Below, one piece after another: positions 1 through 39,514 of a stretch of DNA of 39,514 bases. Source of the DNA: a virus. A program made the position numbers and the translations under genes. The stretch spans positions 1-39,514 of IMG/VR virus record IMGVR_UViG_3300036851_000382; one strand, given 5' to 3'. How positions within the stretch are numbered: position 1 is the stretch's first letter; every line of letters begins with the position of its first letter. The notes under the pieces were generated by a model. That model ran no database searches and had not been told where the DNA came from. It worked only from the letters and a program-made list of their open reading frames with translations.

Positions 1-1
1 C

Positions 2-29
2 TTAAACACTACTATTGATCTGCTATAGT
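2..29 (+). promoter_or_regulatory. Probable sigma70-type promoter for the small plus-strand genes
   Basis: A TTAAAC hexamer at 2-7 is followed after 16 bases by TATAGT at 24-29, which matches the -10 consensus at five of six positions. It lies about 30 bases upstream of the first plus-strand start at 59. The -35 box is weak and the region further upstream is outside the window. Confidence 0.5.
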
Positions 30-58
30 GGGGCCATCGAAACCAAGGGAGACGGGAC

Positions 59-193
59 ATGACCAAGCAAGACATCAACAACCGCATCACGAAGTACCGC
101 CGCGCTCTGATGACTGGCAAGATTACAGCGAAAGAGTTCGACGGTTTGATCGAGGCGCTGGCCAAGATCGTAAACGAAGAGACGGGGGGCTAA
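59..193 (+). CDS. Small hydrophilic protein, 44 aa
   Basis: A 44-residue charged protein beginning MTKQDINNRITKYRRALMTG. The ATG at 59 follows an AAGGGAGA ribosome binding site at 45-52 and a good -10 box. The stop codon lies in the loop of a terminator-like hairpin. It looks alpha-helical (TAKEFDGLIEALAKIV) and has no cysteine or membrane segment. I do not recognise the family. It is the first of three tiny plus-strand genes that face the late operon, so it probably belongs to an early or regulatory transcription unit on the other arm of the genome. Confidence 0.6.
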   Translation: MTKQDINNRITKYRRALMTGKITAKEFDGLIEALAKIVNEETGG

Positions 194-213
194 GCCCCCT
201 TCCTCTTCTCTTC
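184..213 (+). terminator. Hairpin terminator overlapping a stop codon
   Basis: GGGGGC at 185-190 pairs perfectly with GCCCCC at 194-199. The TAA stop of the preceding gene forms the three-base loop. A pyrimidine-rich, T-containing tract follows (from 200). The tract is mixed T/C rather than pure T, so termination may be partial and could let the next two genes be read. Confidence 0.5.
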
Positions 214-243
214 TACTTCTACATCACAACACAGGAGACAGAC

Positions 244-411
244 ATGACCAAGCTGATCCAGATCACCAAGTCCTTCGCCACCTTCTGGCTCTTCGGAGCA
301 GCCTTCATCGTGGTGCTGAATGCAGCGTTCTTTCCAGACCTCACCAACATCATGTTCGCTGGTGCGGTTCTGTTCTGCACCAGCAACCTCATCGGCAAGA
401 TGTGGGGCTGA
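244..411 (+). CDS. Small membrane protein, 55 aa
   Basis: A 55-residue protein starting MTKLIQITKS, with two hydrophobic stretches: FATFWLFGAAFIVVLNAAFF (about residues 11-30) and a segment around IMFAGAVLFCTSNLIG (36-51). It is probably a two-pass inner-membrane protein. The ATG at 244 has an AGGAG site at 233-237, 6 bases upstream. Its stop at 409-411 is three bases before the next ATG, so the two are probably co-translated. The function is unknown. Possibilities are a superinfection-exclusion protein or a holin-type protein, but nothing in the sequence decides between them. Confidence 0.6.
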   Translation: MTKLIQITKSFATFWLFGAAFIVVLNAAFFPDLTNIMFAGAVLFCTSNLIGKMWG

Positions 412-414
412 GCG

Positions 415-564
415 ATGACCAAGCAAACCGAAGAGACCAAGACCGACCAGTGGGGCAACGAGATCCAAGAGCAGACCGAAGCCGACCGCAAGGAACTCCA
501 GCGAATCAGGGAGACTGGTGAACGGCTCAACTACGCGTCGGCCGGCGCCGTCAGGCGGCGGTAG
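415..564 (+). CDS. Small charged protein, 49 aa
   Basis: A 49-residue, very hydrophilic protein beginning MTKQTEETKTDQWGNEIQEQ, rich in Glu, Lys and Arg and ending in Arg-Arg-Arg. It starts three bases after the membrane-protein stop, so translational coupling is likely. The ATG and first codons (ATGACCAAGC) are identical to those of the two upstream tiny genes. The stop at 562-564 is one base away from the stop of the convergent minus-strand gene. No family recognised. Confidence 0.5.
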   Translation: MTKQTEETKTDQWGNEIQEQTEADRKELQRIRETGERLNYASAGAVRRR

Positions 565-565
565 G

Positions 566-1096
566 TCAACAACGCGGGTCCGCCTTCTTTTCCGGAAAAC
601 ATGATTTGATGTACTTGATCTGCGCGGCCGACAGACACGCCCGCACTTGGCACTTCTGTCGGTTGCTGTAGGCCTCGTATCGCCATTCGTTGGCAACAAT
701 CACCCCGCATGGCATGCCGGCGCCGAAGCGGGCTTCGCCGCATGAGATCGGCTGCTCGGGAGCCGCAGCCGTCGACACCACGGAAGTGCCCGTGGGTTGC
801 GGCTTTGCTGCACCTTTCGATGCGGATTTTGCCCGAGTCGTCGACGCCTGTTTCTTGGACGTTTTGCGCGACGCGGGCGAGGCCGCTGGTGCGGGTTTCG
901 GAGGATCAATGGCCGCGGCCTTCGGGGGAGCCTCCGACGCTGCCGGCGCCTTGCGCTGCGGCGCCTGTGGGGGAAGCGGAGCGACGGCAGGCGGCGCGCC
1001 CCTGAACCACCGCCGCACGCGCTCCTGGTTGGTCTCGGCCTGCGCTAAGGTGGCAAGCAGCGTGAGCATGCAGGCTAGTGCAAGCGCTGCTCTCAC
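566..1096 (-). CDS. Secreted Pro/Ala-rich protein with Cys-rich C-terminus
   Basis: 176 aa. A typical signal peptide (MRAALALACMLTLLATLAQA, cut before ET) has no lipobox. A long Pro/Ala/Lys-rich linker covers about residues 30-110. A compact C-terminal domain with six cysteines (motifs ISCGEARF, MPCGVIV, KCQVRACL, SCFPEK) suggests disulfides in the periplasm. The GTG start overlaps the stop of the upstream lysin gene as GTGA, so it is translationally coupled and belongs to the lysis operon, as its last gene. The linker plus exported Cys domain could span periplasm and wall like a spanin. However, there is no lipid anchor or membrane segment, so function is unknown. Confidence 0.7.
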   Translation of the reverse strand: MRAALALACMLTLLATLAQAETNQERVRRWFRGAPPAVAPLPPQAPQRKAPAASEAPPKAAAIDPPKPAPAASPASRKTSKKQASTTRAKSASKGAAKPQPTGTSVVSTAAAPEQPISCGEARFGAGMPCGVIVANEWRYEAYSNRQKCQVRACLSAAQIKYIKSCFPEKKADPRC

Positions 1097-1584
1097 GACG
1101 CGTTAGCTCCGGCTTTCCAGCGGCGGGCCACGCGGCCGAAGACGTTGATGCCCATATTGATGAGCATGCCGTAGGGCCCGGCCGCGCCAGCAAGAGCGCC
1201 AATGCCGGCATTGATCGCGGTCACGTCCGAAATGCCGCCGTTGTACCAGGTGGCGAAGGTGGCCAGAACGCCTAGCAGCCCACCGGCCGCGTTCTTGGCG
1301 ACGGTCGAGGCGGTCGAGGATGGCGGGGAAACTGGCGTCGTCTTGGGTGCGGGCTTCTCCGCAGGCTGCGCATCGATGACGATCGGCTGCAACGTCGGCT
1401 TGATCTGCTGCAGCACTGCATTGAGCAGCGCGTTCAAGTCCGTTGGCGGAGGAGGAGGTGGAGGTGGCGGCGGGGGCGGCAGCGCCTCGCGCGGCGTGGC
1501 GCCGAGCAGCTGCTGCAGCAACTGACCAATCAACTTCACGGTCTCATCGCCCGCCGGTCCCGCCTGCGTCGGATCATTGGCCAT
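1093..1584 (-). CDS. Putative holin-like protein from an internal in-frame start of the lysin gene
   Basis: The same reading frame as the long lysin has an internal ATG at 1584 preceded by a near-perfect AAGGAG site (read on the minus strand) six bases upstream. Starting there gives 163 aa: MANDPTQAG, an amphipathic stretch, a run of 12 prolines, a Lys/Pro linker and two hydrophobic helices (about GGLLGVLATFATWY and INAGIGALAGAAGPYGMLIN), then a basic tail RVARRWKAG. This layout fits a small membrane protein such as a holin. Either it is made separately from the internal site, or it is simply the C-terminus of the lysin, or both. The strong internal binding site favours separate translation. 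Confidence 0.5.
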   Translation of the reverse strand: MANDPTQAGPAGDETVKLIGQLLQQLLGATPREALPPPPPPPPPPPPTDLNALLNAVLQQIKPTLQPIVIDAQPAEKPAPKTTPVSPPSSTASTVAKNAAGGLLGVLATFATWYNGGISDVTAINAGIGALAGAAGPYGMLINMGINVFGRVARRWKAGANAS

Positions 1585-3843
1585 CTGTTTCTCCTTGACC
1601 TTCAGAATGATGAGCAGGACGAGCGCGAGCAGCAGGCGCTGCTTGTCCGAGGTGTCCGGCGCCGGCGGCAGAATCTCCGGCTCCTGCGGCGGCTTCGGCG
1701 CCGGGATCGCATCGACGATCGCTTGCACCTGTTGCAGGAGCGTTTCGGCTTCGGGTCGCAATTCGACCTCGCGGCGATCAATTGGCCCCCAGTGCTTGCG
1801 CAGGACGCGCACGCCGACGGCTGCGCATTCGACGGCAAAGGCGGGACACGATCTTGCAAGTCGCTGGAAGTCCGCGCCGTCGCCGGATCCAGATGCACCG
1901 GAGGCGCCGAAGCCGACGCCTTCCGCGAAGATCGAGACGTAGCTCGGCTCCGGATTGGCCGAGTAACGCGAAAACAGCTTCGGAAATTCCGGCGAGGCGC
2001 CGCGCGAATCCCAGCTCTGCTGGAAGAGGCCGGCCTCGGCCGTGTCGCCGGACACGTTGCTCGCGCTGGCGTCGCGGCCCTCGTAGTATTTACCGCTCGA
2101 CTCACGCATGCCGAGACCGATCAGGAACGCGAAGGTGCTGCGCAATGCGTCAACACCGGCCCGCGGCGGTCCGATGCCGTACCAGGCGAGCGCGTCGCGA
2201 TCCGGATCGCCGGCCGCCTGCGCCATCACGCGCGCCGCCGAGTCGCCCGCCCGCAGATCGAGGCAGGCCGTCGCGAACATCACGGCCATGCCCTTGATGT
2301 AGCCGATCGGCGCGACGCTGCGATCGTCCCAGGCGTAGCGTGCGATCTCGGACGCAGCGGCGAGCGCCGTGATGCGGGCGATGGTGTCGGGCGACAGCGT
2401 GGCCGCCAGAGGCGACTGCGCCGCGGTCAACAGACCCCACGTGTGCGAGCCGACGATGCCATCGACGAACAGCCCGCGGCTCGCCTGGAAGGCGCGCACG
2501 GCGGCATCGGTGTCCTCGCCGAAAATCCCATCCGCCTCGATTGCGAGCAGGGTCTGCAGCTCGAGCACCGCCGGCCCGCGATCGCCGATCCTGATCTTCG
2601 GCCGCGTCGCGGCGCTATGCGTCGGTGAATCTGCATTTGTGAGATCGAAAACCCACGGCCGCGGATTGTCGATATCGTTCTCGACCGAGATGTGCACGTG
2701 CTCGGAATGGTCGCCCGGTCCCTGGTTGCGCGCGCGCCACTGCCATGGCGATACCTTCGCGCTGCAAATGCGGCCGTTCCAGATGATGTACTCGATGCGC
2801 GGGTCTTTCTCGCGCCGTAGCGATTCCGCAAAGGCATCGACGTCGAAGCCGGACGCCGGATCGTGCGTGATGTCGAGCGCGGTGACGATGCGTTGCGCAT
2901 TCGGGTTGTGATCGGAGACCCGCGCCTGATGGGCGGGATCGCCGATCGTCCCGTCGTTGCCGTGCTTGCGCGTGGACGGCAGCATGCTGTCCACCTGGTC
3001 GTAGAGCATAAGCAGGCTTTTCGCGACGCGACGCATGCTATCACCGCGCCAGATCTTCTGGGAGGCAGGCGGGACCGTATCTGCCATGCTCGGCCTCTGT
3101 GGTTGTGCCGCGATTGGCAACTGAAAATCCTCGACCGCGCCGCCGTACTCCTCTGCGGCATGGTCGTAGGTCACGCCCATGTTGACGAACTTGACGGCCC
3201 GGATCGCAGCCGCACGCGCGAATGGAAGCCCATCACCGAAGAACACGAACCAGCACGGCAGATCCGGCTTGCCTGCCGCAGTCCGCAGCACCTGCATCTG
3301 ATCAGGCGTGCCGGCGCCCTTCTCGACGATGATGCCGAAGACGTTGGGATGCGCGATCCACTCCGTCGCATCCTCGTCCATCGCGAGCGGATTCTTGGCG
3401 ATGACGCGCAGGCCGTAGCTCTGCGCCAGATCAGTGGCGCGGATTACGTGCCTGAGCGAATGAACCTCGGGCGTCGAGTACGCATCCGGGTTGTCGAGCT
3501 CGACGTACCTGAAGCCGCCGTCGCGCCTGCGCGTGAATTGCTCCCGGAGATTCGCTTCAAAGCCCACACCATTCTCATCCGGAACACCCTCACGATATTG
3601 ATGAGCTGTGTCCGTCTGTTCTCGATAAGGCGGGAACCTGCCTTCGTTCCTTTCATCAAGGAGATTGCAGTAGGCGATAGATATGCCGACTGGCGTCGGA
3701 TTTTCGATGTCATACCCAACCTCGATGATTTCACCCAGCTTGCCTTGCCCGGGATTGTTGGTGCCGATTAGGTAGCGCAGCGGCTTGCCGACGAGTTCAC
3801 TCACCGAAACGCGTCCCATCCCGGCCAACAGATCAGCAGCCAT
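1093..3843 (-). CDS. Multidomain cell-wall lysin with C-terminal membrane region
   Basis: 916 aa, far longer than usual endolysins. Residues about 1-250 resemble a TIM-barrel glycosidase of GH114 type (GFRYVELDNPDAYS near 111-124). Residues 265-400 are an M15-type D,D-peptidase with SDHNPN (His312), LDITHD (Asp324) and HSEHVHIS (His382, His384). Residues 415-470 are a peptidoglycan-binding repeat (RIGDRGPAVLELQTLL). Residues 500-700 look like a lysozyme/transglycosylase fold (GMRESSGKYY with Glu581, AEAGLFQQS). A short membrane helix (735-749) leads into the holin-like portion from residue 754. The start is uncertain: ATG 3843 lacks a good binding site, ATG 3819 is possible, and a GTG at 3804 overlaps the upstream stop as GTGA. 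An internal ATG at 3087 would start the peptidase half. Predicted role: peptidoglycan degradation at lysis. Confidence 0.8.
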   Translation of the reverse strand: MAADLLAGMGRVSVSELVGKPLRYLIGTNNPGQGKLGEIIEVGYDIENPTPVGISIAYCNLLDERNEGRFPPYREQTDTAHQYREGVPDENGVGFEANLREQFTRRRDGGFRYVELDNPDAYSTPEVHSLRHVIRATDLAQSYGLRVIAKNPLAMDEDATEWIAHPNVFGIIVEKGAGTPDQMQVLRTAAGKPDLPCWFVFFGDGLPFARAAAIRAVKFVNMGVTYDHAAEEYGGAVEDFQLPIAAQPQRPSMADTVPPASQKIWRGDSMRRVAKSLLMLYDQVDSMLPSTRKHGNDGTIGDPAHQARVSDHNPNAQRIVTALDITHDPASGFDVDAFAESLRREKDPRIEYIIWNGRICSAKVSPWQWRARNQGPGDHSEHVHISVENDIDNPRPWVFDLTNADSPTHSAATRPKIRIGDRGPAVLELQTLLAIEADGIFGEDTDAAVRAFQASRGLFVDGIVGSHTWGLLTAAQSPLAATLSPDTIARITALAAASEIARYAWDDRSVAPIGYIKGMAVMFATACLDLRAGDSAARVMAQAAGDPDRDALAWYGIGPPRAGVDALRSTFAFLIGLGMRESSGKYYEGRDASASNVSGDTAEAGLFQQSWDSRGASPEFPKLFSRYSANPEPSYVSIFAEGVGFGASGASGSGDGADFQRLARSCPAFAVECAAVGVRVLRKHWGPIDRREVELRPEAETLLQQVQAIVDAIPAPKPPQEPEILPPAPDTSDKQRLLLALVLLIILKVKEKQMANDPTQAGPAGDETVKLIGQLLQQLLGATPREALPPPPPPPPPPPPTDLNALLNAVLQQIKPTLQPIVIDAQPAEKPAPKTTPVSPPSSTASTVAKNAAGGLLGVLATFATWYNGGISDVTAINAGIGALAGAAGPYGMLINMGINVFGRVARRWKAGANAS

Positions 3844-3920
3844 GGCGAGATGACGAACACCGCCGGTACCGCCAGCAACAGCACCAGCGGAATGCGAATG
3901 GCATCGAGGAATTCGATCAT
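3801..3920 (-). CDS. Small one-pass membrane protein, 39 aa
   Basis: 39 aa: MIEFLDAIRIPLVLLLAVPA then VFVISPWLLICWPGWDAFR, a single long hydrophobic helix with Trp residues at its end. The ATG at 3920 follows GGGAG with a 9-base gap and lies four bases after the preceding secreted-protein stop. Its TGA overlaps a GTG that is a candidate start of the lysin. Position directly before the lysin, small size and one membrane helix fit a lysis (holin or pinholin-like) role, but this is inference from context. Confidence 0.55.
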   Translation of the reverse strand: MIEFLDAIRIPLVLLLAVPAVFVISPWLLICWPGWDAFR

Positions 3921-3924
3921 GGCC

Positions 3925-4275
3925 TCACGCTCCCGGCGGCGGTGCAAAGAAACAGCGGCGCGACCCGTCCGGACGCTTGCACCGCCAGAACGCGCCATCG
4001 GGCGACGGCTGCGCTTCTGTGGACGGCACGCGCTCGGCCCCGAACAGCACGTAATGGTTGCCGCGCAATTCGACTTGCTCCGGGGGCACCAGGAAGCAGT
4101 CGCCTTCGCCGCAGCACCATTCACCGGCGGCGTTGCGATGGCCGCCCTTCAATATCCAGTCCTGGCCCGGCGGATGCGTGTGCCGTCGCGGACCGGGCGG
4201 GCCATCAGCGATAACCCCATGCATTCCAACCACGATCGTCAACGCGAGCCCCACCACGAAGACGATGAAGCGCAT
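3925..4275 (-). CDS. Small secreted Cys protein of the lysis region
   Basis: 116 aa from ATG 4275, chosen because it follows an AGGGG site and opens with a signal peptide (MRFIVFVVGLALTIVVG...IADG). The mature part has motifs GEWCCGEGDCFLVPPEQVE, RCKRPDG and RRCFFAPP. The pattern of Trp-Cys-Cys then Asp-Cys followed by a polar beta-rich tail resembles small exported proteins common in Bradyrhizobium and relatives, from memory of the family. Likely periplasmic with disulfides. It heads the lysis gene group. Function unknown. The reading frame stays open upstream to 4413, but that part lacks a start with a binding site and is not needed. Confidence 0.65.
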   Translation of the reverse strand: MRFIVFVVGLALTIVVGMHGVIADGPPGPRRHTHPPGQDWILKGGHRNAAGEWCCGEGDCFLVPPEQVELRGNHYVLFGAERVPSTEAQPSPDGAFWRCKRPDGSRRCFFAPPPGA

Positions 4276-4575
4276 CGATAAACCCCTGATTTCTGTGGGT
4301 GAATTGAACAAGTGTGGAAATGCGTCAACGCGACTCTGGCGGGATTCAACTGGAGGTGATAAAAGCGCCCTGTCTCTGACGTGGCTGGGAAACAATGATG
4401 TCACGACAAACAATCGTCGCCTCCACCATCATTGCCGTCGTGCTTTGGACGTGGGTCGCGGTCGCACTTTATTTTTTGGGTTTCGGTGTGAAGTACGGTC
4501 CGACCGATCTTATAGCTATTGAAAAGAGTCCCCAGTCGTCATCACCACGCTTATGAGCTGCGCCGAGTTAGCCCC
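4276..4575 (-). other. 300-base gap between spike and lysis genes
   Basis: No minus-strand gene lies here. It holds a possible small plus-strand gene (4398-4556). On the minus strand there is a good TTGACG hexamer (4323-4328), but only a poor -10 box 17 bases on (4300-4305), so a lysis promoter here is possible but weakly supported. No clear terminator was seen after the spike gene. Confidence 0.4.
4398..4556 (+). CDS. Possible small membrane protein on the opposite strand, 52 aa
   Basis: 52 aa beginning MSRQTIVASTIIAVVLWTWV and continuing AVALYFLGFG, one clear membrane helix of about 25 residues, then a polar tail ending SPQSSSPRL. It fits exactly into the gap between the spike and lysis genes and does not overlap either. 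Two ATGs stand in tandem (4395, 4398). Only the second is in frame, and the binding site is weak (GGGAAA). It could be a chance open frame. The clean membrane-protein pattern and the gap it fills argue for a real gene. Confidence 0.4.
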   Translation: MSRQTIVASTIIAVVLWTWVAVALYFLGFGVKYGPTDLIAIEKSPQSSSPRL

Positions 4576-6285
4576 CTAAGCGGGAATGAACCCGAGACTC
4601 GCGTAAACGCTACCCGTGTTGCTAGCTGTCCCTGACGGGTTTGCTTCGACGCTGACGTCATCGCCAACGTTAAACGATGCGACGTGCGTCAAATCACTTG
4701 CGGTTGTATTGCCATCCGAAACCGTTGCTGTCACCGAGGTCGCAGCGCCGTTCTTGCGGACGGTGATCACGTAGCTTTGCCCACCGCCGGGCGAGCCGCC
4801 CGTCTTGATTCTCAGGCCAACGACCAATCCAGCGCGGATCATCGGCATTCTCGCGTTGCTCTCATTCGTATCGGATGTCCCCATGCAGAGATATTTGGTC
4901 ACGTCCCCGGCCAGATTGATGGCCGGCCCGCCGACCACAGGGAACGGCTCCGCAAAATTGACCAACTCTGGCCCGGTCATATTGACTACTGGGCCGCATC
5001 CGATCATGCGGCCATTGAGGACACCGGAACCGGTACCCTGAAAAGCGGCGGTTTGCGGGCTGGGGATGCTCCATTGGCAGTTCGAGAATGTGATGCTATC
5101 TAGGAAGTTACCACTCGGCACCTCCAAGAAGTGCTCGGACGCGCTGCCTCCCTCCGAATAGAACTTGCAGCCGTAAAACCCGACATTCCTCACGTAGCCT
5201 GTGATGTACACGTGTGCTTCGCTGGCTGCTGAGCAATCGACCAGGCACCCAAAAAAGTTGATATTGTTGACGTTCTTAGTCGAGCTGTCCGCGCTCGACA
5301 ACTGAATCGCTCGACCGCCGTCCGTCCCCTGGAACCGAGGGTGACATTCGACCATGTTGAACGTCAGCTCATTGACCGACGCCGGGTTTGACGCGTTCAC
5401 TGTCACATACGATGATGTCGGCTTGTCGTCGGCGTCGCCGTTGACATGGATGGCGCGCCCGATCGCTGTGGCCTGGTAGTTCTGCAGATCGGTTTTCGCG
5501 ATGCCGGAATTCGTGCAGCCGTAGAACTCGATCGCCGCCCTCGTAAAGTATCCGAGGATGGTGCAATTCTCTACGAAATTGACGTTCGATGAGCCGGCCG
5601 CCTCCTCTGCAAAAAGGATTCCCTGCGACGGCACGGTTGCCGGCGCATCACCGTCGGACTCCTGCCCGGCAATCGTTAAATCTCGGATGCTAACGCCGCT
5701 GCTGCCCGTACAATCGAATATCGGGCGTGACGAACTCTGGTGAATTCCGCGGATCAAGGTCGCGCGACGACCCTTGCCACGAATCACCATCCCGCCGGGA
5801 AAATTGGCGATGCCAGTGAAATCTATGGTCGAGACGGAATATGTTCCGGCTGAGAATTCCAGAATGCCACCAGTCGTCGAAGTTGCCGCAATCAATGCGG
5901 CTGCAGCGGCGTTAATAGCCGAAGTACTATCGGTGGCGCCCGATGAATCCGCGCCGTAGCTATCGACCGAGAACACCCCGCTAGAGGCCGCAGTTACGTC
6001 TTCGGCATCACGCTCGCCTGCCGTACCGACCGCGACGTACCGCAATGGTTCGGCAACGAGATTCCCGCCTATGCGGGCCTCGATCTTATAGGCACCACCA
6101 ACGACGTGGAAACGCCCGCTGGCGTTCGCGGACGTGAACGGATTTCCAAGCGCAGATAACCCGTCACGATCGCCGTACAGCTGCGGCATGCTCGCGTCGG
6201 ATTCGTCTCGAACGGTCAGCTCCGCTCCGGTCACGTCGTTACCGGCGGTATCCTGAATGTGAAAATTGTAAGCAGCGAGCGCCAT
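4576..6285 (-). CDS. Tail spike / pectate-lyase-like beta-helix protein
   Basis: 569 aa. The N-terminus (about 1-105) has the domain usual at the head of such spikes: AAYNFHIQDTAGNDVTGAEL, then a beta-rich virion-attachment region. VDSYGADSSGATDSTSAINA at 107-126 is the start motif of the pectate_lyase_3 right-handed beta-helix. Many short Asn/Gly-rich rungs follow (IRDLTIAGQ, VNFVENCTI, IEFYGCTN, INFFGCLVD, VGFYGCKF, ITFSNCQW). The C-terminal 120 residues form a separate beta-rich domain ending SLGFIPA. Expected role: trimeric receptor-binding or polysaccharide-degrading spike. Catalytic residues cannot be assigned by eye. It starts 14 bases after the tail-tip gene. Confidence 0.8.
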   Translation of the reverse strand: MALAAYNFHIQDTAGNDVTGAELTVRDESDASMPQLYGDRDGLSALGNPFTSANASGRFHVVGGAYKIEARIGGNLVAEPLRYVAVGTAGERDAEDVTAASSGVFSVDSYGADSSGATDSTSAINAAAAALIAATSTTGGILEFSAGTYSVSTIDFTGIANFPGGMVIRGKGRRATLIRGIHQSSSRPIFDCTGSSGVSIRDLTIAGQESDGDAPATVPSQGILFAEEAAGSSNVNFVENCTILGYFTRAAIEFYGCTNSGIAKTDLQNYQATAIGRAIHVNGDADDKPTSSYVTVNASNPASVNELTFNMVECHPRFQGTDGGRAIQLSSADSSTKNVNNINFFGCLVDCSAASEAHVYITGYVRNVGFYGCKFYSEGGSASEHFLEVPSGNFLDSITFSNCQWSIPSPQTAAFQGTGSGVLNGRMIGCGPVVNMTGPELVNFAEPFPVVGGPAINLAGDVTKYLCMGTSDTNESNARMPMIRAGLVVGLRIKTGGSPGGGQSYVITVRKNGAATSVTATVSDGNTTASDLTHVASFNVGDDVSVEANPSGTASNTGSVYASLGFIPA

Positions 6286-6299
6286 GGTTCAATCCCGAT

Positions 6300-9212
6300 T
6301 CAATTGATCTGCGGACCGCGGATGTCGCCGGGCGTGCCAACATCGGTCACGAAACTATCGCCGTCGATCGCCGTGCCGGCCGCGCCGCCGGCTGCGTCGC
6401 TACTGTTCTGTCCGGCCAGCCCCGGCCCACCGCCAGCGCTACCACCCCCACCGCCCGCGCCGCCCGCCTCAGTGGTGCCAGCCGACCCAGCCGGCGGTCC
6501 TGTTCCTGCCGCGCCGGGAAGCTGACCAGCACCACCGCCACCGCCACCGTCGGCGTCGCCAGCGCCACCGCCGCCACCGCCCCAGATGTCGCCGCTGCTT
6601 GACGTGAGATTGATGGCGTAGCGCGTATAGAGCGCCGTACCGCCTGCGCCGCCCGGCGTGCCCGTGCCGCCGCTGCGATTACCGCCCGGGCCGCCGGCGC
6701 CCTGGATGCGACCGATGACTATAAGATTGATCGTGACTCCCACCGGCCAGCTGCCGACATCGAAAGCCCGCAACGCTGTGCTGACTGATCCGATGATGAT
6801 GCCGGCGTTGATTGTCGCGGTGACCTCATTGCCCGTCGTCGGCTCAGGATAAAGTTCGTCATGGCGAGTTCGCAGATTGACGTTGTTCTCGTTGGTATCA
6901 AAGATGATGCTCCGCTCGTCCGGATTGACCTCTGCCCCGAATGCAGTGAACAGCATCTCTTCCAACTCGATGCGCGGCCGCACGCCATCCGGATCGACGC
7001 TCGTCACCTGTGCGCCCAGATCCACGCGATCGCCGGTCTCGTCCTCGAACGGCCACGATGAGACACGCGGCGATCCGCCGCCTAATCGATAGCCGCCGCC
7101 CAGCAGCGGCAATTCCACCGAGCCCCGCAGCAGCTCGAGCGTGAACCGGCGCGGTGGCCGGACGTACCGGCTGAGATATTTCGTCGCCAAAGCCTCCGCG
7201 ACCGTGCGCCCGCCGGCCGCGATCCCACGAGCAAAGATTCGCTTGATGGATTGCGACCCTTCGTCCTCCTCGGACTGTGAATCGCTCTGCTCTTCGGTCG
7301 ATCGATAATTGTCGAGGTCGTCGATCTTCTTCAGCGGGCTGATCTGTCCGAAATAAACGATGACGCGTGAGACACGCTTGTCGGGCTGCTCTTTCACTTC
7401 GAGCGAACCCTCCCATACGTTGTCTTCGTTGTAGCGGTCCGCCGTCGTTGCAACTGCCCGCAGAATCTGCAAACGGATCTGCTGGTTGATGTCGTCCCAC
7501 CATTGCGCCGCGCCCATGTATTGCAGCATTTCCGAGATGAGCTTGTTGACCGGGGTGGGCTCCGCGATGTTGAGCGTGTAGACCACACCAAGGAATGCTG
7601 CGGTCTCGGCCTGCCAGGCCGCCAGCGAGATCCAGGCAGGGTCCGCGCCGGCCCGATCCCACAGGTCTTCCAGAATGACGGCGCCATCCTCCCCGACGTA
7701 GCGCAACATCTCCTGCACGCGGTCACCGGTATCATGCGCGACTGCGGTCGTGTTGAGTTGGCCGCGGGTGATGGTCAGGACATCACCGGACCGCGTGAAC
7801 GACACGACCTCGGTGCCACCGATGGTCGCATGGCCCGACGCGGCATACGTGCTGCCGATGCCGGTCGGCGACAGCGTCGCCGAGGTCACAGCGTTATTGA
7901 TGCCCGAAACCAGAAACCCGGCTGACAGCGCCGGCGCCAATGCCCGGTCACCGTCCGCGATCTTCAGCACGTCCTTCGCGACGATCGAGAACTCGCCATT
8001 CGCCGACGGTCCCTCGATCGAGTCCACGAGGTAATGCCGCGTCTCCATGTCGGCGAGCGCATCGCCGACGAAGCCGCGGATCAGCCGAAACGGCCGGCTG
8101 CGAAGAAACGGGTTTCGCGCACGAAACTTTCCCCAGAAGGTGCCGCGACTATAGGGATCGCTGTAGTCGCGCTCCAACGGATACTTGTCGAACGTCACAC
8201 CGGCGTCCGAGTGCCGCGCGTTCTTGAACCGACACCTCACCGTCGCCCGCTGCCCCAAGTCGCCGCTGAGCGAGACGATCGCAGGCGTGACGTCGAGCTG
8301 CTTGATAAAGGGCAGTGCGTCGATCTCGCGTGGCAGGAAGCCGACGTCTTCCGCGAACCGCAGTGTCACCGGATCGTCATCGAAGTTCTCGCGGTCCTGG
8401 CACGTCCCGAGCGAGTTGAAGCACTTGGCCGCACCGAACGGAAACTCGCCGAGTTCGCCGTTGAGTGTGAACGGGCCGCCAAATCCTTTGTTGGTGTGCC
8501 ACGTCGATATCGCACCGGACAGGAACACGTGCGGACTGGAGCCGGTCGGCAACTCTCCGGTCTCACCCAGAAATGCGGGCCGTCCGTTCGCATCGATGAA
8601 CTTGCGGCGATTGGCTGTCACGCTGAGATCGATATGCGTGTTCATGCTCACCCACAGATCAGCGATCCGACCATTAACTTTGTTCGTCGTCGCCACCTCA
8701 GATCCCACCGCGAAGTTCGTGTCCGTATAATCAATGGTATCGTTGGTGTTCACGGTTATCACGGTGCTGAGAACATCGTTGATCGCAAACTGAAGGACTC
8801 CAGTTGCCAAATTCCACGACGCCAGCGCATGCACCCACTCGGTAGCGACGACCGTCGTCGGCCCAGGTTGAAATAGCATTATGATCGTCCCGGCAGCGTT
8901 CGCCCCAGTCACGCGAAGTTTGTTGTCGGTCTCGCGCTTGAAGCCGAATTTGCCAGTCGATGTGTTTAGGATGCAGTGCACGGCACCGTCGCCGGCTAAC
9001 AGGTCAATCCAGCACGACAGCGTCCCCTGCTTGCCGTTGACCGCGCTCAGTTCACCACCCGCAAGCAAATAGTCGTCCGTGCCGTCGAAGACGGCCGCGA
9101 ACGGCCCTTCGTTGTCGTCGTCGTAACCGAGATGCGCGTGACACGGCAGGACGCCGTAATCTAGGGCGCAGTGTGGCACATCGAGTTCGACGAAAGTGAC
9201 GGCCTGCTGCAT
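6300..9212 (-). CDS. Tail tip/hub protein with gpL-like Cys motif, LamG insertion and polyglycine tail
   Basis: 970 aa from ATG 9212 (AAAGG seven bases before it). A TTG at 9239 would add nine residues but has no better site. Near the N-terminus CALDYGVLPC (C-x8-C) and, about 240 residues later, CFNSLGTC (C-x6-C) followed by QDRENF reproduce the spacing of the four cysteines that bind an iron-sulfur cluster in lambda tail-tip protein L. Between them lies a LamG/concanavalin-like beta sandwich (FDGTDDYLLAGG ... NGRIADLWVS). The middle is hub-like (RYVGEDGAVILEDLWDRAG, AAQWWDDINQQIRLQILRA). The last 130 residues are glycine-rich blocks (WGGGGGGAGDADGGGGGG) like polyglycine tail adhesins. Likely baseplate hub plus receptor contact. 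Confidence 0.75.
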   Translation of the reverse strand: MQQAVTFVELDVPHCALDYGVLPCHAHLGYDDDNEGPFAAVFDGTDDYLLAGGELSAVNGKQGTLSCWIDLLAGDGAVHCILNTSTGKFGFKRETDNKLRVTGANAAGTIIMLFQPGPTTVVATEWVHALASWNLATGVLQFAINDVLSTVITVNTNDTIDYTDTNFAVGSEVATTNKVNGRIADLWVSMNTHIDLSVTANRRKFIDANGRPAFLGETGELPTGSSPHVFLSGAISTWHTNKGFGGPFTLNGELGEFPFGAAKCFNSLGTCQDRENFDDDPVTLRFAEDVGFLPREIDALPFIKQLDVTPAIVSLSGDLGQRATVRCRFKNARHSDAGVTFDKYPLERDYSDPYSRGTFWGKFRARNPFLRSRPFRLIRGFVGDALADMETRHYLVDSIEGPSANGEFSIVAKDVLKIADGDRALAPALSAGFLVSGINNAVTSATLSPTGIGSTYAASGHATIGGTEVVSFTRSGDVLTITRGQLNTTAVAHDTGDRVQEMLRYVGEDGAVILEDLWDRAGADPAWISLAAWQAETAAFLGVVYTLNIAEPTPVNKLISEMLQYMGAAQWWDDINQQIRLQILRAVATTADRYNEDNVWEGSLEVKEQPDKRVSRVIVYFGQISPLKKIDDLDNYRSTEEQSDSQSEEDEGSQSIKRIFARGIAAGGRTVAEALATKYLSRYVRPPRRFTLELLRGSVELPLLGGGYRLGGGSPRVSSWPFEDETGDRVDLGAQVTSVDPDGVRPRIELEEMLFTAFGAEVNPDERSIIFDTNENNVNLRTRHDELYPEPTTGNEVTATINAGIIIGSVSTALRAFDVGSWPVGVTINLIVIGRIQGAGGPGGNRSGGTGTPGGAGGTALYTRYAINLTSSSGDIWGGGGGGAGDADGGGGGGAGQLPGAAGTGPPAGSAGTTEAGGAGGGGGSAGGGPGLAGQNSSDAAGGAAGTAIDGDSFVTDVGTPGDIRGPQIN

Positions 9213-9889
9213 TCCTGGACCTTTGCGCCCTTCCGACAATTATCAATGGCCCAAAGAGGCTGGAGATTTGAATAGTGAAAAGCTTCGTCGAATTGCGTCG
9301 CATCCGACAGATTGAACGATGATAACGGCCGAATATGATCGATATGCCAGTTCCCGTAATTTTCCCAACACATACCTGGAGCGAACAATGTCTCAAGATG
9401 GGCCTTAAGATGGTCTATCGAGCAACCAAGCGATCTAACCGCAGATGCGCCAATCGTGTTTCGTTTTACGGCGCAATACAGCCTGATACGAATATTTCGC
9501 GTTATACGAACATTTACCCGCTTTTGGTAAGCCGATCTGGATTGTCGACCCCGCGCTGTTCTAGACCAACGAATCTGCCTATCCAGCGCCTTCTTTCGAA
9601 CTTCCGGCTTTTTCCTGTTCTTCGCACGCCATTCCCGGGCACGCTTTGCTGCGCGGAGACGCACCTCTTCTTTATACCTGTTCTTCAGGTGCCATTGCCG
9701 CGCCGCTAGACGCGATTCCTGTTTACCTCGTTCCGTTTCGCGCCGTTTTTGAACGTTCTCAAGACGGCACACTACACAAACTCCATTACTTGTATGCCTA
9801 TTAGCTATGTGGCCTCGGCTGCAAGGTACCCCTGTGAAATAATGCTTCGCACCGATCCTTCTTGCCCGACTACGTTCCGCGCGCTTCAC
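9161..9889 (-). CDS. Free-standing HNH homing endonuclease
   Basis: 242 aa from a GTG at 9889 with an AGGGAG site 6-7 bases upstream. An N-terminal zinc-finger-like element (YFTGVPCSRGHIANR ... CVVC, residues 18-41) precedes a long basic linker (50-130). The HNH core is WHIDHIRPLSSF (181-192) with SNLQPLWAIDNCRKGAK (207-223). These are hallmarks of the phage HNH family that nicks DNA to spread its own gene. The family normally ends just after RKGAK. Here the frame runs about 20 residues further, over the start of the tail-tip gene, so that gene's binding site and start lie inside this one. No intron boundaries are visible. It probably invaded the gap between two tail genes. Confidence 0.85.
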   Translation of the reverse strand: MKRAERSRARRIGAKHYFTGVPCSRGHIANRHTSNGVCVVCRLENVQKRRETERGKQESRLAARQWHLKNRYKEEVRLRAAKRAREWRAKNRKKPEVRKKALDRQIRWSRTARGRQSRSAYQKRVNVRITRNIRIRLYCAVKRNTIGASAVRSLGCSIDHLKAHLETLFAPGMCWENYGNWHIDHIRPLSSFNLSDATQFDEAFHYSNLQPLWAIDNCRKGAKVQECSRPSLSSNSMCHTAP

Positions 9890-9953
9890 TTGATATCTCC
9901 CTGGAATTCAACCGTCCGATACAGAATCAGACAATTGAGCGGAGATCAAGCGA

Positions 9954-10781
9954 TCAAACGACGCCCTGCATCTTCAGCGTGACGGCAACACGGCGCGTGA
10001 CTGTATCAACCTCCGGCAGCGGGGAATTCATCAACCATGCGTATCCAACGTCGTTCGGGTACTCCGTCGGATTCCAGGCAAAGAAGAATGAGCCCCGCTC
10101 GACGAGGAATGGCTGGAAGTTCGCGCGATACCAGGTCGGATCGAAGTGGCTGAACTCAGCCTCGGATTCATTGAACCGATTCGTCTCGATGCGGCCGAGA
10201 AAGTTTCCGCTCTCGCTCTTGCCGTTGACCTCTTTCGAGACGATTCCCAGTGGAAACGGGACATGCGGCACGTCGATCTTGATGCTGCGCTCAAGGATGA
10301 GGAGTTCACCAACGAAGACGACTGCGGCCTCCGGGAAATCGTCGCCCGGCTGCATGCGCAGCCGGATGCCGGCGAGCGGCTGCGGCTCGAACCGGAACAA
10401 CACCGGCGAGTCGTCCGCAAGCATCCGTTCCTCGATCAGCTCAAACCACACTTGCGGAGACGCAGCCAGGTCATGGCAGCCCTCGACCGACACGACAATT
10501 GCCTCGCTGCCGAAGTTGTGCTTGGCAACAGCCATATAGTCGATGTCGTCCGCTGTATTCGTCGTCACTGTGACGTAATCATCACCGGCCGTGCTGAAGG
10601 ATCCCTTCCACTTCAGATGTGTGGCGGGGTTGGCAACATTGGCGACGGGAAAGTCCGCATCTTCAGATGTGGCGTCCACATTCGTGCTGACGACGATGTT
10701 GCGCCATCCGATGATCGGATTGTTGGCGTCGAGTAGTTCCGCCTCCGACAGGACAATATTAGTGGAAAGGACGAGCGGCAT
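9954..10781 (-). CDS. Tail protein downstream of tape measure (distal-tail-like)
   Basis: 275 aa, no membrane segment, beta-rich, with a discoidin-like feel in the N-terminal half (NVANPATHLKWKGSFSTAGD ... YMAVAKHNFG). The C-terminal half contains GSFFFAWNPTEYPNDVGYAW, a motif seen in tail proteins encoded right after the tape measure. By position between tape measure and hub it should be the distal tail or an equivalent tip-assembly protein. It starts seven bases after the tape-measure stop. The HNH gene follows in a 64-base gap. Role is assigned mainly from gene order. Confidence 0.65.
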   Translation of the reverse strand: MPLVLSTNIVLSEAELLDANNPIIGWRNIVVSTNVDATSEDADFPVANVANPATHLKWKGSFSTAGDDYVTVTTNTADDIDYMAVAKHNFGSEAIVVSVEGCHDLAASPQVWFELIEERMLADDSPVLFRFEPQPLAGIRLRMQPGDDFPEAAVVFVGELLILERSIKIDVPHVPFPLGIVSKEVNGKSESGNFLGRIETNRFNESEAEFSHFDPTWYRANFQPFLVERGSFFFAWNPTEYPNDVGYAWLMNSPLPEVDTVTRRVAVTLKMQGVV

Positions 10782-10788
10782 CGCACGA

Positions 10789-12495
10789 TCACCGCTCTGC
10801 GACGCGCAGGATGTAGCCGTCGCTGTGGCGCAGGTTCAACGTCTCGACCAAGTCACGGAGGTTGGTCCCCATCAGGAAGTCGCTCATGCGCATGCCGATG
10901 GTGATTTCATCGACGGCGCCGCGGCGCCGCCCGCCGGCCGCAACCTCGTTCGCGGGCGTGACCTCGACCAGTTCGCCCGATGCCAGATTGAGATTGGCGG
11001 GGAAGTTGTCGGTCATCGACATGCCACCCGGCACTATGAATGAACCACCCTTGGCTGCGCCTGGCGGGGTCTGGCTGCTGATCTTGATGACGTTCGCGAT
11101 ACCTGCGGCGATCACGGCGGCGGCGGCGATGAAATTGAGCGGAGGCGGCGCCGACGCCAGGGCCTTGTTGGCACCGATGTAGGTGTCGATCGTAGCCTGC
11201 GCGATGCCGAACGCTTTTGACGCAATGAACAATTCCTTGTTCTTCCCGGCGATGCCCTCGAATGCCTTGCTGAAATTGCCGAGCGCACTGGACGCTGTCG
11301 CGGCATAGGTCTCGGCCGCCTTTTCAGCGACGCGCTGACTAACTATGCCGAACTGCTCTTGGGTCAGTATCCCACGGGCGAATGCATCATTGATCTTTTG
11401 GACCTCGGCCGCCATCTCTTCGGCTGGCGTTCGGAACCGCTCCATGATCGCCAATTGCTCGGCCTCGATCGTGGCCATGGCATCAACAGCGGCCTTGCGA
11501 TCTGCCTCAAGCTTCGCTCGATCAATCAGCACAGGTGCGGGCGGTTTTTCCTTACCGAATTCCTTTATCTTGTTGTCAAGGGCTTCGACACCGAGCTGCA
11601 AACCAAGGCTCTCGGTCTGAGCGCCTGCCATTGCGGCGGCCGTCGCCTTGATGGCGGCGGCAATGCCCGGGAACGACTTTGCAAGCACCTCCCCGATGAC
11701 CGACATAACCGTGTTGGTCTTGGTTCCTTCTATCTGCACTTCGATCAGCTTTGAAGTGAGCAGCGCCAATGCTGGCGCCAGGAATGCCGCGATGCTGATC
11801 GTAGCGGCATCGCTCAACTTTCCGAGCGTCTTCAGGTTGTCGTTAAACTGCTCCGCGGCCTTTGCCGTCTTCTCATCAATGACGATCCCCAAATCTTCCG
11901 CTTGCTTCTTGAGAGCCGTAATGCCGGTCGCGCCTTGGTTCAGAAACGGAATCAGGTCTGCGCCAGACTTGCCGAACAGCGCGACAGCGAGCGCGGTCTT
12001 TTCTGCGCCATCCCGGAAGCCTTCGAACTTGCCGGCAATCTCAAGAAGGATGTCGTCAGTTGCCTTCAACTTCCCATTCGCGTCAGTCACCTTGATCCTA
12101 AGCGCCGTGAACGCCTCTGCCGCCGCGCCACTCGTCTTGCCGCCGGAAATCTCGCTCATGGCGCGAGACAGCTTGCTGACTCCGGTCTGCAATTGCTCGA
12201 TGCTGACGTCCGCCAGTTCGGCGGCGAATTTGAGTTTAGACAATTCCTCAACCGGAATGCCGATCTTCTGCGCAGCCTTGCCGAGCTTATCGGCTTCATC
12301 TAGTGCGCGCCCAACGGCCACCCCGATAGCCACTGCCGCCCCGGCTATCGCGAGCCCGACCGCGGCACCCATCTTCGCCATGTCCTTGGCGAAGCCGTCC
12401 ATGCGATTGGACGCACCTTTCAGTCCGGTCTCGAATGCGGCTGTGTCCGCACCGAGCACGACCCTGAGAGCACCGATAACGGCAGATTCGGCCAT
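10789..12495 (-). CDS. Tail tape measure protein
   Basis: 568 aa. It opens with the common tape-measure start (VIGALRVVLGADTAAFETGL), followed by a Gly/Ala-rich hydrophobic segment (GAAVGLAIAGAAVAIGVAVG, about residues 43-62), then long coiled-coil regions (KLKFAAELADVSIEQLQTGV; EAEQLAIMERFRTPAEEMAA) and a second hydrophobic stretch near residues 455-475. At about 0.15 nm per residue this predicts a tail near 85 nm, which is short for the group. Its ATG follows the chaperone reading-frame stop as TGAAATG, so it is coupled to the chaperones, as in most siphoviruses. Confidence 0.9.
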   Translation of the reverse strand: MAESAVIGALRVVLGADTAAFETGLKGASNRMDGFAKDMAKMGAAVGLAIAGAAVAIGVAVGRALDEADKLGKAAQKIGIPVEELSKLKFAAELADVSIEQLQTGVSKLSRAMSEISGGKTSGAAAEAFTALRIKVTDANGKLKATDDILLEIAGKFEGFRDGAEKTALAVALFGKSGADLIPFLNQGATGITALKKQAEDLGIVIDEKTAKAAEQFNDNLKTLGKLSDAATISIAAFLAPALALLTSKLIEVQIEGTKTNTVMSVIGEVLAKSFPGIAAAIKATAAAMAGAQTESLGLQLGVEALDNKIKEFGKEKPPAPVLIDRAKLEADRKAAVDAMATIEAEQLAIMERFRTPAEEMAAEVQKINDAFARGILTQEQFGIVSQRVAEKAAETYAATASSALGNFSKAFEGIAGKNKELFIASKAFGIAQATIDTYIGANKALASAPPPLNFIAAAAVIAAGIANVIKISSQTPPGAAKGGSFIVPGGMSMTDNFPANLNLASGELVEVTPANEVAAGGRRRGAVDEITIGMRMSDFLMGTNLRDLVETLNLRHSDGYILRVAER

Positions 12496-12496
12496 T

Positions 12497-12892
12497 TCAG
12501 TTCATCGCCTTGCTTTTCGGGAAGTGCCGCGTGGCCTCGACCCACTGATTCATGATCATCATCTGCTGCTCTGGGGACTGCGGCCCGCGCGGCGCGGAGT
12601 CTTTCGCCTGTAGCTTGCTCAGATTCGGCATCCGCCTTGCTCTCGAAAGGTTGGCGACCTGCCAGGCCAGCCATGCGCGCTCGTTGTGCTCGCGTCGCAG
12701 TCGCTTGCCGTGCGCCAGCAGCGTTCGCTCGATCGAGCGCGGGGTAGCCCGCCAAAATGCTTCCGCATCAAGATCGAGAGACTCCCAGAACTGCAGCAGG
12801 TCTAGCCAGTCCCAGCCCTTGCTGCGCCCCTCGGAGGGCGCGCACCCTTCGTCTCCGGCGTCGGAAACGCGCGCTGGAAGGCCTCCGAAATC
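12497..12892 (-). CDS. Tail assembly chaperone, downstream frame reached by -1 frameshift
   Basis: This frame encodes KGWDWLDLLQFWESLDLDAE, then AFWRATPRSIERTLLAHGKR and a basic helical tail ending HFPKSKAMN. FWxxTPRxx is the signature of the short tail chaperone (Phage_TAC_6 type) that follows the first chaperone in gene transfer agents. The frame is open from 12892 but contains no ATG, GTG or TTG before the signature. It overlaps the end of the upstream chaperone in the -1 frame. It is therefore most likely made as a C-terminal extension of that protein by programmed -1 slippage between 12892 and 12802. No canonical heptamer is obvious. The coordinates mark the open frame, not a start codon. 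Confidence 0.65.
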   Translation of the reverse strand, partial: DFGGLPARVSDAGDEGCAPSEGRSKGWDWLDLLQFWESLDLDAEAFWRATPRSIERTLLAHGKRLRREHNERAWLAWQVANLSRARRMPNLSKLQAKDSAPRGPQSPEQQMMIMNQWVEATRHFPKSKAMN

Positions 12893-13179
12893 TTATTCAT
12901 AATCACCATCAGGCCACCGGCTGCCGGGATTAGATCGCCAGCGGCCTTTAAATCAATGTCCGGGTGATGCTCGCGGAGGCCACCCCATAAAACCGCGCGG
13001 ATCGTAGACATCCTCACGCTATTTGGATCCTTCGCCGCCTTGGCCAGCTTCGTGCTCAGTGCCATGATCGATGTATCGAGCACATCCTCGATCTCACAGA
13101 TGGCATTGGCCGAATAGCACAGCGTGAAGGTCTGCCCATGCGCATCGAACGAAACGTCTCCCTTGTGGGGATTCGCCAT
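12802..13179 (-). CDS. Tail assembly chaperone (GTA gp10 / Phage_TAC_11-like)
   Basis: 125 aa: MANPHKGDVSFDAHGQTFTL followed by a helical domain (SANAICEIEDVLDTSIMALS; NSVRMSTIRAVLWGGLREHH) and a short variable tail. The pattern matches the chaperone encoded before the tape measure in alphaproteobacterial gene transfer agents and related siphophages. It would coat the tape measure during tail assembly. ATG 13179 has an AGGAG site six bases before. Its last 30 codons overlap the -1 frame of the second chaperone. Confidence 0.8.
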   Translation of the reverse strand: MANPHKGDVSFDAHGQTFTLCYSANAICEIEDVLDTSIMALSTKLAKAAKDPNSVRMSTIRAVLWGGLREHHPDIDLKAAGDLIPAAGGLMVIMNKISEAFQRAFPTPETKGARPPRGAARAGTG

Positions 13180-13221
13180 GACTGCTCCTCGCTGATGTCA
13201 GGGAAATAGAAACCGCTCCAA

Positions 13222-13677
13222 TTACGCGGGCGGCGAATTCGGGCCTTCGAACACGACCGCACCGGTCACCTTCCACGTGACGGTCGCGACCATGGCACCA
13301 TCGACTTCGGCCTGCGGCTCGTAATTCTGCAGCTCGGCATCGAATGTGTACGTGGCATTGTTCGGAAACGTGATGCGGCAGGATCGACGGCGGGACTCTC
13401 CGACGGGAAGATTCAGCAACTCGAACAGCCGAAGGTCGGACGCCGACCCCGGGATGAAGTTCATCTCGAACGAGCATTCGCCCGAATCGATCAGTCCGGA
13501 AATGAATTCTCGTCGCCGATCGGGGCTCTGCATGTGTGTCACGTCGATCTGATCGACGTTGCTGCTCGGCGGCGTGATGCTCTTGATCTCGGCCAACTCA
13601 GTGTAGACGTTTGGCGAGTCGTCGCTTTCGATCGCGAACTTCGAGCCATAGCCGAGCAGGGCTGCGGTTGCGGCCAT
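13222..13677 (-). CDS. Major tail (tube) protein
   Basis: 151 aa, beta-rich. Typical tail-tube features: YGSKFAIESDDSPNVYTELA at the N-terminus, a VDQIDVTHMQSPDRRREFIS segment where the tube proteins carry a D(V/A)TxxxS motif, then FEMNFIPGSASDLRLFELLN and a terminal VTWKVTGAVVFEGPN. It lies between the tail-completion genes and the chaperones, as expected. AAGGAG lies seven bases before ATG 13677. It should form the stacked hexameric rings of the tail. Confidence 0.85.
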   Translation of the reverse strand: MAATAALLGYGSKFAIESDDSPNVYTELAEIKSITPPSSNVDQIDVTHMQSPDRRREFISGLIDSGECSFEMNFIPGSASDLRLFELLNLPVGESRRRSCRITFPNNATYTFDAELQNYEPQAEVDGAMVATVTWKVTGAVVFEGPNSPPA

Positions 13678-13731
13678 GTGGGACTCTCCTTCGATGTAGG
13701 TGACCCCGCACTATCCCGGCGGGCGGGGAAA

Positions 13732-14190
13732 TCAGTTCTTGTTCATCAACGCCAGTTGCTTCGCCGCCTTGCGGGCCGCACGCGCACGCGCCTTCTCGAT
13801 CTCTTCGGCGAGATCATCCTTGATGCCGTCGAGCGCCGCCTTCTTGTTCGCATCCCAGGCAGGCCGCAGCGTCGGATGTGGCGCCTGGCTGGACGTCCCG
13901 AATTCTTCGGTGATCGCCTGCACAAGCGCGCCGGGGCCGGCAAACACCTCGACGCCGGACTGCTTGACGTGCTGCGACTTCTGCCGCCGTGAGAGCTTCT
14001 GACTGACGCCAAACGACCGTTCGAATTTCCCTGTCAACCGCCGCGCGTTGGCGGCGGCGTCTTCGGCGATCGGCTCGCCGGCCTTGGTCAGCACGCGCTT
14101 GAGGATATTCTTGCCCGTAGCCTTGCTCAGTTCACCGAGCGCCTCTTCAAGCTCGCGCAGGCCCTCGATACGAAAGGTCTGTCGCGCCAT
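13732..14190 (-). CDS. HK97 gp10-like tail completion protein
   Basis: 152 aa: FRIEGLRELEEALGELSKAT, KAGEPIAEDAAANARRLTGK, then GPGALVQAITEEFGTSSQAP, ending in a basic helix. This is the layout of the HK97 gp10-like family (EGLRELexAL start, EFGT...APHPTLRPAWD). The EFGT and HPTLRPAWD elements are plainly visible at about residues 96-111. It caps the tail end that docks on the head. It sits three bases after the neighbouring DUF3168 gene. Confidence 0.85.
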   Translation of the reverse strand: MARQTFRIEGLRELEEALGELSKATGKNILKRVLTKAGEPIAEDAAANARRLTGKFERSFGVSQKLSRRQKSQHVKQSGVEVFAGPGALVQAITEEFGTSSQAPHPTLRPAWDANKKAALDGIKDDLAEEIEKARARAARKAAKQLALMNKN

Positions 14191-14193
14191 GAT

Positions 14194-14628
14194 TCAAGTC
14201 TGCGAGAACCAGACGGTGTAGTCGCGGCTGCGCCGATGCAGCTTGGCCACGTCGTCATAATCGTCGCGACTCTGCTCGTGGAAGATGCCCTTGATCTCGA
14301 CCTCGTCCTGCGGTGAATTCGATCCGTAGGTTACGACACCGCGGTGTCCGGACAGCCGGTCGAATACCAGACCGGCCAGCAACACCGCCGCGTCTGGGGT
14401 CTGAGCCCAGCAATCCACCTGCACCCGGGCGCTGCCGAGCCCCGACGCGCCCTGCATGTGATAGTCGCTCGCCTCGCTGATCAGGTTCTGCACGATCGCG
14501 GGAACGTTGCTGGTCTGCGCAGTGCCTTGCGGCAGGATGCCGGGATGAATCCTCGTGCCTCCAACCATTCCCGATATCGTCGCATCACCGAGCAGCAATG
14601 CCCTAATGGCCCCTCTGATATCCTTCAT
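14194..14628 (-). CDS. Tail completion protein, DUF3168 family
   Basis: 144 aa: MKDIRGAIRALLLGDATISG, GGTRIHPGILPQGTAQTSNV, then VQVDCWAQTPDAAVLLAGLV and a final beta strand YTVWFSQT. RIxPxxxPQ, a Val-Gln-hydrophobic-x-CxA strand and an amphipathic helix are typical of DUF3168 (gp17-like tail terminator). Neighbours gp10-like and tube protein agree. It probably ends tail-tube polymerisation. Confidence 0.8.
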   Translation of the reverse strand: MKDIRGAIRALLLGDATISGMVGGTRIHPGILPQGTAQTSNVPAIVQNLISEASDYHMQGASGLGSARVQVDCWAQTPDAAVLLAGLVFDRLSGHRGVVTYGSNSPQDEVEIKGIFHEQSRDDYDDVAKLHRRSRDYTVWFSQT

Positions 14629-14632
14629 CGCG

Positions 14633-14935
14633 TCAGATCGGATTCGCGCGGTTGGTCTTCAACTTCAGCACGCCTTCGTGCGCCGCCTTGTTGCTGCCCG
14701 TCGATCTCACGTGCCATTCGGCGTGCGGTCCCCTGGCAAGAGACGATTCCCATGATGCCGACCAGTCGTTGCCCGACTGCGCCATCACGATTTCATCGGT
14801 CACCTCTACGCCCGCCGTGTCGCGATAGAGGATATACAGGTGCGCCCCGGTCGGATTGGTCGGCTCGCCATCAACATCGAAGAAATTCGACGTGAAGATG
14901 ATCGTGCTGCCGCGGGTGACAATGGTCGTCGCCAC
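14633..14935 (-). CDS. Small beta-rich structural protein, 100 aa
   Basis: 100 aa from a GTG at 14935 with GAGG six bases upstream. The start is two bases before the upstream gene's stop. Strands TIVTRGSTIIFTSNFFDVDG, GAHLYILYRDTAGVEVTDEI and WHVRSTGSNKAAHEGVLKLK suggest an Ig-like or BppU-like sandwich as found in receptor-binding or decoration proteins. No strong family match by eye. It closes the accessory block before the conserved tail-completion genes. Confidence 0.6.
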   Translation of the reverse strand: MATTIVTRGSTIIFTSNFFDVDGEPTNPTGAHLYILYRDTAGVEVTDEIVMAQSGNDWSASWESSLARGPHAEWHVRSTGSNKAAHEGVLKLKTNRANPI

Positions 14936-14936
14936 A

Positions 14937-15857
14937 TCAGACCTCGTGGATATTCACGGTCACCGTGTACGCACGGATGCTCGTCGTCGCCGAGTAGACC
15001 GGCGCATTGGTCGCCGTCGTGAACGGCCACGTCGACCAAGCATCGACCGGCTTGAGCTTGCGCATCGGCGGCGGCGGCGAATGTGCAAGCCAGCCCGGGA
15101 CGAACGCGGCTAGGAACTCACCCTGCATCGGCGCCTCAACCAGATGCGCTTCGATGTCGGTCCGGATCGTCGCCCGCTTGATGCCGGCCGTCCGCCGGTT
15201 CGTGAGATCGCCGATCCACTGCGCTACGAAAGTCGGAAGGAATTGGCTGGGCGCCGTCGCCGGCGGCGCCGCGAATCCATCGAGCGCGAACTTCCGACGC
15301 GTCGTCGACGCCCTGATCCTGCGTATGTCAGACTGAGAGAGAACAATGGGATCAGCGGCGGCCGCTGACGGGATGAAGATGGGACCGGCCGGCGACCGAT
15401 CGTAGGCCTCGATATTTGGCTGCTTCGCGTTGCGCGGCTCCCATTGCACGACCCACTGCGAAACGAAGCTAGGTAGGAACTGTCCGGGCGCAATGTTTGC
15501 GGGCGCCGAGAAACCCTCACTCTGCTTTGGCTTGCGTAGTTTGCGCTGGATGCGATCCTGCACAAGCACAACGGGTGCTGCCACAGGCGCAGCCGCGACA
15601 AAGATCGGCCCGGATGCCGAGCGGTCATAGGCCCTGATATTCGGCCGCGCCGAACGCCGCCCGCCGAATGTCTCGAAGCTACCGATGTCGTCCGGGATGG
15701 CAACCACGAACGCCGATTGCTGAACGACGAATTGCTTGCCCCGCCGGCGGACATTCTTCAGATCGCCCTGCCATTGCGACGCGAGCGTCTGCAGAAACAT
15801 GCCCGCAGGGATGGCCGGCGGCGCGATGGTCGGTTGATAGACGAGCCAAGATGCCAT
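14937..15857 (-). CDS. Internally repeated protein, unknown function
   Basis: About 306 aa. An FLxxxxxxW motif recurs four times (FLQTLASQW, FLPSFVSQW, FLPTFVAQW, FLAAFVPGW, near residues 25, 131, 210 and 252 counted from the TTG). A longer element, PNI-x-AYDRS-xx-GPIF, occurs at about 76-90 and 151-165. The C-terminal 35 residues are a separate beta-rich module (SIRAYTVTVNIHEV). It is rich in Arg and Pro with little predicted secondary structure between repeats. Start is uncertain: TTG 15869 overlaps the upstream stop as TTGA; ATG 15857 is used here. No family recognised. Its place among tail-accessory genes suggests a virion protein. Confidence 0.6.
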   Translation of the reverse strand: MASWLVYQPTIAPPAIPAGMFLQTLASQWQGDLKNVRRRGKQFVVQQSAFVVAIPDDIGSFETFGGRRSARPNIRAYDRSASGPIFVAAAPVAAPVVLVQDRIQRKLRKPKQSEGFSAPANIAPGQFLPSFVSQWVVQWEPRNAKQPNIEAYDRSPAGPIFIPSAAAADPIVLSQSDIRRIRASTTRRKFALDGFAAPPATAPSQFLPTFVAQWIGDLTNRRTAGIKRATIRTDIEAHLVEAPMQGEFLAAFVPGWLAHSPPPPMRKLKPVDAWSTWPFTTATNAPVYSATTSIRAYTVTVNIHEV

Positions 15858-15865
15858 GAGCGGAC

Positions 15866-18025
15866 TCAAGCGTTGAAGGAGGCGTACTTCAGACGTCGCA
15901 CGCTTTGCTCGGGCTCCAGTGAGCCGAACGCAAACCCGCTACCCTGAAATCCGACATACACCTGACCATATGTGTCCGGATCGCCTTCGATCCACTTGAT
16001 CGTGTCGAACAGTCCGAGCGGATAGCCGTCGCTGATGCGATTCCAGGTCGGGGAAGCCTGCTCGAAATCGTCCGACCGCCAGATGCCGAAATTCGCCGCC
16101 GCGGTCCCACCGACCCACCCGACGATGAACACGGTGGGATAGCCACCGCCGCCAATCTTGGGTTTGCCGAATCCGAAGCATCGAACTTCGGTGACACCGG
16201 AGAGGGCGCTCCAGGTCGCCCCACCATCGGTGCATTTGAAGAAGCTGCCGGTCACGCCAGGTGTGACGTCGCCGCCGGTGTAACACAGATGCCCGGCATT
16301 ACCCGGTACGCAACGCATCTTGGCATGGAAGCCATCGACACCGCCGCCGTCGGCAGTGAAACGGCCTGACTTCCTCAGCGTCCAATTTGCACCGCCGTCA
16401 GTCGAGCGGTAGACGCCATCAGCGCCGGTGACGTTGTTGAACGCATAGAACGTTCCGATGTTGATGCGGTCGGCACAGACGATGTGGCGATTTATCTGGG
16501 CACCGAGCGACGCCCAGCCGCGATTACCCGATGTGGGAACCCCTGAGATCGTCGGCGTGTTCCAGCTGGCGCCGCCGTCCGTTGTATACTGCAGCGGCGC
16601 ATTGGAATCGGACGAGCAACAAACGAAATTGGTGGACGATGCTGCCGCGATACAACCGCCGTCGCCGAAACCGGTCGGCTGTGCAGCCGGCGCCGACCAC
16701 GTCGCACCACCATCAGACGACTTCCGAACTGATGGCAACAGTGCGGCGATGAACGTCGGATTGTTCGATGCCCAATCGGCGGCAGCACCGAACGCGAAGG
16801 CACTAGTCGGGCCATATGTCGAAGGATACGTCCCGAGCGTCGCGATCCGAATGACCGGCCGATCCCACGATACCAACAGCGGCTTGCCGCCGGGCGGCAC
16901 GATCACCTGGTTGGCAACCAAATCCTCGATACCAAGCGTCTGCGACGTCCACGACAACCCGCCCGACGTCGGCGGGGTGATCACCCAAACACCGACGCCC
17001 TCCGCAGCATAGAGCTTGTTCGACTGCGATGGATCGTAGGCGATCGTCCCGAGCGACATGAAGCCGATGGAGTCAGGCCCCTCCATCACATACTCAAGAA
17101 TCGGTAGGTCCGATGCGGTCCAGTTGGTCACTGGCGTGTTATTCGGATACCCGGACCACGAACTGCCGCCGTTGATCGTGGTGCTGATCTCTCCCGCGTT
17201 GCGCTGCACGGTTATATGATTGGCGTCGGATGGATCAACCGCTACGCCACGCGCCGGACCTGCCCCGGCATTAGCCGACCACGATCCGTTATAGATACGC
17301 AGATTGCTGCCATCGACACCGTTGTCGGTCAGGTACACTATACCGGTCGGTCCGACCGTCAGATGGATGTGCGTCGTCGGACTGGACGACGTCAATGCCC
17401 AGCTTGCCCCGCCATTGGCTGAGCGATAGACGCCATTGCCGTAGCTCGACGCATAGATGATTTGCGTCTTGCCACCAACGACACTCGACGACGGATCGAA
17501 CGCCACCAGCACGCCGCCGGTATTGGTCGAGGTTGGAACGCCGGCAACCTGCGCCCATGTCGCGCCAGCGTCATGCGTGACCCAAAGCCCGTGCTCTCCG
17601 GTGCCGACATAGACCACGTCGGCGTTGTTCGGGTCCACGGCCATCTTGTAGCCCATGACCCGCGGCGATGCGTCGCCGATAGCACTCTGGTCATTCGGGT
17701 TGCAGCCATCCACATGCGTAAAGGCGGTGACGCTCCAGGTCACGCCCGAGTTGTCCGACCGGAACACCCGGCCACCGAACATCATGTAGAGCCGCGACGT
17801 CTGGCTCGGCGCGATCCTGATCTCGTAGACGCCCTCGCCGAGCCCATCGACGGCATGAGCCGCCGGCATCGACACTGTGGTGACGAGCTGCACCCATCGC
17901 GACCCGTTCCAGCGATAGGCACCGAACACGTCGATACGGCAGACCTTGGTGCCATCGGCGGCAATGTCGATGCCGGTCGTGAAGCCAAGCGCGCCGACAT
18001 TCAAAGTCTGCCATGCCGTCCCCAT
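15866..18025 (-). CDS. Asp-box beta-propeller protein (BNR / GH74-like)
   Basis: 719 aa with at least eight Asp-box-type motifs: SDNSGVTW, THDAGATW, SANGGASW, TINGGSSW, SSDGGATW, TTDGGASW, STDGGANW and CTDGGATW. These are linked by strands such as MAVDPNNADVVYVGTGEHGL. This arrangement is that of seven-bladed or paired propellers in the sialidase/BNR, sortilin and GH74 (xyloglucanase) families, and is closest in style to GH74. There is no signal peptide, so it is not a secreted host-type enzyme. In this context it is probably a virion-bound glycan-binding or glycan-cleaving protein. Catalytic acids cannot be assigned without alignment. ATG 18025 has only a weak binding site, and a divergent promoter region lies upstream. 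Confidence 0.75.
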   Translation of the reverse strand: MGTAWQTLNVGALGFTTGIDIAADGTKVCRIDVFGAYRWNGSRWVQLVTTVSMPAAHAVDGLGEGVYEIRIAPSQTSRLYMMFGGRVFRSDNSGVTWSVTAFTHVDGCNPNDQSAIGDASPRVMGYKMAVDPNNADVVYVGTGEHGLWVTHDAGATWAQVAGVPTSTNTGGVLVAFDPSSSVVGGKTQIIYASSYGNGVYRSANGGASWALTSSSPTTHIHLTVGPTGIVYLTDNGVDGSNLRIYNGSWSANAGAGPARGVAVDPSDANHITVQRNAGEISTTINGGSSWSGYPNNTPVTNWTASDLPILEYVMEGPDSIGFMSLGTIAYDPSQSNKLYAAEGVGVWVITPPTSGGLSWTSQTLGIEDLVANQVIVPPGGKPLLVSWDRPVIRIATLGTYPSTYGPTSAFAFGAAADWASNNPTFIAALLPSVRKSSDGGATWSAPAAQPTGFGDGGCIAAASSTNFVCCSSDSNAPLQYTTDGGASWNTPTISGVPTSGNRGWASLGAQINRHIVCADRINIGTFYAFNNVTGADGVYRSTDGGANWTLRKSGRFTADGGGVDGFHAKMRCVPGNAGHLCYTGGDVTPGVTGSFFKCTDGGATWSALSGVTEVRCFGFGKPKIGGGGYPTVFIVGWVGGTAAANFGIWRSDDFEQASPTWNRISDGYPLGLFDTIKWIEGDPDTYGQVYVGFQGSGFAFGSLEPEQSVRRLKYASFNA

Positions 18026-18033
18026 CAGAGGTA

Positions 18034-18062
18034 TTGACCTATAGTTGCATCCCTGAAAGAAT
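18034..18062 (+). promoter_or_regulatory. Candidate promoter for the reversed gene at 18084
   Basis: TTGACC at 18034-18039, 17 bases, then AAGAAT at 18057-18062 (four of six -10 positions). It sits 22 bases before the plus-strand start and just ahead of its strong binding site. A reversed isolated gene needs its own promoter, which supports the call. Confidence 0.45.
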
Positions 18063-18065
18063 CAA
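18038..18065 (-). promoter_or_regulatory. Candidate divergent promoter on the minus strand
   Basis: Reading the minus strand, TTGATT (18065-18060) is followed after 16 bases by TATAGG (18043-18038). It would drive the propeller gene and the genes after it. It overlaps the plus-strand candidate, so the two would compete. Confidence 0.3.
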
Positions 18066-18083
18066 TCTTCCAGGGAGGAACCA

Positions 18084-18395
18084 ATGCCCAATCCAATTGT
18101 GGACTTCATCATCAACCTTGCCTTGAAACTGATTCCGGATCGCATGATCGAACGCCCAAAAGAGCTGGAGCAAGAGTCACAAGAGGTCGTCGAACTTCTG
18201 GGGCTTGAGGACGACCAGGAGCAATCGAAACGCCTGCTGGTGGCGAACAAGGAACTGAAGGTCATCGACTTGGCGCGGATGAGTATCCCAAACCTGCCGA
18301 CCGACTTGAGCGATTATGACGTCACCGTCACCATTTCAGTTCGGCGGAAACCGGAGGCTGCGTGGGTCGCTCGCCGCCAACTGTGCCCGCGCTAG
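18084..18395 (+). CDS. Reversed (moron-like) gene, unknown function
   Basis: 103 aa. It is the only gene of the tail region on the plus strand. A very strong site (AGGGAGGAACC before ATG) and a candidate promoter precede it. The protein has a hydrophobic, amphipathic N-terminus (NPIVDFIINLALKLIPDRMI), an acidic helical middle (ELEQESQEVVELLGLEDDQE) and a beta-like C-terminus (YDVTVTISVRRK). It ends four bases inside the convergent neighbouring gene. Orientation, own signals and isolation fit a moron, a gene expressed independently of the late operon. Possible roles, such as host defence interference or exclusion, are guesses. Confidence 0.75.
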   Translation: MPNPIVDFIINLALKLIPDRMIERPKELEQESQEVVELLGLEDDQEQSKRLLVANKELKVIDLARMSIPNLPTDLSDYDVTVTISVRRKPEAAWVARRQLCPR

Positions 18396-18991
18396 GCAGT
18401 CGGACCGCCGCTCCAGTCGTCCAGGAATGCGCCCCCGTTCCAGTTCATTGCAAGGCCGGGCGAGCCCGAGGCATGGGTTGCGTCGGTCACCGACAACTGC
18501 TCCACGGCGTTGACCAGAACGCGGATCGTGGTGCCGGTCGCCTCAAGCCTCACGACGTCCCCGTTTGCGATTGTCGCCGAACTGAAAGATCCCAAGCTCG
18601 TATCAGTCCCGCTCGTCGTCTCATAGAGGAAATAGTTTCCGCCCGCAGGACCGATGAACTTGTAGCCGGACGGCCCAGCCCACCTGACGCACAACCCACC
18701 ACTGTCGCCCGCTGTCGTGAACGTCGCCTGCGAGAACTGATCGTTTGCGAAGGTATTAACCGCCGTCGCCCAATGCGAGATATTGTGCGCCGCATTGAAC
18801 CCGTTGGCCGTGACCGTATTGGATGAGATGACGCAGGAGCCAACTGCATTTGTCCAGTTGCTGCCGAGTGCACCATTCGCACGATTGAAGTTGTCAGATA
18901 CATCCCCGGCCACGGGCGGTCGCGGCACGACAACCGGATTGTTGTCGATGACCGATCGCCGCTTTGCCACCGCAGCATGATCATAGCGCAT
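18392..18991 (-). CDS. ConA/LamG-like beta-sandwich protein with shared N-terminal tag
   Basis: 199 aa. The first 12 residues (MRYDHAAVAKRR) are almost the same as those of the next upstream gene. After a Pro-rich linker, SDNFNRANGALGSNWTNA begins a jelly-roll domain of the kind found in many carbohydrate-binding modules (VRLEATGTTIRVLVNAVEQL, then SPGLAMNWNGGAFLDDWSGG at the C-terminus). The DNFNR-x-(N/D)G-x-LGxxW opening is typical of these glycan-binding sandwiches. Probably a virion accessory that binds a cell-surface or environmental polysaccharide. Its end overlaps that of the reversed gene by four bases. Confidence 0.7.
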   Translation of the reverse strand: MRYDHAAVAKRRSVIDNNPVVVPRPPVAGDVSDNFNRANGALGSNWTNAVGSCVISSNTVTANGFNAAHNISHWATAVNTFANDQFSQATFTTAGDSGGLCVRWAGPSGYKFIGPAGGNYFLYETTSGTDTSLGSFSSATIANGDVVRLEATGTTIRVLVNAVEQLSVTDATHASGSPGLAMNWNGGAFLDDWSGGPTA

Positions 18992-18992
18992 C

Positions 18993-19598
18993 TCAGGGGG
19001 AGACCTCGACCTTCGTGATGAAGAATCCCGTCGTCGCCAGCGGCGAATAGCCCGTCTTGTTCACTGTCGCTGCGTCGTTGCCCCCAGCCTTGAAGTATCC
19101 ATCGGTATTGGCCAGCGTTGCGCTCGTGATCGAATGCGATGCAGTTGCGCCAGGAAACCACGCAAAGACGTAATTCTTCGTCGCATCCCAATTTTCAGGC
19201 AGAGCAAAGCTGTCCGAGGTATATTCCGCATTTGCGCCCGGAGTGACCGTTACCGGGAAGGTCACAGTCGCCGGCGTGCCAGCGAAATCGTAGGCATCCC
19301 CAGCAGCGGCCGCCTGGCCAAACCGGAACGTGCTAGGCACACCATTGTTGTTGGACGCACTCCCGAACCTGACCGTGATGCGGGCATTGGCCTTGCCCGC
19401 TGATGCCGTCAGCCCCGCCGACTTGAGCACATTGAGCAACGTCAGATCGGCATTGCCGTCACCGTCGTCCGTCCCATTGAGCGTGGCGGAAACGTCATAG
19501 ACCGTTGTCCACACGACACCAGAGGGTGCCGCGACAAGCGCCGCCGAACCGTCGAGCACCGGCCGCCGCTTCGCCACGATGGCGTGGTCGTAACGCAT
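18993..19598 (-). CDS. Beta-rich virion protein with shared N-terminal tag
   Basis: 201 aa. It starts MRYDHAIVAKRRPVLDGSAA, matching the tag of the following gene, then continues as an all-beta protein (LNGTDDGDGNADLTLLNVLK, ARITVRFGSASNNNGVPSTF, NYVFAWFPGATASHSITSAT). ATG 19598 has AAGG seven bases upstream and lies one base after the preceding stop. Function unknown. The common tag on two different C-terminal domains suggests both dock on the same virion site. Confidence 0.6.
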   Translation of the reverse strand: MRYDHAIVAKRRPVLDGSAALVAAPSGVVWTTVYDVSATLNGTDDGDGNADLTLLNVLKSAGLTASAGKANARITVRFGSASNNNGVPSTFRFGQAAAAGDAYDFAGTPATVTFPVTVTPGANAEYTSDSFALPENWDATKNYVFAWFPGATASHSITSATLANTDGYFKAGGNDAATVNKTGYSPLATTGFFITKVEVSP

Positions 19599-19599
19599 G

Positions 19600-20046
19600 C
19601 TAACCTTGGACTGTCAGCTTTCCGCGCAGAACCGTCAGCAAAGCCTCGAGCACCGGCCGCGCCTCGCGCGGCGTCAGACTAAGCGAATCGATGTCGCGGC
19701 ACGCGCCCGACGGATCGCGCGCCTTGAAGCCCTCGAACACGGTGAGATTGCGGATCGAGGTCTCGATCGTCTCGATCGCGCCGCGTATCTGATCCTGAGT
19801 CATCGCCGGCTTGAGCGCCGGGACACCCTGACCAGCTGAGCGCATCCGCTCTTCGAAGACACAGTCATCGCACAGCCACGGACCTGATCCGCTTGAGGCC
19901 GGATCATACGGACCATAGTGAAAGCAGAACCCATCGGGCTCGACGGGCTTCGTCTGGCACTTCGCGCAGATGCCCATCGAGTGCCCGACCGACGGAATCC
20001 CCATGCCGATCTGCGGCCGATCGGTCCGCATCACCGGAACAAGCAT
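19600..20046 (-). CDS. Zinc-ribbon-like protein, 148 aa
   Basis: ATG 20046 is chosen for its GGGAGGAA site. The N-terminal half carries CAKC and CDDC pairs (ICAKCQTKPVEPDGFCFHYG; PWLCDDCVFEERMRSAG), so a zinc ribbon is likely. The C-terminal half is helical (QDQIRGAIETIETSIRNLTV; REARPVLEALLTVLRGKLT). Found as a pair with another Cys-rich gene one base upstream. No family recognised. A structural or DNA/protein-binding role are both possible. Confidence 0.6.
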   Translation of the reverse strand: MLVPVMRTDRPQIGMGIPSVGHSMGICAKCQTKPVEPDGFCFHYGPYDPASSGSGPWLCDDCVFEERMRSAGQGVPALKPAMTQDQIRGAIETIETSIRNLTVFEGFKARDPSGACRDIDSLSLTPREARPVLEALLTVLRGKLTVQG

Positions 20047-20047
20047 C

Positions 20048-20329
20048 TCACTTCCTCCCGAGCACGCCGTCGTAGTGCATTTTTGTTTCCATCGTTTCGA
20101 GCCATCTCTCGATCGGCACGCACGGCTTGCCGGCACACTTGAGACACACCGGCCCGTTGCACTTGTGGCAATAGCCACCGATGCCGTCGTCCGTGTTGGA
20201 CTTGAACGGCGGCTTGTCCACGACGGCCTGGCAATGCAGGCAGGTGAACGTCTCGACGATCTGATCGCAGGGAAGCGCGGGGTCTTTGATGATGAAGGCG
20301 CCCCGCGTCTTCCGTTGTCCGAACGACAT
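20048..20329 (-). CDS. Small Cys-rich zinc-ribbon protein, 93 aa
   Basis: 93 aa starting MSFGQRKTRGAFIIKDPALP. Cys pairs CLHC, CHKC and CLKC plus C70 give at least two zinc-binding knuckles (about residues 30-70). The C-terminus is helical (ERWLETMETKMHYDGVLGRK). An AGGG lies nine bases before ATG 20329. It resembles small phage zinc-ribbon proteins encoded near head-tail genes, but the exact family is not identified. It and the next gene are probably co-translated (one-base gap). Confidence 0.6.
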   Translation of the reverse strand: MSFGQRKTRGAFIIKDPALPCDQIVETFTCLHCQAVVDKPPFKSNTDDGIGGYCHKCNGPVCLKCAGKPCVPIERWLETMETKMHYDGVLGRK

Positions 20330-20346
20330 GATTCGTGCCCTAGTCG

Positions 20347-20823
20347 TTACTGATCCTCGTAATCCACGCCCACGAAGGCAGGCGCGGCGTAGGTCGGCGA
20401 CAGCGCCAGGAACACCAGACCGACGTCGTTGGTGGCGGGCCACAGGATCATTGCGTCGGTGTCCGGCGCCGCCCACTGCATCGAGGCGCGCTGGTTCAAG
20501 GCGCGCGCCCACACCGGCAGCGTATAGGTGCCCTCGGCGGTATAGCCCGCACCCGAACCGGTGCGGCTGGCGACATCGCCCGGCACCTTCGGGTTCGGCG
20601 TCAACGCCGAGCGGGTGCCGCCCGAGGTCGATTGCCGCTGCACGGCATAGACGATCTGGCAGTCGGTCGCGTTCGGGGCACCGTCGGCACCGACCGATAT
20701 CTCGGCCGCACGCCCACGGCAAAGCGTGGCGGTGACGCCGTAGAGCGACAGCATCGTCTTGAACGTCGTCGTCAGGTTCTGCTGGACGCCGGCCATTCGG
20801 TTATTCGCATGATAACGCGCCAT
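20347..20823 (-). CDS. Probable virion protein, unknown function
   Basis: 158 aa: MARYHANNRMAGVQQNLTTT, FKTMLSLYGVTATLCRGRAA, then a mixed domain with YTLPVWARALNQRASMQWAA and an acidic end VDYEDQ. No Cys pairs or membrane segment. A strong AAGGAG lies eight bases before ATG 20823. The position is that of minor head or head-tail joining proteins. The opening (M-A-RYHA) loosely recalls the tag of the two genes at 18392-19598, but the match is too short to claim relation. Confidence 0.55.
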   Translation of the reverse strand: MARYHANNRMAGVQQNLTTTFKTMLSLYGVTATLCRGRAAEISVGADGAPNATDCQIVYAVQRQSTSGGTRSALTPNPKVPGDVASRTGSGAGYTAEGTYTLPVWARALNQRASMQWAAPDTDAMILWPATNDVGLVFLALSPTYAAPAFVGVDYEDQ

Positions 20824-20886
20824 GGAAGGGCTCCTTTCTCAGAGCTGGAGATCGGGCAAGAAGAAAACGTCGGTGCGGCTTGCCCG

Positions 20887-22026
20887 TCAGGCCGCCCTTG
20901 CTACAAGTCGGGGCTTGAACTCATCCCACGCACGGCACAGCGCTTCGAAGCTGTCGGGCTCCCAGATGATGCGCTGATCGGGAGCGCTCCACGGGAACTG
21001 CTCGCCGACGCCGACGCCATGGTTTCGTTTCCACCATTGCGGCGTGTTCGGGATATAGCCCGTCATCGGGTCGGTGTTGATGAAGGCGAGCCACGGCTTT
21101 GTGCCCAGCAGAGCCAACGTCCATGGACCGTTATCGACGAACAGGTTGCACTTCGCGCGCTCATAGAGCGCGACCCGGATATCGAGATCGAGCGATGCCC
21201 CCGGACACGTCACGAAGCCGTCGATCGGCTCGCTCGCCTTCGATGTGTCGCGCACGAAGATGACGAACTCACCCTCCCGAGCCAGCTTGGCCGCAAACGG
21301 CAACCAGGCATCCAGGTTGCTGTTGCGGTGCGGCCAGTGCTGCGACTCGCGTAGCGTGATCGTCACCGGCGGTCGACCGATCCTCTCCAGCATCTCCCGC
21401 ACGCTGTCACGAGCAGCTTCGGTCACCGTCAGCCGCGGCACGGGCTCGCCTGCCCGCGCCGCCTCCGTGATTTCAACGAAGCTGTAGCAGCTCGGCCGAC
21501 GCCCACCCAACGCCTCGTTCGTGATCTCAGCACCGACCATCCGGCAGATCGGCACGACGACATGATCCATCCAGAAGTCCCGGCTGACGATCTCGTCATG
21601 CGCAAACTGAATATTCGTCGGCCCCTCCATGAAGGCGACCTTGAGCGGCCCCGGCACGCCTTCGCGGATCTGCGTCATCCTGGCGGTCATCGCCCACGGC
21701 AGGAAATCGAACTGCACCGGCTCGCTGTTGACGTCGTAGCAGACCAGATTCGCCGGAATATCCGATTGCACCGGAGCGCGGACATGCGGCGAGGTCGGCA
21801 GGATATCAGCAACCATCCGACGCTTGAGCTGATCCATCGCGGCGTAGGCCGCGAAGTGACTCGTGTTCACGCCGGCGTGGTCGATGAAGGCCACCGTCGG
21901 ACTCTCGCACGCTACCAGCGCGACGCAGTTGAGTTCGCCCAATTCTGCGCGCTCAAGCCAACGCTCCAGCAGGTCACACACTTCCTTGTTGCCTTCGACC
22001 GGCTCGACCTTCTCAATAGGAATCAT
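20887..22026 (-). CDS. Glycosyltransferase-like protein (GT-B type) with extra N-terminal domain
   Basis: 379 aa. An N-terminal helical region of about 80 residues (EVCDLLERWLERAELGELNC; VNTSHFAAYAAMDQLKRRMV) precedes a transferase-like body. TITLRESQHWPHRNSNLDAW, LFVDNGPWTLALLGTKPWLA and GVGEQFPWSAPDQRIIWEPD parallel, in the same order, VTLRHQVRKSPYRNSNQAAW, FGVSCGPTFLCSVTDYPCMI and RYGEQMPWFGKDQIAVWERD in the gene at 25507-26214. The two are therefore paralogues. The Rossmann-like C-terminal half resembles heptosyl-type GT-B proteins. It is separated from the main cassette only by the head-closure gene. Donor and acceptor unknown. Confidence 0.6.
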   Translation of the reverse strand: MIPIEKVEPVEGNKEVCDLLERWLERAELGELNCVALVACESPTVAFIDHAGVNTSHFAAYAAMDQLKRRMVADILPTSPHVRAPVQSDIPANLVCYDVNSEPVQFDFLPWAMTARMTQIREGVPGPLKVAFMEGPTNIQFAHDEIVSRDFWMDHVVVPICRMVGAEITNEALGGRRPSCYSFVEITEAARAGEPVPRLTVTEAARDSVREMLERIGRPPVTITLRESQHWPHRNSNLDAWLPFAAKLAREGEFVIFVRDTSKASEPIDGFVTCPGASLDLDIRVALYERAKCNLFVDNGPWTLALLGTKPWLAFINTDPMTGYIPNTPQWWKRNHGVGVGEQFPWSAPDQRIIWEPDSFEALCRAWDEFKPRLVARAA

Positions 22027-22029
22027 GCG

Positions 22030-22377
22030 TCATGAAGCCGCGACAAGCGGCGCCTCCGATGCTGCGTAGCAGTCGATCTCAATACCTTCGCGGCGGCCGA
22101 TCTCTCGGACGTCGGTGATATCGAAGTTCCGTCCCTCGAACAGGAGCCGGTGCAGAGTCGATATTTCCGCAACGGTCTGCGACCAGCGGATGCGGAACGT
22201 CTTGACCGCGTGCCCGACGATCTGCTGGGCCGCGAACCGCTCTGCACCGCGGTTCTCGATCTTATCCGCGGGAACGGTCGCGACATCGACCCACGTCACG
22301 ACCTGGTCGCCGCTGTCGCTCAGCGTGACGGACTTTCGCTGTATCGTGATGCTGCGATCAAGTCGGCCGGCGCGCAT
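22030..22377 (-). CDS. Head-tail joining (head closure) protein
   Basis: 115 aa: MRAGRLDRSITIQRKSVTLS, GDQVVTWVDVATVPADKIEN, then RWSQTVAEISTLHRLLFEGR and FDITDVREIGRREGIEIDCY. This is the standard sequence layout of the Phage_H_T_join family (AGxLDRRIxIQ..., W...VxA...E, FRIRW, I...IxEIGRREGLEI). It plugs the portal-adaptor after DNA packaging. In most genomes it directly follows the adaptor gene, but here 8.3 kb of sugar-modification genes lie between them. Confidence 0.9.
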   Translation of the reverse strand: MRAGRLDRSITIQRKSVTLSDSGDQVVTWVDVATVPADKIENRGAERFAAQQIVGHAVKTFRIRWSQTVAEISTLHRLLFEGRNFDITDVREIGRREGIEIDCYAASEAPLVAAS

Positions 22378-22384
22378 GTCGTTC

Positions 22385-23209
22385 CTATTGGATCAGCCGC
22401 CAGAGGGTTCCATCGACCAGTTCTTTTTCGTTGAACTGGTGGTAAGCGAGGGAATGCAACCAACGCGTCCGGTCCGGATAGATCGGCTGTTCTATCTTGG
22501 ACAGGTCAGTCAATCCGACGAATGACGCAGCCGAACACGGAGCGACGAACACCGGGCATCCCATGATGACCGCCTCGACGGCGGCGATCGATGCGTGCGT
22601 GACCAAGGCATGCGCGCCGGCGAGTTCCTGCGACAGCTCGACCTTGGATTCCTTGTCCCGCACGACGAGTCTGCGGTTGGTGTATTCCTTCAACGCCGCG
22701 AGTGTGCGTTCCAGCCAGCCTTCTTGCCCGTGCAGCCTCGCGTAATCTGTCCCGCCAGCCGGCGCGATCAGGATGTGCTCGCCCTGATGCCACGGAGAAA
22801 TCTCGATCTTGCGTGGATCGACGCGATTGCCCGGTACCAAGACCTGCCACCGATCGTCTGGCACGTCGTCCACTTGGCGCATTTGAAACGAATTCACGCT
22901 CCATCTGTAGTAGCCGCCATCGGCACCGCGCGGCAGACCAGTGGCATAGACCCGGCGGACATAGCCGCGGTCCCAGTAGATCCACGTTCTGCCACGCGAG
23001 CGCCACTCTGCGATCATCGGACGGAACTGCGGCGTGCACCCCACGATCGGCACGATCTGATCTGGAAGGCGACCGACCGACGCGTGATCTCCCCTGATGA
23101 CGCGCCCGCCATACGCCTCGATCTTGCTGCCGATGCGATTGAACAGATCGAGCTTCACGCGCCGCAGCTCGGCTGGAATGAAAAGGCAGACCTTCGACGG
23201 GTCGATCAT
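22385..23209 (-). CDS. GT-B-like glycosyltransferase
   Basis: 274 aa. The N-terminal half reads like an acceptor-side Rossmann domain (KVCLFIPAELRRVKLDLFNR; WIYWDRGYVRRVYATGLPRG). The C-terminal half has a donor-site pattern (HILIAPAGGTDYARLHGQEG, THASIAAVEAVIMGCPVFVA), the usual Ala-x-x-Glu-Ala-x-x-x-Gly-Pro/Cys-Pro-Val stretch of GT-B enzymes such as capsule synthesis and CDP-glycerol-type transferases. Start ATG overlaps the upstream GIY-YIG stop as ATGA. Last gene of the main cassette. Substrate unknown. Confidence 0.65.
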   Translation of the reverse strand: MIDPSKVCLFIPAELRRVKLDLFNRIGSKIEAYGGRVIRGDHASVGRLPDQIVPIVGCTPQFRPMIAEWRSRGRTWIYWDRGYVRRVYATGLPRGADGGYYRWSVNSFQMRQVDDVPDDRWQVLVPGNRVDPRKIEISPWHQGEHILIAPAGGTDYARLHGQEGWLERTLAALKEYTNRRLVVRDKESKVELSQELAGAHALVTHASIAAVEAVIMGCPVFVAPCSAASFVGLTDLSKIEQPIYPDRTRWLHSLAYHQFNEKELVDGTLWRLIQ

Positions 23210-24150
23210 ATGTCCCTTTTCGCAGCCTTAGCGGCAGCGCGACGGGCAATCTGCATCGCCCGATATGCCGGATCGGCCCATTTGGCTCTGAGCATTGCAC
23301 TTTGCTTCTCTCGTGCATCAGGGGCAGCAAAACGTTTGCTTCGCCATTCTGGATTTGATGCCCAAGCTGCAAGTGCTTTGTCGCGCAATCGCGCAACACG
23401 GTCAGGATCGCGCCAAAGATCAGCTAATTTTTGTCGAAAGTCAGTGTCACGCCACACCTGAGACTGTTTCTTACTTGCTCTCGACCGGCGCTCTGGAGTA
23501 TCGGCCGCCTTAAACGCTTGCAGCATTTTAGAGCGCTCTAGCTGATCAGCCCACCGCAAACGCGATTTTTCACCTTGTCTTTTGCGAAACGCTGGATGGG
23601 ATCGAACTGATACTAGCGCATTTCGCCAGTCAGGATCGCTCCATCGAGCTCTCATCGCCGTGCTTTGCCTTTCACTTTGCCTTGGATCGGACCAGAATGT
23701 CTCGATCGCCGACCGATGCTTTGGGTCAGTCCACATAGCTATCGCGAACTGGATTCTCCTTGCGCGGTACTGCGAATCTGACCAACGCCGCTTCAAGTGC
23801 TCTGAATCAAATCCGACGCCGCCAGATAAGATATTCCACAATTGATCGCGAGGAACGGCAGATATTTCTACTATTTCGCGTTCGAAAGCCTCTTCAGAAG
23901 ACAGCCCAGAAGAAATTATTCGAGACTCAACTACAGATCCGACCCTCAGTGCCTTGGCGAGGCGGTTGTAAAACTTCGTCGCAGTAATCTTTACACCGGC
24001 GGCACGTCTTCGATTAATGCTTGCAGCAATCTTCAAATGATCTCTGACCCGGCGACCCGTTCCCTTGCCGATATAACGAACAATTCCATCCACGGCGATG
24101 GCGTAAACGTAGCAGCCGGGCGGATTGTGATGTATGGATGGCTTAGCCAT
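23206..24150 (-). CDS. GIY-YIG endonuclease with repeated DNA-binding motifs
   Basis: 314 aa. The catalytic domain has CYVYAIAVDGIVRYIGKGTG (GIY-YIG elements, residues 13-32), RRVRDHL with the catalytic Arg, Glu in SSEEAFEREIVEI and Asn in LWNILSGG. From residue 120 on there are tandem 20-30 residue elements of the form R-W-(S/A)-DP-x-(W/Y)-R (WSDSQYR, WTDPKHR, WSDPRQS, WSDPDWR, WRDPDRV, WADPAYR), probably each contacting DNA. It is free-standing inside the sugar cassette, overlaps the next gene by ATGA and leaves a 96-base gap upstream. Base composition is visibly less GC-rich than its neighbours. A homing enzyme that inserted here. Confidence 0.85.
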   Translation of the reverse strand: MAKPSIHHNPPGCYVYAIAVDGIVRYIGKGTGRRVRDHLKIAASINRRRAAGVKITATKFYNRLAKALRVGSVVESRIISSGLSSEEAFEREIVEISAVPRDQLWNILSGGVGFDSEHLKRRWSDSQYRARRIQFAIAMWTDPKHRSAIETFWSDPRQSERQSTAMRARWSDPDWRNALVSVRSHPAFRKRQGEKSRLRWADQLERSKMLQAFKAADTPERRSRASKKQSQVWRDTDFRQKLADLWRDPDRVARLRDKALAAWASNPEWRSKRFAAPDAREKQSAMLRAKWADPAYRAMQIARRAAAKAAKRDI

Positions 24151-24246
24151 TCGGGCGCTCCTATCGCTCGGGTGGTCAGAGCCGTCACGGTGTCATCAGC
24201 ACCTTGGCGGCTCGCTGATTCTAGATCAGCACGAATCAGATTTCAA

Positions 24247-24942
24247 CTACCTCCAGTGCTCATGAATCCAAGGCAAGTACCTGAACTTCGACGGATCGCG
24301 CCAACCCGGAAAGACCACCAACTTGGCATTATCGGGTAAGTGATTGTCCTTCGGCCACCCCCGCTTTGCGAATGACCAAATCCCACTTTCTGGCCCAACA
24401 TTCCAACCAGCGCCATCAGGAATCTTGGCGTTGAGCCAAGCCTGATCGTCCGGAAATTCGTAATATGGCACCCGTTTTGCCGCCGCTATGGAAAAGTCCG
24501 ACCACACATCTGGCCGATAGCCCGCACGGAGCATCCAGAGCGATCCGTTGTATGGACAGGGGTTCGATGCGTTCGCGCCTTGCAATATCAGGAACGGATC
24601 GGAACGAAAAAACAGCGGATCGAGCGGACCAGTCACAACAGCATCGAGATCGACGCACACGATACGATCATCCACCAACAATTCGCGCTGCCACTCAGGA
24701 TCAAACAGCCGCAGTCGAGCGAAGCATCCGCGGATGGCTAACAGTTGTCGATCACGGATATGCGTGACGGAAAATGGCGGTCCAACACTTGCTAAACGCT
24801 GCGCCTGCTCCTCAAGATTCCCATCCACGGCACACACGAACCGATGTGGCTCACGCAAGTGGCGGGCGAACCCTGCCCGAAGTCGTTCGACGTATTCTGG
24901 CGGGTATTTGTCTCCCCACCAGAACGTGATGACGGTCAACAT
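24247..24942 (-). CDS. GT-A glycosyltransferase (DxD, GT8-like)
   Basis: 231 aa. MLTVITFWWGDKYPPEYVER is a GT-A-like start. IVCVDLDAVVTGPLDPLF contains the metal- and sugar-nucleotide-binding DLD (98-100). NPCPYNGSLWMLRAG (127-141) and DDQAWLNAKIPDGAGWNV are typical of GT8/galactosyl- and glucosyl-type transferases. WIHEHWR closes the chain. Likely transfers a hexose from a nucleotide sugar. ATG 24942 is used; a GTG at 24948 is possible. It overlaps the upstream methyltransferase gene by seven bases. Confidence 0.75.
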   Translation of the reverse strand: MLTVITFWWGDKYPPEYVERLRAGFARHLREPHRFVCAVDGNLEEQAQRLASVGPPFSVTHIRDRQLLAIRGCFARLRLFDPEWQRELLVDDRIVCVDLDAVVTGPLDPLFFRSDPFLILQGANASNPCPYNGSLWMLRAGYRPDVWSDFSIAAAKRVPYYEFPDDQAWLNAKIPDGAGWNVGPESGIWSFAKRGWPKDNHLPDNAKLVVFPGWRDPSKFRYLPWIHEHWR

Positions 24943-25514
24943 CGCCACAACACCCCGAAGCCGTTGTCCTGACCCGTCGGATCAAGCACGATCTCTTCGC
25001 GATGCGGGTAGAACCCCTTTATCGAGTCCCAAAACTCCCGAACATCAATCTGATATCCCGTCCAGCCAGCCGGGCGGCGCCAAGCGATGTCATGAAAGGC
25101 AACGATGCGGCCGAGCGGCCCGTAGTTCTCCCAATCCTTTGAGACGTAAGGAAGCGTGTGATTCGCGTCGATCAGGACTAGGTCAAACGGCCCAAGCTCG
25201 CGAACCGCCGCCACGATCTTGCTGTCGGTGCTGTCGCCCCAGAATAGAGTCGTCTGATGTCCCATCGCCCGCAGACGCGCGGAGCATGCCTGCAACGATA
25301 CCTTGCTTTCGTTCCAGGCCCTTGTAGCCCCCGGCATGTCGATCGCGACAACCTTGGAACCCGATGGCATCACACTCGCCACTCGCCAGAGCGAGCCCCC
25401 GAACTTCGAACCGATCTCCAGGTAGGACCGGACGTTCTCCCGCTTCACTATTTCGACAAACGCCGCGATCTCCGCTTCGTGCTGCAACGCTTTGGTTTCA
25501 TACAATTCAGGCAC
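24936..25514 (-). CDS. Class I SAM-dependent methyltransferase (Methyltransf_24 / CmcI-like)
   Basis: 192 aa from GTG 25514, preferred because GGAG lies eight bases before it. Earlier starts would reach deep into the upstream gene. RSYLEIGSKFGGSLWRVASV (29-48) is SAM motif I. KVVAIDMPG holds the acidic end of strand 2, GPFDLVLIDANHTLPYVSKD the metal-binding region of O-methyltransferases, and RIVAFHDIAW motif III. This family includes sugar O-methyltransferases and the cephalosporin-hydroxylase-type enzymes. In a glycan cassette, O-methylation of a sugar is the natural reading. Confidence 0.75.
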   Translation of the reverse strand: MPELYETKALQHEAEIAAFVEIVKRENVRSYLEIGSKFGGSLWRVASVMPSGSKVVAIDMPGATRAWNESKVSLQACSARLRAMGHQTTLFWGDSTDSKIVAAVRELGPFDLVLIDANHTLPYVSKDWENYGPLGRIVAFHDIAWRRPAGWTGYQIDVREFWDSIKGFYPHREEIVLDPTGQDNGFGVLWRC

Positions 25515-26214
25515 GCGATTTTCTCCAACGCTCGAAATTTGCACGGACGGTAGCAAGATCATCACGCTCCCACACTGCGATCTGGTCCTTGCCGAACCAT
25601 GGCATCTGCTCACCGTACCGCAGACCGACCTTCTCGTGAAACGTCCGCTGCAAACCCCAATTGAAGATCATGCACGGGTAGTCTGTGACGGAACACAGAA
25701 ACGTCGGACCGCACGACACACCGAAATTCATCTCGGCGCCCGCATAGAGCGCGACGCGCTCGTGTAGATGGATTGGCCTGTCGTCGTAGTCCTCGATCAC
25801 CACCGCTCCGATCTCGGACGCGAACTGCCGCCATGCGGCTTGGTTCGAATTTCGATATGGACTCTTTCGCACCTGATGCCGCAGCGTGACCGTGTAGCGC
25901 GCCGAACCCGGCGGCAGCACGGACCGCAGGCGTGGGAATTTGTTGTGCCGCACGAATGCAACGAACTCTTTGAGCTTGCAACTACCGACCCGCTCGCCAT
26001 CGTCGCCCTCTCGGGATGGAAGCCCGAGCAACGCCGGCCCTGGCGCGATGATCGTCTCAAACCGCCTTCGAAGCACATCTTCCGGCCAGATCGACTGGCG
26101 GTTGACCTTCGTCCCGAATACGATCTCCTTGGCGCCCATCGCCGCTGCGACCGGTAGCCACTGATAGAAATCGAACCCGTTTAATTCATACTGCAGGTCG
26201 TAACGCGCGATCAT
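25507..26214 (-). CDS. GT-B-like glycosyltransferase, paralogue of the gene at 20887
   Basis: 235 aa. MIARYDLQYELNGFDFYQWL opens it. VTLRHQVRKSPYRNSNQAAW, FGVSCGPTFLCSVTDYPCMI and RYGEQMPWFGKDQIAVWERD repeat the three key blocks of the protein at 20887-22026, but this one lacks that protein's N-terminal domain. Only the C-terminal half is clearly transferase-like, so an acceptor domain may be reduced. Overlaps genes on both sides. Substrate unknown. Confidence 0.6.
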   Translation of the reverse strand: MIARYDLQYELNGFDFYQWLPVAAAMGAKEIVFGTKVNRQSIWPEDVLRRRFETIIAPGPALLGLPSREGDDGERVGSCKLKEFVAFVRHNKFPRLRSVLPPGSARYTVTLRHQVRKSPYRNSNQAAWRQFASEIGAVVIEDYDDRPIHLHERVALYAGAEMNFGVSCGPTFLCSVTDYPCMIFNWGLQRTFHEKVGLRYGEQMPWFGKDQIAVWERDDLATVRANFERWRKSRA

Positions 26215-26987
26215 CCATCAACGCTCCGTGCGGCGTTCGTGACGTCCTCGACGGTGATCGCATCCATTGCGTTGATGCAGTGCTCGCACCGCTTAAGCGA
26301 ACCACATGCCGGCCCGCCCGCGGCCAGGTTGACGTGCATCTTGTAGCCGGTGACCTCCGGCGGAATGAACCCGCCGAATAGAACGACGCCTGGAACATCG
26401 ACCGCGGCGGCACCGTGATGCATTCCGCCTTCGTGGCCGATGTACAACGAGGCACGCGATAGGACCACCAATCCATCCCGGAAGCTGGCCGTTGCGATCC
26501 GCTCCACATTCTGCAGAGCGTATCGCGCGCCCTTGTATGCGAGCTGCACGACGCGGTGGCCATCCGCCAGGAGCCCGTCCGCGACCGATTGAAATCGATC
26601 GACCGGCCACTGCTTGTTGACGGCCACCGACTTGTGCACCGGGACGTTCGGCTCGATCAGGACGAAGCCTGGTTTGATCGACGCAGACAAAGCCTTTTCC
26701 CTCGCGTCGAAGAATATCTCTCCCGGCACCGGCCGGAAGTCCATTTGCCATACCCACCGATCCGCACCGAGGTGGTTGTATAGCCGATGCCCTTTGTAAT
26801 GCGCGATCCACTCAAGATCCCCGGCGCCTTCGCTGCCAGGGGGCGCGACGTTCGGATTGCCCTTCAGGATCAGGGGCGCGAATGGACCCCACATGATCCG
26901 CCGACCGTCGCCGAACGCGATCCTTTTTCCGCGGGCCGCGGCGCCACGCGCAAGACCACTCGCGATAATCTCATCCCCGGCACCCAT
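26211..26987 (-). CDS. Glycosyltransferase family 9-like (heptosyltransferase type)
   Basis: 258 aa from ATG 26987, five bases after the upstream stop. GDEIIASGLARGAAARGKRI is the N-terminal nucleotide-fold start usual in GT9. EPNVPVHKSVAVNKQWPVDR and ASLYIGHEGGMHHGAAAVDV with VVLFGGFIPPEVTGY reproduce the GT9 donor-site blocks (the KxWP...F and GxDSGxxHLAAA...VVxLFG patterns, here GHEGGMHHGAAA). Similar proteins add heptoses or other sugars to lipopolysaccharide cores. Here it may act on a virion glycan or on host LPS. A CxxC pair near the C-terminus (CGSLKRCEHC) is unusual. Confidence 0.75.
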   Translation of the reverse strand: MGAGDEIIASGLARGAAARGKRIAFGDGRRIMWGPFAPLILKGNPNVAPPGSEGAGDLEWIAHYKGHRLYNHLGADRWVWQMDFRPVPGEIFFDAREKALSASIKPGFVLIEPNVPVHKSVAVNKQWPVDRFQSVADGLLADGHRVVQLAYKGARYALQNVERIATASFRDGLVVLSRASLYIGHEGGMHHGAAAVDVPGVVLFGGFIPPEVTGYKMHVNLAAGGPACGSLKRCEHCINAMDAITVEDVTNAARSVDG

Positions 26988-26991
26988 GCCC

Positions 26992-27591
26992 TCAGCGCTT
27001 GCCCGCACACACGGCAAATCGGTAATGACACATCGGTCCGAAACCCTCGTGCAGCGCGTAGTCATTCAGGCCATATGTGAAGACGGCCCAGAAATGCCGA
27101 CTCATTGTCTCGCGTAGCTCGTCCTCCGTCTTGCAGTTGACGTGGTGCAGACGCGAGAGCGCAGATGCATATGGCTGCGATTCGCGTGAGGGCATCCCGA
27201 CGATCACGGCGCCGTGGTCGTCGAGCGACTCGGCGATGTGGCGCAGGGCCACATTCTCAAGCTCCGGACTGATGTGCTCCAGCACATCGAGCGCATAAAT
27301 CGCATCCCACTTGCCGCCACCAAACAACAGGGGACCGCTCAGAATGTCGTGCTTGTGATGCCTGATGACATCGAATCCGCTGGGACGATCGATGTCGCAG
27401 CCCTCCAGATGGCCAACAGTCTGTTTGACAATGCGCGCCCCGGTGCAATCGCCGCAGCCTATCTCGAGTACCGCGCCGCGTCCCACCAACTGGCGTGCCA
27501 CGAAGTGGTAACGGCGCAGGACGAAGCCGACATGCTTCGGGTCCGTCTCAAACGACGCACTGTGCATCGCGCCAAGCTGGAGGTTCGTCAC
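26992..27591 (-). CDS. SAM-dependent methyltransferase (Methyltransf_11/23 type)
   Basis: 199 aa from GTG 27591, which overlaps the upstream stop as GTGA. VLEIGCGDCTGARIVKQTVG (41-60) is SAM motif I, GCDIDRPSGFDVIRH gives the acidic ribose-binding residue (Asp66), and WDAIYALDVLEHI (95-107) is motif II. AVIVGMPSRESQPYA follows as motif III. These are standard for small class I C/O/N-methyltransferases that act on sugars or other small groups. Two other methyltransferase-like genes lie in this cassette. Confidence 0.8.
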   Translation of the reverse strand: MTNLQLGAMHSASFETDPKHVGFVLRRYHFVARQLVGRGAVLEIGCGDCTGARIVKQTVGHLEGCDIDRPSGFDVIRHHKHDILSGPLLFGGGKWDAIYALDVLEHISPELENVALRHIAESLDDHGAVIVGMPSRESQPYASALSRLHHVNCKTEDELRETMSRHFWAVFTYGLNDYALHEGFGPMCHYRFAVCAGKR

Positions 27592-28319
27592 TTCACCTTC
27601 CACTTGGCGCCGCTGCCGTAATGCACACGTCTCGAGCTGGCCTTGTAGCGGTGATATGCCGCAACGTAAGGCTTGTTCGATGAGCGGTGCATCAGCCGAT
27701 ACTGTGCCTGAATCGGAACGCGCGAATCGTTCGACGCCGGACCCTTCTCTGCAATCACGACATTCACGAAGTCGCCACACATCGGAGTCGCCGGCACCGG
27801 GTTGTCGTCGGCATCGAAAGGCTCCCACAGACAGAGCCACCATTCCTTCCGCATCCCGAACGGGAAAAGGCCGAGATATACTTGGCAGTCCGCATAGTCG
27901 TTCGCCGCAAAAAAGTTGAAAAACCATTCCGGCGAGAACGTCATCAGCGCGCCTTGGATTGCCGTCCCGTGCTCCATCAGCACGATCCGGCCGCCGGGTC
28001 GCAACAGACGGGACAAGCAGCGCATGGCGTTACCGACATCAAATATATTGTCCAGGCATGACCCGTCGAAAACAAAGTCTGCGCACCCGACAAGCTCCTC
28101 AGGGAGAGGTTGATTCAAGTCGTGGATGATGTCTGCGCCTTCATACTCGCTGACATCGAGTGCATGGAAGCGTGCATCACAGAACGAGGCGAAGAACTCC
28201 TGATCTGTCAGCGTGCTGCATTCGATGCTCTGCCTACCGATCAACACCAGGTCGCCCGTGATCGGTTTGAAGGAATGCTCCCGATGTAGAAGATCGATGA
28301 TCGCCGGAAATATCGACAT
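27588..28319 (-). CDS. Methyltransferase-like Rossmann protein
   Basis: 243 aa from ATG 28319 (overlapping the upstream stop as TAATG). GDLVLIGRQSIECSTLTDQE is a degenerate motif I. RFHALDVSEYEGADIIHDLN, FVFDGSCLDNIFDVGNAMRC and RLLRPGGRIVLMEH follow the order of class I methyltransferases. LRPGG is a typical motif III loop. The glycine-rich motif is weak, so SAM binding is less certain than for its neighbour. The C-terminal 90 residues are specific to this protein and end in a basic tail SGAKWKVK. Confidence 0.6.
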   Translation of the reverse strand: MSIFPAIIDLLHREHSFKPITGDLVLIGRQSIECSTLTDQEFFASFCDARFHALDVSEYEGADIIHDLNQPLPEELVGCADFVFDGSCLDNIFDVGNAMRCLSRLLRPGGRIVLMEHGTAIQGALMTFSPEWFFNFFAANDYADCQVYLGLFPFGMRKEWWLCLWEPFDADDNPVPATPMCGDFVNVVIAEKGPASNDSRVPIQAQYRLMHRSSNKPYVAAYHRYKASSRRVHYGSGAKWKVK

Positions 28320-29194
28320 TAGATCCTGCGCAAGATTGCCGCGCAAATTCTTTGCGCGGTTACGTCCGGACCCGACCGTCCCTTGATTCTGATCTGCTGT
28401 GCAAACAGGCGGCGATGCAGCGGAGTCGCGTGCCTCTTCGCCCAATCCGCGATATCGACAACTCCGATCGCACGCGACCGCAACGGAAAAACCCGCTCTG
28501 GAGGCGATATTTCAGCGAACGAAGCCTCGTCCGGATCGGTAACCAGATGAATCTCATCCCATTTGAAGTTATCGGCCAAATCGACGTCGATGGTCTTGCC
28601 CTCGAATTTCAGGTGCCGATCCTTCATCACTGCGAACGGATGCAAGTGGAACCCATGCAGCACAATATCGTCGCCTCGCTCGAAGTAGATCGCCCACGGC
28701 GTACCAGACCGCCCGCTGCCCCAAAAGCATTCCTGGATCGCCGGGTGCCTATGCTGCATCGCCCAGCGGAGCAGGTCAGCCGACTTGGCCCCGATGGGCG
28801 CATCGCCACCGACCGTCCGCGATCCCGCCATCATGATCATGCGCTTGCCGGCCAAGAACCGCTTCTCAGCGGCAGAGAACAGCTCGATCGAGCCGACCAT
28901 GTCGGCGTTTATGAATGCGACGCACTCGCCGTCCGCAGCAAATTGCAGCGCCTCACGGTGCGCATGGCCGAAGCTCTCATGCGGAGTCTTGCCCGGCGGC
29001 ACCTCGCGAACGATGCTCCCGCGGAACGCCCCACCAAGCAACTGCTGCACCAGCACCGGCTTATCGGTGTGAACGATCAGCCGCGCGTTGCCGCTGATGC
29101 CGCCCTGCGCCGCCACCACGGCGGGCAGCGCCTTGTTGAGGAACAGATCGAAGCAGCGCGGCCCCCATGCCGGAATTGCGATCAACCAGTCCAT
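28319..29194 (-). CDS. GT-A-like glycosyltransferase
   Basis: 291 aa. MDWLIAIPAWGPRCFDLFLN and GNARLIVHTDKPVLVQQLLG give the nucleotide-binding half of a GT-A fold. CVAFINADMVGSIELF (91-106) stands where the DxD motif is expected (NAD in place of DxD). The middle (PWAIYFERGDDIVLHGFHLH) and C-terminus (FAEISPPERVFPLRSRAIGV) are family-specific. Phage and bacterial proteins of this kind sit among O-antigen and capsule genes. Start is one base after the preceding stop (TGATG). The motif substitution may mean a metal-independent or inactive enzyme. Confidence 0.6.
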   Translation of the reverse strand: MDWLIAIPAWGPRCFDLFLNKALPAVVAAQGGISGNARLIVHTDKPVLVQQLLGGAFRGSIVREVPPGKTPHESFGHAHREALQFAADGECVAFINADMVGSIELFSAAEKRFLAGKRMIMMAGSRTVGGDAPIGAKSADLLRWAMQHRHPAIQECFWGSGRSGTPWAIYFERGDDIVLHGFHLHPFAVMKDRHLKFEGKTIDVDLADNFKWDEIHLVTDPDEASFAEISPPERVFPLRSRAIGVVDIADWAKRHATPLHRRLFAQQIRIKGRSGPDVTAQRICAAILRRI

Positions 29195-29973
29195 CAGCGA
29201 CCATAGTCCCCGAACGTCTCGACCGTTTCGTATTTCTCCGGGGGGAAGCCGTTCGCCTTCGCCTCCTCGAGAAGTTCGTCGAACAGTTCGACGATGTCCT
29301 TACGCCAGTGCGGGCGCGTCGTTCCTGCGTACCAGTGTTTCTGGCCCCGCGCCGCAAGCCGTGGCAGCGCGTGTTTCAACTGCGGCTGCGTCGGGATCGA
29401 GGTGCAGTGAATGATCTTGATGTCGGGATCCCGCAGATCCTTGTAGTTCTCGCCGTCAAGACAATTCCAGTTGCCGATGCCGTTGAAGGTCTGCACCGAA
29501 CCTGGCGTGAAATTCCTACGCAGCATCGTGCCGTAGAGGCCGATTTCCGATCGCAATCGCGAGACCGGCGGTAGGAACTTCCTCGCTTTGGCGCAATCGA
29601 ACAGCGAGCAGCAGAACGTCTTCGGGTTCTTGGCAACAACGAAAGCGCCTGCTGCCATCTCCTGGTTCCAGAGCTTGGCGCTGTCGTCCATCACCATCAT
29701 GTCAATGTCCAGATAGATTGCACGGCCTTCGAAGTCGCAATATTCTGGGATCGCCCAGCGGAACGGCGAGAACGGCGTCGCCCACAATCTCGTATTCCAA
29801 CCCTGCCGCGTCTTCGGATTCGAGTACCAGAAGCTTTGCGGATCGCGCGACAATTTCATCCACGTAATCGATAGATCGTCTTGCGGATGATGCTTCCGCA
29901 ACGACCACTCTAGGACGCTCTGTGATTCCAAATCCTCGTTATTTGCAGGCGTTCCAACAAACACGCGAATCAT
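29194..29973 (-). CDS. Glycosyltransferase, GT8-like
   Basis: 259 aa from ATG 29973 with an AAGGTG site. It overlaps the preceding stop as ATGA. MIRVFVGTPANNEDLESQSV and EWSLRKHHPQDDLSITWMKL start the fold. AIYLDIDMMVMDDSAKLWNQ holds the DID metal-binding triad (89-91). VQTFNGIGNWNCLDGENYKD and IKIIHCTSIPTQPQ give the acceptor loop and the C-terminal His region of GT8. The set of motifs is complete, so this is probably an active retaining hexosyl/hexuronyl transferase. Confidence 0.8.
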   Translation of the reverse strand: MIRVFVGTPANNEDLESQSVLEWSLRKHHPQDDLSITWMKLSRDPQSFWYSNPKTRQGWNTRLWATPFSPFRWAIPEYCDFEGRAIYLDIDMMVMDDSAKLWNQEMAAGAFVVAKNPKTFCCSLFDCAKARKFLPPVSRLRSEIGLYGTMLRRNFTPGSVQTFNGIGNWNCLDGENYKDLRDPDIKIIHCTSIPTQPQLKHALPRLAARGQKHWYAGTTRPHWRKDIVELFDELLEEAKANGFPPEKYETVETFGDYGR

Positions 29974-30641
29974 AGCCGCCACCTTGCCAAGGCGCCCTCG
30001 ATGTTCATCTTAGGAAAGATGGTCAGCGCACTCTCCGCAGAGCAGTTCACGACCTGCACGCCCAACGACCTGAGCTTCGGGACTGCGCCTTCGAATGCCT
30101 TCAGCCAGCGCGTGCAGTTGCTCTGCATCGGGTTGCTCAGAGGATGCGGATGCCGCCCGTGCCAATGCTCGCCACGTTCAACATTCATATCGAATCCGAT
30201 CAACGCTATCCCGGTCGCACCGAACTGAACCACGAGGTTGAGCAGTTGGAATCCTGAATTTGCGCCAGCGCCGAGATAGCCTGGCGTGTCGGTCAGAAGA
30301 TCGTTGCCGCGAGCCTCGACATCGACCTTAATTAGGCCTGGATATCGCCCGATGGCCTGAACATCCTGAGTGATGCGCAAGCCAGTGAATTTCTTCGCGC
30401 CATCGTGGACCTTCCACCAGTTCGCGTCGCAACTGTAGAGAATTTCCGCCCACGGACAGAGCTTGTAGCAGTCGTTCACAACCACGACGTGGATACGATC
30501 GCGCAGCGCCTCGATGTTCGCCTTCTTCGCGGACGGCCCGGACGCGATGATCGCGACGCATTCGCCGCGCCAGTCCTGCCACCATGGGAACTTCGAAGGC
30601 CCGAGTTCTGCGGCCCGGTTCAGAGGCGACGGCGCGAGCAT
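29970..30641 (-). CDS. DUF115/GT42-like protein (Maf or sialyltransferase type)
   Basis: 223 aa. CVAIIASGPSAKKANIEALR (28-47) carries the GPS loop that binds a nucleotide sugar in DUF115/Maf and GT42 proteins. VVVVNDCYKLCPWAEILYSC, AGANSGFQLLNLVVQFGA and IALIGFDMN (146-153) are further hallmarks (NSG and GFDM). Relatives transfer nonulosonic acids such as pseudaminic or sialic acid, or act in glycan assembly on flagellin. It stands at the head of the cassette, directly after the adaptor gene (TGAATG). Confidence 0.7.
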   Translation of the reverse strand: MLAPSPLNRAAELGPSKFPWWQDWRGECVAIIASGPSAKKANIEALRDRIHVVVVNDCYKLCPWAEILYSCDANWWKVHDGAKKFTGLRITQDVQAIGRYPGLIKVDVEARGNDLLTDTPGYLGAGANSGFQLLNLVVQFGATGIALIGFDMNVERGEHWHGRHPHPLSNPMQSNCTRWLKAFEGAVPKLRSLGVQVVNCSAESALTIFPKMNIEGALARWRL

Positions 30642-31235
30642 TCATGCCATTCCGAGCGCGACCCGATGCGGCCGCAGCAGTTGCTCCGCACCCCATGGCA
30701 GCTGCACAGCGGTCTGACCTACGACGACCGTCTCGCGATGGGCATAAAGCGATCCCAATGTCAGAAGGATCGCCGCCTTTATGTCGAACGGAACGTTTGA
30801 AAGCGGCGGTGACGAAGCATCGAGATATCCGGCACGAAACCGGACGCGTACGGCGTTCGCTGCTTCAAGAGTCGTCGGCCAAGAGGAACCGGATCGGACA
30901 AGCGCCACCAACGTCCTGTCGCCGGCATCGTTGACATCATAACTCGCCTCATCCAATTCTTGCTCAGCGCCATCGCTGTCACGATAGAAGACGCCCATCA
31001 CCTCGATTGTTGGCGGCAACGGAATCGCTATCTCCGTGGGAAACTCGTCCAGAAAGAGGTCCCACGTCTGGTCCATCAGCGCTCGGCCCAGAAACTGTTC
31101 CGCATTCTGCGTCGCAGCCTTCAGGTACAACTCTATCGTCCAGTCATTTTCATCGTCACCGACGCGAAGGTGCTCCTTCGCTTCCTCCACGGTCAAAGGA
31201 TAATCAGTTGGCGCGGACACGAGCTTCAACCCCAC
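30642..31235 (-). CDS. Head-tail adaptor (gp6-like connector)
   Basis: 197 aa from GTG 31235. MGLKLVSAPTDYPLTVEEAK, EHLRVGDDENDWTIELYLKA and AATQNAEQFLGRALMDQTWD are the standard first helices of the Phage_gp6/HK97 gp6 family. FLDEFPTEIAIPLPPTIEVM and VRVRFRAGYLDASSPPLSNV are the conserved loop and strand. RGYxxxxxxP is replaced by RAGYLDASSPPL. It forms the dodecameric ring below the portal. Confidence 0.9.
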   Translation of the reverse strand: MGLKLVSAPTDYPLTVEEAKEHLRVGDDENDWTIELYLKAATQNAEQFLGRALMDQTWDLFLDEFPTEIAIPLPPTIEVMGVFYRDSDGAEQELDEASYDVNDAGDRTLVALVRSGSSWPTTLEAANAVRVRFRAGYLDASSPPLSNVPFDIKAAILLTLGSLYAHRETVVVGQTAVQLPWGAEQLLRPHRVALGMA

Positions 31236-31239
31236 GACA

Positions 31240-32385
31240 TCAACCCCACTTGCTGCCGTCAGGTGCCATCTGCGTCAGATCTTTTCCGCGCGGGCCTTCT
31301 TTGCCGGGCTCGCCCTTTAGTGACGCGAGCCAATCGCGCTTCGAACCCTTGAAGCCTTCCTTCAATGCCAAGTCGTAGGCGTTGTGGCCGTCCCGACCGC
31401 GTTTAACAGCCAGACGCCATTCATCACCCGCACCAGGCACGGCATTAGTGTCACGCTGCGCAATAAAGAACGATCCCTCATATGTGACCCCGTCGCCCCT
31501 CAAGTAGTTCCTGTCGGACTTGTACGAACCCCGATCAAGAACGACAGCCGTCTTGATCTCCCGTTTCAACTGAAGATCACCGTTGACGAATTCGACTACG
31601 ATCAGGCGACCATCGTCCTCCGTGGCAATATTGAAGTCTTGGAGGCTGAAACCATCTTTGCCGTCAGCACCGTTGCAGCCATCCTTGCCAGGCGCACCGT
31701 CCTTACCGTTGAGTCCGGGTAGCCCGTCACGACCCGGCAGGCCATCACGTCCGGGTTTTCCTTCCGGGCCGTCCTTACCCGTAAGCCCAGGATCGCCCTT
31801 CTCTCCACGTCCGCCCGGCTCGCCCTTTTCGCCCCGCTCACCGGGCAACCCGCGCTCGCCCATGACGCCATCCGCACCATCCTTGCCATCAACCCCATCG
31901 CGGCCATCCTTGCCCGCCGCACCGGCCTCGCCGGGCTTGCCATCGACCCCGTCGCGCCCATCTGCGCCAGGAGGGCCGCCGGCCCCGTCTTTCCCGTCAA
32001 CGCCGTTGCGGCCATCTGCGCCGGGCGCACCGTCTTTCCCGTCGGCGCCATCGCGGCCGTCTTTTCCAGGCGCACCATCTTTCCCGTCAACGCCGCCGCG
32101 ACCATCTGCGCCGGGCGCGCCGTCTTTCCCGTCGACGCCATCGCGGCCGTCTTTTCCAGGCACACCTGGAGCTCCGTCCTTAACCGACGCAATCGCGTCC
32201 GCGATACGCTGGCGCTGCTGATCGTAGATCGCGCGAAGTTCGGACTGGAGTGCCCTGCACTCTGCACGCACGGCGCGGTTTTCCGCCTCCATACGATCAA
32301 GGTCTCGGCGGAACTCAGACTTGAATTGAGCGACGACGCGACCAAGCGCTTCGGCAAGCGCGTCACGCTGCAGCGCGGTCTGCAT
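31240..32385 (-). CDS. Collagen-like virion fibre protein
   Basis: 381 aa from ATG 32385, which overlaps the portal stop by 23 bases. Residues 1-70 form a coiled coil (LAEALGRVVAQFKSEFRRDL). Residues 71-244 are 58 unbroken Gly-X-Y triplets rich in GKDG, GRDG and GADG, i.e. a collagen-like triple helix. The C-terminal domain has YKSDRNYLRGDGVTYEGSFF and DTNAVPGAGDEWRLAVKRG, a chitin-binding-like (CBM5/12) motif, then a trimerising YDLALKEGFKGSKRDWLASL and a short second collagen segment. Likely a trimeric fibre on the capsid or portal. One Cys in the triple helix (GCN) is unusual. It stands directly before the adaptor and the sugar cassette. Confidence 0.85.
   Translation of the reverse strand: MQTALQRDALAEALGRVVAQFKSEFRRDLDRMEAENRAVRAECRALQSELRAIYDQQRQRIADAIASVKDGAPGVPGKDGRDGVDGKDGAPGADGRGGVDGKDGAPGKDGRDGADGKDGAPGADGRNGVDGKDGAGGPPGADGRDGVDGKPGEAGAAGKDGRDGVDGKDGADGVMGERGLPGERGEKGEPGGRGEKGDPGLTGKDGPEGKPGRDGLPGRDGLPGLNGKDGAPGKDGCNGADGKDGFSLQDFNIATEDDGRLIVVEFVNGDLQLKREIKTAVVLDRGSYKSDRNYLRGDGVTYEGSFFIAQRDTNAVPGAGDEWRLAVKRGRDGHNAYDLALKEGFKGSKRDWLASLKGEPGKEGPRGKDLTQMAPDGSKWG
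31654..32175 (-). repeat. Collagen Gly-X-Y coding repeat, 58 triplets
   Basis: The DNA codes for 58 successive Gly-X-Y triplets without a break. Asp and Lys/Arg dominate X and Y, which stabilises bacterial triple helices without hydroxyproline. Confidence 0.9.
31988..32167 (-). repeat. 90-bp tandem duplication inside the collagen repeat
   Basis: 31988-32077 and 32078-32167 align over their whole length with about seven or eight mismatches. The unit codes for ten Gly-X-Y triplets, so copies can be gained or lost without breaking the frame or the triple helix. Confidence 0.75.
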
Positions 32386-33796
32386 GATGCTCTGCCCAGG
32401 TGAGGATATCGTCGGCGAAGCCCTTGGAATCCTCCTGTGCATCAACATCCTCCCCGTCTTCGACGGGCTCGTCGGCATCGTCATCCATTGCCGGCTCGAT
32501 CGGCGCCTTACTGGCGAACGGATCTTCCTTAGCATCCCGCTTTGCGAGCGCTTCCAGACTGAAGTCCTGCTGCTGCCGATAGACCGCGTTGCCGCCAGGC
32601 ACCGGTGGAAGGTTCAAGCGCTTCCGCGATTCGTCAGGCGTCTTGATGTTCTTCAGCTTGTCCTCGGTCTCGGCCAAGGTCTTCGAATCCATGCGCAGCA
32701 AGTCGTCGATGTCGAACTCAGTGCCATAGGTCTTGCCCTCGATCTTATCGGGCGCAAGCCCCAATCCCTCATCGAGGCACAGCTCGATGCACTCAATCGG
32801 GTTCTGGAGTGCCTGTCCGTAATATTCCTGATTCAGTGCTTGCACGTTGTTGTAGCTGGGCAGCTGACCCACTCCGATCTTGTACGGCGGGACGTGAAAG
32901 CATGAGCACACGACCTCGGCGCTCCACTTCAACTGCTCGATGAGCTGCGAATCGACCGCGTTGACGCTCAAGGATTCGAACTTCAGACCGTCGCCCAACA
33001 CGGCGATCTTGCCTGCGTTCGTGCCGGTGAAATTGTTGTCCCAATATTCCTTCAGATCTTTCGCTGTCTTGTCGCTGATCTGCGCTGGAGCGAGCAGCAG
33101 GCCACCAGGCTTGGCCCCATTCTGAAACAATTTCGTGCTGTTGTTCTGGATCGAAAGACCCTGAATCGCCGGCAGCCCACAGGCAGTCAGAGGCGATACG
33201 CCGCATAACGGATGATAGAGCGGCACCATGACATCGTGAATGATCTCGCTCGCCGGCACCCTTATCCTATCTTCGTCAACTTGTGACAGCGGATCGCGAC
33301 CGAGGTCGTACCAGACAGACCCATCGTCAGCGACCGCCGGGCGCGTCCGCAGCGGATCGAGGACGTACAGCGCGACAACCACGTTGCGCTGATCGCGCTG
33401 CTTGAGCACATAGGTATTGCCGTGGATGAGTTTAGACACCATCCACTGCTCGAAGAATTTTATCCGATTCTGGTATCGGTTGGGCTTGCGCAGCACGGGC
33501 CAGAAAGGAGAATTCTCTTTTACCTCGGCCCAGATGCCATCATCGTCCTGCTGGACAAGTCTTATGCGCAATTTGGAAATATCCGATGCGATCAGCGTGA
33601 TGCACGAATAGACCGCGTGATATGTGAGTACTGACTCAGTTCGGATCTCGATGTTGCGCTGCCACGCACCCGTGCACGATTCTCCGATGACGCTAAACCA
33701 TCCGCCCATGCCGAGACCATTCAGCCATCCGCTCGGCACAGTGGTCGCGCCGACGGCAGCCTTCGGCCGCGTGATTTCAAAGCCAAACAGTCGCAC
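32363..33796 (-). CDS. HK97-type portal protein
   Basis: 477 aa from GTG 33796, chosen because GAGG lies seven bases before it. A TTG at 33802 lies too close to the site. Hallmarks: LTYHAVYSCITLIASDISKL (N-terminal portal motif), FEQWMVSKLIHGNTYVLKQR, LKEYWDNNFTGTNAGKIAVL, GLKFESLSVNAVDSQLIEQL, FHVPPYKIGVGQLPSYNNVQ and LNQEYYGQALQNPIECIELC. It forms the dodecameric DNA gate. The C-terminus is acidic. Overlaps the collagen-like gene by 23 bases. Confidence 0.95.
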   Translation of the reverse strand: MRLFGFEITRPKAAVGATTVPSGWLNGLGMGGWFSVIGESCTGAWQRNIEIRTESVLTYHAVYSCITLIASDISKLRIRLVQQDDDGIWAEVKENSPFWPVLRKPNRYQNRIKFFEQWMVSKLIHGNTYVLKQRDQRNVVVALYVLDPLRTRPAVADDGSVWYDLGRDPLSQVDEDRIRVPASEIIHDVMVPLYHPLCGVSPLTACGLPAIQGLSIQNNSTKLFQNGAKPGGLLLAPAQISDKTAKDLKEYWDNNFTGTNAGKIAVLGDGLKFESLSVNAVDSQLIEQLKWSAEVVCSCFHVPPYKIGVGQLPSYNNVQALNQEYYGQALQNPIECIELCLDEGLGLAPDKIEGKTYGTEFDIDDLLRMDSKTLAETEDKLKNIKTPDESRKRLNLPPVPGGNAVYRQQQDFSLEALAKRDAKEDPFASKAPIEPAMDDDADEPVEDGEDVDAQEDSKGFADDILTWAEHHADRAAA

Positions 33797-33798
33797 GA

Positions 33799-34125
33799 TC
33801 AATCCTCGGAAACCATGTCGCGACGCTTGTATCTCCGCTTCGTGACGGAATCGGCAACCAATCCTGACTCAGTCGTGATGGCCTTGCCACCGAACAACGA
33901 CTCGTCTTTGTCGTCCTTCTCAGCCGGCAGTAACGGCTGCTGAACCGGAGGCGCAGGCGGGGCCTTCGCTACCGCAACCGGCTTGTCATCAGCCACGCGG
34001 CACTTCTGGCCACCGGGGAGATCCGGCGCACACAGGATTCTTGAATCCTGATCCGATGCCTCGAATTCCTCGCCGGGCTGCTTTGGACCGCCGTAGAAAA
34101 GTGCCTGAAGAGCTACAAGTTTCAT
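33799..34125 (-). CDS. Small head-region protein, 108 aa
   Basis: 108 aa: MKLVALQALFYGGPKQPGEE, FEASDQDSRILCAPDLPGGQ, a Pro/Ala linker and a basic end SVTKRRYKRRDMVSED. The N-terminal YGG..xPGExFEA...A pattern is seen in small beta-rich proteins encoded next to capsid genes. GGAGGAAACCA before ATG 34125 is a strong binding site. Possibly a head decoration or connector accessory. The stop overlaps the portal region as TTGA. Confidence 0.6.
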   Translation of the reverse strand: MKLVALQALFYGGPKQPGEEFEASDQDSRILCAPDLPGGQKCRVADDKPVAVAKAPPAPPVQQPLLPAEKDDKDESLFGGKAITTESGLVADSVTKRRYKRRDMVSED

Positions 34126-34144
34126 TGGTTTCCTCCAACAAGGA

Positions 34145-34166
34145 GGGAGCCGGTTGCCCGGCTCCC
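34145..34166 (-). terminator. Hairpin after the capsid gene
   Basis: GGGAGCCGG (34145-34153) pairs perfectly with CCGGCTCCC (34158-34166) around a four-base loop. There is no T tract on the minus strand, so it is more likely an attenuator or an RNA-stability element that sets high capsid expression than a full terminator. Confidence 0.5.
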
Positions 34167-34182
34167 CTTCACGTCACACGAA

Positions 34183-36159
34183 TCACTCCGAGTATTTTGC
34201 GCCCAGGATGTACTGGACCGCCGCGGCGCGACGCTTCTTCCAATTGATCCAACGCTCGGCTCTGAGCGCCAGCATGTTCATCTGGAACATGGAGACCATG
34301 TTCGACGAAGCAGTCGGCGGCGAATCCGGCGCCGAATCCATCTGAAGCGAAGCCTCTCGGCTGGCATCGATGACAACCTGGCCATCGTCGGCCAGCATGA
34401 TCTCCGATGCCTTTGCGAAGATGATCGGAAAACCGTCTGCGGGTGAGCCGGTTCCAGGAATGTTCTCCGACGTGACGACGGGATACCCCAACAAAATCCC
34501 ACCTTCCGCAGTGATGTCCGGAAAAACTCGCTGCCCCAGAGAATTCAGCATCAGAGCAAGCGCCAGCGCCTGCGTCTGCGTCATGATCCACACGCCGCCC
34601 ACAGTGGACATATTCGCCGCATAGAAGAGGCCGAACAGGGTCTTCACGTCAGCACGGAAATTCGTTGCGGCTGCTCCGGTTGCACTCACCGGCGTGACGC
34701 CGTTGGTGATCGAAGCCGGCGACACGTTGACGAATTCCGCCTTCGACGGATCGACAAAGTCACGATCAAGGAACTGCGCCATGGCGTTGATCAGATCGGT
34801 ACGCACCACGGCTTCCGCCGACGGGTTGGAGAAGCGCACCAACTCTTCGGTCAACACGATGATGCCAGCAGCCTTCGCCCACCGCAGCGTGACGGTATCG
34901 AACGCCATCTGGCTGACGGGTTTCGGCGCCTGTTCGCCGACCCAGCCGACCGACGAACCGGTCGTGGTCCGCGGCATTTGGATATTGAACGGTACGCGCC
35001 GGAGACCAGGAATGCGACCGATGATCGTAGCCGGCCGTAGCAGTTCGATGAACTCGGACGCCATCACCTGATAGGCAACGAGTGGACCGGCCCACGTGGT
35101 GCCGTCGCTGGTGCCCGGGGAGATCGCGGCCTTGAGATACGGGGCAACATCGACGCTGAGCGCGAGCTCGACTTCCGGCGTACTGTCATGCCATTGCTTC
35201 GCAATCTCGCGCGCCTCCATGCGATTGCCCTTGGCCTGGACAGTCGCCATGACATAGCGGGTGAAAGCAGTCCCCTTCGGCGCCGGCGACCGTACCTGGA
35301 TCACGCGACCACCTCGGTTGTCGGCAGCGCGTTCGACGGTGTCGACGTGCTCGACCCGCACCGCCGCTTCCTTGTTGCGCTTGTCGGCGGCAGCAAGCCG
35401 CGTGAGATGTTCGTCGATCTTCTTCACCTCGGCTTCGAGCGTGTCGTACTCCTCGCTCGTTGCGTCGTCCAAGGTCTCGCCGGACTCGGCGGCCTTCTGC
35501 ATGATCTCAGCCATGCGCGCGTCTTTCGCAGCCCTTGAGGCTTCGAAAGCAGCAATCTGTTCTGCGATGGTTTTCACAGTCTTCGCGTCCTTAGGCGCTG
35601 GAGACTTTGAGTTTCGTTTCCCCGTGGCGCCGGGAGGTTCTCGTTCGTCATCGTTCTGCTTTCGGCCTGACGCGGCCAGCAGTTCGGTGTCGATTGACTT
35701 GATGGCGGTTATTGACGCGGCTTGGTTCGCGGCGATTGTGACTGCAGAAAGCTCGACCCAGAGCCACTTCAGAAAATGGATTCCGAACGTGCCTTCGATT
35801 CGTGCGGTCTCTTTTCCGACAAACCCGATTGACAGTCCGCGCACTAAGCCCAGCTTGATGTCCTGCCAGGCAGAATCTAAGCGATCCTTGACCGCGCCGG
35901 GCTCTTCAGTTTTCTGCAGGCGAACCTCAACGTCGATACCTTCCGACGTGACCTTCGCTTTCGTGACGTGGCCGATCGGTTGACGCGAGTCGTGCTGCCA
36001 GAGAAACGGAATCGGAAGTTTGAATTCAGCGCCTTTTGGCTCGACCACATCGTCCTGAATGTCGGTTTCTGGAGTCGTTGCTGTGCCGAAGATGATGCGC
36101 TTGTCATCATCAACCGACTTGATATGCAGCAACGAATATGCGCGGCGCGACACGGGCAT
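34183..36159 (-). CDS. Prohead protease-scaffold-major capsid fusion
   Basis: 658 aa in one polypeptide. Residues 1-160 are an S78 prohead protease: WQHDSRQPIGH (His56), LVRGLSIGF (Ser110) and WVELSAVTIAANQAA (Glu136 region) give the catalytic set. Residues about 195-285 are a coiled-coil scaffold or delta domain (AEQIAAFEASRAAKDARMAE). From about 290 on it is an HK97-fold capsid protein (LSVDVAPYLKAAISPGTSDG, MASEFIELLRPATIIGRIPG, TLRWAKAAGIIVLTEELVRF, VWIMTQTQALALALMLNSLG). An AGGAGG site six bases before ATG 36159 is perfect. Self-cleavage should release the mature capsid subunit. Such fusions are known in phages but less common than separate genes. Confidence 0.95.
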   Translation of the reverse strand: MPVSRRAYSLLHIKSVDDDKRIIFGTATTPETDIQDDVVEPKGAEFKLPIPFLWQHDSRQPIGHVTKAKVTSEGIDVEVRLQKTEEPGAVKDRLDSAWQDIKLGLVRGLSIGFVGKETARIEGTFGIHFLKWLWVELSAVTIAANQAASITAIKSIDTELLAASGRKQNDDEREPPGATGKRNSKSPAPKDAKTVKTIAEQIAAFEASRAAKDARMAEIMQKAAESGETLDDATSEEYDTLEAEVKKIDEHLTRLAAADKRNKEAAVRVEHVDTVERAADNRGGRVIQVRSPAPKGTAFTRYVMATVQAKGNRMEAREIAKQWHDSTPEVELALSVDVAPYLKAAISPGTSDGTTWAGPLVAYQVMASEFIELLRPATIIGRIPGLRRVPFNIQMPRTTTGSSVGWVGEQAPKPVSQMAFDTVTLRWAKAAGIIVLTEELVRFSNPSAEAVVRTDLINAMAQFLDRDFVDPSKAEFVNVSPASITNGVTPVSATGAAATNFRADVKTLFGLFYAANMSTVGGVWIMTQTQALALALMLNSLGQRVFPDITAEGGILLGYPVVTSENIPGTGSPADGFPIIFAKASEIMLADDGQVVIDASREASLQMDSAPDSPPTASSNMVSMFQMNMLALRAERWINWKKRRAAAVQYILGAKYSE

Positions 36160-36199
36160 GTCGTACCTCCTAACGCTCAGTTGAAATTAGATCGCCGAT

Positions 36200-37240
36200 C
36201 TAGGCTGTCGTCGGCAGAGGTCGCAGACTCGGCGCTTGTTTGCTCTTGTAGGGTCCGCGCTTCTTTCCTAGCTTCGCGGCGGACATTTTCATTCGCGTTT
36301 CGAGCGACGGCTTTCTTCCCTTAAGAGCCGCAGATATTTTCGGACCAACTACTGAGTAGTCCACACTTCTGGGTTTCTCGATCCGAGCCCGCGCCTGGGC
36401 TTCAATTATTTCATCGCGCTTCGCTGCCCAGGTCGCTTTCGACGCCGCAGACATCTTAGCTCTGGTTGCCTCTGACGCACGCCGACCGGTAGCCGCGATG
36501 CGCATCTTTTCTACAACTTCAGGAGGCCGCTTCTTGCCGATCTGCCGCGCGGATATCGCAGCACCCATCTTTGCTCTTTGTTCGGGGGTCTTCGGTTTTA
36601 TACTGTAGGGCTTTCGCTTAAGCCCGATTTGCGCGGCCGCCTGTTTGGCGCGTCGCTCTGGTGAATGCGGAACCCCCTTCAACGCGGCCGATATCTTGGC
36701 CCGGTACTCTACAGACTTCGGGCGAGGAACACCCCTATTTCGTTCAGCGTTGGCTCTCTTCCATTCGTCGGAATGGCGCGATCCCAATGCATGCTTGTTG
36801 CTCAGTAGATGAGCGACGCGCTCTGGCGGCAATTTTTTGCCACGAAGTGCAGCGGCAGATCGCTCTATGGCTTCGGGCGACCTCTTCCGCCCTATAGCCT
36901 TCGCTGCAATCTTCGCCTTCGTTTCGTCCGTAAACTTTACGCCGAGAGTGGACCCAGCAGTCGGGCTAATATTGTAAGATGGACATATCGCATCAATCGA
37001 TCGCTGTTCAAAAAACAGCAACATCGATGGTTCGCAAACAATGATCCGTCTGAACAGGAACGAGGCTGGACCGTACTTCGTCCACGCGTTCTGCAAATAT
37101 CGACTGTGATGGCGACCGCGCCGAAGGCCATTCTGATGCTCGCGCCACCGTTGGTCAAAATTTATGGCGCTGCCAACATATCGCTTGCCGTTAACGAGAT
37201 TGACGATCTCGTAGATTCCGGTATTGGCTTCATCAGCCAT
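36200..37240 (-). CDS. GIY-YIG homing endonuclease with many NUMOD3 repeats
   Basis: 346 aa. GIYEIVNLVNGKRYVGSA (GIY...YVG, residues 8-25), RWREHQ (catalytic Arg), FFEQRSIDAICPSYNISPT (catalytic Glu and Asn) form the nuclease. About eight NUMOD3-type repeats follow (FTDETKAKIAAKAIGRK, RSPEAIERSAAALRGKK, KSVEYRAKISAALKGVP, TPEQRAKMGAAISARQIGKK, SEATRAKMSAASKATW, SLETRMKMSAAKLGKK), each a short DNA-groove-binding element. The gene lies between large terminase and the capsid fusion, is less GC-rich than its neighbours and has no obvious intron ends. A GAGG lies six bases before ATG 37240. A free-standing selfish element. Confidence 0.9.
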   Translation of the reverse strand: MADEANTGIYEIVNLVNGKRYVGSAINFDQRWREHQNGLRRGRHHSRYLQNAWTKYGPASFLFRRIIVCEPSMLLFFEQRSIDAICPSYNISPTAGSTLGVKFTDETKAKIAAKAIGRKRSPEAIERSAAALRGKKLPPERVAHLLSNKHALGSRHSDEWKRANAERNRGVPRPKSVEYRAKISAALKGVPHSPERRAKQAAAQIGLKRKPYSIKPKTPEQRAKMGAAISARQIGKKRPPEVVEKMRIAATGRRASEATRAKMSAASKATWAAKRDEIIEAQARARIEKPRSVDYSVVGPKISAALKGRKPSLETRMKMSAAKLGKKRGPYKSKQAPSLRPLPTTA

Positions 37241-37269
37241 TCGAGCCTCGCAACAGGTTCGTCTGGTTA

Positions 37270-37303
37270 GAGGCCGTTCGGTGTTAGCGCACCGGGCGGC
37301 CTC
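37270..37303. other. 14-bp hairpin between terminase and GIY-YIG genes
   Basis: GAGGCCG (37270-37276) with CGGCCTC (37297-37303), continued by two G-T wobbles and CGGTG (37279-37283) with CACCG (37290-37294), around a six-base loop. It is followed by GCCTTTT on the plus strand. On the minus strand no T tract follows. It may limit read-through, protect the terminase mRNA end, or terminate antisense transcripts. Confidence 0.5.
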
Positions 37304-37345
37304 GCCTTTTAGGCAGATCAGACTCGCACAAGATGTCCTTTTCGT

Positions 37346-39016
37346 CTAGACGATAATGATCTTGTAATCGCGCACGCCAGCCGCTTCGGGATTGCGGCTC
37401 ATCAGCATCGCGGCGTCGAAGGTCGCGACCAGCGGATCAATTTTCGCCCTGCCCGCGGTCTGCTTGGTGATCAGCGTTGCGTTTCCGCGCTGCTCGGCTC
37501 TAGCGTTACCGAGGACCCACGCCATCAACTTCTGCGCCGAGTGCCATAGGGTCCCGTCCTTAAGCTTTCGCTCGAGCCCCCAAACGGCCGGCGAGAGTTG
37601 CGTTCCCTGTCCGATGGCTTTGAGGATTTCGCCCGCGATCCCGCGGGAAGCCAGTTCGTCGATTTGAGCCGCAACACCGTAGGGATCGAGCCCGATCCCA
37701 TCTTTTTCCGGCAGCAGCCCCATCTTGGAGATACGCTCGATCACATCAACGATCTGACGAATATCCTCGGTCGCGTCGGTACAGATCGTGAGCGTGCCTT
37801 CCTTCTCGAAGTCCCGAAGATTCTGCGCGATGTCCTTGCGCAGATTGAGCACGTCGGACTGGACCCAAGCGTGATTCCACAACAGCCAATCGCGGGTGAC
37901 CTTGCAGCGGCCGATGACGGCCAGGCCTAGAAGGTCGTCCAACCCGCCGCCATCCACCCCGACGGTCACCACCTCGGACCGCGCAAGCAGCGCATCGAGC
38001 GTCAGACTTTCATCGCCAGCGGCCTGCCAATAATCCGCGCCACGCCAGCGATCGTTCCGGAGCGCGAGGCCGACCTCGACATTGAAATGCTGTGAGGCGA
38101 TCAGCAGCATCTGCTGCGCCCCCTCGCGCTCGGCCTTCAACACCTCGTCCCGCAGATAGGCCTCATCGACCGACCGATTGAGATTCGGATTCACCAGGCC
38201 CCAGGTCTTCGGATTCTTCCAGCCGCCGTCTTCCGCCATCCGCAGCGGCAGTTCGTAAAGCACCGGCAACAGGGGCAGTTTGATCAGCCCGTCTCGCACG
38301 TCGCGAGCGATATTCAATTCGGATTTGAAGACACCGGCCGGCGGCTCTTTCGATTGCGTGGTGATCTGCAGAAGGAAGCCGTCGGGGCGCGCCGCGAGCG
38401 ATCCCCTGATCTCGACGAAAATGTCAGCGGCCTTCGCCTTCTGACTGAAGACGTGGGTCTCATCGACCAGGATGAAAGTGGCCTTCGACCCGGTGATGAC
38501 GTCCGCGTCAGCCGCCTTGATCAAGATCTGAGCGTCAGTGATTCGGTGGGTGATGGTGCGCTGATGGTTCTGTGGGTAGAAGATCTTGGAGAGTTCAGGG
38601 TCGAGCCGGATGATTCCCGCCGCCTGCTTGTAGGCGATATCGGCGATCTTCTTGGTCGGCGCGATCAGCAATAACTCCGCGGCGGGCCGCCGGTTGAGGA
38701 TGGCGGCCGTCACCATGATCGCCGAGGCGACACTCGACTTCCCGTTCTTCTTCGGGATCAGCACGAAGAATTCGCGGATCATGCGCCGCCTGGTCGTGAC
38801 GTCGTAGGATCCGAACAGCGCGCGGACGAGATTGAACGCCCAGTCGCCGCACACGTCGCCGTAGGTCGGCGTGCCCACCATGTCCGGAACGCGCAGGCGC
38901 TTTAAGATGCGCAACGCCCGGTCGGCCTCGTCCTCGAAAAGCGGCAGCTCCGGAATGAGTGATTTGCCAGAAAGCAGTCGATCTTCCCAATCGACGCACG
39001 CGGTATCCCATGACAT
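37346..39016 (-). CDS. terL: Terminase large subunit (HK97-type)
   Basis: 556 aa from ATG 39016, which overlaps the small-subunit stop by one base (TGATG). A start at 39052 would add 12 residues but lies inside the preceding gene. Motifs: REFFVLIPKKNGKSSVAS (Walker A, about 88-94), ELLLIAPTKKIADIAYKQ, ATFILVDETHVF (Walker B DE), LLQITTQSKEPPAGVFKSEL (coupling motif region), VTVGVDGGGLDDLLGLAVIG and TICTDATEDIRQIVDVIE (nuclease acids). It pumps DNA into the prohead and cuts the concatemer. A hairpin and GIY-YIG gene follow. Confidence 0.95.
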   Translation of the reverse strand: MSWDTACVDWEDRLLSGKSLIPELPLFEDEADRALRILKRLRVPDMVGTPTYGDVCGDWAFNLVRALFGSYDVTTRRRMIREFFVLIPKKNGKSSVASAIMVTAAILNRRPAAELLLIAPTKKIADIAYKQAAGIIRLDPELSKIFYPQNHQRTITHRITDAQILIKAADADVITGSKATFILVDETHVFSQKAKAADIFVEIRGSLAARPDGFLLQITTQSKEPPAGVFKSELNIARDVRDGLIKLPLLPVLYELPLRMAEDGGWKNPKTWGLVNPNLNRSVDEAYLRDEVLKAEREGAQQMLLIASQHFNVEVGLALRNDRWRGADYWQAAGDESLTLDALLARSEVVTVGVDGGGLDDLLGLAVIGRCKVTRDWLLWNHAWVQSDVLNLRKDIAQNLRDFEKEGTLTICTDATEDIRQIVDVIERISKMGLLPEKDGIGLDPYGVAAQIDELASRGIAGEILKAIGQGTQLSPAVWGLERKLKDGTLWHSAQKLMAWVLGNARAEQRGNATLITKQTAGRAKIDPLVATFDAAMLMSRNPEAAGVRDYKIIIV

Positions 39017-39492
39017 CAGTGCTTGGACGGGACCTTCAGATCGTCGCCCCACTCCGTATCTTCACCGGCCGACTGGGCGGCGATGGCCGCCTCCTCCTTC
39101 TTGCCGAGCTTCGGCTCTTTGGCCGCGTCTTGATCGCCGTCGCCATAGAACGAGCGGTGCCCGGCGATGAGATCGTTCTCGGCCATGAGCGATCGGAATT
39201 CCTTGATGGCAGCGACGCTTCCACCCTTCGCTTGCTCCCAAAGCATAGTCGCGAGTGCAGCGTCCACGCGGTCCCGCGCCTCGTCCCTGTAGCGCAACTC
39301 CCGAAAATAATTCTTGCGCAAAGTCGGCGGCGTGATGCCGATCGCCTTAGCAATCCGTTCGTTGCTCCAACCGAACGCCAGCAACATCATGACCCTGTTG
39401 CGGTTTTGCTGGGTCGCGATATGTTGAGGGCGGCCGCGCTTGCCCCAGCCTTCGGGGATAGGGTCGCCCAAGAGGTCGAAAAACTCGCTCAT
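39016..39492 (-). CDS. terS: Terminase small subunit
   Basis: 158 aa: MSEFFDLLGDPIPEGWGKRG, RPQHIATQQNRNRVMMLLAF, then a helix-turn-helix (GWSNERIAKAIGITPPTLRK, residues 41-60) and an oligomerisation helix (RDRVDAALATMLWEQAKGGS). HTH, size and place directly before the large subunit fit TerS, which recognises the packaging site. The binding site before ATG 39492 is poor (a run of T and A lies there on the edge of the window). Confidence 0.85.
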   Translation of the reverse strand: MSEFFDLLGDPIPEGWGKRGRPQHIATQQNRNRVMMLLAFGWSNERIAKAIGITPPTLRKNYFRELRYRDEARDRVDAALATMLWEQAKGGSVAAIKEFRSLMAENDLIAGHRSFYGDGDQDAAKEPKLGKKEEAAIAAQSAGEDTEWGDDLKVPSKH

Positions 39493-39514
39493 GGAAAAAA
39501 AATCTTTTTGTGAG

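Follow-up and report, generated by a model that had tools for sequence, protein, structure and literature searches.

A LamG-like domain inserted in the four-cysteine loop of a predicted single-chain phage tail hub

A viral genome stretch of 39,514 nucleotides (IMG/VR record IMGVR_UViG_3300036851_000382, hereafter the window) encodes a 970-residue tail protein (6300..9212, minus strand) in which two pairs of cysteines are separated by a domain of the LamG or concanavalin-like type. This arrangement raises the question of what kind of tail protein carries the domain, what the cysteines do, and why a lectin-like fold should lie between them. The initial annotation proposed that the cysteines are the [4Fe-4S] site of the lambda tail-tip protein gpL, that a glycan-binding domain is presented from a loop of this metal-cluster domain, and that the gene joins gpL-like and gpJ-like roles in one chain. 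Our main reading, to which we give a probability of roughly 0.6, is that the protein is a tail hub in which a metal-binding cysteine knuckle would staple a LamG domain displayed at the tail tip for host glycan binding.

The carrier: a predicted single-chain tail hub

The open reading frame ends at 6300 and probably starts with the ATG at 9212, the start called by the gene finder being a TTG at 9239. Residues 253-966 match the tail fiber family phrog_11439 (E 5.8e-127), and the gene comes after those for the tape measure protein (10789-12495) and for a small tail protein of phrog_11633 (9954-10781), an order that is also found in phages carrying relatives of the protein. The possibility that the reading frame is a chimeric assembly was rejected, because the same layout recurs in two homologues from other contigs, L010 and L094.

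A phmmer search of the whole protein against the PDB gave no match. An AF2 model of residues 1-760, built from 66 sequences (pLDDT 84, pTM 0.73), has T5 pb3 among its best structural matches (Foldseek E 2.3e-12). Hubs of the gp27, Mu gp44 and VgrG type align over model residues 2-754 with Z scores of 15-18 (Mu gp44, 15.9), the Milano hub aligns over 308 residues (Z 18.1), and lambda gpJ aligns to residues 506-760 (Z 16.8). The predicted domain arrangement is thus the one common to T5 pb3, lambda gpL plus gpJ, gp27 and VgrG. Model and matches together delimit a hub core at residues 280-760 (6933..8375, minus strand), which comprises the remainder of hub domain I, a beta domain at about 430-505, and a part resembling gpJ, gp27 and VgrG at 506-760. 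Behind the core lies a Gly-rich C-terminus (6300..6902, minus strand) like the receptor-recognition brush domain of gp38 of phage S16; it matches PDB entries 9v85 (E 1.4e-9) and 6f45 (E 3.5e-7), both matches being biased by composition. On the strength of the model, we take the gene product to be a single-chain siphophage tail hub. The proposed union of gpL-like and gpJ-like roles in one chain holds up, since the rest of the protein corresponds to a complete single-chain hub followed by the Gly-rich C-terminus.

The closest described parallel for this architecture is gp25 of Alishewanella phage LSH1, a single-chain hub described in 2026, which likewise combines a gpL-like N-terminal domain, a gpJ-like middle and a Gly-rich brush C-terminus, and for which no cysteines for a cluster are reported (PMC13243795). 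The hubs of Pseudoalteromonas phages such as Pq0 share this plan. Pq0 and PB15 have sequence homologues of the window hub with neither the cysteine loop nor a LamG domain.

The cysteine motif, the LamG insert and their natural variants

The first cysteine pair, Cys15 and Cys24, is found in CALDYGVLPC (C-x8-C; 9141..9170, minus strand) and the second, Cys264 and Cys271, in CFNSLGTC (C-x6-C; 8400..8423, minus strand), followed by QDRENF; the two are separated by 239 residues, exactly as originally described. We collected 104 distinct hubs from phage records, IMG/VR and bacterial genomes, of which 90 have both pairs and the remaining 14 lack both; no hub has a single pair, and this all-or-none distribution excludes a chance motif. 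The first pair is spaced C-x8-C in 87 of the 90 motif-bearing hubs, C-x12-C in two and C-x14-C in one. In 83 of the 90 the loop is compact, with only 6-14 residues between the pairs. Homologues from cultured phages have this compact form, as in Idiomarinaceae phage 1N2-2 (CALTFGNAPC-TATGSGNSK-CFNTFRTC-QDQQNF).

Both pairs have good local confidence in the hub model (pLDDT in blocks of 74-91), in which the motif appears to sit within hub domain I, between the first hub strand (residues 4-12, AVTFVELDV; 9177..9203, minus strand) and the strand at residues 282-288 (8349..8369, minus strand). Homologues keep the pattern xxVEIDx in the first of these strands and TLRFA in the second. Judging from the strand order of the model, and from homologues whose turn here comprises 13-17 residues, the two strands would be the hairpin partners that carry the motif.

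The domain between the pairs spans residues 38-263 (8424..9101, minus strand), with a Pfam core at 43-188. A Pfam scan of the whole hub protein reported no LamG domain, whereas the insert scanned alone matched Laminin_G_3 (PF13385) with E 1.5e-11 and 45.1 bits, above the curated cut-off of 27.6; 11 of the 15 members of the alignment of insert domains match the same family. Folded alone from these 15 sequences, the insert forms a two-sheet jelly roll (pLDDT 88.9, pTM 0.87), and its best structural neighbour by VIA-align is 4dqa, a putative carbohydrate-binding protein of Bacteroides (Z 20.3, rmsd 2.6 Å over 196 residues). Other close neighbours are PAPP-A, through its LamG domain (Z about 20), and the pentraxins (Z 17-19). 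The insert is therefore an independent LamG-like domain, as had been proposed; within the full-length hub model it reaches moderate confidence only, with 10-residue blocks at 39-87.

Relatives of the window hub vary the content of this loop. Five hubs, the window's included, carry LamG between the cysteine pairs: four have a single domain, with gaps of 226 (L111), 239 (window), 246 (L010) and 250 residues (L094), and L025, with its near-copy L026, has two in tandem in a gap of 447. Pfam confirms Laminin_G_3 in L111 and L025. Two further hubs, L132 and L139, have gaps of 48-49 residues, and L134 has a different domain placed after an intact compact cysteine loop. Among the hubs without the motif, LamG stands at the same place once in L016, once in L119 and twice in L121; L133 and L140 have another N-terminal stretch of about 200 residues there, for which no Pfam match was found, and in nine a short turn is all that is present. 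The LamG-bearing loops keep the flanks of the compact loop, which places the insertion at the loop apex: C-x-A is kept after Cys2, and TG-x-x-K before Cys3 is kept in L010, L094, L111 and L025, the window having FGAAK.

To place these variants on a phylogeny, we built a tree of the 104 hub cores with the loop left out. The window hub is sister to two hubs with compact loops, L118 and L122 (support 100), and the four hubs that combine the cysteines with a single LamG require four changes, whether origins or losses, forced by supported branches. Across the whole tree, LamG presence changes at least six times and cysteine presence at least four times, counts to be taken as provisional, given that the tree was searched rapidly and its branches were assessed by a single support measure. 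When the window-type LamG was used as a profile, it matched the inserts of L010, L094 and L016 and none of those of L111, L025, L119 or L121, so at least two stocks of LamG have been used.

The beta domain that follows hub domain I contains a second insertion site, at which L036 (residues about 275-490) and L025 (about 689-912) carry inserts, that of L036 being a LamG found by the window-type profile. In the window hub the corresponding hairpin, around residues 474-490 (7743..7793, minus strand), is empty. The window-type LamG also occurs in other phage proteins, including three tandem copies in L038, and, being found both there and at a second hub site, it behaves as a mobile module. The cysteine loop itself gives the impression of a ready-made socket in which host-binding modules are exchanged, since relatives have taken up such domains at the same spot several separate times. 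These comparisons identify a fixed point at which the hubs of alphaproteobacterial phages exchange lectin-like domains.

A proposed stapled glycan-binding domain and its alternatives

By analogy with known hubs, the protein would assemble into a ring of three subunits beneath the tail tube. Near the N-terminus, a hairpin of hub domain I would be capped by the four-cysteine knuckle, with the pentraxin-like LamG inserted at its apex so as to leave all four cysteines and most of the flanking residues intact. Most likely the knuckle coordinates a single putative metal centre, iron-sulfur or zinc, and it would staple the two strands to each other at the neck of the loop. Whatever its size, an inserted domain could then be displayed outside the tail tip with the hub undisturbed. 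The LamG most likely binds a host surface glycan, presumably in three copies per tail, and its binding sites would add to those of the Gly-rich C-terminal domain and of a separate tail spike. The staple is evidently not required for carrying an insert, since L016, L119 and L121 have LamG without the cysteine motif. Within one hub family there are thus natural variants with an empty cysteine loop, a LamG-filled cysteine loop, LamG without cysteines, and neither, and because these occur among close relatives the staple role of the metal centre can be tested by comparison.

Layouts of this kind have been described in other tail hubs. In the hubs of RcGTA and roseophage R4C, the two cysteine pairs of an iron-sulfur site flank an oligosaccharide-binding domain (PMC7296036, PMC10276861). 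The upper baseplate protein gp50 of JBD30 has the same cysteine layout around a putative metal, its two pairs being separated by 81 residues (PMC11445458). RcGTA g13, R4C and JBD30 gp50 share with the window hub the four cysteines, spaced C-x8/9-C and C-x6-C, and an insert between the pairs, so the combination of four cysteines with an insert is not categorically new. The window hub resembles the RcGTA and R4C type in having an independent domain between the pairs and departs from it in what that domain is: the insert there is an OB or gp27-type oligosaccharide-binding domain of about 80 residues (81-86 residues between the pairs in JBD30 and R4C), whereas here it is a LamG of about 225 residues. 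Moreover, the cysteine domain of RcGTA, R4C and JBD30 follows hub domain I, whereas the window loop lies near the N-terminus and within domain I, and the window hub, unlike these three, has the hub and gpJ parts in one chain. Carbohydrate-binding modules also occupy exposed loops of the evolved Dit proteins of lactococcal and lactobacillus siphophages (PMC9692632, PMC6669499); these modules are borne by the hexameric distal tail protein, with no cysteine knuckle described, whereas the carrier here is the hub, so the window protein falls outside that class. The insert has the score and fold of Pfam Laminin_G_3, here placed in the loop of a viral hub, and in open-access papers we did not find a tail hub described as carrying a LamG or concanavalin-like insertion. 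As far as our searches reach, the new elements are where in the hub the cysteine loop lies, the fold (LamG) and size of the insert, the tandem LamG, and the repeatedly used insertion point.

The alternative that survives best concerns the chemistry of the knuckle, which could be a structural cap with a single zinc or two disulfides and no iron-sulfur chemistry. We regard this as a serious possibility, though not the favoured one. It draws on JBD30 gp50, which has the same C-x8-C and C-x6-C layout and whose model includes a single putative metal ion (PMC11445458), and on the loss of all four cysteines in 14 of the 104 hubs, which shows that some hubs can do without the centre. On the other hand, the two best-studied hubs of similar spacing, those of lambda and RcGTA, hold iron-sulfur clusters. 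Spacings as long as C-x8-C and C-x6-C are also unusual for zinc knuckles.

Somewhat less probable is a LamG that is not a glycan receptor: its partner would be a protein, either on the host surface or of the phage itself, or it would only stabilize the tip. LamG and pentraxin folds bind proteins as well as sugars and can have purely structural roles, and the folds closest to the insert include PAPP-A and neurexin domains that are active in protein binding. However, the top VIA-align match, 4dqa, is annotated as putatively carbohydrate-binding, the domain that RcGTA and R4C have at the corresponding position, between their cysteine pairs, is classed as oligosaccharide-binding, and the frequent swapping of LamG suggests an exposed recognition role.

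The equation of the knuckle with the gpL site itself fared worse. The spacing given there for gpL was right: its cysteines, Cys173, Cys182, Cys205 and Cys212, are arranged as C-x8-C, 22 residues and C-x6-C, in a C-terminal domain (residues 154-232) that follows hub domain I (PMC10721106). We therefore weighed the idea that the window hub has the same [4Fe-4S] domain, moved or permuted, with LamG inserted into its loop. The spacing within both pairs is identical, and gpL shares a few flanking residues with the 88 hubs compared: a Tyr or Phe four residues after Cys1 (84 of 88), a Lys before Cys3 (79 of 88) and an Arg three residues after Cys4 (49 of 88). The role of hub domain I is also common to both. 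The likeness ends there, because gpL has its cysteine domain at the C-terminus, has no insert, and is a chain separate from gpJ, whereas the window cysteines, at residues 15-271, precede most of hub domain I (residues 280-430).

Sequence profiles likewise fail to connect the two. Profiles of the cysteine motif aligned to gpL only at the second pair, with E 0.11, below the 95th percentile of column-shuffled controls, these profiles being short and of little power. There was no significant match when the whole hub was compared with gpL and JBD30 gp50, or hub domain I with gpL, R4C and JBD30; for this reason we claim neither homology of the cysteine motifs nor membership of the window hub in the gpL iron-sulfur family, although the knuckle may work in a similar way. 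In addition, the single-chain hub of LSH1 has a cysteine-free beta domain in place of the gpL C-terminal domain (PMC13243795), and residues of about 430-505 of the window hub look equivalent to it. A shared, relocated gpL domain thus seems improbable; what stands of the original equation is the spacing and a few flanking residues, and not the position in the hub or the profiles. Convergence could account for the likeness of the two motifs, as could a move of one of them.

A more ambitious form of the stapled-loop reading, which we offer tentatively, is that the knuckle differs from the gpL iron-sulfur domain and forms a docking socket closed by a metal, that it evolved, at least partly, so that hubs could take in and exchange whole receptor-binding domains at a single fixed point, and that it is a second independent invention of the RcGTA layout. 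The function of iron-sulfur clusters in phage tail tips has been stated to be uncharacterised (PMC10721106), and such a socket, if real, would give a functional reason for metal centres there.

The suggestion that the insert is a neutral passenger with no role in adsorption can be largely set aside: the loop does tolerate very different lengths and contents, but LamG recurs at the same point from at least two stocks and always in frame, and the window-type LamG keeps conserved positions relative to distant relatives.

Host and surrounding genome

Matches to the hub in bacterial genomes are mostly from alphaproteobacteria (Bradyrhizobium, Ancylobacter, Devosia, Filomicrobium and Rhodomicrobium), with an additional branch in Chlorobiaceae, and a rhizobial-type host is likely for the window phage. 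One homologue, L127, comes from a record titled Bacillus subtilis strain SK6B4; its neighbours in the tree are viral contigs and alphaproteobacterial genomes, and the record may be mislabelled or the assembly mixed.

The window contains several nuclease-like reading frames, all on the minus strand. Between the small tail gene and the hub gene lies an HNH or endonuclease VII-like reading frame (9161-9889), which overlaps the start of the hub gene by about 50 bases and is probably a homing endonuclease. A second homing endonuclease (36200-37240; phrog_314, E 1e-35) separates the major head gene from the terminase gene, and a GIY-YIG nuclease (23206-24150) is found inside a block of about ten genes (22385-29982) between the head and tail genes. 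This block has weak to moderate matches to glycosyltransferases (GT9, GT8, DUF6716) and methyltransferases, and a role in glycan modification of the host surface or the virion is possible.

Several other genes of the window, also on the minus strand, are of note. Directly downstream of the hub gene is a 569-residue pectate-lyase-like tail spike (4576-6285), likely a second host-binding or depolymerase component. A 719-residue protein with Sortilin-Vps10 and BNR beta-propeller matches (15866-18025) is encoded near the tail genes, and a 431-residue collagen-like or tail-fibre-like protein (31240-32535) adjoins the portal gene. At 1093-3843 lies the gene for an endolysin-like multi-domain protein of 916 residues, which includes a peptidoglycan-binding domain and has a long stretch of polyproline.

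Follow-up and report, generated by a model that had tools for sequence, protein, structure and literature searches.

Glycosylation of phage virions is already known. In mycobacteriophages the capsid and the tail tube are described as glycosylated (Freeman 2023, as cited in PMC12619734), and in Corndog four genes, for an O-methyltransferase, a GlcNAc-transferase and two glycosyltransferases, lie between the portal and protease genes (PMC4351075). The window analysed here, a stretch of 39,514 nucleotides from a soil virus of alphaproteobacteria (IMG/VR record IMGVR_UViG_3300036851_000382), resembles the actinobacteriophages Corndog and Che8 in combining glycosyltransferases with methyltransferase genes, which in Corndog also lie inside the head module. 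However, Corndog and Che8 have actinobacterial hosts, and Corndog has four such genes compared to eleven in the window. The mark of the Corndog and Che8 kind, glycosyltransferase genes located among the virion genes and often accompanied by methyltransferase genes, was found in the window, the glycan itself being predicted. When six core and two accessory proteins of the window were compared by tblastn with 50,697 phage records, no mycobacteriophage was among the matches listed.

Several other records hold related gene sets. In Tetraselmis viridis virus S20 (NC_020840), as in the window, an adaptor-like gene is followed by a cassette of glycosyltransferase, DUF115-like, methyltransferase and GT8-like genes that extends up to the head-closure gene, but clear counterparts exist only for the DUF115-like and GT8-like genes, and the remainder differs. 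S20 also has a second DUF115-like gene before the adaptor, and its record does not describe the cassette as a glycosylation system. The phage-like plasmid pUSDA31-2 of Bradyrhizobium elkanii (NZ_CP126028) reads portal, post-portal, DUF115, GT8, GT9, two methyltransferases, a glycosyltransferase and the GT-B-like gene that we call G11, then tail genes; here G11 (52% identity), the annotated GT9 and the methyltransferases were identified as such, and the other roles were taken from order and size. Unlike the window, the plasmid lacks the window-specific extra genes, and its cassette follows the post-portal gene. The Caulobacter jumbo phages CcrSC, CcrBL9 and CcrColossus likewise have DUF115, G11-like (two copies in CcrSC), GT8-like, methyltransferase and GT9 genes in one run, but this run lies between tail proteins and endolysin, in another gene order and at 28–43% identity. 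The set in Pseudomonas phage PAJU2, right after head closure, is limited to three genes (ORF010–012): a DUF115-like one, an uncharacterised one and one for a methyltransferase; ORF010 was deposited as a 'structural protein'. No description of the cassette was found in a literature search of mainly open-access papers, and neither its size nor its conserved core nor its alphaproteobacterial spread was found described.

The window's cassette is bounded on its 5′ side by a gp6-like head-tail adaptor (30642..31235; Pfam Phage_connect_1 3.9e-10, phrog_442 4.3e-29) and on its 3′ side by a head completion or closure protein (22030..22377; Pfam Phage_HCP 8e-19). The preliminary description had placed ten sugar-transferase-like or methyltransferase-like genes and a GIY-YIG gene between these two and an eleventh enzyme gene downstream of head closure (20887..22026). 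Pfam confirmed both boundary genes, the intervening 8.26 kb holds exactly this set, all on the minus strand, and the eleventh enzyme gene is a paralogue of one inside the cassette. With start codons revised to 26987 for the GT9 gene, 27567 for the second methyltransferase gene (26992; maximal ORF to 27927), 28319 (ATG) for gene 27588 (maximal ORF to 28445) and 24942 for gene 24247, most genes overlap or nearly touch. The start of gene 29194 is probably the ATG at 29973, and that of the methyltransferase gene 24936 is either GTG 25514 or ATG 25562. Neighbouring genes overlap by 1–8 bases (about 56 with a start at 25562) or are separated by no more than 20, the single larger gap being the 96 bases that precede the GIY-YIG gene. 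A scan for promoters and terminators across the cassette found sites no more often than in shuffled sequence. The cassette is apparently one transcription unit within the late head module, and its gene content supports the earlier view of a glycan-building and methylating unit.

Six of the genes form a core that is shared with relatives. The first core gene (29970..30641) encodes a protein like DUF115 and 'alpha-2,3-sialyltransferase' proteins that matched phrog_4603, a profile of DUF115/GT42-like phage proteins, at 1.4e-42 over 188 aligned residues; its relatives occur in S20, PAJU2, P1 (pmgO) and the Caulobacter phages, and a search for a relative of solved structure found none. The second (29194..29982) is a putative GT8-like glycosyltransferase with a DxD motif that is invariant in the alignment; its Glyco_transf_8 match (0.0011) is weak and under the Pfam cut-off, and its profile matched the GT8 structure 5gvv at 0.003. 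The third (26211..26987) belongs by homology to GT9 of the heptosyltransferase superfamily (Glyco_transf_9 2.9e-6, 27.2 bits against a curated cut-off of 22), and its profile matched heptosyltransferase II (1psw, 5.9e-6). A C-terminal EGGxHHGAAA is conserved in the alignment of its homologues, which begin at MGxGD. The fourth (24936..25514) is a probable Methyltransf_24/CmcI-type, possibly sugar, O-methyltransferase (Methyltransf_24 2.8e-7; RMNT_CmcI 2.1e-6). The fifth (24247..24942) is GT8-like (GT-A), matching phrog_1962 (glycosyltransferase, 2.8e-8) and, together with its relatives, the GT8 structures of Gat1 (6mw5, 1.2e-5) and glycogenin, with an invariant DLD motif. The sixth, G11 (22385..23209), has a predicted GT-B-like fold (pLDDT 70), with the Kdo transferases KpsC (Foldseek 6e-4) and WbbB (1.2e-3) as its nearest structures.

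The remaining enzyme genes are accessory. Gene 25507..26214 has a predicted GT-B-like fold (AlphaFold pLDDT 90.6) and homologues in seven related loci (L116, L133, L140, L147, L151, L155 and L164); the eleventh enzyme, 20887..22026, is its long paralogue (phmmer 3e-7) and would be GT-B-like by homology. A profile comparison showed no kinship between G11 and the 25507 family. Fold prediction, which had been proposed for the enzymes, supported GT-B-like folds for 22385 and 25507, but the likeness of 25507 to WaaC, its best Foldseek match, is weak (E = 3.8e-3). Gene 26992..27567 encodes a likely class-I methyltransferase (Methyltransf_23 1.8e-7). The 27588..28319 product resembles class-I methyltransferases weakly (Methyltransf_11 0.005, under the cut-off), and that of 28319..29194 appears GT-A-like by eye (an NADM motif) and is otherwise unclassified, with no family match in profile searches and no relative found; both assignments are weak. 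Every enzyme assignment is drawn from homology or predicted fold, and these matches agree with the GT-A, GT-B, GT9 and DUF115-like types named earlier and with three methyltransferase-like genes, the third weakly. A search with PADLOC gave no relevant match for a role in anti-phage defence, the weak mad2 match of 26992 being taken as a generic methyltransferase resemblance. The GIY-YIG gene (23206..24150), with a domain score of 30.6 bits against a cut-off of 27 and a match to LEM-3 GIY-YIG at 3.8e-7, has a low GC3 (0.47). It occupies the matching cassette slot in one relative (L166) and its presence varies between loci. The most plausible reading is a homing-endonuclease passenger that stands outside the glycan pathway.

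To see how the cassette is distributed, IMG/VR loci were gathered with portal and G11 alignments as seeds; with single proteins as seeds, the DUF115 gene gave one locus and the adaptor none. In 51 of the 55 related loci with at least four of the six core genes the core gene order was kept, and the same order in tens of loci shows that the arrangement is not due to chance. The core lies mostly within the head module in siphovirus relatives. The search for the cassette between adaptor and head-closure genes of related phages succeeded repeatedly, including in S20; with at least 11 loci at this position, the site is not unusual for such a cassette, contrary to the preliminary description. In 10 loci the core lies between capsid and portal. 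G11 had 153 viral relatives but turned up in only five of 84,980 genomes, each time in a prophage-like locus. The cassette-type GT9 was present in one of 297 genomes of one order, and in four genomes with prophages the remaining GT9 genes reached only 20–29 bits. The two core genes examined in this way, G11 and GT9, are close to phage-only, and the fixed-order set of six is found in many related phages and hardly at all in the bacterial genomes that were searched. The variable genes of the relatives include TylF (1.6e-38), FkbM (6.9e-15), a hexapeptide acyltransferase and an NAD-dependent epimerase, which are sugar-tailoring types and point to a glycan as the product. In the shortest cassettes the DUF115-like gene is the part most often retained, and some hold it alone.

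The eleven enzymes almost certainly make a methylated sugar chain, which is probably carried by the virus's own particle. Our main reading, to which we give a probability of about 0.7, is that the genes are expressed late and that their products work in the cytoplasm as a glycan assembly line acting on a phage structural protein. Soluble enzymes would attach sugars stepwise to this protein, drawing on host nucleotide-sugar pools. Against this reading, donor-sugar genes are absent from the window's cassette. The DUF115-like enzyme would place the first sugar, as its retention in the shortest cassettes suggests, the GT8-like, GT9 and GT-B-like enzymes would extend the chain, and the methyltransferases would O-methylate some sugars and cap it. 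The accessory genes, which differ between phages, would diversify the outer sugars. As the product, the virion would bear either a coat of glycan or a fibre that is glycosylated. The order of sugar addition, the late expression and the virion as target are what we infer. Gene position does not fix the acceptor, since a related set lies beside tail genes in the Caulobacter jumbo phages, and soluble enzymes could also modify a host molecule.

An alternative target is the host surface: the cassette might alter its glycans (LPS, capsule or S-layer) during lysogeny or late in infection, like seroconverting prophages, and so exclude other phages or ease release. Several carriers are prophages, the bacterial counterparts of the GT9 and Kdo-transferase-like folds work on LPS or capsule, and similar tailoring enzymes are also found in O-antigen clusters. 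Seroconversion clusters, however, normally carry membrane proteins (GtrA/GtrB type, acyltransferase or polymerase), and the cassettes showed no membrane enzyme. The window's enzymes contain no membrane-type hydrophobic segment (maximum 1.88 in a 19-residue Kyte-Doolittle window), the relatives' cassettes contain almost none, and no membrane flippase, polymerase, acyltransferase or bactoprenol-linked transferase was found in the window's cassette. Furthermore, the genes are part of the head operon, overlap at their junctions and do not lie beside attachment or lysogeny genes, and the short versions consist of one DUF115-like gene. This makes a host-surface role unlikely, and the earlier preference for the virion over host LPS was upheld by the lack of a membrane enzyme and the location within the head operon.

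Some virus-encoded glycosyltransferases act on modified phage DNA (Pyle 2024, as cited in PMC12619734), and hypermodification of the phage's own DNA with glycans was considered as a further role. A Thymidylat_synt-type hydroxymethylase was found in none of 21 cassette-bearing viral records, with the positive control detected, and Tet_JBP in none of 22, with its control also silent; many of these records may cover only part of a genome, and the window is without early genes. The late position is wrong for a replication-coupled modification, and the TylF, FkbM and GT8 types indicate ordinary glycans, so that we regard DNA as a very improbable target. Since neither a membrane enzyme nor a DNA-hydroxymethylation gene was found, we favour the addition of sugars to a virion protein in the cytoplasm, step by step.

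A narrower form of the main reading takes as the acceptor an extended low-complexity fibre, in the window the collagen-like post-portal protein (31240..32430, minus strand; 63 G-x-y triplets, Collagen 1.6e-27) and in relatives Ser/Ala/Gly-repeat fibres, glycosylated like serine-rich repeat adhesins or BclA. In the portal-based set the post-portal collagen was longer where a cassette was present (median 39 vs 6 triplets, p = 3e-4), but just three independent pairs lay on supported branches, so shared ancestry could explain the correlation. Long repeat proteins besides the post-portal protein occurred in 10 of 83 cassette-bearing and 1 of 61 other loci (p = 0.025), several of them directly upstream of the DUF115 gene, yet most cassette loci had no repeat fibre in the stretch examined. 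Ser/Thr/Ala/Gly-repeat fibres stand beside some cassettes and are absent from the window. The collagen-like protein was rejected as sole acceptor, as such repeats are found in relatives without a cassette too and only about 3% of its X/Y positions are Ser or Thr, and a search for a P4H-type 2OG-Fe(II) hydroxylase, as for collagen-type glycosylation, found none. A dedicated fibre acceptor is therefore doubtful, and the post-portal protein is a weak candidate. Proteins of an extra block (14633..20823, minus strand), which holds a propeller-like protein (15866–18025; Vps10/BNR 1.8e-12) and several uncharacterised ones, are speculative candidates; a comparable block adjoins the cassette in two relatives (L169 and L173).

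More broadly, we tentatively propose, at somewhat less than even odds, that alphaproteobacterial phages share a conserved, nearly phage-exclusive pathway of six to seven genes that decorates their virion proteins with a methylated oligosaccharide. The core of this pathway would be fixed, and the outer part would be specific to each phage and turn over in the manner of a serotype locus. Phage glycoproteins of this class would then be widespread in Gram-negative hosts, and their acceptor might be a dedicated extended fibre. Among the carriers are a phage-like plasmid from a soybean symbiont and phages that infect the model bacterium Caulobacter crescentus. The fixed core with variable outer genes would make serotype-like turnover on phage particles testable. 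If the main reading is true, the cassette would offer a compact soluble enzyme set for making a defined glycan and an entry to the role of this glycan in shielding, adsorption or escape from recognition, and virion glycosylation, reported for mycobacteriophages, would become a general trait of tailed phages.

The glycan cassette of the window was well supported as real, and its position among the late genes could be described gene by gene. The window, a complete IMG/VR record of 39.5 kb, carried its late genes on the minus strand in the order terminase, capsid, portal, adaptor, cassette, head completion and tail. The terminase small (39016-39492, by position) and large (37346-39052) genes were followed by a GIY-YIG/NUMOD3 gene, the protease-capsid fusion (34183-36159), the portal (32363-33802), a collagen-like post-portal protein (31240-32430) and the gp6-like adaptor (30642-31235). 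As the preliminary description had it, in coordinates and gene count, ten enzyme-like genes and a GIY-YIG gene separated the adaptor from head completion (22030-22377), where the cassette ended; an eleventh enzyme (20887-22026) lay past it, followed by a block of other genes and then tail genes. After correction of the starts, neighbouring cassette genes overlapped by 1-8 bases or lay at most 20 bases apart, the one exception being a 96-base gap that precedes the GIY-YIG gene; choosing ATG over the later GTG as the start of 24936 would lengthen its overlap to about 56 bases. Three homing-endonuclease-like genes (23206-24150, 36200-37240 and 9161-9889; two GIY-YIG, one HNH-like by sequence) had a low third-position GC of 0.47-0.57, compared with about 0.75 over most of the genome. 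The cassette slot that holds 23206-24150 was also occupied in the related locus L166 and a nearby slot in L122, and the cassettes of L095, L099 and L101 contained HNH- or GIY-YIG-like genes.

The DUF115-like gene (29970-30641) belonged to phrog_4603 (1.4e-42), a family of putative function named after alpha-2,3-sialyltransferase, and no solved structure related to it by sequence was found. Profile matching placed 26211 in GT9, and 24247 and 29194 were GT8-like with the DxD conserved in both. The product of 22385-23209 (G11) was predicted with modest confidence to adopt a GT-B fold, nearest to the KpsC and WbbB Kdo transferases. The fold of 25507, of which 20887 is a paralogue, was confidently predicted, with WaaC as the nearest match at an E-value of only 3.8e-3. 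Class-I methyltransferases were recognised in 24936 and 26992 and, by a weak match, in 27588, and family searches gave no classification for 28319. No enzyme of the window contained a membrane-type hydrophobic stretch.

Searching IMG/VR with the portal yielded 80 related loci; with G11, 80 of 153 confirmed relatives were retained, and the two sets had few loci in common. All loci were scanned with profiles made from genes of the window, with E-values inflated where a locus itself fed the model. This revealed a recurrent six-gene core in the order DUF115, GT8, GT9, Methyltransf_24, GT8-like and G11, kept in 51 of 55 loci that had at least four core genes including G11, near-duplicates having been taken out by hand. 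Within this set the core lay between adaptor and head completion in 11 loci, reached up to head completion in 17 whose opposite flank was unassigned or beyond the contig, lay between capsid and portal in 10, and followed the post-portal protein in nine. The site, earlier judged unusual, is thus a recurrent one. In 37 related loci, GT9 and Methyltransf_24 flanked an additional methyltransferase, about 190 residues long, that may be a seventh core gene; 25507 fills its slot in the window. Many more loci had shortened cassettes, such as adaptor, DUF115, GT, methyltransferase, head completion. DUF115, GT8, GT9 and G11 were all absent from 22 of 46 scorable portal-set loci, three of which (L025, L027 and L037) had a lone 24247-family gene before the portal. 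Cassette presence was clustered on the portal tree, yet repeatedly gained or lost (at least 10 changes versus 19.5 in shuffles, on a quick tree with a weakly resolved backbone).

A pattern-based scan, which can miss divergent members, detected G11 in five of 84,980 bacterial and archaeal genomes: a Bradyrhizobium, two Mesorhizobium, a Hyphomonadaceae and a Phenylobacterium MAG. Since four of these loci adjoined phage head genes and the fifth shared its gene map with an IMG/VR contig, we read them as prophages. Of the 297 genomes searched from one order, a single one had the cassette GT9, and the other GT9 genes in the four prophage-bearing genomes reached only 20-29 bits. Because of this near-absence and these low scores, G11 and the cassette GT9 look like old phage genes and not like LPS genes copied recently from a host. 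The genomic G11 loci named Rhizobiales and Caulobacterales as hosts, and judged from the hosts of related loci only, the window's host would be of this type.

The favoured mechanism is that a virion protein is glycosylated step by step in the cytoplasm, because the enzymes are soluble, the cassette has a late head-gene position, related cassettes contain sugar-tailoring genes, and no DNA-hydroxymethylation gene was found in cassette-bearing viral records (thymidylate-synthase type, 21 records, control rang; Tet_JBP, 22 records, control silent). The tailoring genes were the variable genes of the relatives' cassettes, namely TylF, FkbM, a hexapeptide acyltransferase and an epimerase. The DUF115-like enzyme would initiate the glycan, a role suited to the gene most often retained in short cassettes, and the GT9- and Kdo-transferase-like folds suggest that host LPS-core donors could supply the sugars.

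Capsid and tail tube are possible acceptors. The collagen-like post-portal protein had a median of 39 triplets with a cassette versus 6 without (p=3e-4). Supported branches of the tree offered no more than three independent pairs, so shared ancestry may explain the difference; Ser/Thr were scarce in its repeats. Other long repeat proteins occurred in 10 of 83 cassette-bearing loci versus 1 of 61 others, the sole exception itself having a DUF115 match. Both tests were picked after data inspection and are leads, not results. Among related loci, very long Ser/Ala/Gly/Thr-repeat proteins stood just upstream of the cassette (L123:5073-6503, L148:2377-5235, L156:2-2668, L161:1-2577, L162:1-2553) or downstream of it (L147:13050-16178), and long proteins adjoining cassettes carried tandem W-P-rich repeats such as WPLPIRR and PLSEPxRRK (L134:837-3932, L169:13335-15701, L173:3820-6024). 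In the head-tail region of the window, 15866-18025 encoded a 719-aa propeller-like protein with Vps10/BNR (Asp-box) repeats, within a block (14633-20823) missing from the close relative L120. The neighbouring ORFs 18392-18991 and 18993-19598 had near-identical beginnings (MRYDHAxVAKRR), as if a shared virion-attachment tag preceded different domains.

In Tetraselmis viridis virus S20, a cassette occupies the identical site and shares DUF115-like and GT8-like genes with the window. Caulobacter jumbo phages carry DUF115, GT8-like, methyltransferase and GT9 genes and two G11-like genes, flanked by tail genes on one side and endolysin on the other. A seven-gene run past the portal region, matching in sizes and order, was found on the Bradyrhizobium elkanii plasmid pUSDA31-2 (NZ_CP126028). 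The plasmid, 67 kb long, encodes a portal, a tail tube and a tape measure as well as the glycan cassette and is apparently a phage-plasmid not labelled so. In PAJU2, DUF115 and methyltransferase genes follow head closure, and the DUF115-like protein (AP009624 ORF010) was deposited as a 'structural protein'; if that label was experimental, the enzyme itself may remain in the virion. In Corndog, the interval from portal to protease includes four genes of this kind, a smaller set than the window's, and a role in modifying the capsid was suggested by the authors (PMC4351075); glycans of the capsid and tail tube of mycobacteriophages were reported later (Freeman 2023, as cited in PMC12619734 and PMC11256854). 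No description of a conserved glycan core in alphaproteobacterial phages was found in the literature searched, which covered only a minority of subscription papers. Judged from its genes, the cassette would be a form of phage-encoded virion glycosylation, a kind of system known before.
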